The translations under genes were made by a program, and so were the position numbers. Of a stretch of 46,592 bases of DNA, positions 1 through 46,592 are shown one piece after another. The DNA is from Thiobacillus denitrificans (GTDB taxonomy: Bacteria > Pseudomonadota > Gammaproteobacteria > Burkholderiales > Thiobacillaceae), in contig DYIY01000024.1 of assembly GCA_020723405.1 (NCBI GenBank), positions 1-46,592 on the forward strand, in the 5' to 3' direction. Under the pieces are notes generated by a model, which saw only the letters and a list, made by a program, of their open reading frames with translations, ran no database searches and was not told the DNA's origin. Position 1 is the stretch's first letter. Each line of letters opens with the position of its first letter.

Positions 1-793
1 GTTTGGCCATACAGTCGTTGTCCCGGCCCTTGTCCGGCTTGGGCTTGCGGGCCTGAGCGGGGAGCCGGGGCGGCATCTGCATGTCCAGGTCCCGGATGCG
101 CTTGCGCAGGTGTTCCACCACGGTCTTGTCGGTCCAGATGCCGGTGTGGGCCTGGATGCCGAACACGTCCCGCCAGACCGGGCCACCCTGCACCGCGACG
201 TTGTTGGCTCCTTCCAGTTCGGGCCTGGCGGCGGAAACCGGGTCGTTGGGGTCGTAGAAATTGGTCCAGGTGCGCACGTCCCGGGGCTTGCCGGGGGTGA
301 TTTCCACCTTGAGTTGATGCATGGCCCCGGCGATGCGCGCCGCTTCGGCCCGGCCCAGGGGGGAGCCCAGGGTGACCCATTCGTCGATCTGCCGGCCTTC
401 CAGGTTGATGGCCGGCACTTCCAGCGCGTCCCCCGTGCCGCCCTCCAGGGCCAGCTTGGTGACCACCGTGCCCCAGGAATGGGAGACGACGATGACCGGC
501 CGGCCGGGATGGTTCTTCACTTCCTCGGTGATGCGCCGCTGCACTTCCATCGCCCATTCGCCGGCCTTGTTGGTGAAGTCGGCGTAGGAGTTGGGCACGC
601 TGCGGCCTTCGTAGCGGAAGGTCACTTCCTTCACGTCGGTCCAGTACTTTTCGGCGATGTCCGCCGACCAGCCGTCGGCCCGGTTGCCCCCGCCGATGCC
701 GTGGACCACGATGACCAGGGGTTCCACGGCCCAGGCCGCCGTGGCCGTCAGCACCAGCAGGAGGATCAGGTAAACGCGCCCCAGGATGTGCAT
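1..793 (-). CDS. Exported alpha/beta hydrolase, lipase-like (3' end cut by window edge)
   Basis: Reading the minus strand from an ATG at 793 gives 264 codons with no stop before the window edge, so the C-terminus is missing. Residues 1-22 form a signal peptide (hydrophobic LILLLVLTATAAWA), so the protein probably acts in the periplasm or outside. The mature part begins with a strand and an oxyanion-type HG (VVHGIGGG, about residues 29-36). A nucleophile elbow SHSWG places the likely catalytic serine at 106. A later YDPNDP (acid candidate) and AHTGIW (histidine candidate) complete a plausible triad. The visible end is rich in Pro, Lys and Arg. The substrate cannot be told; esterase or lipase activity is inferred from the fold. 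It is divergent from the hydrolase at 1111. Confidence 0.75.
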   Translation of the reverse strand, partial: MHILGRVYLILLLVLTATAAWAVEPLVIVVHGIGGGNRADGWSADIAEKYWTDVKEVTFRYEGRSVPNSYADFTNKAGEWAMEVQRRITEEVKNHPGRPVIVVSHSWGTVVTKLALEGGTGDALEVPAINLEGRQIDEWVTLGSPLGRAEAARIAGAMHQLKVEITPGKPRDVRTWTNFYDPNDPVSAARPELEGANNVAVQGGPVWRDVFGIQAHTGIWTDKTVVEHLRKRIRDLDMQMPPRLPAQARKPKPDKGRDNDCMAK

Positions 794-1110
794 ATGCAAG
801 CTCCGGACTGAATGTTTGGAAAGCCTGGTTTCAATTTAGGCTTGCTGTGGCGCGTCTGCTGGGATGATTCCCCCGCCCGTGATTACCCGCATCGATGTGC
901 TGCGCCAGATCAGGGCTCCATGTCTTTCGGCATATTGACCCGGCCAGGCTGTTCGAGAAAAATCGGGATAAGTGGATCGTAAATAATCCTGATGACCTTC
1001 AGGGAGGTCCGTCGGGGGCACTGGCCTCCGGTGGTGTTGGCTGGAGCCTCCGGGAAAACGCCCGGGGCTCCAGTTCAACTATTCAACTATTGAAATGGGA
1101 GATAGACAGG
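794..1110. other. Intergenic region between two divergent hydrolase genes
   Basis: This 317-base stretch contains no convincing gene; short open frames here lack ribosome sites and family resemblance. A weak promoter-like pair reads rightward: TTGACC at 935-940, 17 bases, then AAAAAT at 958-963, which would give a leader of about 140 bases for the gene at 1111. A short direct repeat (TTCAACTA TTCAACTA) lies at about 1074-1089 just before that gene's ribosome-binding site. Confidence 0.3.
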
Positions 1111-2049
1111 GTGGCTTCATCATCTTGGTTGTTTGTGCTTTCCGGTTTCCTGGCGTCGGGTTTTGTCTTTGCTGCCGATCAGGGCAAAGAGGTGGGGGGG
1201 GGTGGGCTCGATGGGGAACCGTCCATTCGTTTCGTCGATGTGGCGTCCTTCGATCCGGTCACGCTGGCCCCCCTGACGGTGAAGGCCAGGCTGACCCTGC
1301 CGGCCCATGGGCGGTCTGCTTCCTGTCAGTCAGCCCAGTCGGGCTGGCCTGCGGTGCTTGTCCTGCATGGTTCCGGTGGCGTGGATCTGCGGGGGGACTT
1401 CTACGTCAGGGCCTTGGCCGAAGCAGGAGTCGCCAGCCTGGAACTGGACATGTGGGAAGCCCGGGGGGTGACGGGTCCAGAGAACCGGCCTGCCCTGCCG
1501 GCCTATACCTATCCGGATGCATTCGCCGGGCTGTCCTTCCTGTCTTCCTATCCGGGCATCGATGGGGATCGGGTCGGGGTGCTGGGCTTTTCCTGGGGCG
1601 GCGTCATGAGCATGGCGTCGGCCACCGAGGGGGTCGTGGCCCTCTACGGTGACGGGGTGCATCGCTTCAAGGCCCATGCGGCCCACTACCCCATCTGCTA
1701 CGCCTACAACAATCCCTACATCCCCAATTCGGAATTCGGCAGTGCCGCCGGCAATCCCCTGACGGGAGCCCCCATCCTCATCCAGGTGGGCGAGCTGGAT
1801 GACTATGACGAAGGGGCCGGCCCCTGCCTGGCGCTCCAGGCAGGTTTGCAGGAAAGCGAGGGAGCGCTGCTGGAGGTGTCGGTGTACCCCGGGGCCCACC
1901 ATGGCTGGGATCGTCTGCAGGTGCCCATGGTCGTGGATGACGTTTTCAGCCATCTGGGGCTGGGGGGGGCAGTTGAATTCCAGCCGGACGTGGAACAGGC
2001 CATGAGCGCCCGTCGGCGCGTGGTGACTTTCTTCAAGCGCAATCTCTGA
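1111..2049 (+). CDS. Exported dienelactone hydrolase-family alpha/beta hydrolase
   Basis: A GTG at 1111, seven bases after a GGGAGA ribosome site, gives 312 residues; the open frame extends further upstream but without homologous-looking sequence. Residues 1-22 are a signal peptide ending AFA-like (FVFAAD). The mature protein shows the alpha/beta-hydrolase order: oxyanion HGSGG at 86-90, nucleophile GFSWGG with Ser161, an acid candidate in GELDDYD and a histidine in GAHHGWD near the end. This matches the dienelactone hydrolase family, which cleaves esters or lactones; the substrate here is unknown. An unusual run of nine G bases at 1194-1202 encodes a Gly stretch just after the signal peptide and could slip during replication. 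Confidence 0.8.
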   Translation: MASSSWLFVLSGFLASGFVFAADQGKEVGGGGLDGEPSIRFVDVASFDPVTLAPLTVKARLTLPAHGRSASCQSAQSGWPAVLVLHGSGGVDLRGDFYVRALAEAGVASLELDMWEARGVTGPENRPALPAYTYPDAFAGLSFLSSYPGIDGDRVGVLGFSWGGVMSMASATEGVVALYGDGVHRFKAHAAHYPICYAYNNPYIPNSEFGSAAGNPLTGAPILIQVGELDDYDEGAGPCLALQAGLQESEGALLEVSVYPGAHHGWDRLQVPMVVDDVFSHLGLGGAVEFQPDVEQAMSARRRVVTFFKRNL

Positions 2050-2066
2050 CGGAAAGCGGTGCGGTC

Positions 2067-2261
2067 GTGCTGATGCCCGTTGTATTGCATGAGGGCAGTG
2101 AATGGCGCAGGAGACTGCGCCTGGTCGTGGATGTGGTGTTTTTCACCCTGGTCATGCTGCCTGTGTTCGGGCTGCTGCTGGTGGGCCTTTATTTTCTCAA
2201 GGCCAGCCTGGGCATCGATATCGTGCCGGCCATGCATCTGCCTGCCCTGATCGGCTTCTGA
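2067..2261 (+). CDS. Small single-span membrane protein, unknown function
   Basis: This 64-residue frame starts at GTG 2067 (an ATG at 2073 is an equally good start) only 17 bases after the hydrolase at 1111, with GGAAAGCGG as a possible ribosome site, so the two may be cotranscribed. The N-terminus is charged (EWRRRLR), followed by one long hydrophobic helix at about residues 21-46. It is then closed by a strong hairpin. I do not recognise a family. It resembles small membrane proteins with an Arg-rich cytoplasmic head, but it could be a chance frame. Confidence 0.45.
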   Translation: MLMPVVLHEGSEWRRRLRLVVDVVFFTLVMLPVFGLLLVGLYFLKASLGIDIVPAMHLPALIGF

Positions 2262-2269
2262 AAATGACA

Positions 2270-2294
2270 ATGCCCGGCCGTTCTGGCCGGGCAT
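2270..2294. terminator. Hairpin between convergent genes
   Basis: A perfect inverted repeat (ATGCCCGGCC, loop GTTCT, GGCCGGGCAT) lies between the small membrane gene ending at 2261 and htpG ending at 2316. On the minus strand it is followed by a short T-rich stretch (TTGTCATTTTC). It probably terminates transcription from both sides. Confidence 0.65.
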
Positions 2295-2315
2295 GCCTGC
2301 CGGGGTGTTCCTGGT

Positions 2316-4187
2316 TCAGCCGAAGAGCAGGCCGTTGACCCGTTTCACGAAGCCGGCCGGGTCGGCCAGTTGGCCGCCGTCCAGCAGCACGGCCTGGTCC
2401 ATGAGCAGGCCGGCCAGTTCGTCGAAGCGGCTGCCTTCTTCATTTTCCAGACGTTTCACCAGGGGGTGGCCCAGGTTCACTTCCAGGATGGGCTGGGTCT
2501 CCGGTACGGCCTGGCCCATCTGCTTGAGCATGCGCGCCAGGTTGGCGTTCATGTCGCCTTCGTCGGCCACTAGGCAGGCAGGGGATTCCACCAGGCGGTG
2601 GCTGGTCCGCACGTCCTTGGCCCGACTGTCCAGGGCGGTCTTGATCCGCTCCAGCAGGGGCTTGGCGGCCTCCTCGGCGGCGGCCGGTTCCTCGGGCTTG
2701 TCTTCACCCTCGGCCGTCACGGCGGACAGGTCCACCTGGCCCTTGGCCACGGAGGCCAGGGATTTGCCGTCGAATTCGAACAGGTTGGACACCACCCATT
2801 CGTCCACCCGGTCGGTGAGCAGCAGGACTTCCACGCCCTTCTTGCGGAACACTTCCAGGTGGGGGCTGGCCTGGGCGGCGGCCAGGGTGTCGGCGGTGAG
2901 GTAGTAGATCTTGTCCTGGCCTTCCTTCATGCGGCCCAGGTAGTCGGCCAGGGAGACGGTTTCGGCGTCGGCCTGGGTGGAGCGGAAGCGCAGCAGTCTG
3001 GCGATGCGCTCCTTGTTGGCCTGGTCTTCGCCCACGCCTTCCTTGAGCACCTTGCCGAAGTGTTCCCAGACCTTGGCGAAGTCATCCTTGCGGTTCTCGG
3101 CGATGTCGTCCAGCAGGTCCAGGGTCTTGCGCACGCAGCCGTTGCGGATCATTTCCATGTCCCGGGTTTCCTGGAGGATTTCCCGGGAGACGTTGAGGGG
3201 CAGGTCGGCGGCGTCGATGACCCCGCGCACGAAGCGCAGGTAGGCGGGCATGAGCTTGCGGGCGTCTTCCATGATGAAGACCCGCTTCACGTAGAGCTTC
3301 ACGCCGGTCTTGGCGTCCCGGTCCCACAGGTCGAAGGGGGCGTGGGCGGGCACGTAGAGCAGGGCGGTGTAGTCCTGGCGCCCTTCCACCTTCACGTGGG
3401 TCCAGGCCAGGGGGTCTTCGTAGTCGTGGCCTACGTGCTTGTAGAAGGCCTTGTACTCGTCTTCGCTGATGTCGTTCTTGGCCCGGGTCCACAGGGCGTT
3501 GGCCCGGTTGACCACTTCGGTTTTGTCTTCCTCCAGGAATTCCACGGGGATGGCGATGTGGTCTGAGTATTCCCGGATCACCGATTTCACCCGCCAGGCA
3601 TCGAGGAACTCGGCTTCGTCCTCCTTGAGGTGCAGGACGATCTCGGTGCCCCGCTCGGCCTTTTCCACGGTTTCCAGGGTGTACTGGCCGCTGCCTTCGT
3701 CGTCGGTGGCGTATTCCCAGCGCACGCCGTGCTCCTGGGTGAGTCCGGCCCGGCGGGTGGTGAGGCTGACCTTGTCGGCGACGATGAAGCTGGAATAGAA
3801 ACCCACGCCGAACTGGCCGATCAGTTGGGCGTCCTTCTTCTGGTCGCCGGTGAGCTTGCCGAAGAACTCCCGGGTGCCGGACTTGGCGATGGTGCCGATG
3901 TGCTCGATGACTTCCTGGCGGCTCATGCCGATGCCGTTGTCACGGATGGTGACGGTCCGGGCTTCCTTGTCCACGCTGACGCGGATCTTGAGCTCCGGGT
4001 CGGATTCGTACAGGGCCGAATCGGACAGGGCCTCGAAGCGCAGCTTGTCGGCGGCGTCGGAGGCGTTGGAGATGAGTTCCCGAAGGAAGATCTCCTTATG
4101 GCTGTAGAGAGAGTGGATCATGAGGTGTAGCAGTTGCTTCACCTCGGCCTGGAAGCCCAGGGTTTCCTTGGTTGCGGTTTCGGTCAT
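2316..4187 (-). CDS. htpG: Molecular chaperone HtpG (Hsp90)
   Basis: The protein has 623 residues, nearly identical in length to E. coli HtpG (624). It carries the GHKL ATPase signatures of Hsp90 in the N-terminal domain: [14 protein letters not shown] with the catalytic region, DNGIGM and GQFGVGFYS. The middle domain (for example [11 protein letters not shown]) and the C-terminal dimerisation domain follow. It is a cytosolic ATP-dependent chaperone that remodels client proteins and is usually heat induced. The sequence agrees: a sigma-32-type promoter lies 35-62 bases upstream of the start. The gene stands alone and is divergent from the A2M gene. Confidence 0.97.
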
Positions 4188-4197
4188 GGCGGAAGAG

Positions 4198-4219
4198 CTC
4201 CCCTGTTGAAAACGGGGAG
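4198..4219 (-). promoter_or_regulatory. Hairpin masking the htpG Shine-Dalgarno
   Basis: In the htpG message, CUCCCC (4219-4214) can pair over a 10-base loop with GGGGAG (4203-4198), the likely ribosome site 10 bases before the ATG at 4187. The predicted sigma-32 start site falls near 4214-4216, so the 5' arm may be only partly transcribed from that promoter. This weakens a thermometer reading. Confidence 0.35.
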
Positions 4220-4221
4220 AT

Positions 4222-4249
4222 AGATGAGGCCCGGGTTCCGGTATTCAAG
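4222..4249 (-). promoter_or_regulatory. Sigma-32-type heat-shock promoter of htpG
   Basis: On the minus strand, CTTGAAT (4249-4243), 13 bases, then CCTCATCT (4229-4222) closely match the sigma-32 consensus CTTGAAA-N11..16-CCCCATnT. The position, about 35 bases upstream of htpG, is right for a known heat-shock gene. Confidence 0.65.
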
Positions 4250-4264
4250 AGGGGGGCTTCAGGG

Positions 4265-4291
4265 CCCCGGCAATGCCGAGGCATGCCGGGG
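4265..4291. promoter_or_regulatory. GC-rich nested hairpin upstream of the A2M gene
   Basis: CCCCGGCA (4265-4272) and TGCCGGGG (4284-4291) enclose a second palindrome, TGCC-GA-GGCA. It could be a leader hairpin, a small repeat element or a protein site. No downstream T run follows, so it is not a typical terminator. Confidence 0.4.
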
Positions 4292-4303
4292 CGCGTTATG
4301 CTT

Positions 4304-4326
4304 CTCCCCACCAACGAACTGGGGAG
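4304..4326 (+). promoter_or_regulatory. Hairpin masking the A2M Shine-Dalgarno
   Basis: CTCCCC (4304-4309), an 11-base loop and GGGGAG (4321-4326) place the ribosome site of the gene at 4333 in a stem. The arms are the same six-base pair seen in front of the divergent htpG gene. Confidence 0.35.
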
Positions 4327-4332
4327 TTTTCC

Positions 4333-7300
4333 ATGCTGCGCCGTCTGATCCCGACCCTTCTTCTTGCCGCCCTGGCCTTCCAGGCAGGTGCTGCCGGCGT
4401 GGAGGCCTTCTCCCCCCAGGGAGAAGTGAAAGGGGTGCGCCAGGTGAGCGCCCGCTTCGACGTGGACATGGTGCCCCTGGGGGATCCCCGGCTGGCGGAC
4501 CCCTTCGTCGCCGACTGTCCGGCCAAGGGCAAGGGCCGCTGGGTGGACAGCCGCAACTGGGTGTTCGATTTCGAGAAGGATCTGCCCGCCGGGGTGGTCT
4601 GCCGCTTCGGCCTGAAACCGGAGACCCGCAGCCTGGCCGGCGAGGCCCTGGCCCCCGGCCACTTTGACTTCAGCACCGGCGGCCCGGCCGTCATCACCAG
4701 CGAACCCGGCGAGGGCAACCGCATCAACGAGGACCAGGTGTTCGTCCTGGGTCTGGATGCGCCGGTGCAGGAATCCACCCTGGCCGGCCGCTTCTGGTGC
4801 CGGGCCGACGGGGTGGCGGAACTGATCCCCGCCCAGTTGCTGAGCGGCCCGGACAAGGCCAAGGTGCTGGCGGCCAGCGCTGAATTCTTCAACGGCTACC
4901 TGGCGGTGGTGGCCGACGGCCACGCGCCGCGTCTGGTGGAAGGCCCCGGCGGCAACCAGCGGGAAGCCCTGCTCAAGGCCGCCGCCCAGCCCGGCGCGCC
5001 GGTCCTGGTGGCCCGCTGCGGCCGCCGCCTGCCGGCGGGCAAGACCGTGGTCCTGGTCTGGCAGCCGGGCATCGAATCGGCCAGCGGCGTGGCGGTGAGC
5101 GGGGCCCAGGAACTGGGCTTCCAGGTGCGCCCCGACTTCACCGCCCGCCTGCAATGCGAGCGCCTGAGTCCCCGCCGGCCCTGCCTGCCGGTGTTGCCCA
5201 TCAACCTGACGTTCAGCGCGCCCGTGGACGTGAAGCTGCTGGACAAGGTCACCCTGTCCAACGGCAAGCAGTCCTGGAAGAGCGTCATCGATGCCGATGC
5301 CCGCCGCGCCGGCCACACCCAGTTCCTGAAATTCCCCGGGCCCTTCCCCGAGGGCGGGGAATTCACCCTGAGCCTGCCGGCCAGGTTCAAGGACCAGGAC
5401 GGCCGGGTCCTGGTGAACGGCAAGAGCTTCCCCCTCAAGGTGAAGACCGACCTGGCGCCGCCCCTGGCCCGTTTCGCCGGCAACTTCGGCCTCTACGAAC
5501 TCAACGCCCAGCCGGCCCTGCCCCTGACCCTTCGCTACGTGGACACCCTGAGCAAGAGCCACGCCCAGTTCGGCGCCGAGCGGCTCACCACCCAGAACCC
5601 GGCGGAGATCATCGACTGGCTGCGGCGCATCAAGGCCATGGAGAACAACGAATACGGCGAGTACGACGAAGCGAAGGGCTACGCCCCCGTCAAGCGCTAC
5701 GGCGGCGAGGACTCCATTTTCGAAGCCCGCCACAAGATCCAGGCGGTGGTCCTGCCCAAGCCCCTGCCGGACAAGGAAACGGAAGTCATCGGCATTCCCC
5801 TCAACGGGGCCGGCTTCCACATCGTCGAAGTGGCCAGCCCCCGCCTGGGCGCGGCCCTCATGGACAAGGCCAAGCCCTACCACGTGCGGGCCACCGGCCT
5901 GGTGACCAACCTGGCGGTGCATTTCAAGCAGGGGGGCGAATCCTCCCTGGTCTGGGTGACCCGCCTGGACGACGGCAAGCCCGTGGCCGACGTGGACGTG
6001 GCGGTGCGGGACTGCGGCAACGCCATCCACGCCCGGGGCCGCACCGACGCCCAGGGCATCCTGCGCATCAGCCGGGAACTGCCCGAGACCTCCAGCCTGC
6101 CCGGCTGCCTGGACAAGTACGACCGGCAGTTCTTCGTGACCGCCGCCAAGGACGGGGACTTCAGCTTCCTGCTGTCGGACTGGGGCGAGGGCATCTCCCC
6201 CTGGCGCTTCAATCTCCCGCAGGACAACTGGCAGGGCCCCTGGATCGCCCATGCCGTGCTGGACCGCAGCCTGTTCCGGCCCGGCGAGGAAGTGGCCATG
6301 AAGCTGTTCGTGCGGCGCAAGAAGTCCGTGGGCTTCGGTTTCGTGGACGCCCCCCGCCTGGGCAAGGAAGTGATCCTGCGCCACTACGGCAGCGGCGAGG
6401 ACGTGAAACTGCCGGTGACCTGGGACGGGATGGGCATCGCCGAAGTGCGCTACACCCTGCCCAAGGAGGCCAACCAGGGCGAATACGGCATCTTTGTCAC
6501 CCACCAGTTGGGCGCCCGCAAACGCAACCGGGACCTGGAAGAACTGAACGCCGGCGAATTCCGCGTGGCCAGCTACCGGGTGCCCAGCGTGCGGGCCCGC
6601 CTGAGCGGACCGGCCATGGCGGTGAACCCCGCCAGCCTGCACCTGGACATGCAGGCCAGCTACCTGGCCGGGGGCGCCGCCAGCCAGATGCCCGTCACCC
6701 TGCGCGGCCAGCTGAGCCCCTATGCGCCCCAGTTCCCCGACTATGAAGACGCCAGTTTTGCCAACGGCGCCGTCAGGATCGGCAAACAGAACCCGGATGG
6801 CGAATGGCGGCTCGACGACTACGCGGTGGAGGAGGGAGGTGCTGGCGTCCAGCACGGCGTCACCCCCCTCAAGACCCTCAAGTTCACCCTGGACGGCGCC
6901 GGCGGCGGCCGGACCGGCTGGGACAATCTGCCTGCCGCCGACACCCCCCGGGTGCTGGAAGCCGAAGCCGAATACCGGGACGCCAGCGGCGAGATCCGCG
7001 CTGCCGCCACCCAGGTGGTCCTCTACCCGGCCGAGGTGGTGCTGGGGGTCCAGCCCGACTCCTGGGTCCAGGGCAAGGACAAGCAGCGCCTGCGCATCAT
7101 CGTCCTGGATACCGCCGGCAAGCCCAGGGCCGGCGTGGCCGTGCAGGGCCGCCTGTTCCAGCAGCAGTGGTACTCCTATCGCAAGCGCATCATCGGCGGC
7201 TTCTACGCCTACGAACACGGCGAGGAGATCATTCCCCTGGCGGCCAATGGGGCAAACACCTGTGAAGGCACCAGCGACGCCCAGGGCCTGGTGTTCTGCG

Positions 7301-10077
7301 AACTGTCCGCCGGCGCCACCGGCAACCTGATCTTCGAAGCCCGGGCCAGCGACGCCCAGGGCCGGGTGAGCTACGCCCAGCGGGACCTGTGGGTGCCCGA
7401 GGGCGATGGCTGGGTGGATGCCTCGGACAACGACCGCATGGACCTCATCCCGGAAAAGCGCCACTACGAGATCGGCGAGACCGCCAGGCTGCGCCTGCGC
7501 ATGCCCTTTCCGGAAGCCCGGGTGCTGGTCAGCGTGGAGCGGGAAGGGGTGCTGGACGCCTGGGTGAAGGAAGTGAAGCGGGACAACCCGGTCATCGAAG
7601 TGCCCGTCAAACCGGAATACGGCCCCAACGTCTTCGTCAGCGCCTTCGCCGTGCGCGGCCGGGTGGCCGGCGTGCAGCCCACCGCCATGGTGGACCTGGG
7701 CAAGCCCGCCTTCCGCATGGGCGTGGCGGAAATCCGCGCCGGCTGGAGCGGCTATGCCCTGGACGTGAAACTGGCCGCCGACAAGAGCCAACACCGGACC
7801 CGGGACAAGGCCAGGGTGAAGGTCACCGTGCGCCGGCCCGACGGCAGCCTGCCCGGCAAAGGCGCCGAGATCGCCCTGGCCGCCGTGGACGAAGGCCTGC
7901 TGGAACTGGCCCCCAACCCCAGCTGGAAACTCCTGGACGCCATGCTCAAGCGGCGCGGCATCGACGTCACCACCAGCACCGCCCAGATGCAGGTGGTGGG
8001 CAAGCGCCACTACGGCCGCAAGGCCGTGGCCGCCGGGGGCGGGGGGGGCGGCGGCCCGGCCCGGGAACTGTTCGACACCCGGGTGTTCTGGCAGGCCCGC
8101 ATCAAGCTGGATGAAAACGGCGAAGCCACGGTGGAGGTGCCCCTCAACGACAGCCTCACCCGCTTCCGGGTGGTGGCCGTGGCCAACGTCAACGTGGGCC
8201 GCTTCGGCAGCGGCGAAACCAGTCTGGCGGTGACCCAGGACCTGCAACTCCTGTCCGGCGCCGCCCCCGTGGTGCGGGAAGGCGACCAGCTCAAGGTCTA
8301 TTTCACCCTGCGCAACACCAGCGACCGGGCCATGACCATCGACCTGGCTCCCCGGCTCAACGGCAAGGCCCTGGCGACCCGGGCGGAAACCCTGGAACCC
8401 GGCCAGGGCAAGGAAATCGGCCTGCCCCTGGAGGTGCCCCTGGGCGCCGACCTGCTCACCTGGGACCTGGAAGCCAGGGAACGGGGCGGCGCCGCCAGCG
8501 ACAAGCTGCGCATCCGCCAGACCGTCAAGGAAGCCGTGCCGGTGCGCACCTTCCAGGCCACCCTGGCGCAAGTGGACGGCAGTCTGGCCGTGCCGGTCAA
8601 ACAGCCCGCCGACGCCCTGCCCGGCCGGGGCGGGGTGGGGGTCAAGTTCCAGCCCAGCCTGGCCGGCGACCTGGCCGGGGTGAAGGAATACATGGACTAC
8701 TACCCCTGGACCTGCCTGGAACAGCGCACCTCCAAGGCCATCGCCCTGGAAGACGAGGACGCCTGGAAAGGCATCGCCGCCGCCCTGCCCGCCTACCTGG
8801 ACCAGGACGGCCTGGCCAAGTTCTGGCCCAGCCTGGACAAAGGCAGCGACACCCTCACTGCCTACCTGCTGGCCGTGGCCCAGGAAGCCGGCTACGACAT
8901 TTCCACCGATGCCCGGGGCCGCATGGTGGACGGCCTGGTGGCCTTCATCGAAGGCCGGGTGGTGCGCGGCTCCGCCGTGCCCACCGCCGACCTGGCCGTG
9001 CGCAAGATCGCCGCCCTGGAAGCCCTGTCCCGTTTCGAGGACGTGAACCTCAACCCGGCCTGGCTGCAAAGCTTCAGCCGCACCCCCAACCTGTGGCCCA
9101 CCTCCGCCCTCATCGACTGGCAGAACCTGCTCAGCCGCTGGTCTGCCCTGCCGGAGCGGGACGCCTGGCTCGACGAAGCCCGGCGCATTCTGCGCGCCCG
9201 CCTCAACTTCGCCGGCACGGCCATGGGCTTCTCCACCGAACGCACCGATGACTGGTGGTGGCTCATGGTCAACGGCGACGCCAACGCCAACCGCATGATT
9301 CTTGCCGCCCTGGGCGAAGAATCCTGGAGCCCCGCCGACCTGGGCCGCCTCATGCGCGGCAGCCTGGCCCGCCAGCACAAGGGCGCCTGGAACACCACCG
9401 TGGCCAACGCCTGGGGCGTCCTGGCCACCCGCCGCTTCAGCGAGAAACTGGAAAAGATCCCCGTGGCCGGCACCACCCAGGCCGCCCTGGCCGGTCAGCA
9501 AATCCGCCAGGACTGGACCACCCCCGCCAAGCCCGGCCTGCTGCCCTGGCCCAAGGGTCAGGACACCCTGAAGGTGGACCACCAGGGGGCCGGCAAACCC
9601 TGGGTCACCCTCTCCAGCCAGGCCGCCATCCCCCTCAAGGAACGGCTCGATGCCGGCTACCGCATCAGCCGCACCGTCACCCCGGTGGAACGCCAGGAAC
9701 CCGGTGCCTGGCATCGCGGCGACGTGCTGCGGGTGCGCCTGGACGTGGACGCCCAGACCGACATGGGCTGGGTCGCCCTGCTGGACCCCATCCCCGCCGG
9801 CGCCACCATCCTGGGCACCGGCCTGGGCGGCGACTCCGCCCTCCTGGCCCAGGGCGAGAAACGGGAAGGCTGGGTGTGGCCGGCCTACGAAGAGCGCACC
9901 CACGACAGCTTCCGGGCCTACTACGAGTTCGTCCCCAAGGGGCGCTTCACCGTGGAATACACCCTGCGCCTCAACAACGAAGGCCACTTCAACCTGCCCA
10001 CCGCCCGTGTGGAAGCCATGTATTCCCCCGACCTGTTCGGCGAACTCCCGGTCCCCGACATGGAAGTGAAGCCTTGA
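4333..10077 (+). CDS. Periplasmic alpha-2-macroglobulin-like protease inhibitor, thioester type (copy 1)
   Basis: The ATG at 4333, six bases after GGGGAG, gives 1914 residues. Residues 1-20 are a cleavable signal peptide; no lipobox cysteine is seen, unlike the lipoprotein E. coli YfhM. A long series of beta-sandwich (macroglobulin) domains follows. A Gly-rich linker (encoded by a run of eight G at 8041-8048) precedes the A2M domain with VPLNDSLTRFRVVA. The thioester motif CLEQ is intact at Cys1461-Gln1464, followed by the helical thioester domain and a C-terminal macroglobulin domain. Family members trap proteases covalently through the Cys-Gln thioester after cleavage of a bait region. The stop overlaps the start of pbpC (TTGA), the classic A2M-PBP1C pairing thought to protect or repair the envelope. 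Confidence 0.93.
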   Translation: MLRRLIPTLLLAALAFQAGAAGVEAFSPQGEVKGVRQVSARFDVDMVPLGDPRLADPFVADCPAKGKGRWVDSRNWVFDFEKDLPAGVVCRFGLKPETRSLAGEALAPGHFDFSTGGPAVITSEPGEGNRINEDQVFVLGLDAPVQESTLAGRFWCRADGVAELIPAQLLSGPDKAKVLAASAEFFNGYLAVVADGHAPRLVEGPGGNQREALLKAAAQPGAPVLVARCGRRLPAGKTVVLVWQPGIESASGVAVSGAQELGFQVRPDFTARLQCERLSPRRPCLPVLPINLTFSAPVDVKLLDKVTLSNGKQSWKSVIDADARRAGHTQFLKFPGPFPEGGEFTLSLPARFKDQDGRVLVNGKSFPLKVKTDLAPPLARFAGNFGLYELNAQPALPLTLRYVDTLSKSHAQFGAERLTTQNPAEIIDWLRRIKAMENNEYGEYDEAKGYAPVKRYGGEDSIFEARHKIQAVVLPKPLPDKETEVIGIPLNGAGFHIVEVASPRLGAALMDKAKPYHVRATGLVTNLAVHFKQGGESSLVWVTRLDDGKPVADVDVAVRDCGNAIHARGRTDAQGILRISRELPETSSLPGCLDKYDRQFFVTAAKDGDFSFLLSDWGEGISPWRFNLPQDNWQGPWIAHAVLDRSLFRPGEEVAMKLFVRRKKSVGFGFVDAPRLGKEVILRHYGSGEDVKLPVTWDGMGIAEVRYTLPKEANQGEYGIFVTHQLGARKRNRDLEELNAGEFRVASYRVPSVRARLSGPAMAVNPASLHLDMQASYLAGGAASQMPVTLRGQLSPYAPQFPDYEDASFANGAVRIGKQNPDGEWRLDDYAVEEGGAGVQHGVTPLKTLKFTLDGAGGGRTGWDNLPAADTPRVLEAEAEYRDASGEIRAAATQVVLYPAEVVLGVQPDSWVQGKDKQRLRIIVLDTAGKPRAGVAVQGRLFQQQWYSYRKRIIGGFYAYEHGEEIIPLAANGANTCEGTSDAQGLVFCELSAGATGNLIFEARASDAQGRVSYAQRDLWVPEGDGWVDASDNDRMDLIPEKRHYEIGETARLRLRMPFPEARVLVSVEREGVLDAWVKEVKRDNPVIEVPVKPEYGPNVFVSAFAVRGRVAGVQPTAMVDLGKPAFRMGVAEIRAGWSGYALDVKLAADKSQHRTRDKARVKVTVRRPDGSLPGKGAEIALAAVDEGLLELAPNPSWKLLDAMLKRRGIDVTTSTAQMQVVGKRHYGRKAVAAGGGGGGGPARELFDTRVFWQARIKLDENGEATVEVPLNDSLTRFRVVAVANVNVGRFGSGETSLAVTQDLQLLSGAAPVVREGDQLKVYFTLRNTSDRAMTIDLAPRLNGKALATRAETLEPGQGKEIGLPLEVPLGADLLTWDLEARERGGAASDKLRIRQTVKEAVPVRTFQATLAQVDGSLAVPVKQPADALPGRGGVGVKFQPSLAGDLAGVKEYMDYYPWTCLEQRTSKAIALEDEDAWKGIAAALPAYLDQDGLAKFWPSLDKGSDTLTAYLLAVAQEAGYDISTDARGRMVDGLVAFIEGRVVRGSAVPTADLAVRKIAALEALSRFEDVNLNPAWLQSFSRTPNLWPTSALIDWQNLLSRWSALPERDAWLDEARRILRARLNFAGTAMGFSTERTDDWWWLMVNGDANANRMILAALGEESWSPADLGRLMRGSLARQHKGAWNTTVANAWGVLATRRFSEKLEKIPVAGTTQAALAGQQIRQDWTTPAKPGLLPWPKGQDTLKVDHQGAGKPWVTLSSQAAIPLKERLDAGYRISRTVTPVERQEPGAWHRGDVLRVRLDVDAQTDMGWVALLDPIPAGATILGTGLGGDSALLAQGEKREGWVWPAYEERTHDSFRAYYEFVPKGRFTVEYTLRLNNEGHFNLPTARVEAMYSPDLFGELPVPDMEVKP

Positions 10078-12308
10078 GCCATCTCGTTCATTCCGGCCCT
10101 GCTCCCCATCTCCCCACCCCCTCACTCCCCCCTTTCGTAAAGGGGGGCTGGGGGGGATTCAAGACCCTCACCTTCCCCGCGACCTTCACCTTCCTCGCCA
10201 CCCTCCTCCTCACCCCCCCCACCCCCGCCGCCCCCCTCCCCACCTTCCAATCCGTCCGCACCGCCCACCTCCCCTCCGAAGCCTGGGTCCTGGACCGCCA
10301 GGGCCACATCCTGCAAAGCGTCCGGGCCGACGACCGGATCCGCCGCCTGCCCTGGATCACCCTGGGGGATCTCTCCCCGGCCATGGTCCAGGCCCTCATC
10401 GCCTCCGAGGACCGGCGCTTCTTCAAACACGCCGGCGTGGACTGGACCGCCCTGGCCGCCGCCGCCTGGCAGAACCTGAGCGGCCAGAGCCACCGGGGCG
10501 CCTCCACCCTCACCATGCAGCTCGCCGGCATGCTGGACCCGGCCCTCAAGCGGGACGACGACGGACGCAGCGTGGAGCAGAAGGTCCGCCAGATCGCCGC
10601 CGCCCGGGAACTGGAAAAGCGCTGGTCCAAGGCCCAGATCCTGGAGGCCTACCTGAACCTGGCCAACTTCCGCGGCGAGCTGGCCGGCATCGCCGCCGCC
10701 AGCAAGGGCCTGTTCGGCAAGCACCCGTCCGGCATCAACCGGGCCGAAGCCAGCCTGCTTTCCGCCCTGCTGCGGGGCCCCAACGCCAAGCCCGACGTGG
10801 TGGCCAAGCGAGCCTGCCAGGTGGTGGAACAGGTCACCGGCAAGGCCGACAAGGTGGAGTGCACCCGCATCACCAACCTGGCCTGGACCGCCCTGGTGCG
10901 CCCCCCCCGCCTGGACAAGGAACGGCAACTGGCCCCCCACCTGGCCCGCCGCCTCACCCTCAAGCCCGGCCAGAGCCTGCGCACCACCCTGGACGCCGAC
11001 CTGCAGTCCTTCGTCCTGGACACCCTGGGCCGCCACCTGGTGGAACTGGCCGACCGGCAGGTGGAGGACGGCGCCGTGCTGGTCCTGGACAACGCCACCG
11101 GCCAGGTCCTGGCCTGGGCGGGCGCCAGCGAAGCCACCTCCCGGGCCGCCCAGGTGGACGGCGTCACCGCCCCCCGCCTGCCCGGCTCCACCCTCAAGCC
11201 CTTCCTCTACGGCCTGGCCCTGGAGCTGAAACTCCTCACCGCCGCCTCCCCCCTGGATGACAGCCCCCTGGCCCTGGACACCCCCCTGGGCCAATACGTC
11301 CCCCAGAACTACGAACGGGATTTCAAGGGCTGGGTCAGCGTGCGCAACGCCCTGGGCGCCTCCCTCAACGTCCCCGCCGTGCGCACCCTGGAACTGCTGG
11401 GCGTGGACCGCTTCCTGGCCGGCCTGCGCGGCCTGGGCCTGAAAAGCCTGGACCAGGACGGCGAGTTCTACGGCTACGCCCTGGCCCTGGGCAGCGGCGA
11501 AACCCCCCTCCTGGAACTGGCCAACGCCTACCGGGCCCTGGCCAACGGCGGCCGCACCGGCCCGGTGAGCTGGCTGCCCTCCGAAGTCGCCGGCAAGCGC
11601 GGCAAGCCCGGCCACCGGGCCCTGTCCGCCCCCGCCGCCTGGCTGGTGGCCGACATCCTGGCCGACAAGGGCGCCCGCAGCCTCACCTTCGGCCTTTCCA
11701 GCCCCCTGGACACCCGGGGCTGGAGCGCCGTGAAGACCGGCACCAGCAAGGACATGCGCGACAACTGGTGCCTGGGCTTCAGCGACCGCCATACCGTGGC
11801 CGTCTGGGTGGGCAACGCCTCGGGCCAGCCCATGCGCGACGTGTCCGGCGTCACCGGCGCCGCCCCGGTCTGGCAAGCCATCATGAACCGGCTCCAGGAA
11901 GGCCGCCCCGCCTTGGCCCCCAAGACCCCTGCCGGCATCGAAGCCCGCACCGTCCACTTCGAGCCCCCCTTCGAACCTTCACGCCGGGAATACTTCCTGG
12001 CCGGTACCGCCCAGGACCGGGTGCTGCTGCCTGCCACCCCGGCTGGTGGTACCCGGATCGACGGCCCCGGCAACGGCGCCGTCCTGGCCCGGGATCCGGA
12101 TATCCCCGCCCAGCGGCAGAAAGTGCGTTTCGCCGCCCGGGGCGCACCGCCGGGCATGACCTGGCGCATCGACGGCCAGCCTGCGGAACCGGGGTGGCTG
12201 GATGCGGACGGCAGCCTGCTCTGGCCGCCGGTGGCCGGGGGGCACCGGATCAGCCTGCATGATGGGCAGGGGAAGGAATTGGAGGCGCAGTTCGTGACGG
12301 TGAAGTGA
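10074..12308 (+). CDS. pbpC: Penicillin-binding protein 1C (copy 1), repeat-derived N-terminus
   Basis: A bifunctional peptidoglycan synthase of 744 residues. No ATG, GTG or TTG exists in frame near the N-terminus except a TTG at 10074 overlapping the A2M stop (TTGA), so I chose that. Residues 17-29 are translated from an intergenic palindromic repeat. A weak hydrophobic anchor follows (about 31-47) in a pyrimidine-only tract. The GT51 glycosyltransferase domain has EDRRF (Glu112) and GASTLTMQ. The transpeptidase has STLK (Ser372, Lys375), SLN (430-432) and KTGTS (Lys554), so both activities look intact. A C-terminal PBP1C domain ends the protein. It is probably inner-membrane anchored facing the periplasm and coupled to the A2M gene. 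Confidence 0.9.
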   Translation: MSHLVHSGPAPHLPTPSLPPFVKGGWGGFKTLTFPATFTFLATLLLTPPTPAAPLPTFQSVRTAHLPSEAWVLDRQGHILQSVRADDRIRRLPWITLGDLSPAMVQALIASEDRRFFKHAGVDWTALAAAAWQNLSGQSHRGASTLTMQLAGMLDPALKRDDDGRSVEQKVRQIAAARELEKRWSKAQILEAYLNLANFRGELAGIAAASKGLFGKHPSGINRAEASLLSALLRGPNAKPDVVAKRACQVVEQVTGKADKVECTRITNLAWTALVRPPRLDKERQLAPHLARRLTLKPGQSLRTTLDADLQSFVLDTLGRHLVELADRQVEDGAVLVLDNATGQVLAWAGASEATSRAAQVDGVTAPRLPGSTLKPFLYGLALELKLLTAASPLDDSPLALDTPLGQYVPQNYERDFKGWVSVRNALGASLNVPAVRTLELLGVDRFLAGLRGLGLKSLDQDGEFYGYALALGSGETPLLELANAYRALANGGRTGPVSWLPSEVAGKRGKPGHRALSAPAAWLVADILADKGARSLTFGLSSPLDTRGWSAVKTGTSKDMRDNWCLGFSDRHTVAVWVGNASGQPMRDVSGVTGAAPVWQAIMNRLQEGRPALAPKTPAGIEARTVHFEPPFEPSRREYFLAGTAQDRVLLPATPAGGTRIDGPGNGAVLARDPDIPAQRQKVRFAARGAPPGMTWRIDGQPAEPGWLDADGSLLWPPVAGGHRISLHDGQGKELEAQFVTVK
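10127..10162. repeat. C6TTT/AAAG6 palindromic repeat inside the pbpC 5' end
   Basis: The palindrome CCCCCCTTT-CGT-AAAGGGGGG (10127-10147) followed by a CTGGGGGGGATTC tail is the same family as the copies at 18713-19110 and 20991-21085. Here it is translated in frame as part of the N-terminus of PBP1C. Confidence 0.85.
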
Positions 12309-12398
12309 GGGGCACACGACTCGTTGGACCCCTCTGGCTTGTTGAGCGTCGCTCTCTGGCGACACTTGTCGGTGGCTGATTCAGTCATTACTCTGAGG

Positions 12399-12419
12399 GT
12401 GAACACTTGACGTGTTCAC
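12399..12419. promoter_or_regulatory. Palindromic operator-like site upstream of the bacteriohemerythrin gene
   Basis: A perfect inverted repeat, GTGAACAC-TTGAC-GTGTTCAC, lies 46 bases before the gene at 12465. The spacer contains a TTGACG that could serve as a -35, but I see no good -10 at the right distance. The binding protein is unknown. Confidence 0.4.
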
Positions 12420-12464
12420 GACCTTGCAACATCCAAATAACCTCTTAAAGGGAGATTCAAGCCA

Positions 12465-12872
12465 ATGTCTTTATTGACCTGGACCAAAGAGCAGTTCGCC
12501 ACAAACATCTCTCAGCATGACCGGGAGCATCAGACCATTTTCGACATGGTCAACAAGCTGCACGAAAGTGCTGGCGGCACTGATCGCAGTGCCATCGGCA
12601 AGCAGCTTGATGCGCTGATCGCCTACGTCGCCGAGCATTTTGGCGCCGAGGAAAGCAACATGATCAAAAGCGACTATGCCGACTACCCGCAACACAAGCA
12701 GGAACATGACAAGCTGGTTCAGACCTGTCTCGACCTGCAAAAGGCGTTTCACGCCGGTGAAGCGGAAATCAATCGAGAAACCACCACTTTCGTCGCAGAC
12801 TGGCTGGTCAATCACATCCCGAACATTGACCGGCGCTACGGCCCGGCAATGAATGGCGCCGGCATCGCCTGA
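12465..12872 (+). CDS. Bacteriohemerythrin
   Basis: A 135-residue single-domain hemerythrin. The complete non-haem di-iron ligand set is present at the family's usual numbering: His22, His58, Glu62, His77, His81, His117 and Asp122, with the expected N-terminal Trp and the HFxxEE and DWxxxHI patterns. Such cytosolic proteins bind O2 reversibly and are implicated in oxygen supply, storage or sensing in microaerobic bacteria. The start has AAAGGGAGA 12 bases upstream. The gene stands alone, with its own upstream palindrome and a downstream hairpin. The base composition is less GC-rich than its neighbours. Confidence 0.95.
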   Translation: MSLLTWTKEQFATNISQHDREHQTIFDMVNKLHESAGGTDRSAIGKQLDALIAYVAEHFGAEESNMIKSDYADYPQHKQEHDKLVQTCLDLQKAFHAGEAEINRETTTFVADWLVNHIPNIDRRYGPAMNGAGIA

Positions 12873-12890
12873 GTCTGCTCGAGCAGTAAC

Positions 12891-12923
12891 GTCCCGGCGG
12901 TCGGGTAACCAGGCTGCCGGGAC
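12891..12923. terminator. Hairpin between convergent bacteriohemerythrin and DUF4157 genes
   Basis: Arms GTCCCGGC (12891-12898) and GCCGGGAC (12916-12923) with a 17-base loop. A separate perfect 12-base palindrome, CTGCTCGAGCAG, lies at 12875-12886, directly after the hemerythrin stop. Either could end transcription; no T run is present. Confidence 0.45.
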
Positions 12924-12953
12924 ACTGAAACACGCATAGCCCTCTGCGTCTCG

Positions 12954-14636
12954 TCAATCCCAGTTGGCGGGGTCTTCCACCTTGCCGGTGCCGCCGCTCA
13001 GGCAGAGATCCGTCATGCCGCCAGCGTAGCCCGGGTTGACGTTCTTCCACATTTCCTCCGCCAGGATGGCATAGCAGTGGGCGTCGTCCGTCTCGCCCGC
13101 GCAGGTGGTGCTTTCTTCGTCGGTGCCATGTTCCAGGCCCAGGAAGCGATGGCCCAGTTCGTGGATGAGGGTGGAGGCAAAGAATGTGGTGTCCTTGCCG
13201 TGGCCTTCGAAGTTTTCGTAATAGACATTGACGTCGCCCCCGGGGCCGCCGGTGAGTGGGGTTCGGGTCCAGGTGTTCATCCATTCGATGGTGGGCCCAT
13301 CCTCATAGCCCGAGATGCAATCGAAGGTATAGCGACCTCCTACGGCGGAGACCAGGTGGTGCAGGTTCCGGTATATGGCTGGCGCCTTGTCCTTCCAGTC
13401 GGCCCCGAACACCACCTTCATCTGGATCACGGCTTCCTTGTTGCGTGCGGAGGGATTGCCGCTGTACGCCGCGCACAGGGCATCCAGAGTGTGGCGTGCC
13501 ATCTTCGCCGCCTTGTAGGTGCCGGGCCAGATGTGGCTTTCCAGGAAGCGTTGGGGACAGTTGTCCTCATGGCCATAGCTGAATTCCGGTTCTGGCCGGG
13601 CGGCGGGCTTGGCAGCGGTTTTCGCAGCAGGCGTGCCTGCGGTGTCGGGAGCGGTGCCGCCGGGCTGGCCGGTGGCTGGGCCGGTCCCATCTTGTGTCCC
13701 GCCTGCGTCCTTTGTTTCGCAAGAGGTACTGCGCAACCAGGGCTTCTTCACGTAGCCCCAGAACAGGCCGGTTTCCCCGTCCTGGCGGGCCCAGACCTCG
13801 TCCTTGCCCCTGCCTTTGCCCCCTGCCTCGGCGTCACCGATCCAATAGGCCGTCGTGCAGGGCACCAGGGGTTTCAATGGGCGGGTGGAGCGATGGGGGC
13901 AATAGAGCACGAAATCGCCGCTGTCGGCCGGGGCGGCGGCGATCCATCGGGCGGGATAGCCCATGGCCGCGACTTCCCCTTCGGTGCGATGAAAGAGGGG
14001 CCCCAGGGTGCCCAGATTGGCGGGGTCGCATTCGCCGGCCGGAAGGGCCTGGCGCTGCACCGCTTCGCTTCCCAGGGATTGCTGGGCCACATGGGTGAGT
14101 TCGTGGGCGAGGAGATGGCGGCCCGCCTGGGTGCCGGGCGCATACTGGCCGTCATTGAATACGACGTCCCGGCCTATGGTGTAAGCCCGGGCGGAAAGGG
14201 CTGTGGCCTGCCGGGTGGCTTCCCTTCCCCTGTGCAGGCGAACCTGGCCAAGATCCTGGCCCAGATGCGCCTCATAGAAGCCCCGCATGGCGCTGTCCAG
14301 GGGCTGTCCGGCGCCTGAGGGGCGATGGGCCCCGGTGGAGAATCCGGCGTTGGTAGGGGTGATGCCGGCATGGGGCGGCAGCGGGCTGTCCCCCGACGAC
14401 ACCCTGCCCACCGCGTCAGCCATCGCATCCGCTTCCCGTTCCAGCCCCTGGCCAGAGCCTGGCGCAGATGGCTGGTCCCGTTGCGCACGGCAGCGCGGAC
14501 AGGTTCCACCACAGGCGCAACCCGACCGGCCGGTCTGCCCCGGTGCGGTCCCGGTCCTGGTGCGGGGTGGGGGGTGGGAATACCCGCCGGCGGATTTGCG
14601 CTTGGCTGCATCACAAAGGCTACAGGCAGGTGGCAT
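12954..14636 (-). CDS. DUF4157 protein with C-terminal M35 (aspzincin)-like metalloprotease domain
   Basis: A 560-residue protein starting at an ATG with AGGAGA just upstream. The N-terminus has cysteine pairs (CSLC; CACGGTCPRC at about 40-49). The DUF4157 domain (also called the eCIS core domain) follows, with LGxDLGxVRLHRG and VVFNDGQYAPGTQAGRHLLAHELTHVAQQ-type ending; its HELTH is at 178-182. A Pro/Ala/Thr-rich linker precedes a C-terminal region (about 345-560) resembling M35 lysine-specific metallo-endopeptidases: a helical FGADW segment, a TFDC strand, then TLIHELGH (492-496) and GTDEE as third-ligand candidate, with a final YAILAEE helix. DUF4157 proteins are often cargo of extracellular contractile injection systems or other secreted toxins; no such apparatus is in this window. 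Secretion and toxicity are inference. No signal peptide is seen. Confidence 0.75.
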   Translation of the reverse strand: MPPACSLCDAAKRKSAGGYSHPPPRTRTGTAPGQTGRSGCACGGTCPRCRAQRDQPSAPGSGQGLEREADAMADAVGRVSSGDSPLPPHAGITPTNAGFSTGAHRPSGAGQPLDSAMRGFYEAHLGQDLGQVRLHRGREATRQATALSARAYTIGRDVVFNDGQYAPGTQAGRHLLAHELTHVAQQSLGSEAVQRQALPAGECDPANLGTLGPLFHRTEGEVAAMGYPARWIAAAPADSGDFVLYCPHRSTRPLKPLVPCTTAYWIGDAEAGGKGRGKDEVWARQDGETGLFWGYVKKPWLRSTSCETKDAGGTQDGTGPATGQPGGTAPDTAGTPAAKTAAKPAARPEPEFSYGHEDNCPQRFLESHIWPGTYKAAKMARHTLDALCAAYSGNPSARNKEAVIQMKVVFGADWKDKAPAIYRNLHHLVSAVGGRYTFDCISGYEDGPTIEWMNTWTRTPLTGGPGGDVNVYYENFEGHGKDTTFFASTLIHELGHRFLGLEHGTDEESTTCAGETDDAHCYAILAEEMWKNVNPGYAGGMTDLCLSGGTGKVEDPANWD

Positions 14637-14843
14637 GGGGTTCTCCTGATCCAGTCGTACCGGTTGGAATCAGTCTAGCAAGGCAGGGAAGAACTGCCCG
14701 GTGATTGAAGTCCCTGACGACCAGCGGTCGCCCAGACAGAAGGATGAATGCATGGGGGAACGGGCCGGCAGGTCCATCATCTGATGATTGCGCGATTCTC
14801 CGCTTCCGGTGCTATACCGAAGGCATTCCATGAAGGGGGGGCC
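14637..14843. promoter_or_regulatory. Divergent intergenic region upstream of tal, with a short palindrome
   Basis: Only a perfect 13-base palindrome, ATCATC-T-GATGAT at 14776-14788, stands out. A TATACC at 14813-14818 could be a -10 for tal, but no good -35 sits 16-18 bases before it. Confidence 0.25.
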
Positions 14844-15797
14844 ATGCCCAACCAACTCGAACAACTCCGCGCCATGACCGCCATCGTGGCCGATACCGGT
14901 GACATTGCCGCCATCGCATCCCATCAACCGGAGGATGCCACCACCAATCCGTCCCTGCTGCTCAAGGCCGCCGCCACGCCCCGCTATGCACCCCTGCTGG
15001 ATGAGGCCGTGGCCTGGGCGCGAAGCCAGGGCGGCAGCAAGGAAACGCAACTGGCCAACGCCCTGGACAAGGTGGCGGTGAACGCCGGGGTGGAAATCCT
15101 CAAGCTGGTGCCGGGCCGGGTGTCTACGGAGGCTGATGCCCGTCTGTCCTTCGACACGCTCGCCACCGTGGCCAAGGCCCGCCGGTTGATGGATCTCTAC
15201 GCCACCGCCGGGATAGGTCCGGAACGGGTGCTGGTGAAGATCGCCTCCACCTGGGAAGGCATCCGGGCGGGGGAAATCCTGGAACGGGAAGGCATCCACT
15301 GCAATCTGACCCTGTTGTTCGGCTTTGGCCAGGCCCGGGCCTGCGCTGAAGCCGGGGTGACCCTCATCTCCCCCTTCGTGGGGCGCATTCTGGACTGGAG
15401 CAAGTCCCACGGCGGCGACCCGGACGTGGCCCCCGAGGACGATCCCGGGGTGCGCTCGGTCCGGGCCATCTATCGCTACTTCAAGGAACATGGCTACCAG
15501 ACCACGGTGATGGGGGCCTCCTTCCGCAACAAGGGCGAGATCCTGGCCCTGGCCGGCTGCGACCGGCTGACCATCAGCCCGGACCTGATGAAGGAACTGG
15601 AAGCCTGCGAGGAACCGGTGACCCGGCAACTGGAATACACCGGCCCGGTCCACGACCGCCCCGACCCCATGAGCGAAGTCCGCTTCCGCTGGGACCTGAA
15701 CGAGGACGCCATGGCCACGGAGAAACTGGCGGAGGGGATCCGCAATTTCACGGTGGATCAGGTGAAACTGGAAAAACTGTTGGGCGGATTACTCTGA
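14844..15797 (+). CDS. tal: Transaldolase
   Basis: The ATG at 14844, preceded by a GAAGGGGGGG ribosome site, gives 317 residues, the length of E. coli TalB. The signature DATTNPSL is at residues 31-38, and the Schiff-base lysine is Lys132 in [10 protein letters not shown], exactly the TalB number. It transfers dihydroxyacetone units between sedoheptulose-7-phosphate and glyceraldehyde-3-phosphate in the non-oxidative pentose phosphate pathway in the cytosol. It stands alone here and is convergent with the DUF2269 gene. Confidence 0.97.
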
Positions 15798-15873
15798 GGG
15801 AACCCGTCGTAAGTTTTTCCCCCATGAACGAATCCGGTTATGACTCAGTCGACGATGGCCAGTGTTGCCTGCG

Positions 15874-16338
15874 TCAGCCCTTGGCCACCATCAGATAGAA
15901 CACCCCCAGCATGGCCGCGAAGGCCGGATAGCCCAGGGTCTCCCAGTAGCGGGCAAAGCGCCAGTAGCGGTCCGGGAGGGGGCCTGCCTGGCGCGCCGCC
16001 TGATCCGCCATGTCGCGCAGCTTCAGTTGCAGCCACAACACCGGCAGCCAGCACAGGCCAGTGAACAGGAACAGGGCGATGGACTGCCAGATCCAGGGCG
16101 TGGTCAGGGTCCAGCCCGCCTGCTGCATCAACCAGAACCCGGAGAGGGGTTGGAAGATCACCGCCGGGGTGGTGAACCAGGTGTCGGCCCGCACCACCAA
16201 CCGGCTGACCACGGCGATGGCCGCCACGTTGCCGCTGCGATTGGCGAAGAACAGGTAGAAGGCTGTGCCGAAGCCGGTGCCCACGATGAGTACCGACGAC
16301 AGGATGTGCAGCCATTTGACGAGAAGATAGGGTTCCAT
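15874..16338 (-). CDS. DUF2269 family integral membrane protein
   Basis: A 154-residue protein with about four membrane segments: a start KWLHILSSVLIVGTGFGTAFYLF, then helices at about 41-66, 81-105 and a final GYPAFAAMLGVFYLMV. The LKWLHIL...GxGxGTA pattern is typical of DUF2269, whose function is unknown. It is the last gene of the minus-strand set that starts at 18605, but a 238-base MITE-like element separates it from the SDR gene and supplies the sequence before its ATG (GAGG, AAGG), so its own expression signal may come from that element. Confidence 0.8.
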   Translation of the reverse strand: MEPYLLVKWLHILSSVLIVGTGFGTAFYLFFANRSGNVAAIAVVSRLVVRADTWFTTPAVIFQPLSGFWLMQQAGWTLTTPWIWQSIALFLFTGLCWLPVLWLQLKLRDMADQAARQAGPLPDRYWRFARYWETLGYPAFAAMLGVFYLMVAKG

Positions 16339-16341
16339 ATC

Positions 16342-16579
16342 AACCTTGATTCCTCAGTTGAACACGTCCGAAGGCGGGACTGTGCGGGTGAGTGGCGCGA
16401 AGGGACGACGCCGCAGGCCGGGGCCTGCAAGGAGGAGCGACAAAGCCAGGCGCCCGCACAGTCCCGCAAGCGGGCGTGTAGCGGTCTCACCCAACGGGTG
16501 TCCCTGATCGAAGGCACGAGATTCAACATCCCGGCGGTTTGACGAGAGCAATGGAGCGGTCAACTGAGGAATCAAGGTT
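16342..16579. mobile_element. MITE-like element with 20-bp terminal inverted repeats
   Basis: A 238-base stretch is bounded by perfect 20-base inverted repeats (AACCTTGATTCCTCAGTTGA at 16342-16361 and its reverse complement at 16560-16579). Inside, GCGGGACTGTGCGGG (16374-16388) pairs with its complement at 16453-16467 and encloses a further hairpin, GCAGGCC-GG-GGCCTGC (16413-16428). CACCC-AAC-GGGTG at 16488-16500 adds another. There is no credible protein and no clear target-site duplication. It sits exactly between the stop of the SDR gene, sharing its TCA, and the start of the DUF2269 gene. A non-autonomous transposable element is the best reading; a conserved structured RNA is an alternative. 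Confidence 0.65.
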
Positions 16580-17820
16580 CAACGCTCCTCGGCCCAGAGT
16601 TGGACCAACAGGGCCAGGATGGCCAGATTTTTCAGGATGGGTGCGAAGGGGTGGGTCAGGAATTCCGGCAGTTGCCAGGCCACCAACAGGCTGTAGACCA
16701 CGATGAGGGCCATCTGGGCCAGCCATAGCCGCTTGCCCGGCCGGAACAGGGTGGCCAGGCCCATGGCCAGGTCCAGCCCCGCCGCCCCCAGCAGCACCGC
16801 CAGGGCCAGGTTGCCCTCCAGTCCGAAGGGGGCCAACAGGTCCAGGGTAGCCGGCAGGGGGTGGATGCCCAGGGACAAGGCCGCACTGGCCAGCCAGATC
16901 GACGCCAGGACGCCGCGCAGCAAGGGCGTCCGCCAGGCCCCCAGGGCGCCCAGGCGAGCCGGTTCTTGCTCCGCTTGGCCGAGGAAGCCCTCCGGCGGGC
17001 GCAAGGGCCGGCCCAACAGGGCCCGGGCGGGTTCCGGATCGGCCGTATTGCCGGCCCGTAACATGGCCCAGGTATCCGGGCACAACAGGGATCCCGGAAA
17101 CAGCCCGGCAAGCCTGGCGGTCAGGGTCATCAAGCTGGCGGGCACGGGCAAGCCCAGGGCGGGGGCCAGCCCCAGGCTGGACCGGTAGCCGGCCAGCCAT
17201 TCGCCGTAGCCCAGCCGCCGGGGGCCCGCCAGTTCCAGGATCCGGCCGGGGGGCGTGGCGCCCTCCAGCAGCTTGAGCACCGCCGCCACCACATCGTCCC
17301 GATGCACCGGCTGCACGTCGCCGCAATCCCGGGGGATGGCATGGAAGGGCAGGCTGGCCAGGGCCAGGAAGAAACGGGTGGAGGCCCCCTGCTCGCCGAA
17401 GATGAGGCTGGGGCGCAGCACCACCCCCTGGGGCACGTGTTGGAGAAGGACGCCATCGGCCGCGTGCTTGCTCTCCAGATAGGGGGTGGCCACCCTGCCC
17501 AGCGCCGAGATCTGCACCACCCGCCGGACCCCGGCCTGGGCGCAGGCGCAGAACAGGGCGGCGGGGGCCTGGTGGTGAATGCGCGCGTAATCGCCAGGCC
17601 GTCTTTCCCGCAGGATGCCCACGGCGTTCACCACGGCCTCCACGCCGGCCAGACGGGGCAACCAGTCGCCCACCGTCAGGTCCTGGCGGTAATCCATGGC
17701 CAGGTCGCCGGGCTGGCTGGGGCGACGCACCCCGCGCAACACCGTATGTCCCACCGCCACCAGGCCCCCACTGATGGCCTGCCCGAGAAAACCATCGGCC
17801 CCACAGACCAGGACTCTCAT
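16579..17820 (-). CDS. SDR-family NAD(P)-binding protein fused to a DoxX-like membrane domain
   Basis: The ATG at 17820 overlaps the stop of the upstream gene (ATGA) and begins directly with the Rossmann motif MRVLVCGADGFLG (Gly7, Gly10, Gly13), giving 413 residues. The first 290 or so residues look like an atypical/extended short-chain dehydrogenase or nucleotide-sugar-epimerase-like domain (VVNAVGIL, LRPSLIFGEQG, QPVHRDDVV). The last 110 hold about four membrane helices resembling the DoxX-like family. Such fusions are known but their substrate is not. Its neighbours are a DUF393 thiol oxidoreductase, two membrane proteins and DUF2269, suggesting a membrane redox role. The stop lies at the edge of the MITE-like element. 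Confidence 0.8.
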   Translation of the reverse strand: MRVLVCGADGFLGQAISGGLVAVGHTVLRGVRRPSQPGDLAMDYRQDLTVGDWLPRLAGVEAVVNAVGILRERRPGDYARIHHQAPAALFCACAQAGVRRVVQISALGRVATPYLESKHAADGVLLQHVPQGVVLRPSLIFGEQGASTRFFLALASLPFHAIPRDCGDVQPVHRDDVVAAVLKLLEGATPPGRILELAGPRRLGYGEWLAGYRSSLGLAPALGLPVPASLMTLTARLAGLFPGSLLCPDTWAMLRAGNTADPEPARALLGRPLRPPEGFLGQAEQEPARLGALGAWRTPLLRGVLASIWLASAALSLGIHPLPATLDLLAPFGLEGNLALAVLLGAAGLDLAMGLATLFRPGKRLWLAQMALIVVYSLLVAWQLPEFLTHPFAPILKNLAILALLVQLWAEER

Positions 17821-18176
17821 GCCGCCACCTCTTGGGTCCGTTTGCGGGACGGGGCGGGAATGCTCCGCCACAGAGCCCAGGCCAGCAGGGCCAGAACGAC
17901 GAGAATGCCGTTGAGGGTGGTACTCAGCAGGGACAGGGCCACTTCAACCGCCGACACCGGCCCGAGCCAGTCCTCGGCGCGCATCAGTACCAGGGCAGCC
18001 GGGGCCAGGGTCATGCCGGTGCTGGACAGACGGGTCCAGAACTCCGCCCGCTCCCGGGTGCCGCACTCGACGGACAGCACCCGCAACAGGGCGTTACGCA
18101 GATAAAAGGACGTCAGGCCGCCGATGAGGGCGGGCAGCAGGAGGACAGCGGCCAGCATGAGGGGATGGGCGATCAT
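17817..18176 (-). CDS. Small membrane protein, unknown function
   Basis: A 119-residue protein with three hydrophobic segments (about residues 5-27, 52-66 and 77-106) and a basic C-terminal tail. It is encoded between the DUF393 gene (12-base gap) and the SDR/DoxX gene (4-base overlap), so the three are almost certainly cotranscribed and under the operator at 18627. I do not recognise a named family. Confidence 0.7.
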   Translation of the reverse strand: MIAHPLMLAAVLLLPALIGGLTSFYLRNALLRVLSVECGTRERAEFWTRLSSTGMTLAPAALVLMRAEDWLGPVSAVEVALSLLSTTLNGILVVLALLAWALWRSIPAPSRKRTQEVAA

Positions 18177-18188
18177 GGTGGTGTCCTT

Positions 18189-18605
18189 TCAGCCTTGGCA
18201 GGTGCTGGATGAGCAACCCGGTGAGCGGCGACCCGGCCATCCGCCCAGAAGCCGCGCCAGGCGGGGCCGATGCCGGGCAAACAGGGCGTAGGCCAGTTCA
18301 GTGGCCTGGCGCAGCCCCGGCCAGCGGGTGGGGGCCACCAGCCAGCCATACCCCACCGCCGCCAGGACCAGGCGGAACACCTCCGGCCCCTGGACCAGGC
18401 GGCCATCGGCCAGGCGTCCATGGATGCGGGCCAACAAGTCCGCCTGCTCCACGCCGTAGACAGTGGCGTCGAAGTCCTCGGCGGCGGCATCGATGAAGAT
18501 GAGCCGCCCGGCCTCGTCATGGCGACGCAACCAGGCCACGTCGTTCAGGCACAAGGGGCAACGGCCGTCGAACAGGAATTCCAGCGGATAGACCGGGTTT
18601 TGCAT
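18189..18605 (-). CDS. DUF393 (DCC-family) thiol-disulfide oxidoreductase
   Basis: A 138-residue protein with the family's start: hydrophobic strand, then DGRCPLC at about residues 14-20 (the DxxCxxC motif that gives DCC its name), followed by RLIFIDAAA and a GPEVF segment. The family is thioredoxin-like and predicted to carry out thiol chemistry. The C-terminus is less conserved (CSSSTC). The ATG has AGGAGA 6 bases upstream, and a 20-base palindromic operator lies 22 bases before it. It is the first gene of the minus-strand operon. Confidence 0.85.
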   Translation of the reverse strand: MQNPVYPLEFLFDGRCPLCLNDVAWLRRHDEAGRLIFIDAAAEDFDATVYGVEQADLLARIHGRLADGRLVQGPEVFRLVLAAVGYGWLVAPTRWPGLRQATELAYALFARHRPRLARLLGGWPGRRSPGCSSSTCQG

Positions 18606-18626
18606 GGCAATCTCCTATTGGCATAA

Positions 18627-18646
18627 ATTTCTGAAAAAACAGAAAT
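18627..18646. promoter_or_regulatory. Predicted regulator operator, upstream of the DUF393 operon
   Basis: ATTTCTG-N6-CAGAAAT, a perfect 7-base inverted repeat with a 6-base A-tract spacer. The identical arms and spacing recur at 19741-19760 upstream of the GbsR/MarR-type gene, so it is probably that regulator's binding site. Confidence 0.7.
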
Positions 18647-18712
18647 AGTGGGTGAAAAAAAGGGGGGGTGCGGGCGTTCTGGAGCCGCAGCGCATCCGTT
18701 GCGAGTGAGTTC

Positions 18713-19110
18713 TTCCCCCCTTTGGAAAAGGGGGGTTAGGGGGGATTTGCGGGCGGCAGCCCGGGGCAGGTTGCCAAATCCCCCCCAGCCCCCCTTTACG
18801 AAAGGGGGGAGCAGGTCGGTGGGAGAGCAAAGGGTGTTGGCCCTTCCCTCCGTGAGTCCCCCCCTTTGGAAAAGGGGGGTTAGGGGGGATTTGCGGATGG
18901 CAGCCCCGGGCAGGTTGCCAAATCCCCCCCAGCCCCCCTTTACGAAAGGGGGGAGCAGGTTGGTGGGGGAGCAAAGGGTGTTGGCCCTTCCCTCCGTGAG
19001 TTCCCCCCTTTGGAAAAGGGGGGTTAGGGGGGATTTGCGGATGGCAGCCCGGGGCGGGTTGCCAAATTCCCCCCAGCCCCCCTTTACGAAAGGGGGGAGC
19101 AGGTTGGTGG
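18713..19110. repeat. Tandem array of a 144-bp unit made of paired palindromic repeats
   Basis: Units start at 18713, 18857 and 19001 (period 144; the third is truncated at about 19110) and differ at only a few positions. Each holds two opposed copies of the C6TTT...AAAG6 palindrome, one with centre GGA and one with centre ACG, each with a G-rich/ATTTGC tail pointing inward, like a REP pair (BIME). Because 144 is divisible by three, open frames run across the array and create spurious proteins rich in LPPFVKGGWGGF. The array fills the gap between the DUF393 operon's control region and the regulator gene. Confidence 0.92.
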
Positions 19111-19182
19111 ATTGGTGACGCGGGCCAGCCTTGCTTGCCGCCTTGCTGGCAGGCATCCCCGAGTGGGCCAAACTCACCCTCT

Positions 19183-19734
19183 TCACGCTTCCCCCTCGCC
19201 TCGTACCAGGTTGCGTATCCGCGCACCGAGCTTCAGCACTTTCATCAGGGTGGCCGGGTCCATGCGCAGCATTTCGTCGGACCAGGCGGTGAGGGTGGCG
19301 ATGAACTGCTGGGTTTCCTGGATGCGTTTCCTCACGGCGGCGGATTCCTGCTCCAGTTCCGGGCTGGCCAGCAGTTCGCCCAGCAGGGCCTGGGTGGGTT
19401 CGATCTCCCGTTGCCGGCGGCCGGCGACGATGAGGCGGAACAGTTCCCAGACATCCTTGGAGGTGTCGAAGTGGTCCCGCCGGTCGCCCATGACGTGGAC
19501 CACTTTCACCAGTTGCCAGGACTGCAACTCCTTCAGGCTATTGCTGACATTGGAGCGGGCCACACCCAGGGTCTCGACGATCTCGTCGGCGGCCAGGGGA
19601 TGCTCGGAGAGGTAGAGGAGGGCATGGATCTGGGCCACGGTGCGGTTGACCCCCCAGCGGGTGCCCATTTCGCCCCAGTGCAGGATGAAGCGTTCGGAGG
19701 TTTGGGTGAGTTTCATGGCTTCATGATTGTTCAT
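19183..19734 (-). CDS. GbsR/MarR-type winged-helix transcriptional regulator
   Basis: A 183-residue protein from ATG 19734 (an ATG at 19716 is the alternative; both lack strong ribosome sites). A winged helix-turn-helix lies at about 30-90, with recognition helix LGVARSNVSNSLKELQSW and wing VHVMGDRRDHF, as in the GbsR branch of MarR-like regulators. A C-terminal helical part follows (EPTQALLGELL, RKRIQETQQFI). An ATTTCTG-N6-CAGAAAT palindrome lies just upstream and recurs before the DUF393 operon, so it probably regulates itself and that operon. The ligand is unknown. Confidence 0.85.
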   Translation of the reverse strand: MNNHEAMKLTQTSERFILHWGEMGTRWGVNRTVAQIHALLYLSEHPLAADEIVETLGVARSNVSNSLKELQSWQLVKVVHVMGDRRDHFDTSKDVWELFRLIVAGRRQREIEPTQALLGELLASPELEQESAAVRKRIQETQQFIATLTAWSDEMLRMDPATLMKVLKLGARIRNLVRGEGEA

Positions 19735-19740
19735 TCGGTT

Positions 19741-19760
19741 ATTTCTGTCAACACAGAAAT
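19741..19760. promoter_or_regulatory. Predicted autoregulatory operator
   Basis: ATTTCTG-TCAACA-CAGAAAT, with the same arms and spacing as the site at 18627-18646. On the minus strand it contains TTGACA, a consensus -35; AATCAT 17 bases further could be a -10, so binding here would block the regulator's own promoter. Confidence 0.7.
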
Positions 19761-19904
19761 TCATGGCGAGAACTGCACGCCATGGATCACCCGGAAGGAG
19801 TACCCCTTCGTGAAAACGGGCTTCCTTTTTTCCGCTTGTGCTAGTTTTCAAGCATCCGCTGCGGACAGACCAAGGCGGTTCAACTCGGTTAGGGGATTCC
19901 TGCC

Positions 19905-20981
19905 ATGAGCACGACACGCGACACCTCCCGCGGCGCGGCCCGCGACTTCGACCTCCTGGTCTTCATCGGGCGTTTCCAGCCCTTCCACCGTTCCCACGCG
20001 GCCATCATCGCGGCGGCCTTGCAGCGGGCGCCCAGGGTGCTGGTGCTGATCGGTTCCGCCAATACCGCCCGCTCCACCCGCAATCCCTTCACGGCCCGGG
20101 AACGGGAAGTGATGATCCGGGAGTCCTTTGCCGAAGCCGGCGAGGCTTTGGAGATCCGCGCCATTCCGGACTATCCGTACATGGAGGACCTGTGGCTGCG
20201 CAAGATCCAGGACGCGGTGAAAGCCGTGGCGGAGCCGGCGGGGGCCAAACGCATCGGCCTGGTGGGCCACTTCAAGGACGACACCTCCTACTACCTGCGC
20301 ATGTTCCCCCAGTGGACCCTGGTGGAAATGCCCAACCACGAGGGGCGCTCCTCCACGGAACTGCGCGACCTGCTCTTTGAACCCAGCAGCAACGGCCAGG
20401 GCAACGGCACCCGCATGGTGCTGGAATCGGCCATGCCCCAGGCGGCGGCGGAGTTCGTGGCCGAGTTCCGCCGCTTGCCCCAGTTTGCCCAACTGGCCCA
20501 GGAATACGCGTTCCTCAAGAACTACCGGCAGCAGTACGCCGCCTACCCCTATCCGCCCACTTTCGTGACGGTGGACGCGGTGGTGATCCACTCGGGCCAC
20601 GTGCTCCTGGTGGAACGCAAGGCCATGCCGGGCCGGGGTCTCTACGCCTTGCCCGGGGGCTTCCTGGACCAGGGGGAACGGCTGGTGGACGGCGCCATCC
20701 GGGAGTTGAAGGAGGAGACCCGCCTGAAGCTGCCGGTGCCGGTGTTGAAGGGCTCCATCAAGGACAGCCGGGTGTTCGACGACCCCCAGCGCAGCCAGCG
20801 GGGCCGCACCATCACCCACGCCTTCCACTTCGACTTTCCCACCGGGGAACTGCCGCTGGTGAAGGGCGGGGATGACGCGGCCCGGGCCCGCTGGGTGCCC
20901 CTGGCGGAGTTCTACGCCCTGGACGGGGTGATGTTCGAGGACCATTGGCACATCGTCACCGCCTTCATCGGCGGGGCATGA
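19905..20981 (+). CDS. nadM: Bifunctional NMN adenylyltransferase / Nudix hydrolase
   Basis: A 358-residue fusion. The N-terminal nucleotidyltransferase has GRFQPFHRSH (residues 22-31) and a second motif, SSTELRD, of the adenylyltransferase superfamily; it forms NAD from NMN and ATP. The C-terminal half carries a perfect Nudix box (Gly252-x5-Glu258-x7-Arg266-Glu267-Leu-x-Glu270-Glu271). The architecture matches known NadM/Nudix proteins, whose Nudix part can hydrolyse ADP-ribose. AGGGGATT is a fair ribosome site before the ATG. The next gene makes NMN from nicotinamide, so the pair forms a two-step NAD salvage route in the cytosol. Confidence 0.93.
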   Translation: MSTTRDTSRGAARDFDLLVFIGRFQPFHRSHAAIIAAALQRAPRVLVLIGSANTARSTRNPFTAREREVMIRESFAEAGEALEIRAIPDYPYMEDLWLRKIQDAVKAVAEPAGAKRIGLVGHFKDDTSYYLRMFPQWTLVEMPNHEGRSSTELRDLLFEPSSNGQGNGTRMVLESAMPQAAAEFVAEFRRLPQFAQLAQEYAFLKNYRQQYAAYPYPPTFVTVDAVVIHSGHVLLVERKAMPGRGLYALPGGFLDQGERLVDGAIRELKEETRLKLPVPVLKGSIKDSRVFDDPQRSQRGRTITHAFHFDFPTGELPLVKGGDDAARARWVPLAEFYALDGVMFEDHWHIVTAFIGGA

Positions 20982-20990
20982 ACGTGGCTT

Positions 20991-21085
20991 CCCCCTTTCT
21001 TAAAGGGGGATGGAGGGGGATTTGCATGGCTGAGCGCAACGTGCAACAGCTGAAATCCCCCCTGCCCCCCTTTAGGAAAGGGGGG
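20991..21085. repeat. Opposed pair of C6TTT/AAAG6 palindromic repeats (BIME-like)
   Basis: The first palindrome (C5TTT...AAAG5) is at 20991-21009 with a GGGGGATTTGC tail. An inverted partner with an AAATCCCCCC lead and palindrome is at 21053-21085. They lie between nadM and nadV, within what is probably one transcript, and may alter downstream expression or message stability. Confidence 0.88.
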
Positions 21086-21126
21086 AGTACGAGAGTGACC
21101 CTGGGCGTTTGGGTAAAACGCCAAGC

Positions 21127-21147
21127 CCGGCCGGGTAGACCGGCCGG
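21127..21147 (+). promoter_or_regulatory. GC-rich hairpin in the nadV leader
   Basis: CCGGCCGG-GTAGA-CCGGCCGG, ending 27 bases before the chosen nadV start. It may be a small repeat or a translation-affecting stem. No T run follows. Confidence 0.35.
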
Positions 21148-21174
21148 ATCATCCACATGAATGGGGATTCCATC

Positions 21175-22584
21175 ATGAAAAACGCAGCCAGCTTGCTCGG
21201 GTACAACCCGATTCTCGACACCGACTCCTACAAGGCCAGTCACTACCTGCAATACCCGCCCGGCGCCCAGGGGCTGTTCGCCTACATCGAATCCCGGGGC
21301 GGGGAATACGACCGGACCCTGTTCTTCGGCTTGCAGTACATCCTGGAACGCTACCTCTCCACCCCCGTCACCGACGCCATGGTGGACGAGGCCCGGGACC
21401 TCTTCGCGGCCCACGGCGAGCCCTTCAACGAAGCGGGCTGGCGCTACATCGTGCAGCGCCACGGCGGCCGCCTGCCCCTGGAAATCCGCGCCGTGCCGGA
21501 GGGTAGCCTCATCCCCACCGGCAACGCCCTGGTCACCGTGCGCTCCACCGATCCGGAAGTGTTCTGGCTGGTCTCCTACGTGGAAACCTTGCTGATGCGG
21601 GTCTGGTATCCGCTTACCGTGGCCACCCAGTCCTGGGCCATCAAGCAGACCATCGCCGACTACCTTCGGGCCACCAGCGACGATCCGCAGGGGCAGTTGC
21701 TGTTCAAGCTCCACGACTTCGGCGCCCGGGGCGTGTCCAGCGAGGAATCCGCCGGCATCGGCGGCATGGCCCACCTGGTGAACTTCCGGGGCAGCGACAC
21801 CCTGAGCGCCGTGCGCTATGCCCGGGCCTACTACGACGAGCCCATGGCCGCCTTCTCCATCCCCGCTGCCGAGCACTCCACCATCACCAGTTGGGGACGG
21901 GGCCGGGAGCTGGCTGCCTACCGCAACATGCTCAGCCAGTTCGGCGGGCCGGGCAAAATGTTCGCCTGCGTGTCGGACAGCTACGACCTCTATGCCGCCA
22001 TCGAAAACCTCTGGGGCCGGGAACTGCGCCAGGACCTCGTGGACTCCGGCGGCACGGTGGTCATCCGCCCCGACTCGGGCAACCCGGTGGAAGTGGCCCT
22101 GCGCGCCGCCATCCTGCTCGACAACGCCTTCGGCCATGAGGTCAACAGCAAGGGCTTCCGGGTGCTCAGGCACGTGCGGGTGATCTACGGCGACGGCATC
22201 AACCGCCGCTCCGTCCGGGACATCCTGGCCAACCTGAAGATCAACGGCTACGCCGCCGACAACATCGCCTTCGGCATGGGCGGCGCCCTGTTGCAACAGG
22301 TCAACCGGGACACCCAGCGGATGGCCATGAAGACCTCCGCCATCCTGCTTCCCGATGGCTGGCACGAGGTCTTCAAGGCCCCCGCCACCGACCCGGGCAA
22401 GACCTCCAAGAAGGGCGTGCTGTCCACCTTCAGGAACCGTCTCACCGGGGAGTTCCTGACCATCCGCACCGACCAGGCCCGCATCGACAGCGAGTGGGAA
22501 GAGGTGATGCGGGACGTCTGGCGGGACGGGACCTTGCTGGTGCGGCAGAGCTTCGCGGAGATCCGGGCGCGCAGTGAGGGTTAG
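21175..22584 (+). CDS. nadV: Nicotinamide phosphoribosyltransferase
   Basis: The chosen ATG at 21175 (after GGGGAT) gives 469 residues; an in-frame ATG at 21157 is possible but has no ribosome site. The sequence matches the NAMPT/NadV family: DTDSYKASHYLQYPPG near the start, FGLQYILERYL, the substrate-binding FKLHDFGARGVSSEESA, PAAEHSTITSWG and the phosphate-binding VIRPDSGNP, plus GDGIN. It converts nicotinamide and PRPP to NMN, which the neighbouring NadM turns into NAD. The stop codon overlaps that of the convergent speD gene (TTA/TAG at 22581-22584). Confidence 0.96.
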   Translation: MKNAASLLGYNPILDTDSYKASHYLQYPPGAQGLFAYIESRGGEYDRTLFFGLQYILERYLSTPVTDAMVDEARDLFAAHGEPFNEAGWRYIVQRHGGRLPLEIRAVPEGSLIPTGNALVTVRSTDPEVFWLVSYVETLLMRVWYPLTVATQSWAIKQTIADYLRATSDDPQGQLLFKLHDFGARGVSSEESAGIGGMAHLVNFRGSDTLSAVRYARAYYDEPMAAFSIPAAEHSTITSWGRGRELAAYRNMLSQFGGPGKMFACVSDSYDLYAAIENLWGRELRQDLVDSGGTVVIRPDSGNPVEVALRAAILLDNAFGHEVNSKGFRVLRHVRVIYGDGINRRSVRDILANLKINGYAADNIAFGMGGALLQQVNRDTQRMAMKTSAILLPDGWHEVFKAPATDPGKTSKKGVLSTFRNRLTGEFLTIRTDQARIDSEWEEVMRDVWRDGTLLVRQSFAEIRARSEG

Positions 22585-22991
22585 TCGAGCTCGTCCCCCT
22601 CTCCCGCACGCGGGAGAGGGGGCGAGGGTGAGGGGAAAGCCGGGTTTCCCCCGCGCCTCTGCAGGTGGGTCTCCACCCTCTGCGGTTGCAGCGCCTGGCG
22701 CAATACCGCCAGGGCGGGCAGGGGATCCCGCTGGCCACAGAGGAAGATGTCGATGGCCATGTAGTCCCTTTCCGGCCAGGTGTGCAGGCTGATGTGGGAT
22801 TCCGCCAGGATTGCCACGCCGGTGATGCCGCCGTCTTCGCCGAAGCCATGCAAGCGCACGTCCAGCACTCGAGCGCCGCAGGCGGCAGCCGCCTGGCGCA
22901 GGATGGGCTCCAGCCAGGCCGGATTCGGGGGCCGGATGGCCTGCCAGAAGTCGATGAGCAGGTGCTGGCCGGGGGCGTAGGCGTCATTCAT
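22581..22991 (-). CDS. speD: S-adenosylmethionine decarboxylase proenzyme
   Basis: A 136-residue prokaryotic-type AdoMet decarboxylase. The self-cleavage site is Glu64-Ser65 in AESHISLHTWPE, giving a pyruvoyl group at Ser65; the processing and catalytic partners His70 and Cys85 are present, at the spacing of the Thermotoga enzyme. It makes decarboxylated AdoMet, the aminopropyl donor. It is the last gene of the ten-gene operon that also holds a membrane-fused spermidine synthase-like enzyme, and it overlaps the gene upstream by 8 bases. About 20 C-terminal residues (from NPAFPSPSPPLPRAGEG) are encoded by a palindromic repeat and are probably dispensable. Confidence 0.93.
   Translation of the reverse strand: MNDAYAPGQHLLIDFWQAIRPPNPAWLEPILRQAAAACGARVLDVRLHGFGEDGGITGVAILAESHISLHTWPERDYMAIDIFLCGQRDPLPALAVLRQALQPQRVETHLQRRGGNPAFPSPSPPLPRAGEGDELD
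22595..22635. repeat. Palindromic repeat of a second family, overlapping the 3' end of speD
   Basis: Arms CCCCCTCTCCCG (22595-22606) and CGGGAGAGGGGG (22611-22622) with a 4-base loop, then a CGAGGGTGAGGGG tail. It lies just past the nadV stop and inside the convergent speD frame, where it may serve as a terminator for nadV while being translated in speD. Confidence 0.85.
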
Positions 22992-24078
22992 GGTTGAGGA
23001 ACAGGGTGCGTTTCCAGGGATTGTCGGGGCCGCCCATGCGCCAGATGAAGGCGTCGAGCAGGTAATGGGTGATCTGGGGCAGGGCCAGCAGGGGCACCAG
23101 CCAAGAGAGCAGGGTGGGATCGTCCAGGGCGGGCAGGGCGGAGAAGGCCGGGAACAACTCGGCGTGGTCCCGCCAGACCAGTCCGTCCCACAAGCCCTCT
23201 TCCAGGTAAGCGATGAGGAACAGCGCGGCCACGAACAGCAGGACGCCGGCCCGAGTGAACAGGGTCCGGACGGGCAGCAGGAAGTCGCTCCTGTCCTGTT
23301 CCAGCTGTTGCTGGTTGCGGCCGTATATCCAGATCAGGGCCAGATAGGGCACCCCGTGGGCAATGACATTGGTAGCAGTAAAGGCCAGATCGTTGTCGAA
23401 GACCAGGATGCCCACATACCAGGACAGGCCGGTGCCCAGCAACATCAGGTTCTTGGGCAGGTTGAGGCAGCGCCGGGCCAGAGCGAAGCGGATTTCCTTG
23501 AGGCCGTAGGCCAGGATCAACGCCACATAGAGCCAGCCGGTAGCGCTGGCCACAGCGGGTGCGTCGAAGGCCAGGAAATCCCCCGCCACGAACCAGTCGA
23601 ACTGGCGGGGCTGGCAGTGCCAGGCGATGAGGGGATACAGGGTGGCGGCGTAGATCAGGGCCTGGTCCAGCCACTTTGCCCAAGGTGGATCCCCCGCCTC
23701 GGCGCGCCGGTAGATCATGACGAAGCCATACTGCTGGCGCACAAAATGGAAGGCTGCCAGATAGGCCAGCACCCGCCAGAAGACCAGATCCCCCAGGCGG
23801 TAGAGCACCACCCCCAGCACCAGGCCCACCAGAGGCGTCATCACGTAGAGGGCCTGCCGGGCGCGCAGTTCTTTGCGGTCCAGGTAGGTGCGGAACACCG
23901 TGCTCCAGACGTGGCCCACGTCTACCCCCACGATGAGCAGCAGCCAGAGGATGGGTGGTGTCTCGGCGATGGCCTCCACCCGGTCACCCAGGGCCAGCAC
24001 CAGGCCGGTGACGAGAAAGGCGGGAGCCAGGATGAAGGCGCCATCCAAGGGCAGGGAATGGATCCAGGGTTGCTTCAT
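22984..24078 (-). CDS. Polytopic membrane protein with intramembrane histidines, unknown function
   Basis: The ATG at 24078 overlaps the stop of the flavoprotein gene (ATGA) and gives 364 residues. About nine or ten hydrophobic segments fill the protein. Histidines recur in or at the edges of helices: GHVWSTVFR (about 58), FHFVRQQYG (about 114), AHGVPYLALIW (about 243) and ITHYLLDAFIW (near the end). Such a pattern recalls membrane di-metal or haem enzymes, but no named family motif is recognised, so that is only a suggestion. It lies between the exported amine-oxidase-like gene and speD in the operon, which links it to polyamine or membrane amine chemistry. Confidence 0.8.
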   Translation of the reverse strand: MKQPWIHSLPLDGAFILAPAFLVTGLVLALGDRVEAIAETPPILWLLLIVGVDVGHVWSTVFRTYLDRKELRARQALYVMTPLVGLVLGVVLYRLGDLVFWRVLAYLAAFHFVRQQYGFVMIYRRAEAGDPPWAKWLDQALIYAATLYPLIAWHCQPRQFDWFVAGDFLAFDAPAVASATGWLYVALILAYGLKEIRFALARRCLNLPKNLMLLGTGLSWYVGILVFDNDLAFTATNVIAHGVPYLALIWIYGRNQQQLEQDRSDFLLPVRTLFTRAGVLLFVAALFLIAYLEEGLWDGLVWRDHAELFPAFSALPALDDPTLLSWLVPLLALPQITHYLLDAFIWRMGGPDNPWKRTLFLNHE

Positions 24079-25697
24079 GTCGGGTGGGGTCCGTGCCGGA
24101 TGGCGGCGTCCGCCGCCCGGATACCGTAGGTGTAGGCCTCTTCGAATATCGAGATGCCCGCCATGTCCGAGTGGGCGAAAAACAGTGGCGGGTGGTCCTG
24201 CAACGCCTGTTGCCGGGCTTTTCCCCAGATGAAGCCCGGCACGGGTCGGACCATGGCGTGGCCCCAAAGGCGCAGGTCGATGCGCCGGATGGCACCGGCC
24301 AGTTCCGGGTGCATGCGCAGGATTTCCTGGGCGATCAGGGTCTTCCAGGTTTCCCCATTCCGCGCCAGGGCTTCCGCCCGGGCGGCTGCGGGGGGCAGGT
24401 GGTCCAGGGGCCAGTAGGCGGTGATGACGGTTTGCCTGGGGTTCATGGCCAGATGCTGGTGGGTGGCCACCACATAGCCCAGCATGGATTGACCGTAGGC
24501 AACGTTGTCCCAGGCCAGTTCGGCCCCGGGCCCGGCGGGCAGGCGATCCAGGCTGATATTGGCCACAAGCCAGGGGGAGTAGTGGAAGTCCCCGGCGTCG
24601 GGTCTTGCCGCGGGGGAATGGACAATGCGGGCAGCCACGAAGCGGGGCACTGCCAGGATCACGGCACGGGACTCCACCAGCAGCACTGTGTCTTCCTCAG
24701 GCAGATAGAGGTTGGTCAGGGGGCGTGGACCGTCCTGGACCCCCACGGCCAGGGCGCGGGTACGAATCTGCCCAGCAAAGGGCGCGGCCAGGCGCTCCAC
24801 CAGCCAGCCGTTGCCCTGGGGCCAGGTCAGCACGGTTTCCCGGTCAGTGTTGGCCGCCCGTCCGTTGCGGGCGGCGAAGTAATGGATGCCAGCCCAGGCG
24901 GACACCTGGGCCAAGCCCGCGCCGTAGTCGTCCCGGCAACTGTAGTCGAGCAGCCAGAGCAAGTGTTCACCGCCATAGTCCTGGTCCTCCAGCCAGGCGG
25001 CAAAGCTGATCCGGTCCAGGGCACGCAGGGCCGGGTCGGCGGAACTGGCATCGATGGGTATACAGAAGGCCCGCCGCCCATCCTGGCCGCGCAGGTTCCT
25101 GAACGTCTCCATCTGGGCGAAAAAGCGCTGATGCTCGGCCTGTTCCGCCTTGCTCACCCCCAACTTGGGCAACAGGCCTTCCTGCCACTGGCCGTACATG
25201 AGCAGGCGTTCATCTGGGTCGGCGCAAAGGGCGTAGTCGTCGTAGATGGGCAGGCCCTTCTCGTAGCCGGTGATGATTCCCAGGCGTTCGAACAGGCGCC
25301 GCACTTCCGTGGATTCCTCGCTGGGCAGGGGGACGTAGTGGGCGCCCCAGGGAAAGGCGGTGATGGCGTTCGTCCCGCTTCTGGAATGGCCTCCCACCTG
25401 GTCCTCCATTTCCGCTAGCAGGAAATCCCGCCCGGCGTCGTGCAGACGCAAACCCGCCGCCAGGCCGGAAACGCCGCCGCCAATGACGAGCACTTCCGTT
25501 TTTACTCGACGCGAAGGCGGGGGAAAGCGGCCTTCCCGCAGCCGATGTCCCAGGGCCGCATCCGGCCCCAGCAACTCACCGGGAATCCGGTCCGGCTTGG
25601 TGCGGGGCCAGAGCCAGGTGCCCAGACCGGCAGCGACAAGTCCGGATGCGCCGAGAAGCAGGCGCCGGCGGGCGGGGGATCGGATTGGCCAAATCAA
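24075..25697 (-). CDS. Exported FAD-dependent amine-oxidase-like protein
   Basis: A TTG at 25697 overlapping the preceding stop (TTGA) gives 540 residues; no other start fits. The N-terminus has a run of arginines and a hydrophobic helix (SPARRRLLLGASGLVAAGLG), resembling a Tat signal, as expected for a folded flavoprotein sent to the periplasm. An FAD-binding Rossmann motif, VIGGGVSGLAAG (Gly73-Gly78), with Glu96 and VGGHSRSG follows, and the C-terminus has the FAD-contact DMAGISIFEEAYTYG typical of flavin monoamine oxidases and phytoene-desaturase-like proteins. Oxidation of a polyamine or related amine is inferred from its neighbours, SpeD and the SpeE-like protein; the substrate is not shown by the sequence. 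Confidence 0.82.
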   Translation of the reverse strand: MIWPIRSPARRRLLLGASGLVAAGLGTWLWPRTKPDRIPGELLGPDAALGHRLREGRFPPPSRRVKTEVLVIGGGVSGLAAGLRLHDAGRDFLLAEMEDQVGGHSRSGTNAITAFPWGAHYVPLPSEESTEVRRLFERLGIITGYEKGLPIYDDYALCADPDERLLMYGQWQEGLLPKLGVSKAEQAEHQRFFAQMETFRNLRGQDGRRAFCIPIDASSADPALRALDRISFAAWLEDQDYGGEHLLWLLDYSCRDDYGAGLAQVSAWAGIHYFAARNGRAANTDRETVLTWPQGNGWLVERLAAPFAGQIRTRALAVGVQDGPRPLTNLYLPEEDTVLLVESRAVILAVPRFVAARIVHSPAARPDAGDFHYSPWLVANISLDRLPAGPGAELAWDNVAYGQSMLGYVVATHQHLAMNPRQTVITAYWPLDHLPPAAARAEALARNGETWKTLIAQEILRMHPELAGAIRRIDLRLWGHAMVRPVPGFIWGKARQQALQDHPPLFFAHSDMAGISIFEEAYTYGIRAADAAIRHGPHPT

Positions 25698-26095
25698 TCG
25701 CCGAACCCCATGCGCACTGCTGCCATGCTAAAGGCGAACAGAAAACCGTAGAAAAAGGTTTCCAGGCGGATGGTTTCCACGCCTCGTTTGCGTAAGCGCG
25801 CACCGAGCAGGGCCATCGTCAGGCCGACCAATAGCGGTGTCAGAAAAAGATTGATCCACCGGGCAGCTGGGCTATGTACGAAAAGCGCGGGAAAGATGAG
25901 CAGGCTGAATCCGCCAGTTGCAGCGCCGAACAAGGCGTAGCCGGTGGCCGCCAGCCAGGGATTGATGGGTGCTCTCCGGAACGGCTCTCGCACGGCTCGG
26001 ACTCCCAGCTCTGCCAATACTTCGAAGACGATCTGCAAGAGGACTTCTAGGAGGGTCTGGAGTAGATAGAGAACGATTTCGGCCAGTATTTCCAT
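25694..26095 (-). CDS. Small membrane protein of the polyamine operon, unknown function
   Basis: A 133-residue protein. The first 30 residues form an amphipathic/hydrophobic helix rich in Glu, Leu and Val (EILAEIVLYLLQTLLEVLL), followed by three membrane segments (about 46-70, 80-97 and 110-128). It sits 6 bases after the SpeE-like gene and overlaps the flavoprotein gene by 4 bases, so it is translationally coupled. It could be a membrane partner of either. No named family is recognised. Confidence 0.75.
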   Translation of the reverse strand: MEILAEIVLYLLQTLLEVLLQIVFEVLAELGVRAVREPFRRAPINPWLAATGYALFGAATGGFSLLIFPALFVHSPAARWINLFLTPLLVGLTMALLGARLRKRGVETIRLETFFYGFLFAFSMAAVRMGFGD

Positions 26096-26101
26096 GGTGC
26101 G

Positions 26102-27652
26102 CTACCAGGCCGCCGCGTAGGCGCCCCATTCCTCATCGAAATAACGCACCAGCAATTGATTGTCCAGCCGCTGCACGCCGGCGGCGACGTAGTCCATGTC
26201 GGCGGGGAAGTGCAGCATGCGCGGGGTTTCCGCCACGCTCACGTAGCGCAGGCCTTCGGGGTAACGGGCTGGCGGTGTCCAGGGCTTCTGGCCGGCCAAC
26301 AGGTAGCCCCATTCGCCGAAGGCGGGCACATAGGCATGGTAGGGCGTGACCTGGAAACCGGCGGCAGCCAGGGTGTCGTGGACGCACCAGTAGGATTTGC
26401 GCGCCACCAGGGGCGAAGTGCTCTGCACCACGATGCGGGTGTCCGCATGGGTGAGCCCACCCAGGGCCTTGTAGAAACTCAGGGAATAGAGCTTGCCGAT
26501 GGAATAGTTTGAAGGGTCCGGCAGATCGATGACGATGGCGTCGAAGGGGGCTAGCCGTCCGGCGGCCTGGCGTACCCAGGCGAAGGCATCCTGGTTCACA
26601 ACGCTCAGTCTGGGCGAGCGCAGGGCGTTGCCATTCAGCTGGGTGAGCAGGTTGTTGCTGCTGAACAGGCGGGTCATGACCGGGTCCAGGTCCACCAGGA
26701 CGACCTGATCCACCGAAGGGTATTTCCAGATTTCCCGCAGGGCCAGTCCATCACCGCCGCCAATGATCAATACCCGCCTGGGCTGGGCCAAGGAGGCCAG
26801 GGCAGGATGTACCAGGGCTTCGTGATAGCGGTATTCGTCCAGGCTGGAAAATTGCAGATTGCCGTTGAGGTAGAGGCGCAGATCCGCGCCGGCCCGGGTG
26901 AGGACGATGCGCTGGTAAGGCGTGGACTGGGCGTGGATGACCTTGCCGGGGTAGGTGGCGGCCTCCGCCGTGCCGGTGATGTCCTCGGCATGGATGAACC
27001 CGGCCAGCAGGCCCAGCAGGGCGGCCAGGGCCATGCCCCGCTGCCAGTGAGCTCCGGGGATGACGTCGGGGACGGAGAAGAGCAGCCAGATGGCCACCAG
27101 CACGTTGAGCATCCCGAACAGGAAGCCTGTCTGGATGAGTCCCAGATGGGGCACTAACAACAGGGGGAAGAGTAGGGAGGCGAACAGGGCGCCGGCATAG
27201 TCGAAGGTAAAGACCCGGGATACCAGGTCGCTGAACTCGAAGCGATCCTTGAGAATGCGCAGCAGCAGGGGGATCTCGATGCCCACCAGGATGCCCACCG
27301 CCAGCACGTCGGCATAGAGGATGACCCGGAAGGACGTCACCTGCTCGAAGACCAGGAACAGCAGGGCGGCCGAGGCCCCGCCCAGGATACCCACCAGGAT
27401 TTCCACCTGGACGAACACGCCCACCAGGTTGCGCTTCACGTAGCGGGATAGCCAGGAGCCGATACCCATGGCCGACAGGTAGGCGCCGATGATGGTGGAA
27501 AACTGGGTGACGGAGTCTCCCAGCAGGTAGCTGGCCAGGGTGCCGGCGATGAGTTCGTACACCAGCCCGCAGGTGGCGATGACAAAAACGGAGACGAGAA
27601 GGAGCGGAGCCAAGTCGGATCTATGGCCGGGCTGGCGGGGCCAGCCCGGCAC
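26102..27652 (-). CDS. Membrane-fused spermidine synthase-like aminopropyltransferase
   Basis: A 516-residue protein from GTG 27652 (a TTG at 27613, after a strong hairpin, is a credible alternative). About seven membrane helices fill residues 15-225, beginning GLVYELIAGTLASYLLGDSVTQFS, a known arrangement in long SpeE-like proteins. The cytosolic catalytic domain has YQRIVL, the AdoMet/dcAdoMet-binding GGGDG (298-302), DLDP and a DLPDP motif at about 375 followed by LYSLSFY. Soluble spermidine synthase uses putrescine and decarboxylated AdoMet. The same operon encodes SpeD, so the donor is supplied, but the acceptor may be membrane linked. DUF350 and the small exported peptide precede it. 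Confidence 0.9.
   Translation of the reverse strand: MPGWPRQPGHRSDLAPLLLVSVFVIATCGLVYELIAGTLASYLLGDSVTQFSTIIGAYLSAMGIGSWLSRYVKRNLVGVFVQVEILVGILGGASAALLFLVFEQVTSFRVILYADVLAVGILVGIEIPLLLRILKDRFEFSDLVSRVFTFDYAGALFASLLFPLLLVPHLGLIQTGFLFGMLNVLVAIWLLFSVPDVIPGAHWQRGMALAALLGLLAGFIHAEDITGTAEAATYPGKVIHAQSTPYQRIVLTRAGADLRLYLNGNLQFSSLDEYRYHEALVHPALASLAQPRRVLIIGGGDGLALREIWKYPSVDQVVLVDLDPVMTRLFSSNNLLTQLNGNALRSPRLSVVNQDAFAWVRQAAGRLAPFDAIVIDLPDPSNYSIGKLYSLSFYKALGGLTHADTRIVVQSTSPLVARKSYWCVHDTLAAAGFQVTPYHAYVPAFGEWGYLLAGQKPWTPPARYPEGLRYVSVAETPRMLHFPADMDYVAAGVQRLDNQLLVRYFDEEWGAYAAAW
27626..27650 (-). promoter_or_regulatory. Strong hairpin at the start of the SpeE-like gene
   Basis: GCCGGGCTGGC-GGG-GCCAGCCCGGC, an 11-base-pair stem, begins 2 bases after the GTG start chosen for the SpeE-like gene. 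It could act as an intra-operon attenuator or processing site, or show that the real start is the TTG at 27613. Confidence 0.5.
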
Positions 27653-27663
27653 CGAGGGTCAGG

Positions 27664-27885
27664 TCAGCCGTGCACCGCCGCGCTGATGATGATGGCGATG
27701 CCCAGCATGACCGCGCCAAGGAAAACGGCCAGAGCGGTGTTCTGCTTCTGGGTGAGTTCATCCCATAGGTCCACTTTCGGTGTGAAAAATTCAAGGATGC
27801 CGAAGCACAGGGCAAAGAAGCCCACCCCAACGGCGGAGAAGAGCAGGGCGTTGAGGACGAAATTCCAGTGAATGGCGTCTTCCAT
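27664..27885 (-). CDS. DUF350 family small membrane protein
   Basis: A 73-residue protein with two membrane helices (about 10-32 and 48-70) separated by a polar loop (FTPKVDLWDELTQKQNTA), typical of the half-length DUF350/YjfL family. AGGAG lies 5 bases before the ATG. The family is often found near PspA-like, DUF4178 and spermidine synthase-like genes, as here. Its molecular function is unknown. It may oligomerise to form a membrane channel or scaffold, which is conjecture. Confidence 0.85.
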   Translation of the reverse strand: MEDAIHWNFVLNALLFSAVGVGFFALCFGILEFFTPKVDLWDELTQKQNTALAVFLGAVMLGIAIIISAAVHG

Positions 27886-27894
27886 GGGAAGCTC

Positions 27895-28050
27895 CTATTT
27901 GTGGTTGGCTTGGCCGGTGGTGGTATGGCTGGCCGGTTGGGTCGGGTTGAACAGGCTGGAGAACATGTAGCCCCGATGGTTGGCCCAGGCCATGGACACC
28001 ACCAGGAGCAGGGCGAACGCCTGGAAGATGCGGGGCGGCTTATTCATCAT
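27895..28050 (-). CDS. 51-residue exported peptide of the polyamine/DUF4178 operon
   Basis: A tandem ATG ATG at 28050-28045 overlaps the last codons of the DUF4178 gene, and the frame closes with TAG at 27895-27897, 9 bases before DUF350. It encodes a basic start (MMNKPPR), a hydrophobic core (about 8-22) ending SMAWA as a plausible signal-peptidase site, and a short mature part (NHRGYMFSSLFNPTQPASHTT in pieces, ending NHK). It fills a gap otherwise empty within a gapless operon, with the expected overlaps, so it is likely a real small gene. The function is unknown; a small exported partner of the membrane complex is possible. Confidence 0.7.
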   Translation of the reverse strand: MMNKPPRIFQAFALLLVVSMAWANHRGYMFSSLFNPTQPASHTTTGQANHK

Positions 28051-29362
28051 CGGAACTCAGGGATTGTTTGATGCCGGCATAGGTGGCCGGCATGAAATCA
28101 CTTTCCGACCAGCGGCTGTACTCGAAGCTGTGATGGCGAAGCCAAAGGTACAGGGGGTAGGGCAGCAGGGCCAGCAGCAGGGCCAGCCAGTTGGACCAGA
28201 TGGGGGCGTCCCGGAAGGTGCGCACCCCGAAGGTCTGGGCGTTTCCGCCCCATTGATAGACGCCGGCATCACTGACCAGCAACAGGCGGTAGCGGCCTCC
28301 GGGGACGGCGGGGAAACAGTCTTCGGCGGTGGTGTTGCCCTCGCTCCAGCGCTCGCCGCCGTCTGAGCCGGAATAAAACTCCATGCTCTGGTTCAGCGCC
28401 AGACGGGCCCCGCTGGTTTCATCCACCAGGATGGCGGTCAGGTCCGCCCAGTTGTTGTTCAACTGGGCCCAGGTTTCCAGGCAAAGGTTGGCCTGCTCCT
28501 GGGGTAGATCGAAGGGGGGAGACACCTGGGGCTCCTGGCGGTTGGCCCGGGTGGCCTCGAAGGTCGTTGCATGCACCAGTTGATTTTTGGCCTGGTAGGC
28601 CTGAACGAACTGGGTTCCCGTGGCCACCAGACCAGCGATCAAGGTCGCTTTCAGTACGCCGGGCACCCGGACGGCGAAGGGGGAGGGCTGGTTGGGGGCA
28701 ATGCCCTTGGGTTTGGGCAGCTTGGCCGGATCCAGGCCAAAGGCCCCAGCCACCTGGGCGGCTGGCAGATAGCGGCCCAGAGCCATGCTGGTCTCGTCTT
28801 TATCTTCTTCCACGGACATGACGTAAGGTGGGGCGATGGAATCCGTCACCCGGACCTTGTCCCCCTTCTTTACCCGCCAATAGAACTCGCCCACCACGTA
28901 TTCCACCCGGGCCTGGCCGGAGAAGAAGCGGTCGAAGCGCAGGTTGTCCGGCAGGCCCAGGCCCGCCTTCACGACTTGGAACAGGGTCCAGTGACCATGA
29001 TCCTGGGCCAGGAAGCGGAAGCCGTGGCGGGGATTGAACAGCAGGTATTCATCCCATTCGTATCGTTCTCCCTGATCAAAGCCCGTGCAGCGTTCCTGGT
29101 AGCCGATGACCTCCCAGGGCTGTCCCTCGAACTGGCCCCGACTGCCCAGGGGAATGGGGGTCTCACGAACTTGGGCCCGGGCTTTCTGGAGGATGGAAAC
29201 CTCTTCCCGGGCCACGTCCAGTAAGCTGCCGCAGTGGCCGCACACCACATTGATGCTGTGTCCCGCCGCCCGCAGGGTGATGGCACCGCCACAGGCAGGA
29301 CAGGCCAGCACCTGGGGGCGGCCCGGATCGGCAGCCTGTTCCCGGATCTCTCCGGTCTCCAT
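28040..29362 (-). CDS. DUF4178 protein with zinc ribbon and two membrane anchors
   Basis: A 440-residue protein whose ATG abuts the stop of the first DUF4178 gene with no gap. A zinc ribbon (CPACGG at about 21-26 and CGHCGS at 41-46) is followed by a DUF4178 domain (PIPLGSRGQFEGQPWEVIGY...WDEYLLFN) to about residue 230. A membrane helix lies at about 246-262, an extracytoplasmic beta-rich stretch follows, and a second helix is at about 392-410 with a charged tail. The domain is uncharacterised but recurs in gene sets with SPFH proteins, DUF350 and SpeE-like enzymes. It may bridge cytosolic ligand sensing and the membrane. Confidence 0.85.
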   Translation of the reverse strand: METGEIREQAADPGRPQVLACPACGGAITLRAAGHSINVVCGHCGSLLDVAREEVSILQKARAQVRETPIPLGSRGQFEGQPWEVIGYQERCTGFDQGERYEWDEYLLFNPRHGFRFLAQDHGHWTLFQVVKAGLGLPDNLRFDRFFSGQARVEYVVGEFYWRVKKGDKVRVTDSIAPPYVMSVEEDKDETSMALGRYLPAAQVAGAFGLDPAKLPKPKGIAPNQPSPFAVRVPGVLKATLIAGLVATGTQFVQAYQAKNQLVHATTFEATRANRQEPQVSPPFDLPQEQANLCLETWAQLNNNWADLTAILVDETSGARLALNQSMEFYSGSDGGERWSEGNTTAEDCFPAVPGGRYRLLLVSDAGVYQWGGNAQTFGVRTFRDAPIWSNWLALLLALLPYPLYLWLRHHSFEYSRWSESDFMPATYAGIKQSLSSDDE

Positions 29363-30013
29363 CTACCAGCCCTCCAGGGGACGGGTGTCCGTCATGGCCA
29401 GGTCGTCCCAGGCCACGTAACGGCCCTGGTATAGCCGGCCGCTGCCCTGGTGGATCTCCAGATTGGCGAAGCCCCCCTGGCTGCCGTCCAGGTCGATGGA
29501 CACCGCCTTGCGGCCCCGGTTGGCCAGGTAAGGCAGTTCCCCCTCGCTGCCCAGGCAGGTTGTCTGCTTCACGTCTACCACCTGATACACCTGGGGGCCC
29601 AGGTTGATCTTCTCCCCGGGCTTGGGCTTCCAGGTGGCCAGATTGCGGTTGATGGCCGAGCGGCCCTCCTGTTCCATGGGCAGTTCGAAACAGGCGGCGA
29701 AAAAGCCCTGGGCTTCCGCCAGCCAGCCCTTGCGGCCATCGGCGGTGGCCATGAACCATTCGTTCCAGGCGCCGTCCCGCCAGCCCATCTTGACCCGGCC
29801 CACCAGGGAGAACGCCACCCCGTCCAGGACGCCTCGGGTGCCCAGTTGCAGGGGACTCATGTCCGGCGGCAGGGCGGCCATCTTGCCGAAGGCCTCAACG
29901 TCCACGTCCCGGCGCAGGATCATGCTCTTGCACCAGGGGCACACGGCATAGACGCTGACGCTGGACTCAAACTTGCCCGGTCCGCCACAGGCGGGGCAGG
30001 TGTACTCGCGCAT
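29363..30013 (-). CDS. DUF4178 protein with N-terminal zinc ribbon (soluble)
   Basis: The ATG at 30013 puts the zinc ribbon at the very N-terminus (CPACGG at 6-11 and CPWCKS at about 25-30), giving 216 residues; longer starts would overlap the SPFH gene. A single DUF4178 domain follows (LQLGTRGVLDGVAFSLVGRV, then WNEWFMATADGRKGWLAEAQG). No membrane segment is seen, so it is probably cytosolic and associates with its membrane-anchored paralogue encoded immediately after. It is 10 bases downstream of the SPFH gene. Confidence 0.83.
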   Translation of the reverse strand: MREYTCPACGGPGKFESSVSVYAVCPWCKSMILRRDVDVEAFGKMAALPPDMSPLQLGTRGVLDGVAFSLVGRVKMGWRDGAWNEWFMATADGRKGWLAEAQGFFAACFELPMEQEGRSAINRNLATWKPKPGEKINLGPQVYQVVDVKQTTCLGSEGELPYLANRGRKAVSIDLDGSQGGFANLEIHQGSGRLYQGRYVAWDDLAMTDTRPLEGW

Positions 30014-30023
30014 GGCCGGAAAA

Positions 30024-31046
30024 TCAGCGGATGCGAGCCAGCAATTCCGCCTTCTTGGCGTCGAATTCCGCCTGGGTGATGAGACCCTTGGCCAGCAAGC
30101 CACCCAGTTTCTCGATGAGCAGAAGGGGGTCTTCCCCAGAGGGGCCGGCCGAGGCGCCTGGAGCTTGGGGGACGGCCGCTCCCGTGATTACCTGATTCAG
30201 GCCCTGGCTCATGGACTGGGCCATGGCCATGCCGGCCCCCAGTCCGGCGCCGATGCCGGCGATGCCACCGGGGTTTTCCGCCGCCACGGGGATGGCGTCG
30301 GCGGTCTGGAAGCGGGTGTACTGGCCCAGGTCTCCCACCATCCGCTGGGAGGCGGCCCGGTCCAGGTGTTTTTCCAGTTCCTCGGGCAGGGACAGGCTTT
30401 GCAGGAAGAAGCTGGCCAGTTCCAGTCCGTATTCCCGGAAGGCCGGCGTGATGGCTTCCTTGAGGCGGGCGGAGAACTCGGCCTGGTTGGCCGCCATGTC
30501 CACGAAGGCGATGTCGCTGCCGCCCAGATAACTGCCGATGGCGGTCAGGACCATGGCCCGCAACTGGCCGTCCAGGTCGTCCACCGTGTAGCGCTCTGCG
30601 GTGCCGGACAGCTTGCGCCAGAAGGGTTCCAGCTCGGCAATGCGGAAGGAGTAGGCGCCGAAGGCCCGGATGCGCAGGGGGCCGAATTCCTTGTCCCGCA
30701 CCGTGATGGGTTGGGTGGTGCCCCACTTGCGGTCGATCTGTTCCCGCTGGCTGAAGAAATACACGTCGGACTTGAAGGGGGATTCGAACAGCTTGTCCCA
30801 GTTCTTCAGGTAGGTGAGCACCGGCAGGGTGCGGGTGGAGAGGGTATGGGTGCCCGGGGCAAACGTGTCCGCGAAGCGGCCCTCGTCGATGAACACCGCC
30901 TGCTGGGTCTCCCGCACCACCAGTTGGGCGCCGTTCTGGATTTCCATGCCGGACATGGGGAAGCGCCAGGCCAGGGTCCCGGGCTGGTCCTCCGTCCACT
31001 GGATGACGTCGATGAACTGCTTGGAAACGAAGTCGAACAGGCCCAT
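30024..31046 (-). CDS. SPFH-domain protein with C-terminal SHOCT motif (YdjI-like)
   Basis: A 340-residue protein, first gene of the operon, with AAGGGAGAA before its ATG. The start MGLFDFVSKQFIDVIQW and the body (residues about 30-270) match the SPFH/Band-7 branch sometimes called virion-core or YdjI-like. A Gly/Ala/Met-rich low-complexity stretch follows (about 260-300). A SHOCT motif closes it (EKLGGLLAKGLITQAEFDAKKAELLA). SPFH proteins build membrane-associated oligomeric scaffolds; YdjI of Bacillus recruits the PspA homologue LiaH-like stress proteins. Here it probably anchors the DUF4178, DUF350 and SpeE-like proteins at the inner membrane. Confidence 0.87.
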   Translation of the reverse strand: MGLFDFVSKQFIDVIQWTEDQPGTLAWRFPMSGMEIQNGAQLVVRETQQAVFIDEGRFADTFAPGTHTLSTRTLPVLTYLKNWDKLFESPFKSDVYFFSQREQIDRKWGTTQPITVRDKEFGPLRIRAFGAYSFRIAELEPFWRKLSGTAERYTVDDLDGQLRAMVLTAIGSYLGGSDIAFVDMAANQAEFSARLKEAITPAFREYGLELASFFLQSLSLPEELEKHLDRAASQRMVGDLGQYTRFQTADAIPVAAENPGGIAGIGAGLGAGMAMAQSMSQGLNQVITGAAVPQAPGASAGPSGEDPLLLIEKLGGLLAKGLITQAEFDAKKAELLARIR

Positions 31047-31285
31047 GAGTTCTCCCTTGTTTTGCGCCGGTTTGATGCCCGGATATTAACCCATGGGTGT
31101 GAACGAGGCGTGGCCTGGCTGGCCATCGGGATGGAGTGGGTGGCCATGGGGGCGATCCCGGCCAGCTGGTGCACCATTCCCGGGCGGTGGCCCGATCACA
31201 AATCCCAAGCCCAGGGCTAATATCCCTCCCCAGCGAATGCACGATTACCAGGGGCGGTGTGCATCGCATTCCAAGGGAGAACACC
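31047..31285. promoter_or_regulatory. Divergent promoter region between the two large operons
   Basis: No gene is seen in these 239 bases. GGATATTA (31081-31088) and TAATATCC (31218-31225) form a perfect inverted pair of -10-like elements pointing outward. The rightward one has ATCACA 17 bases upstream (31195-31200) as a 4/6 match to -35; the leftward one has no clear -35. Confidence 0.4.
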
Positions 31286-34200
31286 ATGATCGGCAAGGCG
31301 GAGCGGATTCCAGGGCCAGGATGGGCGATCTGTGCCTTTCTCCTTCTATGGGCCCCGGGGGTCTGGGCCGCCGATCCGCCCGGGCTCCGTATGGCGCCGG
31401 CCACCGTGTCCGCCCGGGGCGATCAGCGGGCCTTGCTCAGCGTGGATGCCTTCGGTCGCTACGGGGTGACGGTGCGCAGTGCCCAGGGGGTGGGGCTGCA
31501 AGCCCTGGACCGGATGGCCGGGCTGGGTCCCGTGTCCGGCGAGCCGGGCAAGCGGGATGGCCGGCTGGACCTGTTCCTGGAAAAGGGGGAAACCCGCATC
31601 CTCACCCGGGGGGCCAAGGCGGCCAGCGGCGAGGCCCAGTTGACGGTGACGCCCTTCCAGGAATTGAACAGCCGTCCGCCCCTGCTGGTGGAACAGCGCT
31701 GGGAGCAGGCCAGTCTGGGCGACTTCCAGCAACGCTCCTACTGGCTGGACATCCCCAAGGAGACCACCGTGGCCCTGGAAGCGGCCGGCCGCCATCTGGC
31801 GGACCTGCGCCTGTGGCGGGACGGGACCTGGCTCCTGGACAGCCAGCCGGAAATGGAGCGCAACGAGGCCCGCCCTGATCGCCCCCTGAGGGTGGCCCGC
31901 CTGGTGGCCCGGCTTCAGCCCGGCCTCTATCTGCTCACCGCCTATGGGGGGCCGGGCCAGGCCTGGACCGAGTCGGCAGCGGAGCAGCCCTTCTATCTGC
32001 GCTGGGGGGTGCCGAGCCTGGCCCCGGTCCTGCGCCAGCGTTTCGTGATGAATGAGCTGGGCGTGGCCCGCTACCGGGTCCCCGCCGGTCCCGACTACTT
32101 CCGTCTGGAACTGCCGGTGGCCCAGACCGCCAGCCTGCAGGTGGGCCACTTCGAAGCCGACTCGCCCTTCCAGGGGGGCGGCAGCCAGGTGGACATCAGC
32201 AAGAAGTCCACGCCGCCGGTGGCCGAAGTGAACTGGGGCCTGGGGGAGGGCCGGGATCGGCTGATCACCGTGCGGGCCGCCCCCGGTCAGCCCTATGTGC
32301 TGCAACACTTCCAGTCCAGCCAGAGCTTCCGCATCCGCCAGCCGGGACGCTACTGGCTGGAAACCCTCCAGGCCGGTCACGCCGACGACACGGCGGGCAG
32401 CACCGCCGTCCTCACCCGCATTCCCGACCGGGGCCGGGAGGCCTATCTGGACGACCAGGCCCTGGACCTGGGGCCAGGCAAGACCTGGCGGCGTCGCTTC
32501 AATCTCCTGGGGGACCTGACCCTCTTCGTCCGCCTGCCCGTGCGGGGCAAGCTGGGGGTGCTGGCCCAGGGCATCCAGGCCAAATACCGGCTGGAGCCCT
32601 TCCTGACCGGACGGCCCGCCAACTACCAGGCCCCGGAATGGAAGAGTGGCGAAGCCCTGTTCGACCTGGATGCAGGGCTCTATCAACTGACCGTGCGCCC
32701 CGTCAACAAGGGCATCGTGGACCTGCGTCTGGACGGCGCGGACCCCGCCCTGTCCGACAGCGACTGGCTGAGCGCGGCCAAGCAGTGGCTGGGCCTGGAC
32801 AACGCCCCGGACAAGCCGTTGCCCGCCGCCTACACCCCGGTGACCGCCGGGGTGCGTTTTGCCGATCTGCAGATCGATCCCGGCTTCGTCCACCTGCTCT
32901 ACCTGAACCAGCAGCCGGGGGTGGCCACGGGCCTGGTGCTGCGCACCCTGCCCATCGACCTGGGGCTGGCCCTGCCGGTGAACCAGCGGGCGGGCGAACG
33001 CCTGAGCATTCCGGTGAACATTCCCGAGGCGGGTACCCTGGGGGCGATGACGGAGACCGGCCAGATGGTGGAACTGGCCCTGTCCGACGGCCGGCGGGGC
33101 AGCCGCCTGAGCGTGACCCCCGGCCCCCTGGAAGTCACGGTCCAGGCCGGCGCGGCGCCCCTGGCCTATACCCTGGCCCTGGAGCCCACCCGGCTGGCCA
33201 GCAGCACCCCCCTGCCGCCCCTGCCCGATGGCCGGCTGGCCCAACTGCCCGACTTCCCGGTGCTGGCCCCCGAGGCGCCCCAGGCCCTGAACCTGGCCCG
33301 GGGTGCCACGGCCACCCTGGCCCTGCCGGTGCCCCGCGCCGGGCTGTACCGCTTCGAATCCACCGGCTTGCTGGAAACCGGGGCGGCCCTGCGCGACCGG
33401 GTCAATCCTTTGCTGGTGGAGGCCGCCGGCAACGGGGTGGGCCGGAACTTCCTCATCCAGCGCTACCTGCGGGAGGGGAACTACCAACTCCAGGTGTCCA
33501 CCCGGGGGGCCACCCAGGGGGACCTGGGCGTGGAGGCGCGCTATACCGAACCCCGGGACGGGGGCGAACTGCTGCCCGGCGAAGGGGACCGGGTCACCCT
33601 GGAAACCGGTCAGGCCCTGGCCTACTGGCTGCGGGTGGACAAGGCCGGCACCTACCGGATCCAGGCCCAGGGGCTGGGGGAGAACTTCCCCATGCGCCTG
33701 GAAGACGACCAGGGCTGGCCCCTGGATCTGACATCGCCGCCGGCTCCCCAGGCGGAGGAGGCGGGCGCCGCCGTCGAGGCGACGCCGGATGACAACGGCG
33801 AACCTCCGGCGGATGAAACGGAGGGCGCCGAGCCCGCTGCCGCCTCAGAGGACACCCCCGCGGAGAGCACCGCCTCCGAGGACACCGCCTCGGGCCAAGG
33901 CGAGGCAGCGGACGAAGCCCGTCAGGTCCAGGCCCCGCCGGTGGACGGTGCCGGCGTGGTGCCCGGCGGTGACGTGACCCTGGAACTGGCGCCGGGCCGC
34001 TATCGTCTGCTGGTCCTGCCCCGCTCGGTGACCGGCCGGGTCCTGACCCGGTTCGACACCCTGCCGGAACCCCGGCGCTTCCAGGGCCACGGCCCCCATC
34101 GCCTGGTCCTGGCGGAGCCGGTCATGCACACCTGGAAGGAGCCGGACAAGGGCCAGGTGCGCATTTCCGACCACTGGCTGTTCACCCTGTCCGCCGAAGC

Positions 34201-36868
34201 GGAAACCACCATCAGCCTGGATTCCGGCATGGAAGCCAATCTGCTGGACGGGGTGGAGCGCAGCCGCCGTCTGGCCCATCTGCCCGCCGGCAAGGCCTGG
34301 ACCGGCCTGCTGCCGGCCGGCAAATACCTGCTGCGGGTGCGCCACAGCCGGGGCGACAACCTGGTGGATTACCGGCTCCTGGTGAGCACCCGGGAACTGC
34401 TGGCCGGGCAGCGGCGGGACCTCCCGATCCCCGCCCGCCTGCCCCTGTCGGTGGGCAAGCCGGGCCTGGTCCTGCTCCAGTCGGAAGGGGGCAGCGACGT
34501 GGCCGCCCGCCTGCTGGATGCCCAGGGCCGGACCCTGGCCCAGAACGACGATCAGAGCGACGGCTGGAACTTCCAGATCGCCCAGACCCTGGCGCCGGGC
34601 CGCTACACCCTGGTGCTGGAACCCGGTGGCGCCCAGAGCGAATCGGTGCGCATCGACAGCGGGCCCGCCACCGCCTCTCTCCCCACCAGCGTGACCATGA
34701 GCCAGCCCAGGGAAGTCCAGGAGCCCCCCCTGGCGGCGGGATCGGTGGAGATCCGCGACCGCCGGGTCCATGTCTATCCCCTGGTGGTTCCCGCCGGGGC
34801 CAACTACCTGCTGGTGGGGGGCGATGCCGCCAGCCAGCCGGGCCTGGTCCTGGAAGGGGAGGGCAGTACCGGCTGGGTGACCCTGGGGGTGGACCAGGGC
34901 CGGGGTGCCCGCCTGTTCCTGCCCCTGGCGGACGGCTTCAAGGCCTATCGGCTGCGGGCCTGGTCGGCCCAGTCCCGGGCCAGCCCGGTGCGCCTGAGGG
35001 TGCAGACCGGCACCCTGCCCGCCGTGAGCGAAGCGGCCTGGCTGACCGGCCAGGGGGCAGCAGTCGCCATGGATCCCAGCATGCCGGGCCTGGGTGCGAC
35101 CCTGGTGGAGCTGTCCCGGCCCGGCCTGTTCCGTATCGGCAGCGAGGGGACGCCCTGGCAGTGGAGCGACAGTCCGGAGCGGGTGGCGGCCACGGCCGAC
35201 ACCCCCCTGGTCAGCGTCAACGGCCCCCGGCTCTGGCTCCTGACCCGGGATGCCACGGCCCCCCTGGGGGCGGAGCGGGTGGTCCTGCCCGGGGCCGGGG
35301 TGGCGCCGCTCCACGTCACCCTGGCGTCCGGCCAGACCGCCCGGGTGGATCTGCCCGACGGCCTGGGCGGTCCCTTCCTGGTGCGGGCCGACGCCCGGGG
35401 CGGCCAGCCCGGGCTGGCCCTGGGTGAAGGCCGCCCCCTGGCCACGGCCGGCCTGGCGCCGGGGCAGGCCGTGGCGGTGGCCCTGGTCCCGCGGGCCAAC
35501 GACCCCGGCCCCCTGACCCTGTGGAACGCCAGCCAGCAGATCACCGCCGAGGTGGACCTGGGCCTGGTCAAGCTCCAGGCCAGCCCGTCCCGCTCCCTGG
35601 CCCCGGGCCTGGAAGCCGGGACCCTGGCCCCGGGCCAGGCCCTGCCCCTGGCCCTGCCCAGGGGCGGCAAGACCCTGGACCTCACCTTGGGCGCCGGCGT
35701 CGCGGCGGTTCTGGTGAAGGAGGGCCGGGTGCTTGCCACCCACTGGAGCGGAACGGACGCCCTGGGCGAGACCCTGGCCAGCGATGCCGACCAGCTCTGG
35801 CTGCTCAACGGCGCCGACGCCGATGCGCCCTACGCCCTGGAACTGGCCACGGGCACCGCGCCGCCGCCGCCCCTGGGGCCCGGCGGGCTGGTGCAACACA
35901 ACCCGGCCGGGGCCGGTCGCCTGCGCATTCCCGTGGCGGCGGCGGAGGCCGGCCTGGGCCTCCACGTACGCGGCGCGGAACAGGTCTGGTGGCAGGAGGA
36001 GGGGGGCGGACTTCAGTCGGGCAACGACTTCCAGCCCCGGGCTGCCGGCGCCCTCTGGCTCTGGCACAAGCCGGGCCCCCTGGTGGTCTGGCGCGAGGGG
36101 ATCCCCCCCCTGCCGGACGGCCCCTCCCGGGAAATCACCCACCTGGCGCCCCAGACCCTGGCCCTCGACGGGGCCGGCCAGTGGCTGGCCATGAAGCTGC
36201 CCCAGCCGGCCATGGTCCACCTGCGCAGCGAAACCGCCCTGGTCAGCCAGTTCCTGCTGCCCGGCCAGCCGGCCCGGACCGACGCCCACCTCCACGGCAC
36301 CCGCCTCAACCTGGTCCTGCCCGGCGGCGAGGCCAGACTGGGCCTGCGCCCCCTGGGCGCCGCCAGCCTGTCGGGCAACGCCCTGCTCCAGGTCAGTCCG
36401 GCCACCCCCATGGCGGAAGGCCTGGGCAGCGACGTGCTGCTGGCCCCGGGCGCGGCCCGGCTGTTCAGCTTCGAACTGGCCCGGGAGACCACCGTGGGCA
36501 TCGGCATCCGGGCCTCCGCCGACGTGGTGCGGGGCCGTCTCTACGACCAGCGGGGGGCCCTGCTCAGCGAGGGGGTGGTGCACATGCCCCGGCTGCCGGC
36601 GGGACGCTATTTCCTGGCCATCGACAACCCGGCCGACGCGCCGCCGGTGGTCGTGAGCCCGGTGTTGCTGGGCTCCCTGACGCCGGACCTGCGGCCGCCC
36701 CTGGCGGTGCTGCGCCGTTACATCGAGGCCCCGGACGACGCCCCCGGTCTGCTCTATGTGCCGCCCGAGGCCGGCGGGGAAGGGAACGGCGATGGCCGGG
36801 AGCCTGATGAACCCCTGCCCGCCGATGCCGGACAGGCTGCGGAGGACGGCGCCCAGGCGCCGGACTGA
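31286..36868 (+). CDS. Giant exported beta-rich protein without cysteine, upstream of A2M; unknown function
   Basis: The ATG at 31286 (after CCAAGGGAGAA) gives 1860 residues with a signal peptide ending GVWAAD at about 28-30. The only cysteine lies in the signal peptide; none occurs in the mature part. A recurring strand motif of the form (P/A)G-x-Y-x-L-x-(V/A) appears at least eleven times (near residues 210, 352, 462, 684, 729, 785, 902, 1010, 1103, 1278 and 1770), suggesting a string of PPC-like beta-sandwich domains. An acidic Ala/Glu/Thr linker is at about 822-885 and the C-terminus is acidic and disordered. I recognise no enzyme. It is followed after 80 bases by A2M and then PBP1C, so a periplasmic or surface role with them is likely. 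Confidence 0.85.
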   Translation: MIGKAERIPGPGWAICAFLLLWAPGVWAADPPGLRMAPATVSARGDQRALLSVDAFGRYGVTVRSAQGVGLQALDRMAGLGPVSGEPGKRDGRLDLFLEKGETRILTRGAKAASGEAQLTVTPFQELNSRPPLLVEQRWEQASLGDFQQRSYWLDIPKETTVALEAAGRHLADLRLWRDGTWLLDSQPEMERNEARPDRPLRVARLVARLQPGLYLLTAYGGPGQAWTESAAEQPFYLRWGVPSLAPVLRQRFVMNELGVARYRVPAGPDYFRLELPVAQTASLQVGHFEADSPFQGGGSQVDISKKSTPPVAEVNWGLGEGRDRLITVRAAPGQPYVLQHFQSSQSFRIRQPGRYWLETLQAGHADDTAGSTAVLTRIPDRGREAYLDDQALDLGPGKTWRRRFNLLGDLTLFVRLPVRGKLGVLAQGIQAKYRLEPFLTGRPANYQAPEWKSGEALFDLDAGLYQLTVRPVNKGIVDLRLDGADPALSDSDWLSAAKQWLGLDNAPDKPLPAAYTPVTAGVRFADLQIDPGFVHLLYLNQQPGVATGLVLRTLPIDLGLALPVNQRAGERLSIPVNIPEAGTLGAMTETGQMVELALSDGRRGSRLSVTPGPLEVTVQAGAAPLAYTLALEPTRLASSTPLPPLPDGRLAQLPDFPVLAPEAPQALNLARGATATLALPVPRAGLYRFESTGLLETGAALRDRVNPLLVEAAGNGVGRNFLIQRYLREGNYQLQVSTRGATQGDLGVEARYTEPRDGGELLPGEGDRVTLETGQALAYWLRVDKAGTYRIQAQGLGENFPMRLEDDQGWPLDLTSPPAPQAEEAGAAVEATPDDNGEPPADETEGAEPAAASEDTPAESTASEDTASGQGEAADEARQVQAPPVDGAGVVPGGDVTLELAPGRYRLLVLPRSVTGRVLTRFDTLPEPRRFQGHGPHRLVLAEPVMHTWKEPDKGQVRISDHWLFTLSAEAETTISLDSGMEANLLDGVERSRRLAHLPAGKAWTGLLPAGKYLLRVRHSRGDNLVDYRLLVSTRELLAGQRRDLPIPARLPLSVGKPGLVLLQSEGGSDVAARLLDAQGRTLAQNDDQSDGWNFQIAQTLAPGRYTLVLEPGGAQSESVRIDSGPATASLPTSVTMSQPREVQEPPLAAGSVEIRDRRVHVYPLVVPAGANYLLVGGDAASQPGLVLEGEGSTGWVTLGVDQGRGARLFLPLADGFKAYRLRAWSAQSRASPVRLRVQTGTLPAVSEAAWLTGQGAAVAMDPSMPGLGATLVELSRPGLFRIGSEGTPWQWSDSPERVAATADTPLVSVNGPRLWLLTRDATAPLGAERVVLPGAGVAPLHVTLASGQTARVDLPDGLGGPFLVRADARGGQPGLALGEGRPLATAGLAPGQAVAVALVPRANDPGPLTLWNASQQITAEVDLGLVKLQASPSRSLAPGLEAGTLAPGQALPLALPRGGKTLDLTLGAGVAAVLVKEGRVLATHWSGTDALGETLASDADQLWLLNGADADAPYALELATGTAPPPPLGPGGLVQHNPAGAGRLRIPVAAAEAGLGLHVRGAEQVWWQEEGGGLQSGNDFQPRAAGALWLWHKPGPLVVWREGIPPLPDGPSREITHLAPQTLALDGAGQWLAMKLPQPAMVHLRSETALVSQFLLPGQPARTDAHLHGTRLNLVLPGGEARLGLRPLGAASLSGNALLQVSPATPMAEGLGSDVLLAPGAARLFSFELARETTVGIGIRASADVVRGRLYDQRGALLSEGVVHMPRLPAGRYFLAIDNPADAPPVVVSPVLLGSLTPDLRPPLAVLRRYIEAPDDAPGLLYVPPEAGGEGNGDGREPDEPLPADAGQAAEDGAQAPD

Positions 36869-36948
36869 GCATGCCACCCGCCGCCCCCCTGCACCGTGCC
36901 GATGCCGCGACGGAAGCGCCTCGTCCAACTTTCCCCTCTAGGTTGAAC

Positions 36949-39900
36949 ATGAACCTCATCCCCCGACTGTTCCTCAGCCTGTGTCTGGCGGTGGCCGCCC
37001 TGGCCCCCGGTTTCCAGGGGGCCACGGCCGCGCCGCCGCTTGGCGTGGAACCGGGCCAGACCGCCCAGGTGATTCCCGACAAGTTCCTGCGCCGCTGGGA
37101 TCCGGTCACCCTGTTCTATCCCACCCCGGTGGGGCCGGCCAAGGGCGGTGCGGAACGTCAGCCGCAACGCTACGTGGGCCTGTCCCCGGCCCATCCCGGG
37201 GCCTACACCTGGCTGGACGCCCGGACCCTCCAGTTCCGTCCCGCCGAGCCCTGGCCGGCCCTGTCCCGTTTCACCTTTGCCCAGGGAGCCGCCCGGCGCA
37301 CCCTGGTGACCCTCATGGAAGCGCCCCTGCGCACGGTGCCCGCCGACGGCGAGGCCGGTCTGGAAGCCGTGGAGCGCATCACCCTCACCTTTGCCGAGCC
37401 CCTGGACGCCGCCGCCCTGGGGCGCATGGTGAAGATCGGCCTGCGTCCCCTGCCGGGCATCGACGAGTCCCAGACCCGCTGGCTGGACCAGAAGGACTTC
37501 GTCCTCAAGGTGGTGGAACGCAGCCAGCGCCAGGACCCGGCCAGCTACGTGCTGAACCTGCGCCAGGCCATTCCCACCGGCCAGCGGGTGATCCTGCGCC
37601 TGCGTCTGGCCGAGGATGACGGCAGCGGCGAAAGCTTCAAGGACATCGTCTTCACCACCGCCGAGCCCTTCCGCCTGACTGGCGCCGGCTGCGCCGGCAT
37701 GCGCCTGCCCCTGGCCCCGGAAGGGGTGCGCTACGCCCGGGACCAGGTGCTCACCTGCAACGAAGACCAGCGCCAGGTGCGGGTGGATTTCTCCGCTCCG
37801 CCCCAGGCTTTGGGCACCGTCCTGGCCCGCAACCTGTTGCGTTTCACCCCGGCCGTGGAGGGCCTGAGCTTCCGTACCGAGAACAACACCCTGGTGGCCA
37901 GCGGCCGCTTCCAGGCCAACACCCTGTACCGGCTGGACATCCGCCCGGTGAGCCTCAACGACGCCCGGGGCCGGCCCCTGGTGGCCAGGGGGGCCAGCGA
38001 GCTGTACCTGCATTTCCCCGCCAAGCCCCGCTATCTGAGCTGGCAGGTGGGCCATGGCATCGTGGAACGCCTGGGGCCCCAGCAATTGCCCCTGGAAGGG
38101 CGGGGTTTCGGCCGGGTGGACCTGCGGGTGCTGCCCATCGACCCCCTCAACCGTTCCTTCTGGCCCTTCCCGGACAAGCCCGTGGACGTGGATGAGCAGG
38201 GCGCACCGCCGGCTCCCGGGGAAGAACCGGCGCCCCACCTGGACCCCGACAGCCACATCGATTCGGCGACCCTGGCCCGCCACCTGCGCACCCTGGGCTC
38301 GCCGCCGGTATCCACCCTGGTGAACCTGCCCACGGGCAAGGGCGGCGCCGCCCGCTTCGGCCTGGACATGACGTCCCACTTCGCCCGCATCGCCGGGGCC
38401 CAGCAGCCCGGCACCTATCTGGTGGGCATCCGGCGGATCGACGAATCCACCCAGCGCAGTTGGGTGCGGGTCCAGGTCACCGACCTGAGCCTGAGCACCG
38501 TGGATGAGGAGGATGGGGTGAAGTTCGCCGTCACCTCCCTGGCCACCGGGGCGCCGGTACCCGGGGCCGAAATCCGCGTGGAAGGGGCCTTGGGCGAGCG
38601 CTGGACCACCCTGTTCCAAGGCACCACCGGCGCCGACGGCACCCATCGCTGGGCGCCCCGGGAGGACCGGCTGAAGCGCGGCGAGGTGCGCCGCATCGTG
38701 GTCCGCCAGGGCCGGGACGTGCTGGTGCTGGACCCCACCCGGGCCCCGGACCGCTACGAGGACAACACCTGGAAGGAGGCCGGCGACACCTGGCTGCAAT
38801 GGACCCAGGGCCCCCTGGCCAGCCGCCAGGAGCCGCCGCGCAAGCTGTGTCACCTGTTCACCGAGCGGCCCGTGTACCGGCCCGAGGAGAAGGCCTACAT
38901 CAAGGGCTACGTGCGCCAGCGCCACCGGGGCGGCCTGAGTGTGGCCGGCGGCAACGGCACCGTGGTGGTCGAAGGCCCGGGCGAAATGGCCTGGCGCTAC
39001 CCCGTGAAACTGTCGGCCCAGGGCAGCTTCGACCTGGTGTTCGCCGAGGCCACGGCCCCCACCGGGCCTTACCGGATCAGCCTGGAACTGGATCAGGATG
39101 CCCGCTGCGCCAGCGTGGAAATCCTCAAGGAAGCCTATCGGGCGCCGGAATTCGATCTGCGCCTGACGGCGCCGGAACAGGTGCCCCTGGACCGGGAATT
39201 CAAGGTGCAACTGACCGCCCAGTATTACGCCGGCGGCCAGGTGGTGGACCAGCCGGTCCGCTGGCGGGTCACCCAGTTCCCCTACGCCTGGACGCCCAAG
39301 TCCCTGCCCGGCTTCCTGTTCTCGTCGGACGGCCGCTTCTCCGGCCGGGACCGCTTCCAGGCCAGTCCCACCCTGGTGCGGGAGGACAAGACCGATGCCG
39401 ACGGGGCCGCCACCCTGGCCCTCAATCCGGCCATGGAACCCGGTTCCCAGCCGCGCAGCTATGTGGTGGAAGCCACGGTGACCGGGGCCGATGACCAGAC
39501 CGTGACCACCACCCAGCGGGTCCTGGCCCTGCCCGCCGTGGTGCTGGGCATCAAGGCGCCCCGCTATCTGGAACGGGCGGCCAGCGTCGCCCCGCGCATC
39601 GTCGCCCTGGGACCGGACGGCAAGCCCGTGGCCGGCCAGGAAGTGACCGTGCGCCTCATCCGCCGGGAATGGCACGCCCATCTCCAGGCCGGCGATTTCA
39701 GCCGGGCGGAAGCCAAGTACGTGAGCGAGGTGGTGGACAACAAGCTGCTGGAAAGGAAGGTGACCAGCGGCAAGGAACCCCTGGCCGTGCCCCTGGCCCT
39801 GGACGGGGCGGGGGTCTACCTGATCGAACTGGAAACCCGGGACCGGCTGGGCCGGCCCCAGCGGGTGATGGTGGATCTCTATGCCGGCGGTGACGAGCCG

Positions 39901-42705
39901 GTGAGCTGGTCCCGTCCCCCCAGCGAAGTGTTCAACGTGACCCCGGACAAGCCCGCCTACGTGCCCGGCGAAACCGCCCATGTGATCCTGGAAAGCCCCT
40001 TCCAGCAGGCCCAGGGCCTGGCCATCATCGAAGCCCCGGAAGGCAACCGCTACGAATGGTTCAACGTGCGCAACGGCGCGGCGGCCTTCGACGTGGCGGT
40101 GCTGAAGCACTATGTGCCCCGGGTGCCGGTGCACTTCGTACTGATGCGCGGCCGGGTGCCCGGCGTGCTGCCGGCGCCGGGCACCCGCCTGGACCTGGGC
40201 AAGCCGGCCACCGTGGCGGCCACCGCCTGGCTCAAGGTGCAACCGGTGGAACACCAGCTCACGGTGAGCCTGGACAACCCGGCCAAGGCCCGCCCCGGCG
40301 AGACCGTCAACGTCCGCGTCAAGCTGGCCGACCGGGCCGGCAAGCCCCTGGCCGGGGAGGTCACCCTGTGGCTGGTGGACCAGGCGGTGCTCTCCCTGGG
40401 CAAGGAACAACGGCTGGACCCCCTGCCGGATTTCATCACCCCGGTACGTTCCCGCCTGAGCCTCCAGGACACCCGCAACCGGACCCTGGGCATCCTGCCC
40501 CTGGACGAACTGCCCGGGGGGGATGCCGCCAAGAAGGAAGCGTCCGACGACCTGCTGGACAAGGTCACCCTGCGCCGGGACTTCCAGTCGGTGCCCTACT
40601 TCAACCCCGCCATCCAGGTGGACGCCGATGGGGAGACCACGGTGCGGGTCAAGCTGCCCGACAACCTGACCGTCTTCAAGCTGCGCGCCAAGGCCATCAG
40701 CGGCGGCGACCGCTTCGGTGTGGCCACCGGCCAGGTGGCGGTGCGCATGCCCCTCATCGTCCAGCCGGCCCTGCCCCGCTTCGTGCGCCCCGGCGACCGC
40801 TTCACCGCCACCGCCATCGGCCGGGTGGTGGAAGGCCCCGCCGGCCCGGCCACCGCCCAGGTCCAGGCCCGGGGCGTGGAGGTGGCCGGCGAAACCCTGC
40901 GCCGCCTGGAACTCAAGGCCGGCATTCCCCAGCGCATCGAATTCCCCGTCAGCGTGCCCGACGGGGCCCCGGCCAAGGGAGCGGAAGCGGTGCGCTTCAG
41001 CGTGGCCGTGGAACGCAGCGCCGACCAGGCCCGGGACGGCTTCGAAGTGGAACTGCCCCTGCGCCCGGACCGCAGCCCCATCGTGACCCGCCAGTTGCTG
41101 GACCTGAAGCCGGGCCAGAACCTGACCCTGCCCGCCATTACCGAGGCGGTCCGTCCCGGCAGCCTGAGCCGCAACCTGCTGGTCTCCGACCAGCCGGCCC
41201 TGGTGCGCATGGCCGCCGGCCTGGATTACCTCATGGACTACCCCCACGGCTGCACCGAACAGCAGATTTCCCGGGCCCGGGCCCTGGTGGCCCTGCGCGA
41301 CTTCAACCAGCGCCTGCTCCGGGAAGGCCAGCAACCGGTGTTGAAGCAGGTGGTGGGCGACGTGTTGAAGTGGCTGCCCGGCACCCTGGACCCCCATGGC
41401 CTGGTGGCCTACTGGCCCGGCTCCCAGGGCTACGTGTCCCTGACCGCCTGGGTGACCGAGTTCCTGGTGGAAGCCCGGGGCGCCGGTTTCGCCGTGGATA
41501 CCGCCCTGCTGGACCGGCTCACCGCCACCCTGCGCCAGGCCCTGCGTTCCGATTACACCCACTTCATCACCGGCGAAGCCTACGCCGAGCGGGTCATGGC
41601 CCTGCGCGCCCTGGCCGCTGCCGGCAAGTCGGACCCGGCCTATCTGGCCGAACTGGCCCGCCGGGCGGATGCCCTGAACCTGGAATCCGGCGCCGAGGTG
41701 CTGCGCCTGCTGCGGGTGAGCGGCAGCGCCGTAACGGCCACGGCGGAACTGGCCCGCAAGGTCAACGAAGGCGTGGTCACCCGTCTACATCAGGGCCGGG
41801 AGATCTACGGCGGACTCCAGGGTAGTGCCCGGGCCCGCAACGGCCTGATCCTGCCCAGCGAGACCCGCACCCTGGCGGAAATCACCCAGGCCGCCTCCGC
41901 CAGCCCCCAGGCCGATCCCCGTCTGCCCCTGCTCGTGGAGGCCCTGGTCACCCTGGGCCAGGGGGACGGCTGGGGCTCCACCCAGGCCAATGCCGCCGCC
42001 CTCATGGCCCTCTCGGACCAGCTCAAGGGGCGGGCCGACAGCCCGGTGCAGACCCTGACCCTGGGATCGGCCGGCCAGAGCCAGCGCCTGGAAGTGGGCG
42101 GCCGGCAGCCGGTGGTCACCACCACCCTGCGCCAGCCCGCTGCCGTCAGCCTCCAGGCCGAGGGCGGCAAGCCCCTGGTGGTGCGGGCCGAGACCCGCTA
42201 CCTGCCCCTGGCCCCGGGCAGCCAGGCCGGGGCAGGGGCCAGCGGCTTCGTGGTGTCCCGGGAATCCCTGCGCATCCGTACCGCGGGTCCGCCGGACCGG
42301 CTGCGCTTCGACGCGCCGGGTCAGACCCTGCAACTCCAGGTGGGCGACGTGGTGGAAGAACACGTGGAAGTGGTCAGCAACGGCCCCCACCACCACGTGG
42401 CCGTGGTGGTGCCCCTGGCCGCCGGACTGGAACCCCTCAACCCCCGCCTGGCCACCGCGCCGCCGGAGGCCCGGCCCACCGGCGCCATGAGCAGCGCGCC
42501 CAGCTACGTGGCCTATCTGGATGATCAGGTGGCCTTCTATTACGACCAACTGGACAAGGGCACCCACCACTTCTACTTCCGCACCCGGGCCACCGTGCCC
42601 GGCCAGTACACCCAGCCCCAGGCCCGGGCCGAGTTGATGTACGACGACGCGGTCCACGGCGAGTCTGCGGGGGCCAGGGTGGAGATCCGTGCCGCCGATC
42701 GTTGA
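36949..42705 (+). CDS. Periplasmic alpha-2-macroglobulin-like protease inhibitor, thioester type (copy 2)
   Basis: The ATG at 36949 begins a clear signal peptide (LIPRLFLSLCLAVAALAPGF) without a lipobox, giving 1918 residues; upstream frame sequence from 36871 lacks features of a leader. Early residues match bacterial A2M N-terminal domains (FLRRWDPVTLFYP, RYVGLSPAHPGAYTWLD). The middle has LFTERPVYRPEEKAYIKGYVR in parts, typical of macroglobulin domain 3. The A2M domain and the thioester motif CTEQ (Cys1435-Gln1438) in DYPHGCTEQ are intact. It should trap proteases covalently in the periplasm. The C-terminal 17 bases overlap the following pbpC. It differs greatly from copy 1 at 4333 and appears to be a separate subfamily rather than a recent duplicate. 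Confidence 0.93.
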   Translation: MNLIPRLFLSLCLAVAALAPGFQGATAAPPLGVEPGQTAQVIPDKFLRRWDPVTLFYPTPVGPAKGGAERQPQRYVGLSPAHPGAYTWLDARTLQFRPAEPWPALSRFTFAQGAARRTLVTLMEAPLRTVPADGEAGLEAVERITLTFAEPLDAAALGRMVKIGLRPLPGIDESQTRWLDQKDFVLKVVERSQRQDPASYVLNLRQAIPTGQRVILRLRLAEDDGSGESFKDIVFTTAEPFRLTGAGCAGMRLPLAPEGVRYARDQVLTCNEDQRQVRVDFSAPPQALGTVLARNLLRFTPAVEGLSFRTENNTLVASGRFQANTLYRLDIRPVSLNDARGRPLVARGASELYLHFPAKPRYLSWQVGHGIVERLGPQQLPLEGRGFGRVDLRVLPIDPLNRSFWPFPDKPVDVDEQGAPPAPGEEPAPHLDPDSHIDSATLARHLRTLGSPPVSTLVNLPTGKGGAARFGLDMTSHFARIAGAQQPGTYLVGIRRIDESTQRSWVRVQVTDLSLSTVDEEDGVKFAVTSLATGAPVPGAEIRVEGALGERWTTLFQGTTGADGTHRWAPREDRLKRGEVRRIVVRQGRDVLVLDPTRAPDRYEDNTWKEAGDTWLQWTQGPLASRQEPPRKLCHLFTERPVYRPEEKAYIKGYVRQRHRGGLSVAGGNGTVVVEGPGEMAWRYPVKLSAQGSFDLVFAEATAPTGPYRISLELDQDARCASVEILKEAYRAPEFDLRLTAPEQVPLDREFKVQLTAQYYAGGQVVDQPVRWRVTQFPYAWTPKSLPGFLFSSDGRFSGRDRFQASPTLVREDKTDADGAATLALNPAMEPGSQPRSYVVEATVTGADDQTVTTTQRVLALPAVVLGIKAPRYLERAASVAPRIVALGPDGKPVAGQEVTVRLIRREWHAHLQAGDFSRAEAKYVSEVVDNKLLERKVTSGKEPLAVPLALDGAGVYLIELETRDRLGRPQRVMVDLYAGGDEPVSWSRPPSEVFNVTPDKPAYVPGETAHVILESPFQQAQGLAIIEAPEGNRYEWFNVRNGAAAFDVAVLKHYVPRVPVHFVLMRGRVPGVLPAPGTRLDLGKPATVAATAWLKVQPVEHQLTVSLDNPAKARPGETVNVRVKLADRAGKPLAGEVTLWLVDQAVLSLGKEQRLDPLPDFITPVRSRLSLQDTRNRTLGILPLDELPGGDAAKKEASDDLLDKVTLRRDFQSVPYFNPAIQVDADGETTVRVKLPDNLTVFKLRAKAISGGDRFGVATGQVAVRMPLIVQPALPRFVRPGDRFTATAIGRVVEGPAGPATAQVQARGVEVAGETLRRLELKAGIPQRIEFPVSVPDGAPAKGAEAVRFSVAVERSADQARDGFEVELPLRPDRSPIVTRQLLDLKPGQNLTLPAITEAVRPGSLSRNLLVSDQPALVRMAAGLDYLMDYPHGCTEQQISRARALVALRDFNQRLLREGQQPVLKQVVGDVLKWLPGTLDPHGLVAYWPGSQGYVSLTAWVTEFLVEARGAGFAVDTALLDRLTATLRQALRSDYTHFITGEAYAERVMALRALAAAGKSDPAYLAELARRADALNLESGAEVLRLLRVSGSAVTATAELARKVNEGVVTRLHQGREIYGGLQGSARARNGLILPSETRTLAEITQAASASPQADPRLPLLVEALVTLGQGDGWGSTQANAAALMALSDQLKGRADSPVQTLTLGSAGQSQRLEVGGRQPVVTTTLRQPAAVSLQAEGGKPLVVRAETRYLPLAPGSQAGAGASGFVVSRESLRIRTAGPPDRLRFDAPGQTLQLQVGDVVEEHVEVVSNGPHHHVAVVVPLAAGLEPLNPRLATAPPEARPTGAMSSAPSYVAYLDDQVAFYYDQLDKGTHHFYFRTRATVPGQYTQPQARAELMYDDAVHGESAGARVEIRAADR

Positions 42706-45127
42706 GCGCGGCGCCGGCGCAGTCAGACGGTTCCTGGCCTGGGCCCGCCGCCACCGGGCCCGGCTGGTCGGTGCAGCGGTCCTGGCCCTGGTGGGGGTGC
42801 TGGGCGTGGATGCCTGGCGCCTGGACCTGTCCGGCCCGGCCCCCTCCTGGCTGCTCCTGGATCGCCACGGCCGCTTCATCGCCGAACTGGGCCAGGGCGG
42901 GCCCGGCGCCGAGTACGGCTACTGGCCCGTGGAGCGCCTGCCGCCCCGGGTGGTGGCCGCCACCCTGGCCCTGGAAGACCGGCGCTTCCATGTCCATCCC
43001 GGCGTGGACCCCCTGGCCGTGGTCCGGGCCGCCTGGCAGAACCTGAGCAGCGGCGAGCGGGTGTCCGGCGCCTCCACCCTGGCCATGCAGGTGGCCCGTC
43101 TGCTGGACCCGGGGCCCCGCACCTGGTGGGCCAAGCTGCGGGAATCCTGGCGGGGCCTGGCCATGACCCTGCGCTACGGCCGGGAGGCGGTGCTGGCCAC
43201 CTACCTGCGTCTGGTGCCCTACGGCAACCGGGTCCACGGCATCGCCTATGCCGCCCGCCGCTACCTGGACAAACCGGTGGCCGACCTGAGCTGGGCGGAA
43301 ATCGCCTTCCTCTCCGCCATTCCCCAGGCCCCCACCCTCATGAACCCGTTTCGCGAGGCGGGCCGGCAGCGGGCCGTGGCCCGGGGCTTGCGCATCCTGG
43401 ACCGGCTGCGTGAACAGGGCCTGCTGTCGGTGGCGGAGCACGATCTGGCCAAACAGCAGATCGTCCGCCTGGAACTGCCCTGGCCCGAGCCCCGGCCCAC
43501 CCAGGCCATGCACGCCCTGTTCAAGCTGGGGGACGTGCTGGCCCAGGCCCCCCGGGGCGGCAGCGAACCCTACCGGGTCAGCACCACCCTGGATCTGGAC
43601 CTCCAGGCCAGCCTGGTGGGTCTGGCCGACACGGCGGTGTCCGGCTGGGCCAGCCAGGGAGCCGGCAATGCCGCCGCCATCCTGGTGGACCGGGCCAGCA
43701 ACGAAGTCCTGGCCTGGGTGGGCTCCACCGACTACTTCGCCCGGGACCAGGCCGGCGCCATCGACTACGCCCGCACCCCCCGTTCCCCCGGCAGCGCCCT
43801 GAAACCCTTCATCTACGCCCTGGCCTACGAACGGGAACGCATCACTCCCGCCACCATCCTGGACGACCTGCCCTACGCCAGCGGCGGCATCGTCAACGCC
43901 GACCGGCGTTACCTGGGGCCCCTGTTGCCCCGCCAGGCCCTGGCCAACTCCCGCAACGTCCCCGTGGCCCGGCTGCTGGCCGACCTGGGCCTGGACGAGG
44001 GCTACGCCTTCCTGGAAAGCCTGGGGCTGCACCACCACGAACAGGACGCCCGCCACTACGGACTGGGACTGGTCATCGGCGCCCTGCCGGTGACCCTGGA
44101 AAACCTGGTCCAGGCCTACTCGGTGCTGGCCGGCGACGGCCGCCTGCGCCCCCTGCAATGGACCCCCGGCGCCCAGGCCGCCGGCCAGCGCCTGCTGTCC
44201 CCCGCCACCGCCCGCCTGATCACCCTGCACCTGTCCGACGCCAGCGCCCGCCTGCCCACCTTCCCGCGCATGGGCAGCACCGAATTCGCCTTCCCCGTGG
44301 CCCTCAAGACCGGCACCTCCCAGGGCATGCGCGACGCCTGGACCGTGGCCTGGTCGAAACGCTACCTGCTGGGGGTCTGGGTCGGCCATCCCGACGCCCG
44401 GCCCATGCACGAACTCACCGGCGCCGACAGCGCCGCCGCCCTGGCCCAGACCATCCTCACCACCCTCCACGGCGAAGAACGCCACGGCCTGGCCGACCTG
44501 GCCTTCCCGCCCCCGGAGGGCTACCAGCCCGTGGCCCTGTGCGCCCTGTCGGGCAAGCTGGCCACCCCGGCCTGCGAGCGGGTCTTCCAGGAATGGTTCG
44601 CCCCGGGCCAGGCCCCCCGGGAACCCGACGACAGCTACCTCCGCCTGGCCATCGACCTGCGCAACGGCCTGGTGGCCCACGCCGGCACCCCGGCCCGCTA
44701 CGTGGAACAGCGCACCTTCGTCAGCCTGCCCCCCCGCTACGCCGAATGGCTCGCCGAAACCGGCCTGCCCCGTCCCCCCGACGCCGTCAGCCTGCTGCCC
44801 GTCTCCGCCGGCCCGATCCAGGTGGCCCCCCTCCCGCCCACCCCGGTGGCCGGCCCCCAGAGCCCCCCGCGCATCGTCACCCCCCGGGACGGCCAGCGCC
44901 TGCTCCAGGACCCCACCATCCCCCCCGCCTTCAACACCATCGGCCTGCGCGCCGAAGTGTCCGCCTCGGTCAAGGAACTCCTGTGGCTGGTGGACGGCAA
45001 ACCCTTCCGCATGGCCCCCCACCCCTTCGCCGTCCGCTGGCCCCTGCAACGGGGGGAACACTTGATCCAGGTCCAGGTGCCACTGACCCGGGCTTTGTCG
45101 GCGCCGGTGCGGGTGAGAGTGGAGTAG
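42689..45127 (+). CDS. pbpC: Penicillin-binding protein 1C (copy 2)
   Basis: A GTG at 42689, 17 bases inside the A2M gene and after GGTGGAGA, gives 812 residues. A basic start and one membrane helix (about 25-41) anchor it facing the periplasm. The GT51 domain has EDRRF (Glu96) and GASTLAMQVARLL. The transpeptidase has SALK (Ser369, Lys372), SRN (421-423) and KTGTS (Lys540). A C-terminal BiPBP-type domain (PRDGQRLLQDPTIP...LLWLVDGKPF) ends the protein, as in E. coli PbpC. It polymerises and crosslinks peptidoglycan. Pairing with A2M suggests repair of wall damage while the trap neutralises the protease. Compared with copy 1 it has a normal membrane anchor and a full C-terminal domain. Confidence 0.95.
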   Translation: MPPIVERGAGAVRRFLAWARRHRARLVGAAVLALVGVLGVDAWRLDLSGPAPSWLLLDRHGRFIAELGQGGPGAEYGYWPVERLPPRVVAATLALEDRRFHVHPGVDPLAVVRAAWQNLSSGERVSGASTLAMQVARLLDPGPRTWWAKLRESWRGLAMTLRYGREAVLATYLRLVPYGNRVHGIAYAARRYLDKPVADLSWAEIAFLSAIPQAPTLMNPFREAGRQRAVARGLRILDRLREQGLLSVAEHDLAKQQIVRLELPWPEPRPTQAMHALFKLGDVLAQAPRGGSEPYRVSTTLDLDLQASLVGLADTAVSGWASQGAGNAAAILVDRASNEVLAWVGSTDYFARDQAGAIDYARTPRSPGSALKPFIYALAYERERITPATILDDLPYASGGIVNADRRYLGPLLPRQALANSRNVPVARLLADLGLDEGYAFLESLGLHHHEQDARHYGLGLVIGALPVTLENLVQAYSVLAGDGRLRPLQWTPGAQAAGQRLLSPATARLITLHLSDASARLPTFPRMGSTEFAFPVALKTGTSQGMRDAWTVAWSKRYLLGVWVGHPDARPMHELTGADSAAALAQTILTTLHGEERHGLADLAFPPPEGYQPVALCALSGKLATPACERVFQEWFAPGQAPREPDDSYLRLAIDLRNGLVAHAGTPARYVEQRTFVSLPPRYAEWLAETGLPRPPDAVSLLPVSAGPIQVAPLPPTPVAGPQSPPRIVTPRDGQRLLQDPTIPPAFNTIGLRAEVSASVKELLWLVDGKPFRMAPHPFAVRWPLQRGEHLIQVQVPLTRALSAPVRVRVE

Positions 45128-45149
45128 CGCCACCCGCTGCCGCCTGCGC

Positions 45150-45185
45150 TCATCCCCTTTCCACGCTGGGGAGGGGCGGGGATGA
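45150..45185 (+). terminator. Hairpin downstream of pbpC copy 2
   Basis: Arms TCATCCCC (45150-45157) and GGGGATGA (45178-45185) with a G-rich interior lie 23 bases after the pbpC stop. It resembles the second palindromic repeat family (22595-22635) and probably ends or trims the operon transcript. Confidence 0.45.
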
Positions 45186-45246
45186 GGGAAAGTCTTACGG
45201 GATTATTGGCAAGTGATCTGGATTATGCCTTTTGGCATATTGCGCA

Positions 45247-45466
45247 GATGGGGATAGGCTTGGGAAGATTGCTGCAAACCCACTGGCAATCAGATGGGGC
45301 GTTCAAAGAGAAACTTCAGGGTGAGGAAAAGAATCGTGGTGCGTCCCCGTTTATTGATGGGGATTGGCTTGGGATTATTGGCCCCAGCCCGACTGGCAAT
45401 CAGATGGGGCATTTAAAGTAAAACTTAAGGGTGAGGAAAAGAATCGTGGTGCGTCCCCGTTTATTG
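45247..45466 (+). repeat. Tandem duplication of about 110 bp containing the rhs leader
   Basis: Copies at 45247-45355 and 45356-45466 share long identical stretches (for example from ACTGGCAATCAGATGGGGC, and GGTGAGGAAAAGAATCGTGG onward) with scattered substitutions and one 1-base indel. Each contains the same ribosome site and GTG GTG start; only the second leads into a full gene. Together with the hairpin at 45150, this accounts for the whole 45128-45445 gap. Confidence 0.85.
45336..45416 (+). pseudogene. Aborted copy of the rhs start codon and signal peptide
   Basis: In the upstream copy of the duplication, GTG GTG begins a frame of 26 residues (VVRPRLLMGIGLGLLAPARL in part) ending at TAA 45414-45416. 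Its first seven residues equal those of the real Rhs protein, then it diverges. It is either a relic of an earlier rhs gene or a leader peptide. Confidence 0.5.
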
Positions 45467-46592
45467 TTCTCCTTGTTCGCTTGTTTTTTAATTGTGTTTG
45501 CAAGTCCGGTTATAGCAATTGCCGGGATTGGACCGGTTTACCAATACACAGCAAACTATGACGGCATTGTAAAAACCGCTCAGTCACAAGATGAGTTGTG
45601 CAAGTCATTTGCTGGAGAGAACACAAAGGCAAGCTGTTCTGCGCCAAATGATTTCTGGGTTGTTATTGTCACTCCTTATATGACTGGGCCTACGTGGTGC
45701 AACACGGGTGATTTAATGCCCATGCGCCGGTGCGATGATGATTCTTGGCTTGGATATCAGTGCTGCCAGTTATTTGGGATAACGTCTGAGCCGTCCTGTC
45801 CAGAAAATGCCACTTTAAAAGGCGCGATGTGCGTTTGTAATGCCGGCCACATCGAATCAGGTTCTTCCTGCGTCCTGGCCACCTGCCCCGACGGCCAAAT
45901 CCACAACCCCACCACGCTCCAATGTGAATCCGGCATAAAAAACCTCGGTGCCCCGTCTTCCGATTCTTGTTCCGGCAACCCCATCCACACCGGCACCGGA
46001 AACAAATTCCAATCAGAAACCGACTACCAGGGCGCCGGCCTATTCCCCCTGGCCTTCACCCGCAACTACAACAGCCAGTCCGATTGGCCAGGTGGGCTTG
46101 GCAAGCAATGGATTGCCTTCGGCTCTCTTGTCGTCGCAAGCCCCACCACCGCCGTGGTGACCCTCACCGATAACCGCACTCTGGAATTCACCCTGGTCAA
46201 CGGCCAATGGCAAGCCTCCGCCGACGCCAAGGAATCTCTCGTCGAACTCAAGGATGGCAACGGCGCCACTAGCGGTTGGGAACTCACCCGGGAAGATGGC
46301 GTGGTGCAGATCTACACCAGCATGGGGTACCCCAGCAGCTTTCGCCATCCCACCGGGCTGACTCATACCATTGCCGGTATCGGAACCAGCCGAACCACCA
46401 TCACCGACAGTTTCGGCCGTACCCTCATCCTGGACTACACCAACAACCTGCTTTCCACCCTCACCGACCCCGCCGGCCAGGTGATCACCTACACCTACGA
46501 CCCCGCCGGCAACCTCCACACCGTCACCTACCCCGATCTCACCCCCGCCGATCCCACCGACAACCCCACCCGCACCTACCACTACGAAGACC
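45446..46592 (+). CDS. Secreted Rhs/YD-repeat protein (3' end beyond the window)
   Basis: A frame of 382 codons from GTG 45446 (or 45449), after GGTGAGG, runs off the window. Residues 1-24 form a signal peptide (LLFSLFACFLIVFASPVIA). A cysteine-rich, AT-richer stretch covers about 50-175. The Rhs-type N-terminal core then begins: GNPIHTGTGNKFQSETDY, LAFTRNYNSQ (DUF6531-like), and the first YD repeats, FGRTLILDYTNN, DPAGQVITYTYD and GNLHTVTYPD. Rhs proteins form a beta-cocoon that encloses a C-terminal toxin or other payload. The payload is out of view, so its function cannot be told. A Sec signal suggests export other than by type VI secretion. Confidence 0.85.
   Translation, partial: MVRPRLLFSLFACFLIVFASPVIAIAGIGPVYQYTANYDGIVKTAQSQDELCKSFAGENTKASCSAPNDFWVVIVTPYMTGPTWCNTGDLMPMRRCDDDSWLGYQCCQLFGITSEPSCPENATLKGAMCVCNAGHIESGSSCVLATCPDGQIHNPTTLQCESGIKNLGAPSSDSCSGNPIHTGTGNKFQSETDYQGAGLFPLAFTRNYNSQSDWPGGLGKQWIAFGSLVVASPTTAVVTLTDNRTLEFTLVNGQWQASADAKESLVELKDGNGATSGWELTREDGVVQIYTSMGYPSSFRHPTGLTHTIAGIGTSRTTITDSFGRTLILDYTNNLLSTLTDPAGQVITYTYDPAGNLHTVTYPDLTPADPTDNPTRTYHYED

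Follow-up and report, generated by a model that had tools for sequence, protein, structure and literature searches.

What does an operon that couples polyamine enzymes to a membrane platform make, and on which molecule does it act? The question is raised by a window of 46,592 nucleotides of Thiobacillus denitrificans DNA (contig DYIY01000024.1), the whole stretch analyzed here, in which ten contiguous open reading frames, all on the minus strand, occupy positions 22581..31046.

A ten-gene relative of phage-shock context operons

Adjacent genes are separated by gaps of 10, 0, 9, 11, and 6 bases or overlap by 11, 4, 4, and 8 bases, sizes that assume a start of the first DUF4178 gene at MREYTC (30013); at the other end, speD overlaps its convergent neighbor by 4 bases. 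The first-pass annotation had described this tightly packed run and named its families; all reading frames lie where it had placed them and the families agree with those assigned via Pfam and NCBIfam profiles, with the 51-residue peptide, a 133-residue membrane protein, and a histidine-bearing membrane protein (HisM) falling below every family cut-off. The neighborhood survey that it had suggested bears out joint conservation: the gene set recurs with its order kept in records from many phyla, so that the layout goes beyond chance. A search for a sigma-70-type site in 30900-31400 found none.

Four products would form or accompany the platform. The SPFH/Band-7 protein with a C-terminal SHOCT domain (30024..31046, 340 aa; PF13421, 245.5 bits; PF09851, 33.5 bits) has profile matches in 35 loci, the window counted in, and a simple hydropathy count of SPFH homologues from other loci gave no membrane segment. 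Two DUF4178 proteins with zinc-ribbon-like N-termini follow, DUF4178-A (29363..30013; PF13785, 37.9 bits, cut-off 25), in which CxxC pairs are present, and DUF4178-B (28040..29362, 440 aa; PF13785, 59 bits), which carries a membrane segment near its C-terminus. The small membrane protein DUF350 (27664..27885, 73 aa; PF03994, 48.2 bits, cut-off 26) is matched in 81 loci including the window. The 133-residue membrane protein (25694..26095) appears accessory; profile searches of the loci matched it only in the window and in one Thiobacillus metagenome-assembled genome (L028).

AdoMet decarboxylase, polyamine oxidase, DUF350, and band-7/SHOCT are thus all present, as in the PspA-free band-7/SHOCT variant of DUF350-spermine-synthase operons described by Ravi et al. 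2024 (PMC11237479). Among the ten products Pfam detected no CesT/Tir-PspA dyad, the mark of the operon type of that name, and PF03738, the GSP_synth ligase of yjf/ygi-type operons, has no match in the genome. As far as the available part of PMC11237479 goes, the ten genes belong to an operon type already in print that is related to the phage-shock context and free of PspA. The same text gives the band-7 protein of this variant two membrane segments ahead of SHOCT, describes a neighboring variant with a 7TM-fused spermine synthase and DUF4178, and proposes a link between polyamines and the membrane for these operons; its gene contexts are the basis for the idea, raised at first pass, that the operon may respond to envelope stress (PMC11237479).

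The remaining genes encode chemistry. SpeD (22581..22991; TIGR03330, 106.4 bits, cut-off 75.65) is a class 1b AdoMet decarboxylase, and counting in its sequence recovers the self-processing Ser and the catalytic His and Cys at the spacing of S63/H68/C83 in Thermotoga maritima, the residues that, in the part of the source available, this class requires (PMC10407285). An exported flavoprotein oxidase, likewise proposed at first pass, holds up: the FAD amine-oxidase-like protein (24075..25697; PF01593, 41.4 bits) bears the twin-arginine signal ARRRLLLGA, and a strict twin-arginine motif occurs in 41 of the 62 homologues scored. HisM (22984..24078) is polytopic and belongs to a conserved family that has neither a Pfam family over cut-off nor a sequence match in the PDB; H56, H111, H154, H241, H338, and the pair E293 E294 are kept in 35/35 sequences, a pattern compatible with a possible metal enzyme.

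A conserved exported peptide ends in lysine

The smallest gene (27895..28050) encodes a 51-residue micro-peptide, exported or membrane-anchored, that ends Asn-His-Lys and not in the glycine of yjf/ygi-type tails. The first-pass annotation had listed it without a role. We find it to be a conserved part of the operon: an exported or membrane-anchored tail ends in HK in 66 and in GK in 13 of 89 related clade A loci, counts that are not independent since these loci share common descent and many are the best 80 of one scan. Over all C-terminal dipeptides the mean is 4.8 loci (sd 5.1). A blind check of the remaining 10 genomes placed an HK peptide beside a DUF4178 gene away from the SpeE stretch in 6 of them; the genome of one locus (L087) yielded no HK or GK peptide.

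More distant membrane-SpeE operons lack the micro-peptide, but 11 of 16 such loci encode an exported lipoprotein, linked to the operon, with a Gly-Lys end. Searched against 369 genomes, a model of one of these lipoprotein families matched in 13, and every one of the 13 proteins ends Gly-Lys, including 5 that had no part in building the model and thus served as a blind check. The last residue of the tail differs with the partner enzyme, lysine here versus Gly-Gly in the ligase-type DUF1190 tails: all four DUF1190 tails seen end Gly-Gly, two of them being E. coli proteins that adjoin annotated peptide–spermidine ligases and one adjoining a GSP_synth gene.

We consider it an even call that the operon puts a polyamine unit on the exported, membrane-anchored peptide, the membrane SpeE aminopropylating the C-terminal lysine outside the membrane. 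The first-pass annotation had instead named a lipid, a headgroup, or an exported polyamine as acceptor; the lysine of the peptide is probably the better candidate. Action of SpeE on a small molecule instead (the headgroup of a lipid, or an amine for export), with a structural peptide whose HK end docks to DUF350, DUF4178, or SpeE, is an unlikely reading, even though C-terminal dipeptides are often recognition motifs and the FAD protein together with HisM could process a small molecule. It is countered by the range of proteins that carry the lysine end, namely the micro-peptide, two mutually dissimilar lipoprotein families, and, at one locus (L014), the C-terminus of the DUF4178-B counterpart itself, which has an HK tail, as well as by its presence in operons without DUF4178 or the FAD protein. 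Docking to DUF350 also sits poorly with the Gly-Gly tails, which go with the ligase partner or family although the E. coli yjf operon has DUF350.

Several observations speak against lysine tailing. In 42 of 78 tails lysines are also found internally, so that in these the terminal one is not the sole amine. One 98% complete genome (G253) has the GK lipoprotein and no match to the SpeE model, another (G293) has a SpeE match only below cut-off, and at one locus (L023, genome G366) SpeE is present while no lipoprotein of the modeled family is.

The catalytic domain of SpeE is predicted outside the membrane

The SpeE-like aminopropyltransferase (26102..27652) is a full-length match above the curated cut-off of the NF002956/PRK03612 family (638 bits, cut-off 472). 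Its motifs YQ, DE, YH, GGGDG, and D..DP are kept in 38 sequences, the YQ tyrosine being nearly invariant and the others invariant; with the residues retained in SpeD, this supports the first-pass assignment of the two enzymes. The structure model (pLDDT 90.8) displays seven membrane helices and matches 1uir with a Foldseek E of 7.8e-16. Across 38 homologues, Lys and Arg cluster at the N-terminus and within loops 2-3, 4-5, and 6-7, which, combined with the seven-helix model, predicts a catalytic domain outside the membrane, where the tail and the twin-arginine FAD protein also lie. Aminopropylation on the inner side, as the first-pass annotation had it, is disfavored by this prediction.

A cytoplasmic catalytic domain that makes ordinary spermidine or a relative, with the membrane part as a tether only, would suit the cytoplasmic origin of decarboxylated AdoMet (dcAdoMet), and hydropathy alone, which goes against seven helices, gives six in 67 of 90 SpeE sequences and seven in 16. 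We nevertheless regard it as quite improbable, given the charge pattern and the seven-helix model. Membrane SpeE occurs in only 2 of 23 genomes of the genus sample, the window's counted in, and is therefore not a core polyamine gene; Li et al. in 2019 also reportedly found that such fusions fail to restore spermidine in E. coli.

Proposed polyamine tailing

In the preferred reading, lysine tailing, SpeD would produce dcAdoMet in the cytoplasm and the outward-facing SpeE would move its aminopropyl group onto the side-chain amine of the C-terminal lysine. Since that side chain, a butylamine, resembles half of putrescine, the product would be a flexible Gly/Ser-rich tail bearing a spermidine-like arm. 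The exported FAD protein, with HisM where present, may then oxidize or further process the new amine, and SPFH, DUF4178, and DUF350 may make up a membrane platform, holding the tail or sensing its state. In favor of this reading, the window genome (99% complete) encodes one SpeD and one membrane SpeE. We know of no export route for cytoplasmic dcAdoMet, which weighs against the proposal. A wider version, in which lysine aminopropylation outside the membrane is widespread, ATP-grasp operons perform a sister chemistry on glycine, and flavoprotein and HisM oxidize the arm here, is plausible, though we lean slightly against it.

It is very improbable that the terminal lysine serves, as in Braun lipoprotein, as an anchor joined by an L,D-transpeptidase to peptidoglycan, with polyamine chemistry separate or tuning the link: that lipoprotein is a precedent for a C-terminal lysine bound to peptidoglycan, and the tails of these operons are likewise exported and flexible with a lysine end, but constant pairing with an aminopropyltransferase and the Gly-Gly ends of ligase operons would go unexplained.

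If confirmed, polyamine tailing of a C-terminal lysine would be a protein modification new in bacteria, and a very small, conserved peptide, genetically linked and invariant in one chemical group, would give membrane SpeE a named acceptor. The DUF350 and SPFH platforms linked to the phage-shock context would then share one job, the handling of polyamine-tailed exported proteins.

Comparison with known systems

Membrane-fused spermidine synthases paired with AdoMet decarboxylase were reportedly found by Li et al. in 2019 in many bacteria in which spermidine is absent. The window shares this combination of SpeD with a membrane-fused aminopropyltransferase; that work reportedly names no acceptor, for which we propose the linked peptide. 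The E. coli enzymes YjfC and YgiC are reportedly peptide-spermidine ligases that go with YjfM and YgiB (Pederick et al. in 2023), and RefSeq annotation places such ligases next to DUF1190 proteins; YjfM and YgiB would be their substrates. Like the window, these operons encode an S/G/R-rich tail protein that is exported and, as proposed here, a polyamine enzyme whose substrates are peptides; the yjf operon also shares DUF350. They differ in combining an ATP-grasp amide ligase with Gly-Gly ends, in place of an aminopropyltransferase with Lys ends, and the product proposed for them is a spermidine amide on the C-terminal glycine as opposed to an aminopropylated lysine.

Hypusine (eIF5A) and silaffins carry polyamine units on protein lysine side chains, as proposed here, and hypusine is made in two steps, comparable to the proposed aminopropylation followed by oxidation; both differ in using other enzymes, in being eukaryotic or archaeal, and in modifying internal lysines. 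Braun lipoprotein is exported and ends in lysine like the window peptide, which by eye has no lipobox and is linked to polyamine enzymes. The variant of Ravi et al. likewise unites band-7 with SHOCT and DUF350 in a single operon with an AdoMet decarboxylase and a polyamine oxidase; the available part of its text (PMC11237479) names neither micro-peptide, HisM, lysine-ended tails, acceptor, nor product. What is new relative to this literature is the conservation of the micro-peptide and the HK and GK ends.

The operon and its distribution

The ten genes lie contiguously on the minus strand, from 31046 to 22581, with junctions of 0-11 base gaps or short overlaps, and a family search of the ten products returned the families named in the first-pass annotation. 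Three products remained below every family cut-off in that search: the 51-aa micro-peptide (27895..28050, minus strand), a membrane protein of 133 aa and HisM, a His-bearing polytopic membrane protein (22984..24078, minus strand). A divergent 1910-aa ORF (31136-36868) starts immediately upstream of the SPFH gene, and the convergent neighbours (19905-22584) resemble, by eye, NAD-salvage genes with nucleotidyltransferase/Nudix-like and nicotinamide phosphoribosyltransferase-like products. According to passages of PMC11237479, this operon type is already published within the phage-shock neighbourhood; the peptide, HisM and tail ends are not mentioned in these passages, and no dedicated paper was found in the literature searched.

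The operon is accessory, with a membrane SpeE present in two of the 23 genomes sampled from the genus, and the SpeE-type family model NF002956 exceeded its cut-off in 20 of the 369 genomes of the class sample (window's genome counted in both). The window's genome harbors a single copy of SpeD; within it, the window SpeE as query gave one match and NF002956 two, one of them shown over cut-off. The neighborhood was surveyed in 25 sequence stretches around membrane SpeE and in 80 named loci, the best 80 of at least 581 confirmed relatives from one scan of genome contigs, the nearest of these 80 being a Thiobacillus MAG (L028, SpeE 86% identical), which makes Thiobacillus the probable host of the window. 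We define clade A as the 89 loci nearer to the window (L008-L016, L028-L107) and clade B as 16 more distant ones (L003-L007, L017-L027). Purpose-built profiles yielded the clade A order (SPFH)-(SpeD)-DUF4178(-DUF4178)-peptide-DUF350-SpeE-FAD-(HisM)-(SpeD), with some of the 89 loci arranged differently or interrupted by a contig end. Clade A hosts include Pseudomonadota, Bacteroidetes, Leptospiraceae, Acidobacteria, Verrucomicrobia, Gemmatimonas, Nitrospirae, Nitrospinota, Oligoflexia, Obscuribacterales and FCPU426, among others.

At L008 (7254-15427; close relative G007), extra ORFs, one resembling a GmrSD/DUF262 protein by eye, interrupt the operon at DUF350/SpeE and at SpeE/FAD; SpeD and HisM were not found in this stretch, which is followed at some distance by a gene of the arginase family. 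L087 (94-9912) combines a clade A SpeE and a long DUF350 match with ORFs that by eye resemble PspA (237 aa) and a partner of 146 aa, a possible link between the two operon types.

A micro-peptide ending in lysine in clade A

In the 89 clade A loci, ORFs that are 30-110 aa long and begin with a hydrophobic stretch were screened by counting C-terminal dipeptides per locus. A His-Lys-ended ORF was present in 63 loci, compared with an average of 4.8 loci (sd 5.1) for all dipeptides. Second was His-Gly (40/89), which is attributed to the C-termini of short DUF350 proteins. The window's short DUF350 (27664-27885) has this end; other short DUF350 proteins terminate in His. Three further His-Lys tails fell short of the threshold or sit where a contig ends (L041, L046 and, as tail only, L055), and 13 loci, ten of them Acidobacteria, display a Gly-Lys end (L015, L016, L067, L074, L081, L082, L090, L094, L095, L098, L103, L106, L107), yielding one or the other tail in 79 of 89 loci. 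Nine of the ten loci lacking both (L038, L051, L058, L060, L087, L091, L093, L099, L101, L104) have no DUF4178 in the SpeE stretch, while all ten genomes carry DUF4178 somewhere. A His-Lys peptide adjoins the unlinked DUF4178 in six of these genomes; in three, the sequence stretch stops less than ~0.6 kb past DUF4178, and no such peptide was seen beside DUF4178 in L132, from the genome of L087.

The peptides measure 45-80 aa (median 58.5; n = 78, window counted), with tails rich in Gly (17%) and Ser (13%). His precedes the terminal lysine in 65 and Gly in 13 of the 78, and this lysine is the only one in the tail in 36. Charges flanking the membrane segment weakly suggest an N-in, C-out topology. 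In L014, DUF4178-B itself ends in a His-Lys tail, and L042 (7251-9165) carries two tandem copies of the DUF4178-peptide-DUF350 unit, each with a peptide that terminates in Tyr-His-Lys.

Lipoproteins with the same last residue in clade B

A micro-peptide of the clade A type was not seen in the 16 clade B loci. In eleven of them, a linked gene specifies an exported protein that is lipoprotein-like and whose Ser/Arg/Gly-rich tail terminates in Gly-Lys; these proteins form two groups mutually dissimilar at E 1e-3. In the larger group the final lysine is an invariant column closing a variable tail (alignment of eight sequences), and a model of this group matched proteins in 13 of 369 genomes, all 13 Gly-Lys-ended; eight had built the model and five were new. 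As background, nine of 79 pattern-picked lipoprotein-like ORFs of the loci end in Gly-Lys, namely eight operon lipoproteins and one other.

The simplest reading of these tails is a putative aminopropylation of the terminal lysine by the membrane SpeE, which accounts for one residue being invariant across several types of carrier. Alternatively, the product of SpeE could be a small molecule and the peptide a subunit. In G116, G239 and G300 the lipoprotein and SpeE are encoded on different contigs; of the five clade B loci in which no lipoprotein is linked, these genomes explain four (L005, L022, L024, L025), and for L023 no Gly-Lys lipoprotein was found by linked or model search. Two genomes speak against a partnership of lipoprotein and SpeE: G253, 98% complete, carries the lipoprotein and is absent from the genomes matching the SpeE model, and G293 has it with a SpeE-model match only under cut-off.

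Membrane SpeE, the FAD protein and HisM

SpeE catalytic motifs are kept in 38 sequences, and in the structure model seven membrane helices accompany an aminopropyltransferase domain. Lys and Arg are concentrated at the N-terminus (10.4 per 100 residues) and in loops 2-3 (16.7), 4-5 (22.4) and 6-7 (17.2), compared with loops 1-2 (0), 3-4 (6.0), 5-6 (9.3) and the region after helix 7 (4.9), a distribution from which SpeE is predicted to be N-in with its catalytic domain out. This orientation speaks against the rival reading of SpeE as a cytoplasmic spermidine synthase; segment counts by hydropathy alone are ambiguous (six in 67 of 90 sequences, seven in 16, fewer in seven). Under the aminopropylation reading, the membrane SpeE would modify the final lysine of an exported tail, which accounts for both its membrane location and its pairing with SpeD.

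A strict twin-arginine motif was scored in 41 of 62 homologues of the FAD amine-oxidase-like protein, with looser variants visible among the rest. HisM is modeled with approximately ten membrane helices (mean pLDDT 91.6); across an alignment of 35 members, which share 40-78% identity with the window's HisM, H56, H111, H154, H241, H338, E293 and E294 are invariant, and H305 is present in 32. Searches for HisM gave no Pfam family over cut-off, no PDB sequence match and no Foldseek match at E 0.001. By raw counts, kinship ignored, HisM occurs in 35 of 66 His-Lys loci versus none of 13 Gly-Lys loci, as if the penultimate histidine were needed.

Comparison with ATP-grasp ligase operons

If terminal-lysine aminopropylation holds true, it would constitute a new protein modification. 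The E. coli operon yjfIJKLMC likewise contains DUF350, together with an enzyme named peptide--spermidine ligase by RefSeq, and ygiBC encodes a second enzyme of that name. Their DUF1190 tail proteins end in Trp-Gly-Gly (YjfM) and Met-Gly-Gly (YgiB), and two further DUF1190 proteins among 143 genomes searched are Gly-Gly-ended, one adjoined by a GSP_synth (ATP-grasp ligase) gene. The last residue therefore changes with the partner enzyme, being lysine with the aminopropyltransferase and glycine with the ATP-grasp ligase, the glycine sample being small (4/4). A Braun-type anchor, the remaining rival, would explain the terminal lysine by itself, whereas aminopropylation of that lysine also accounts for a last residue that changes between the SpeE operons and the yjf and ygi systems.
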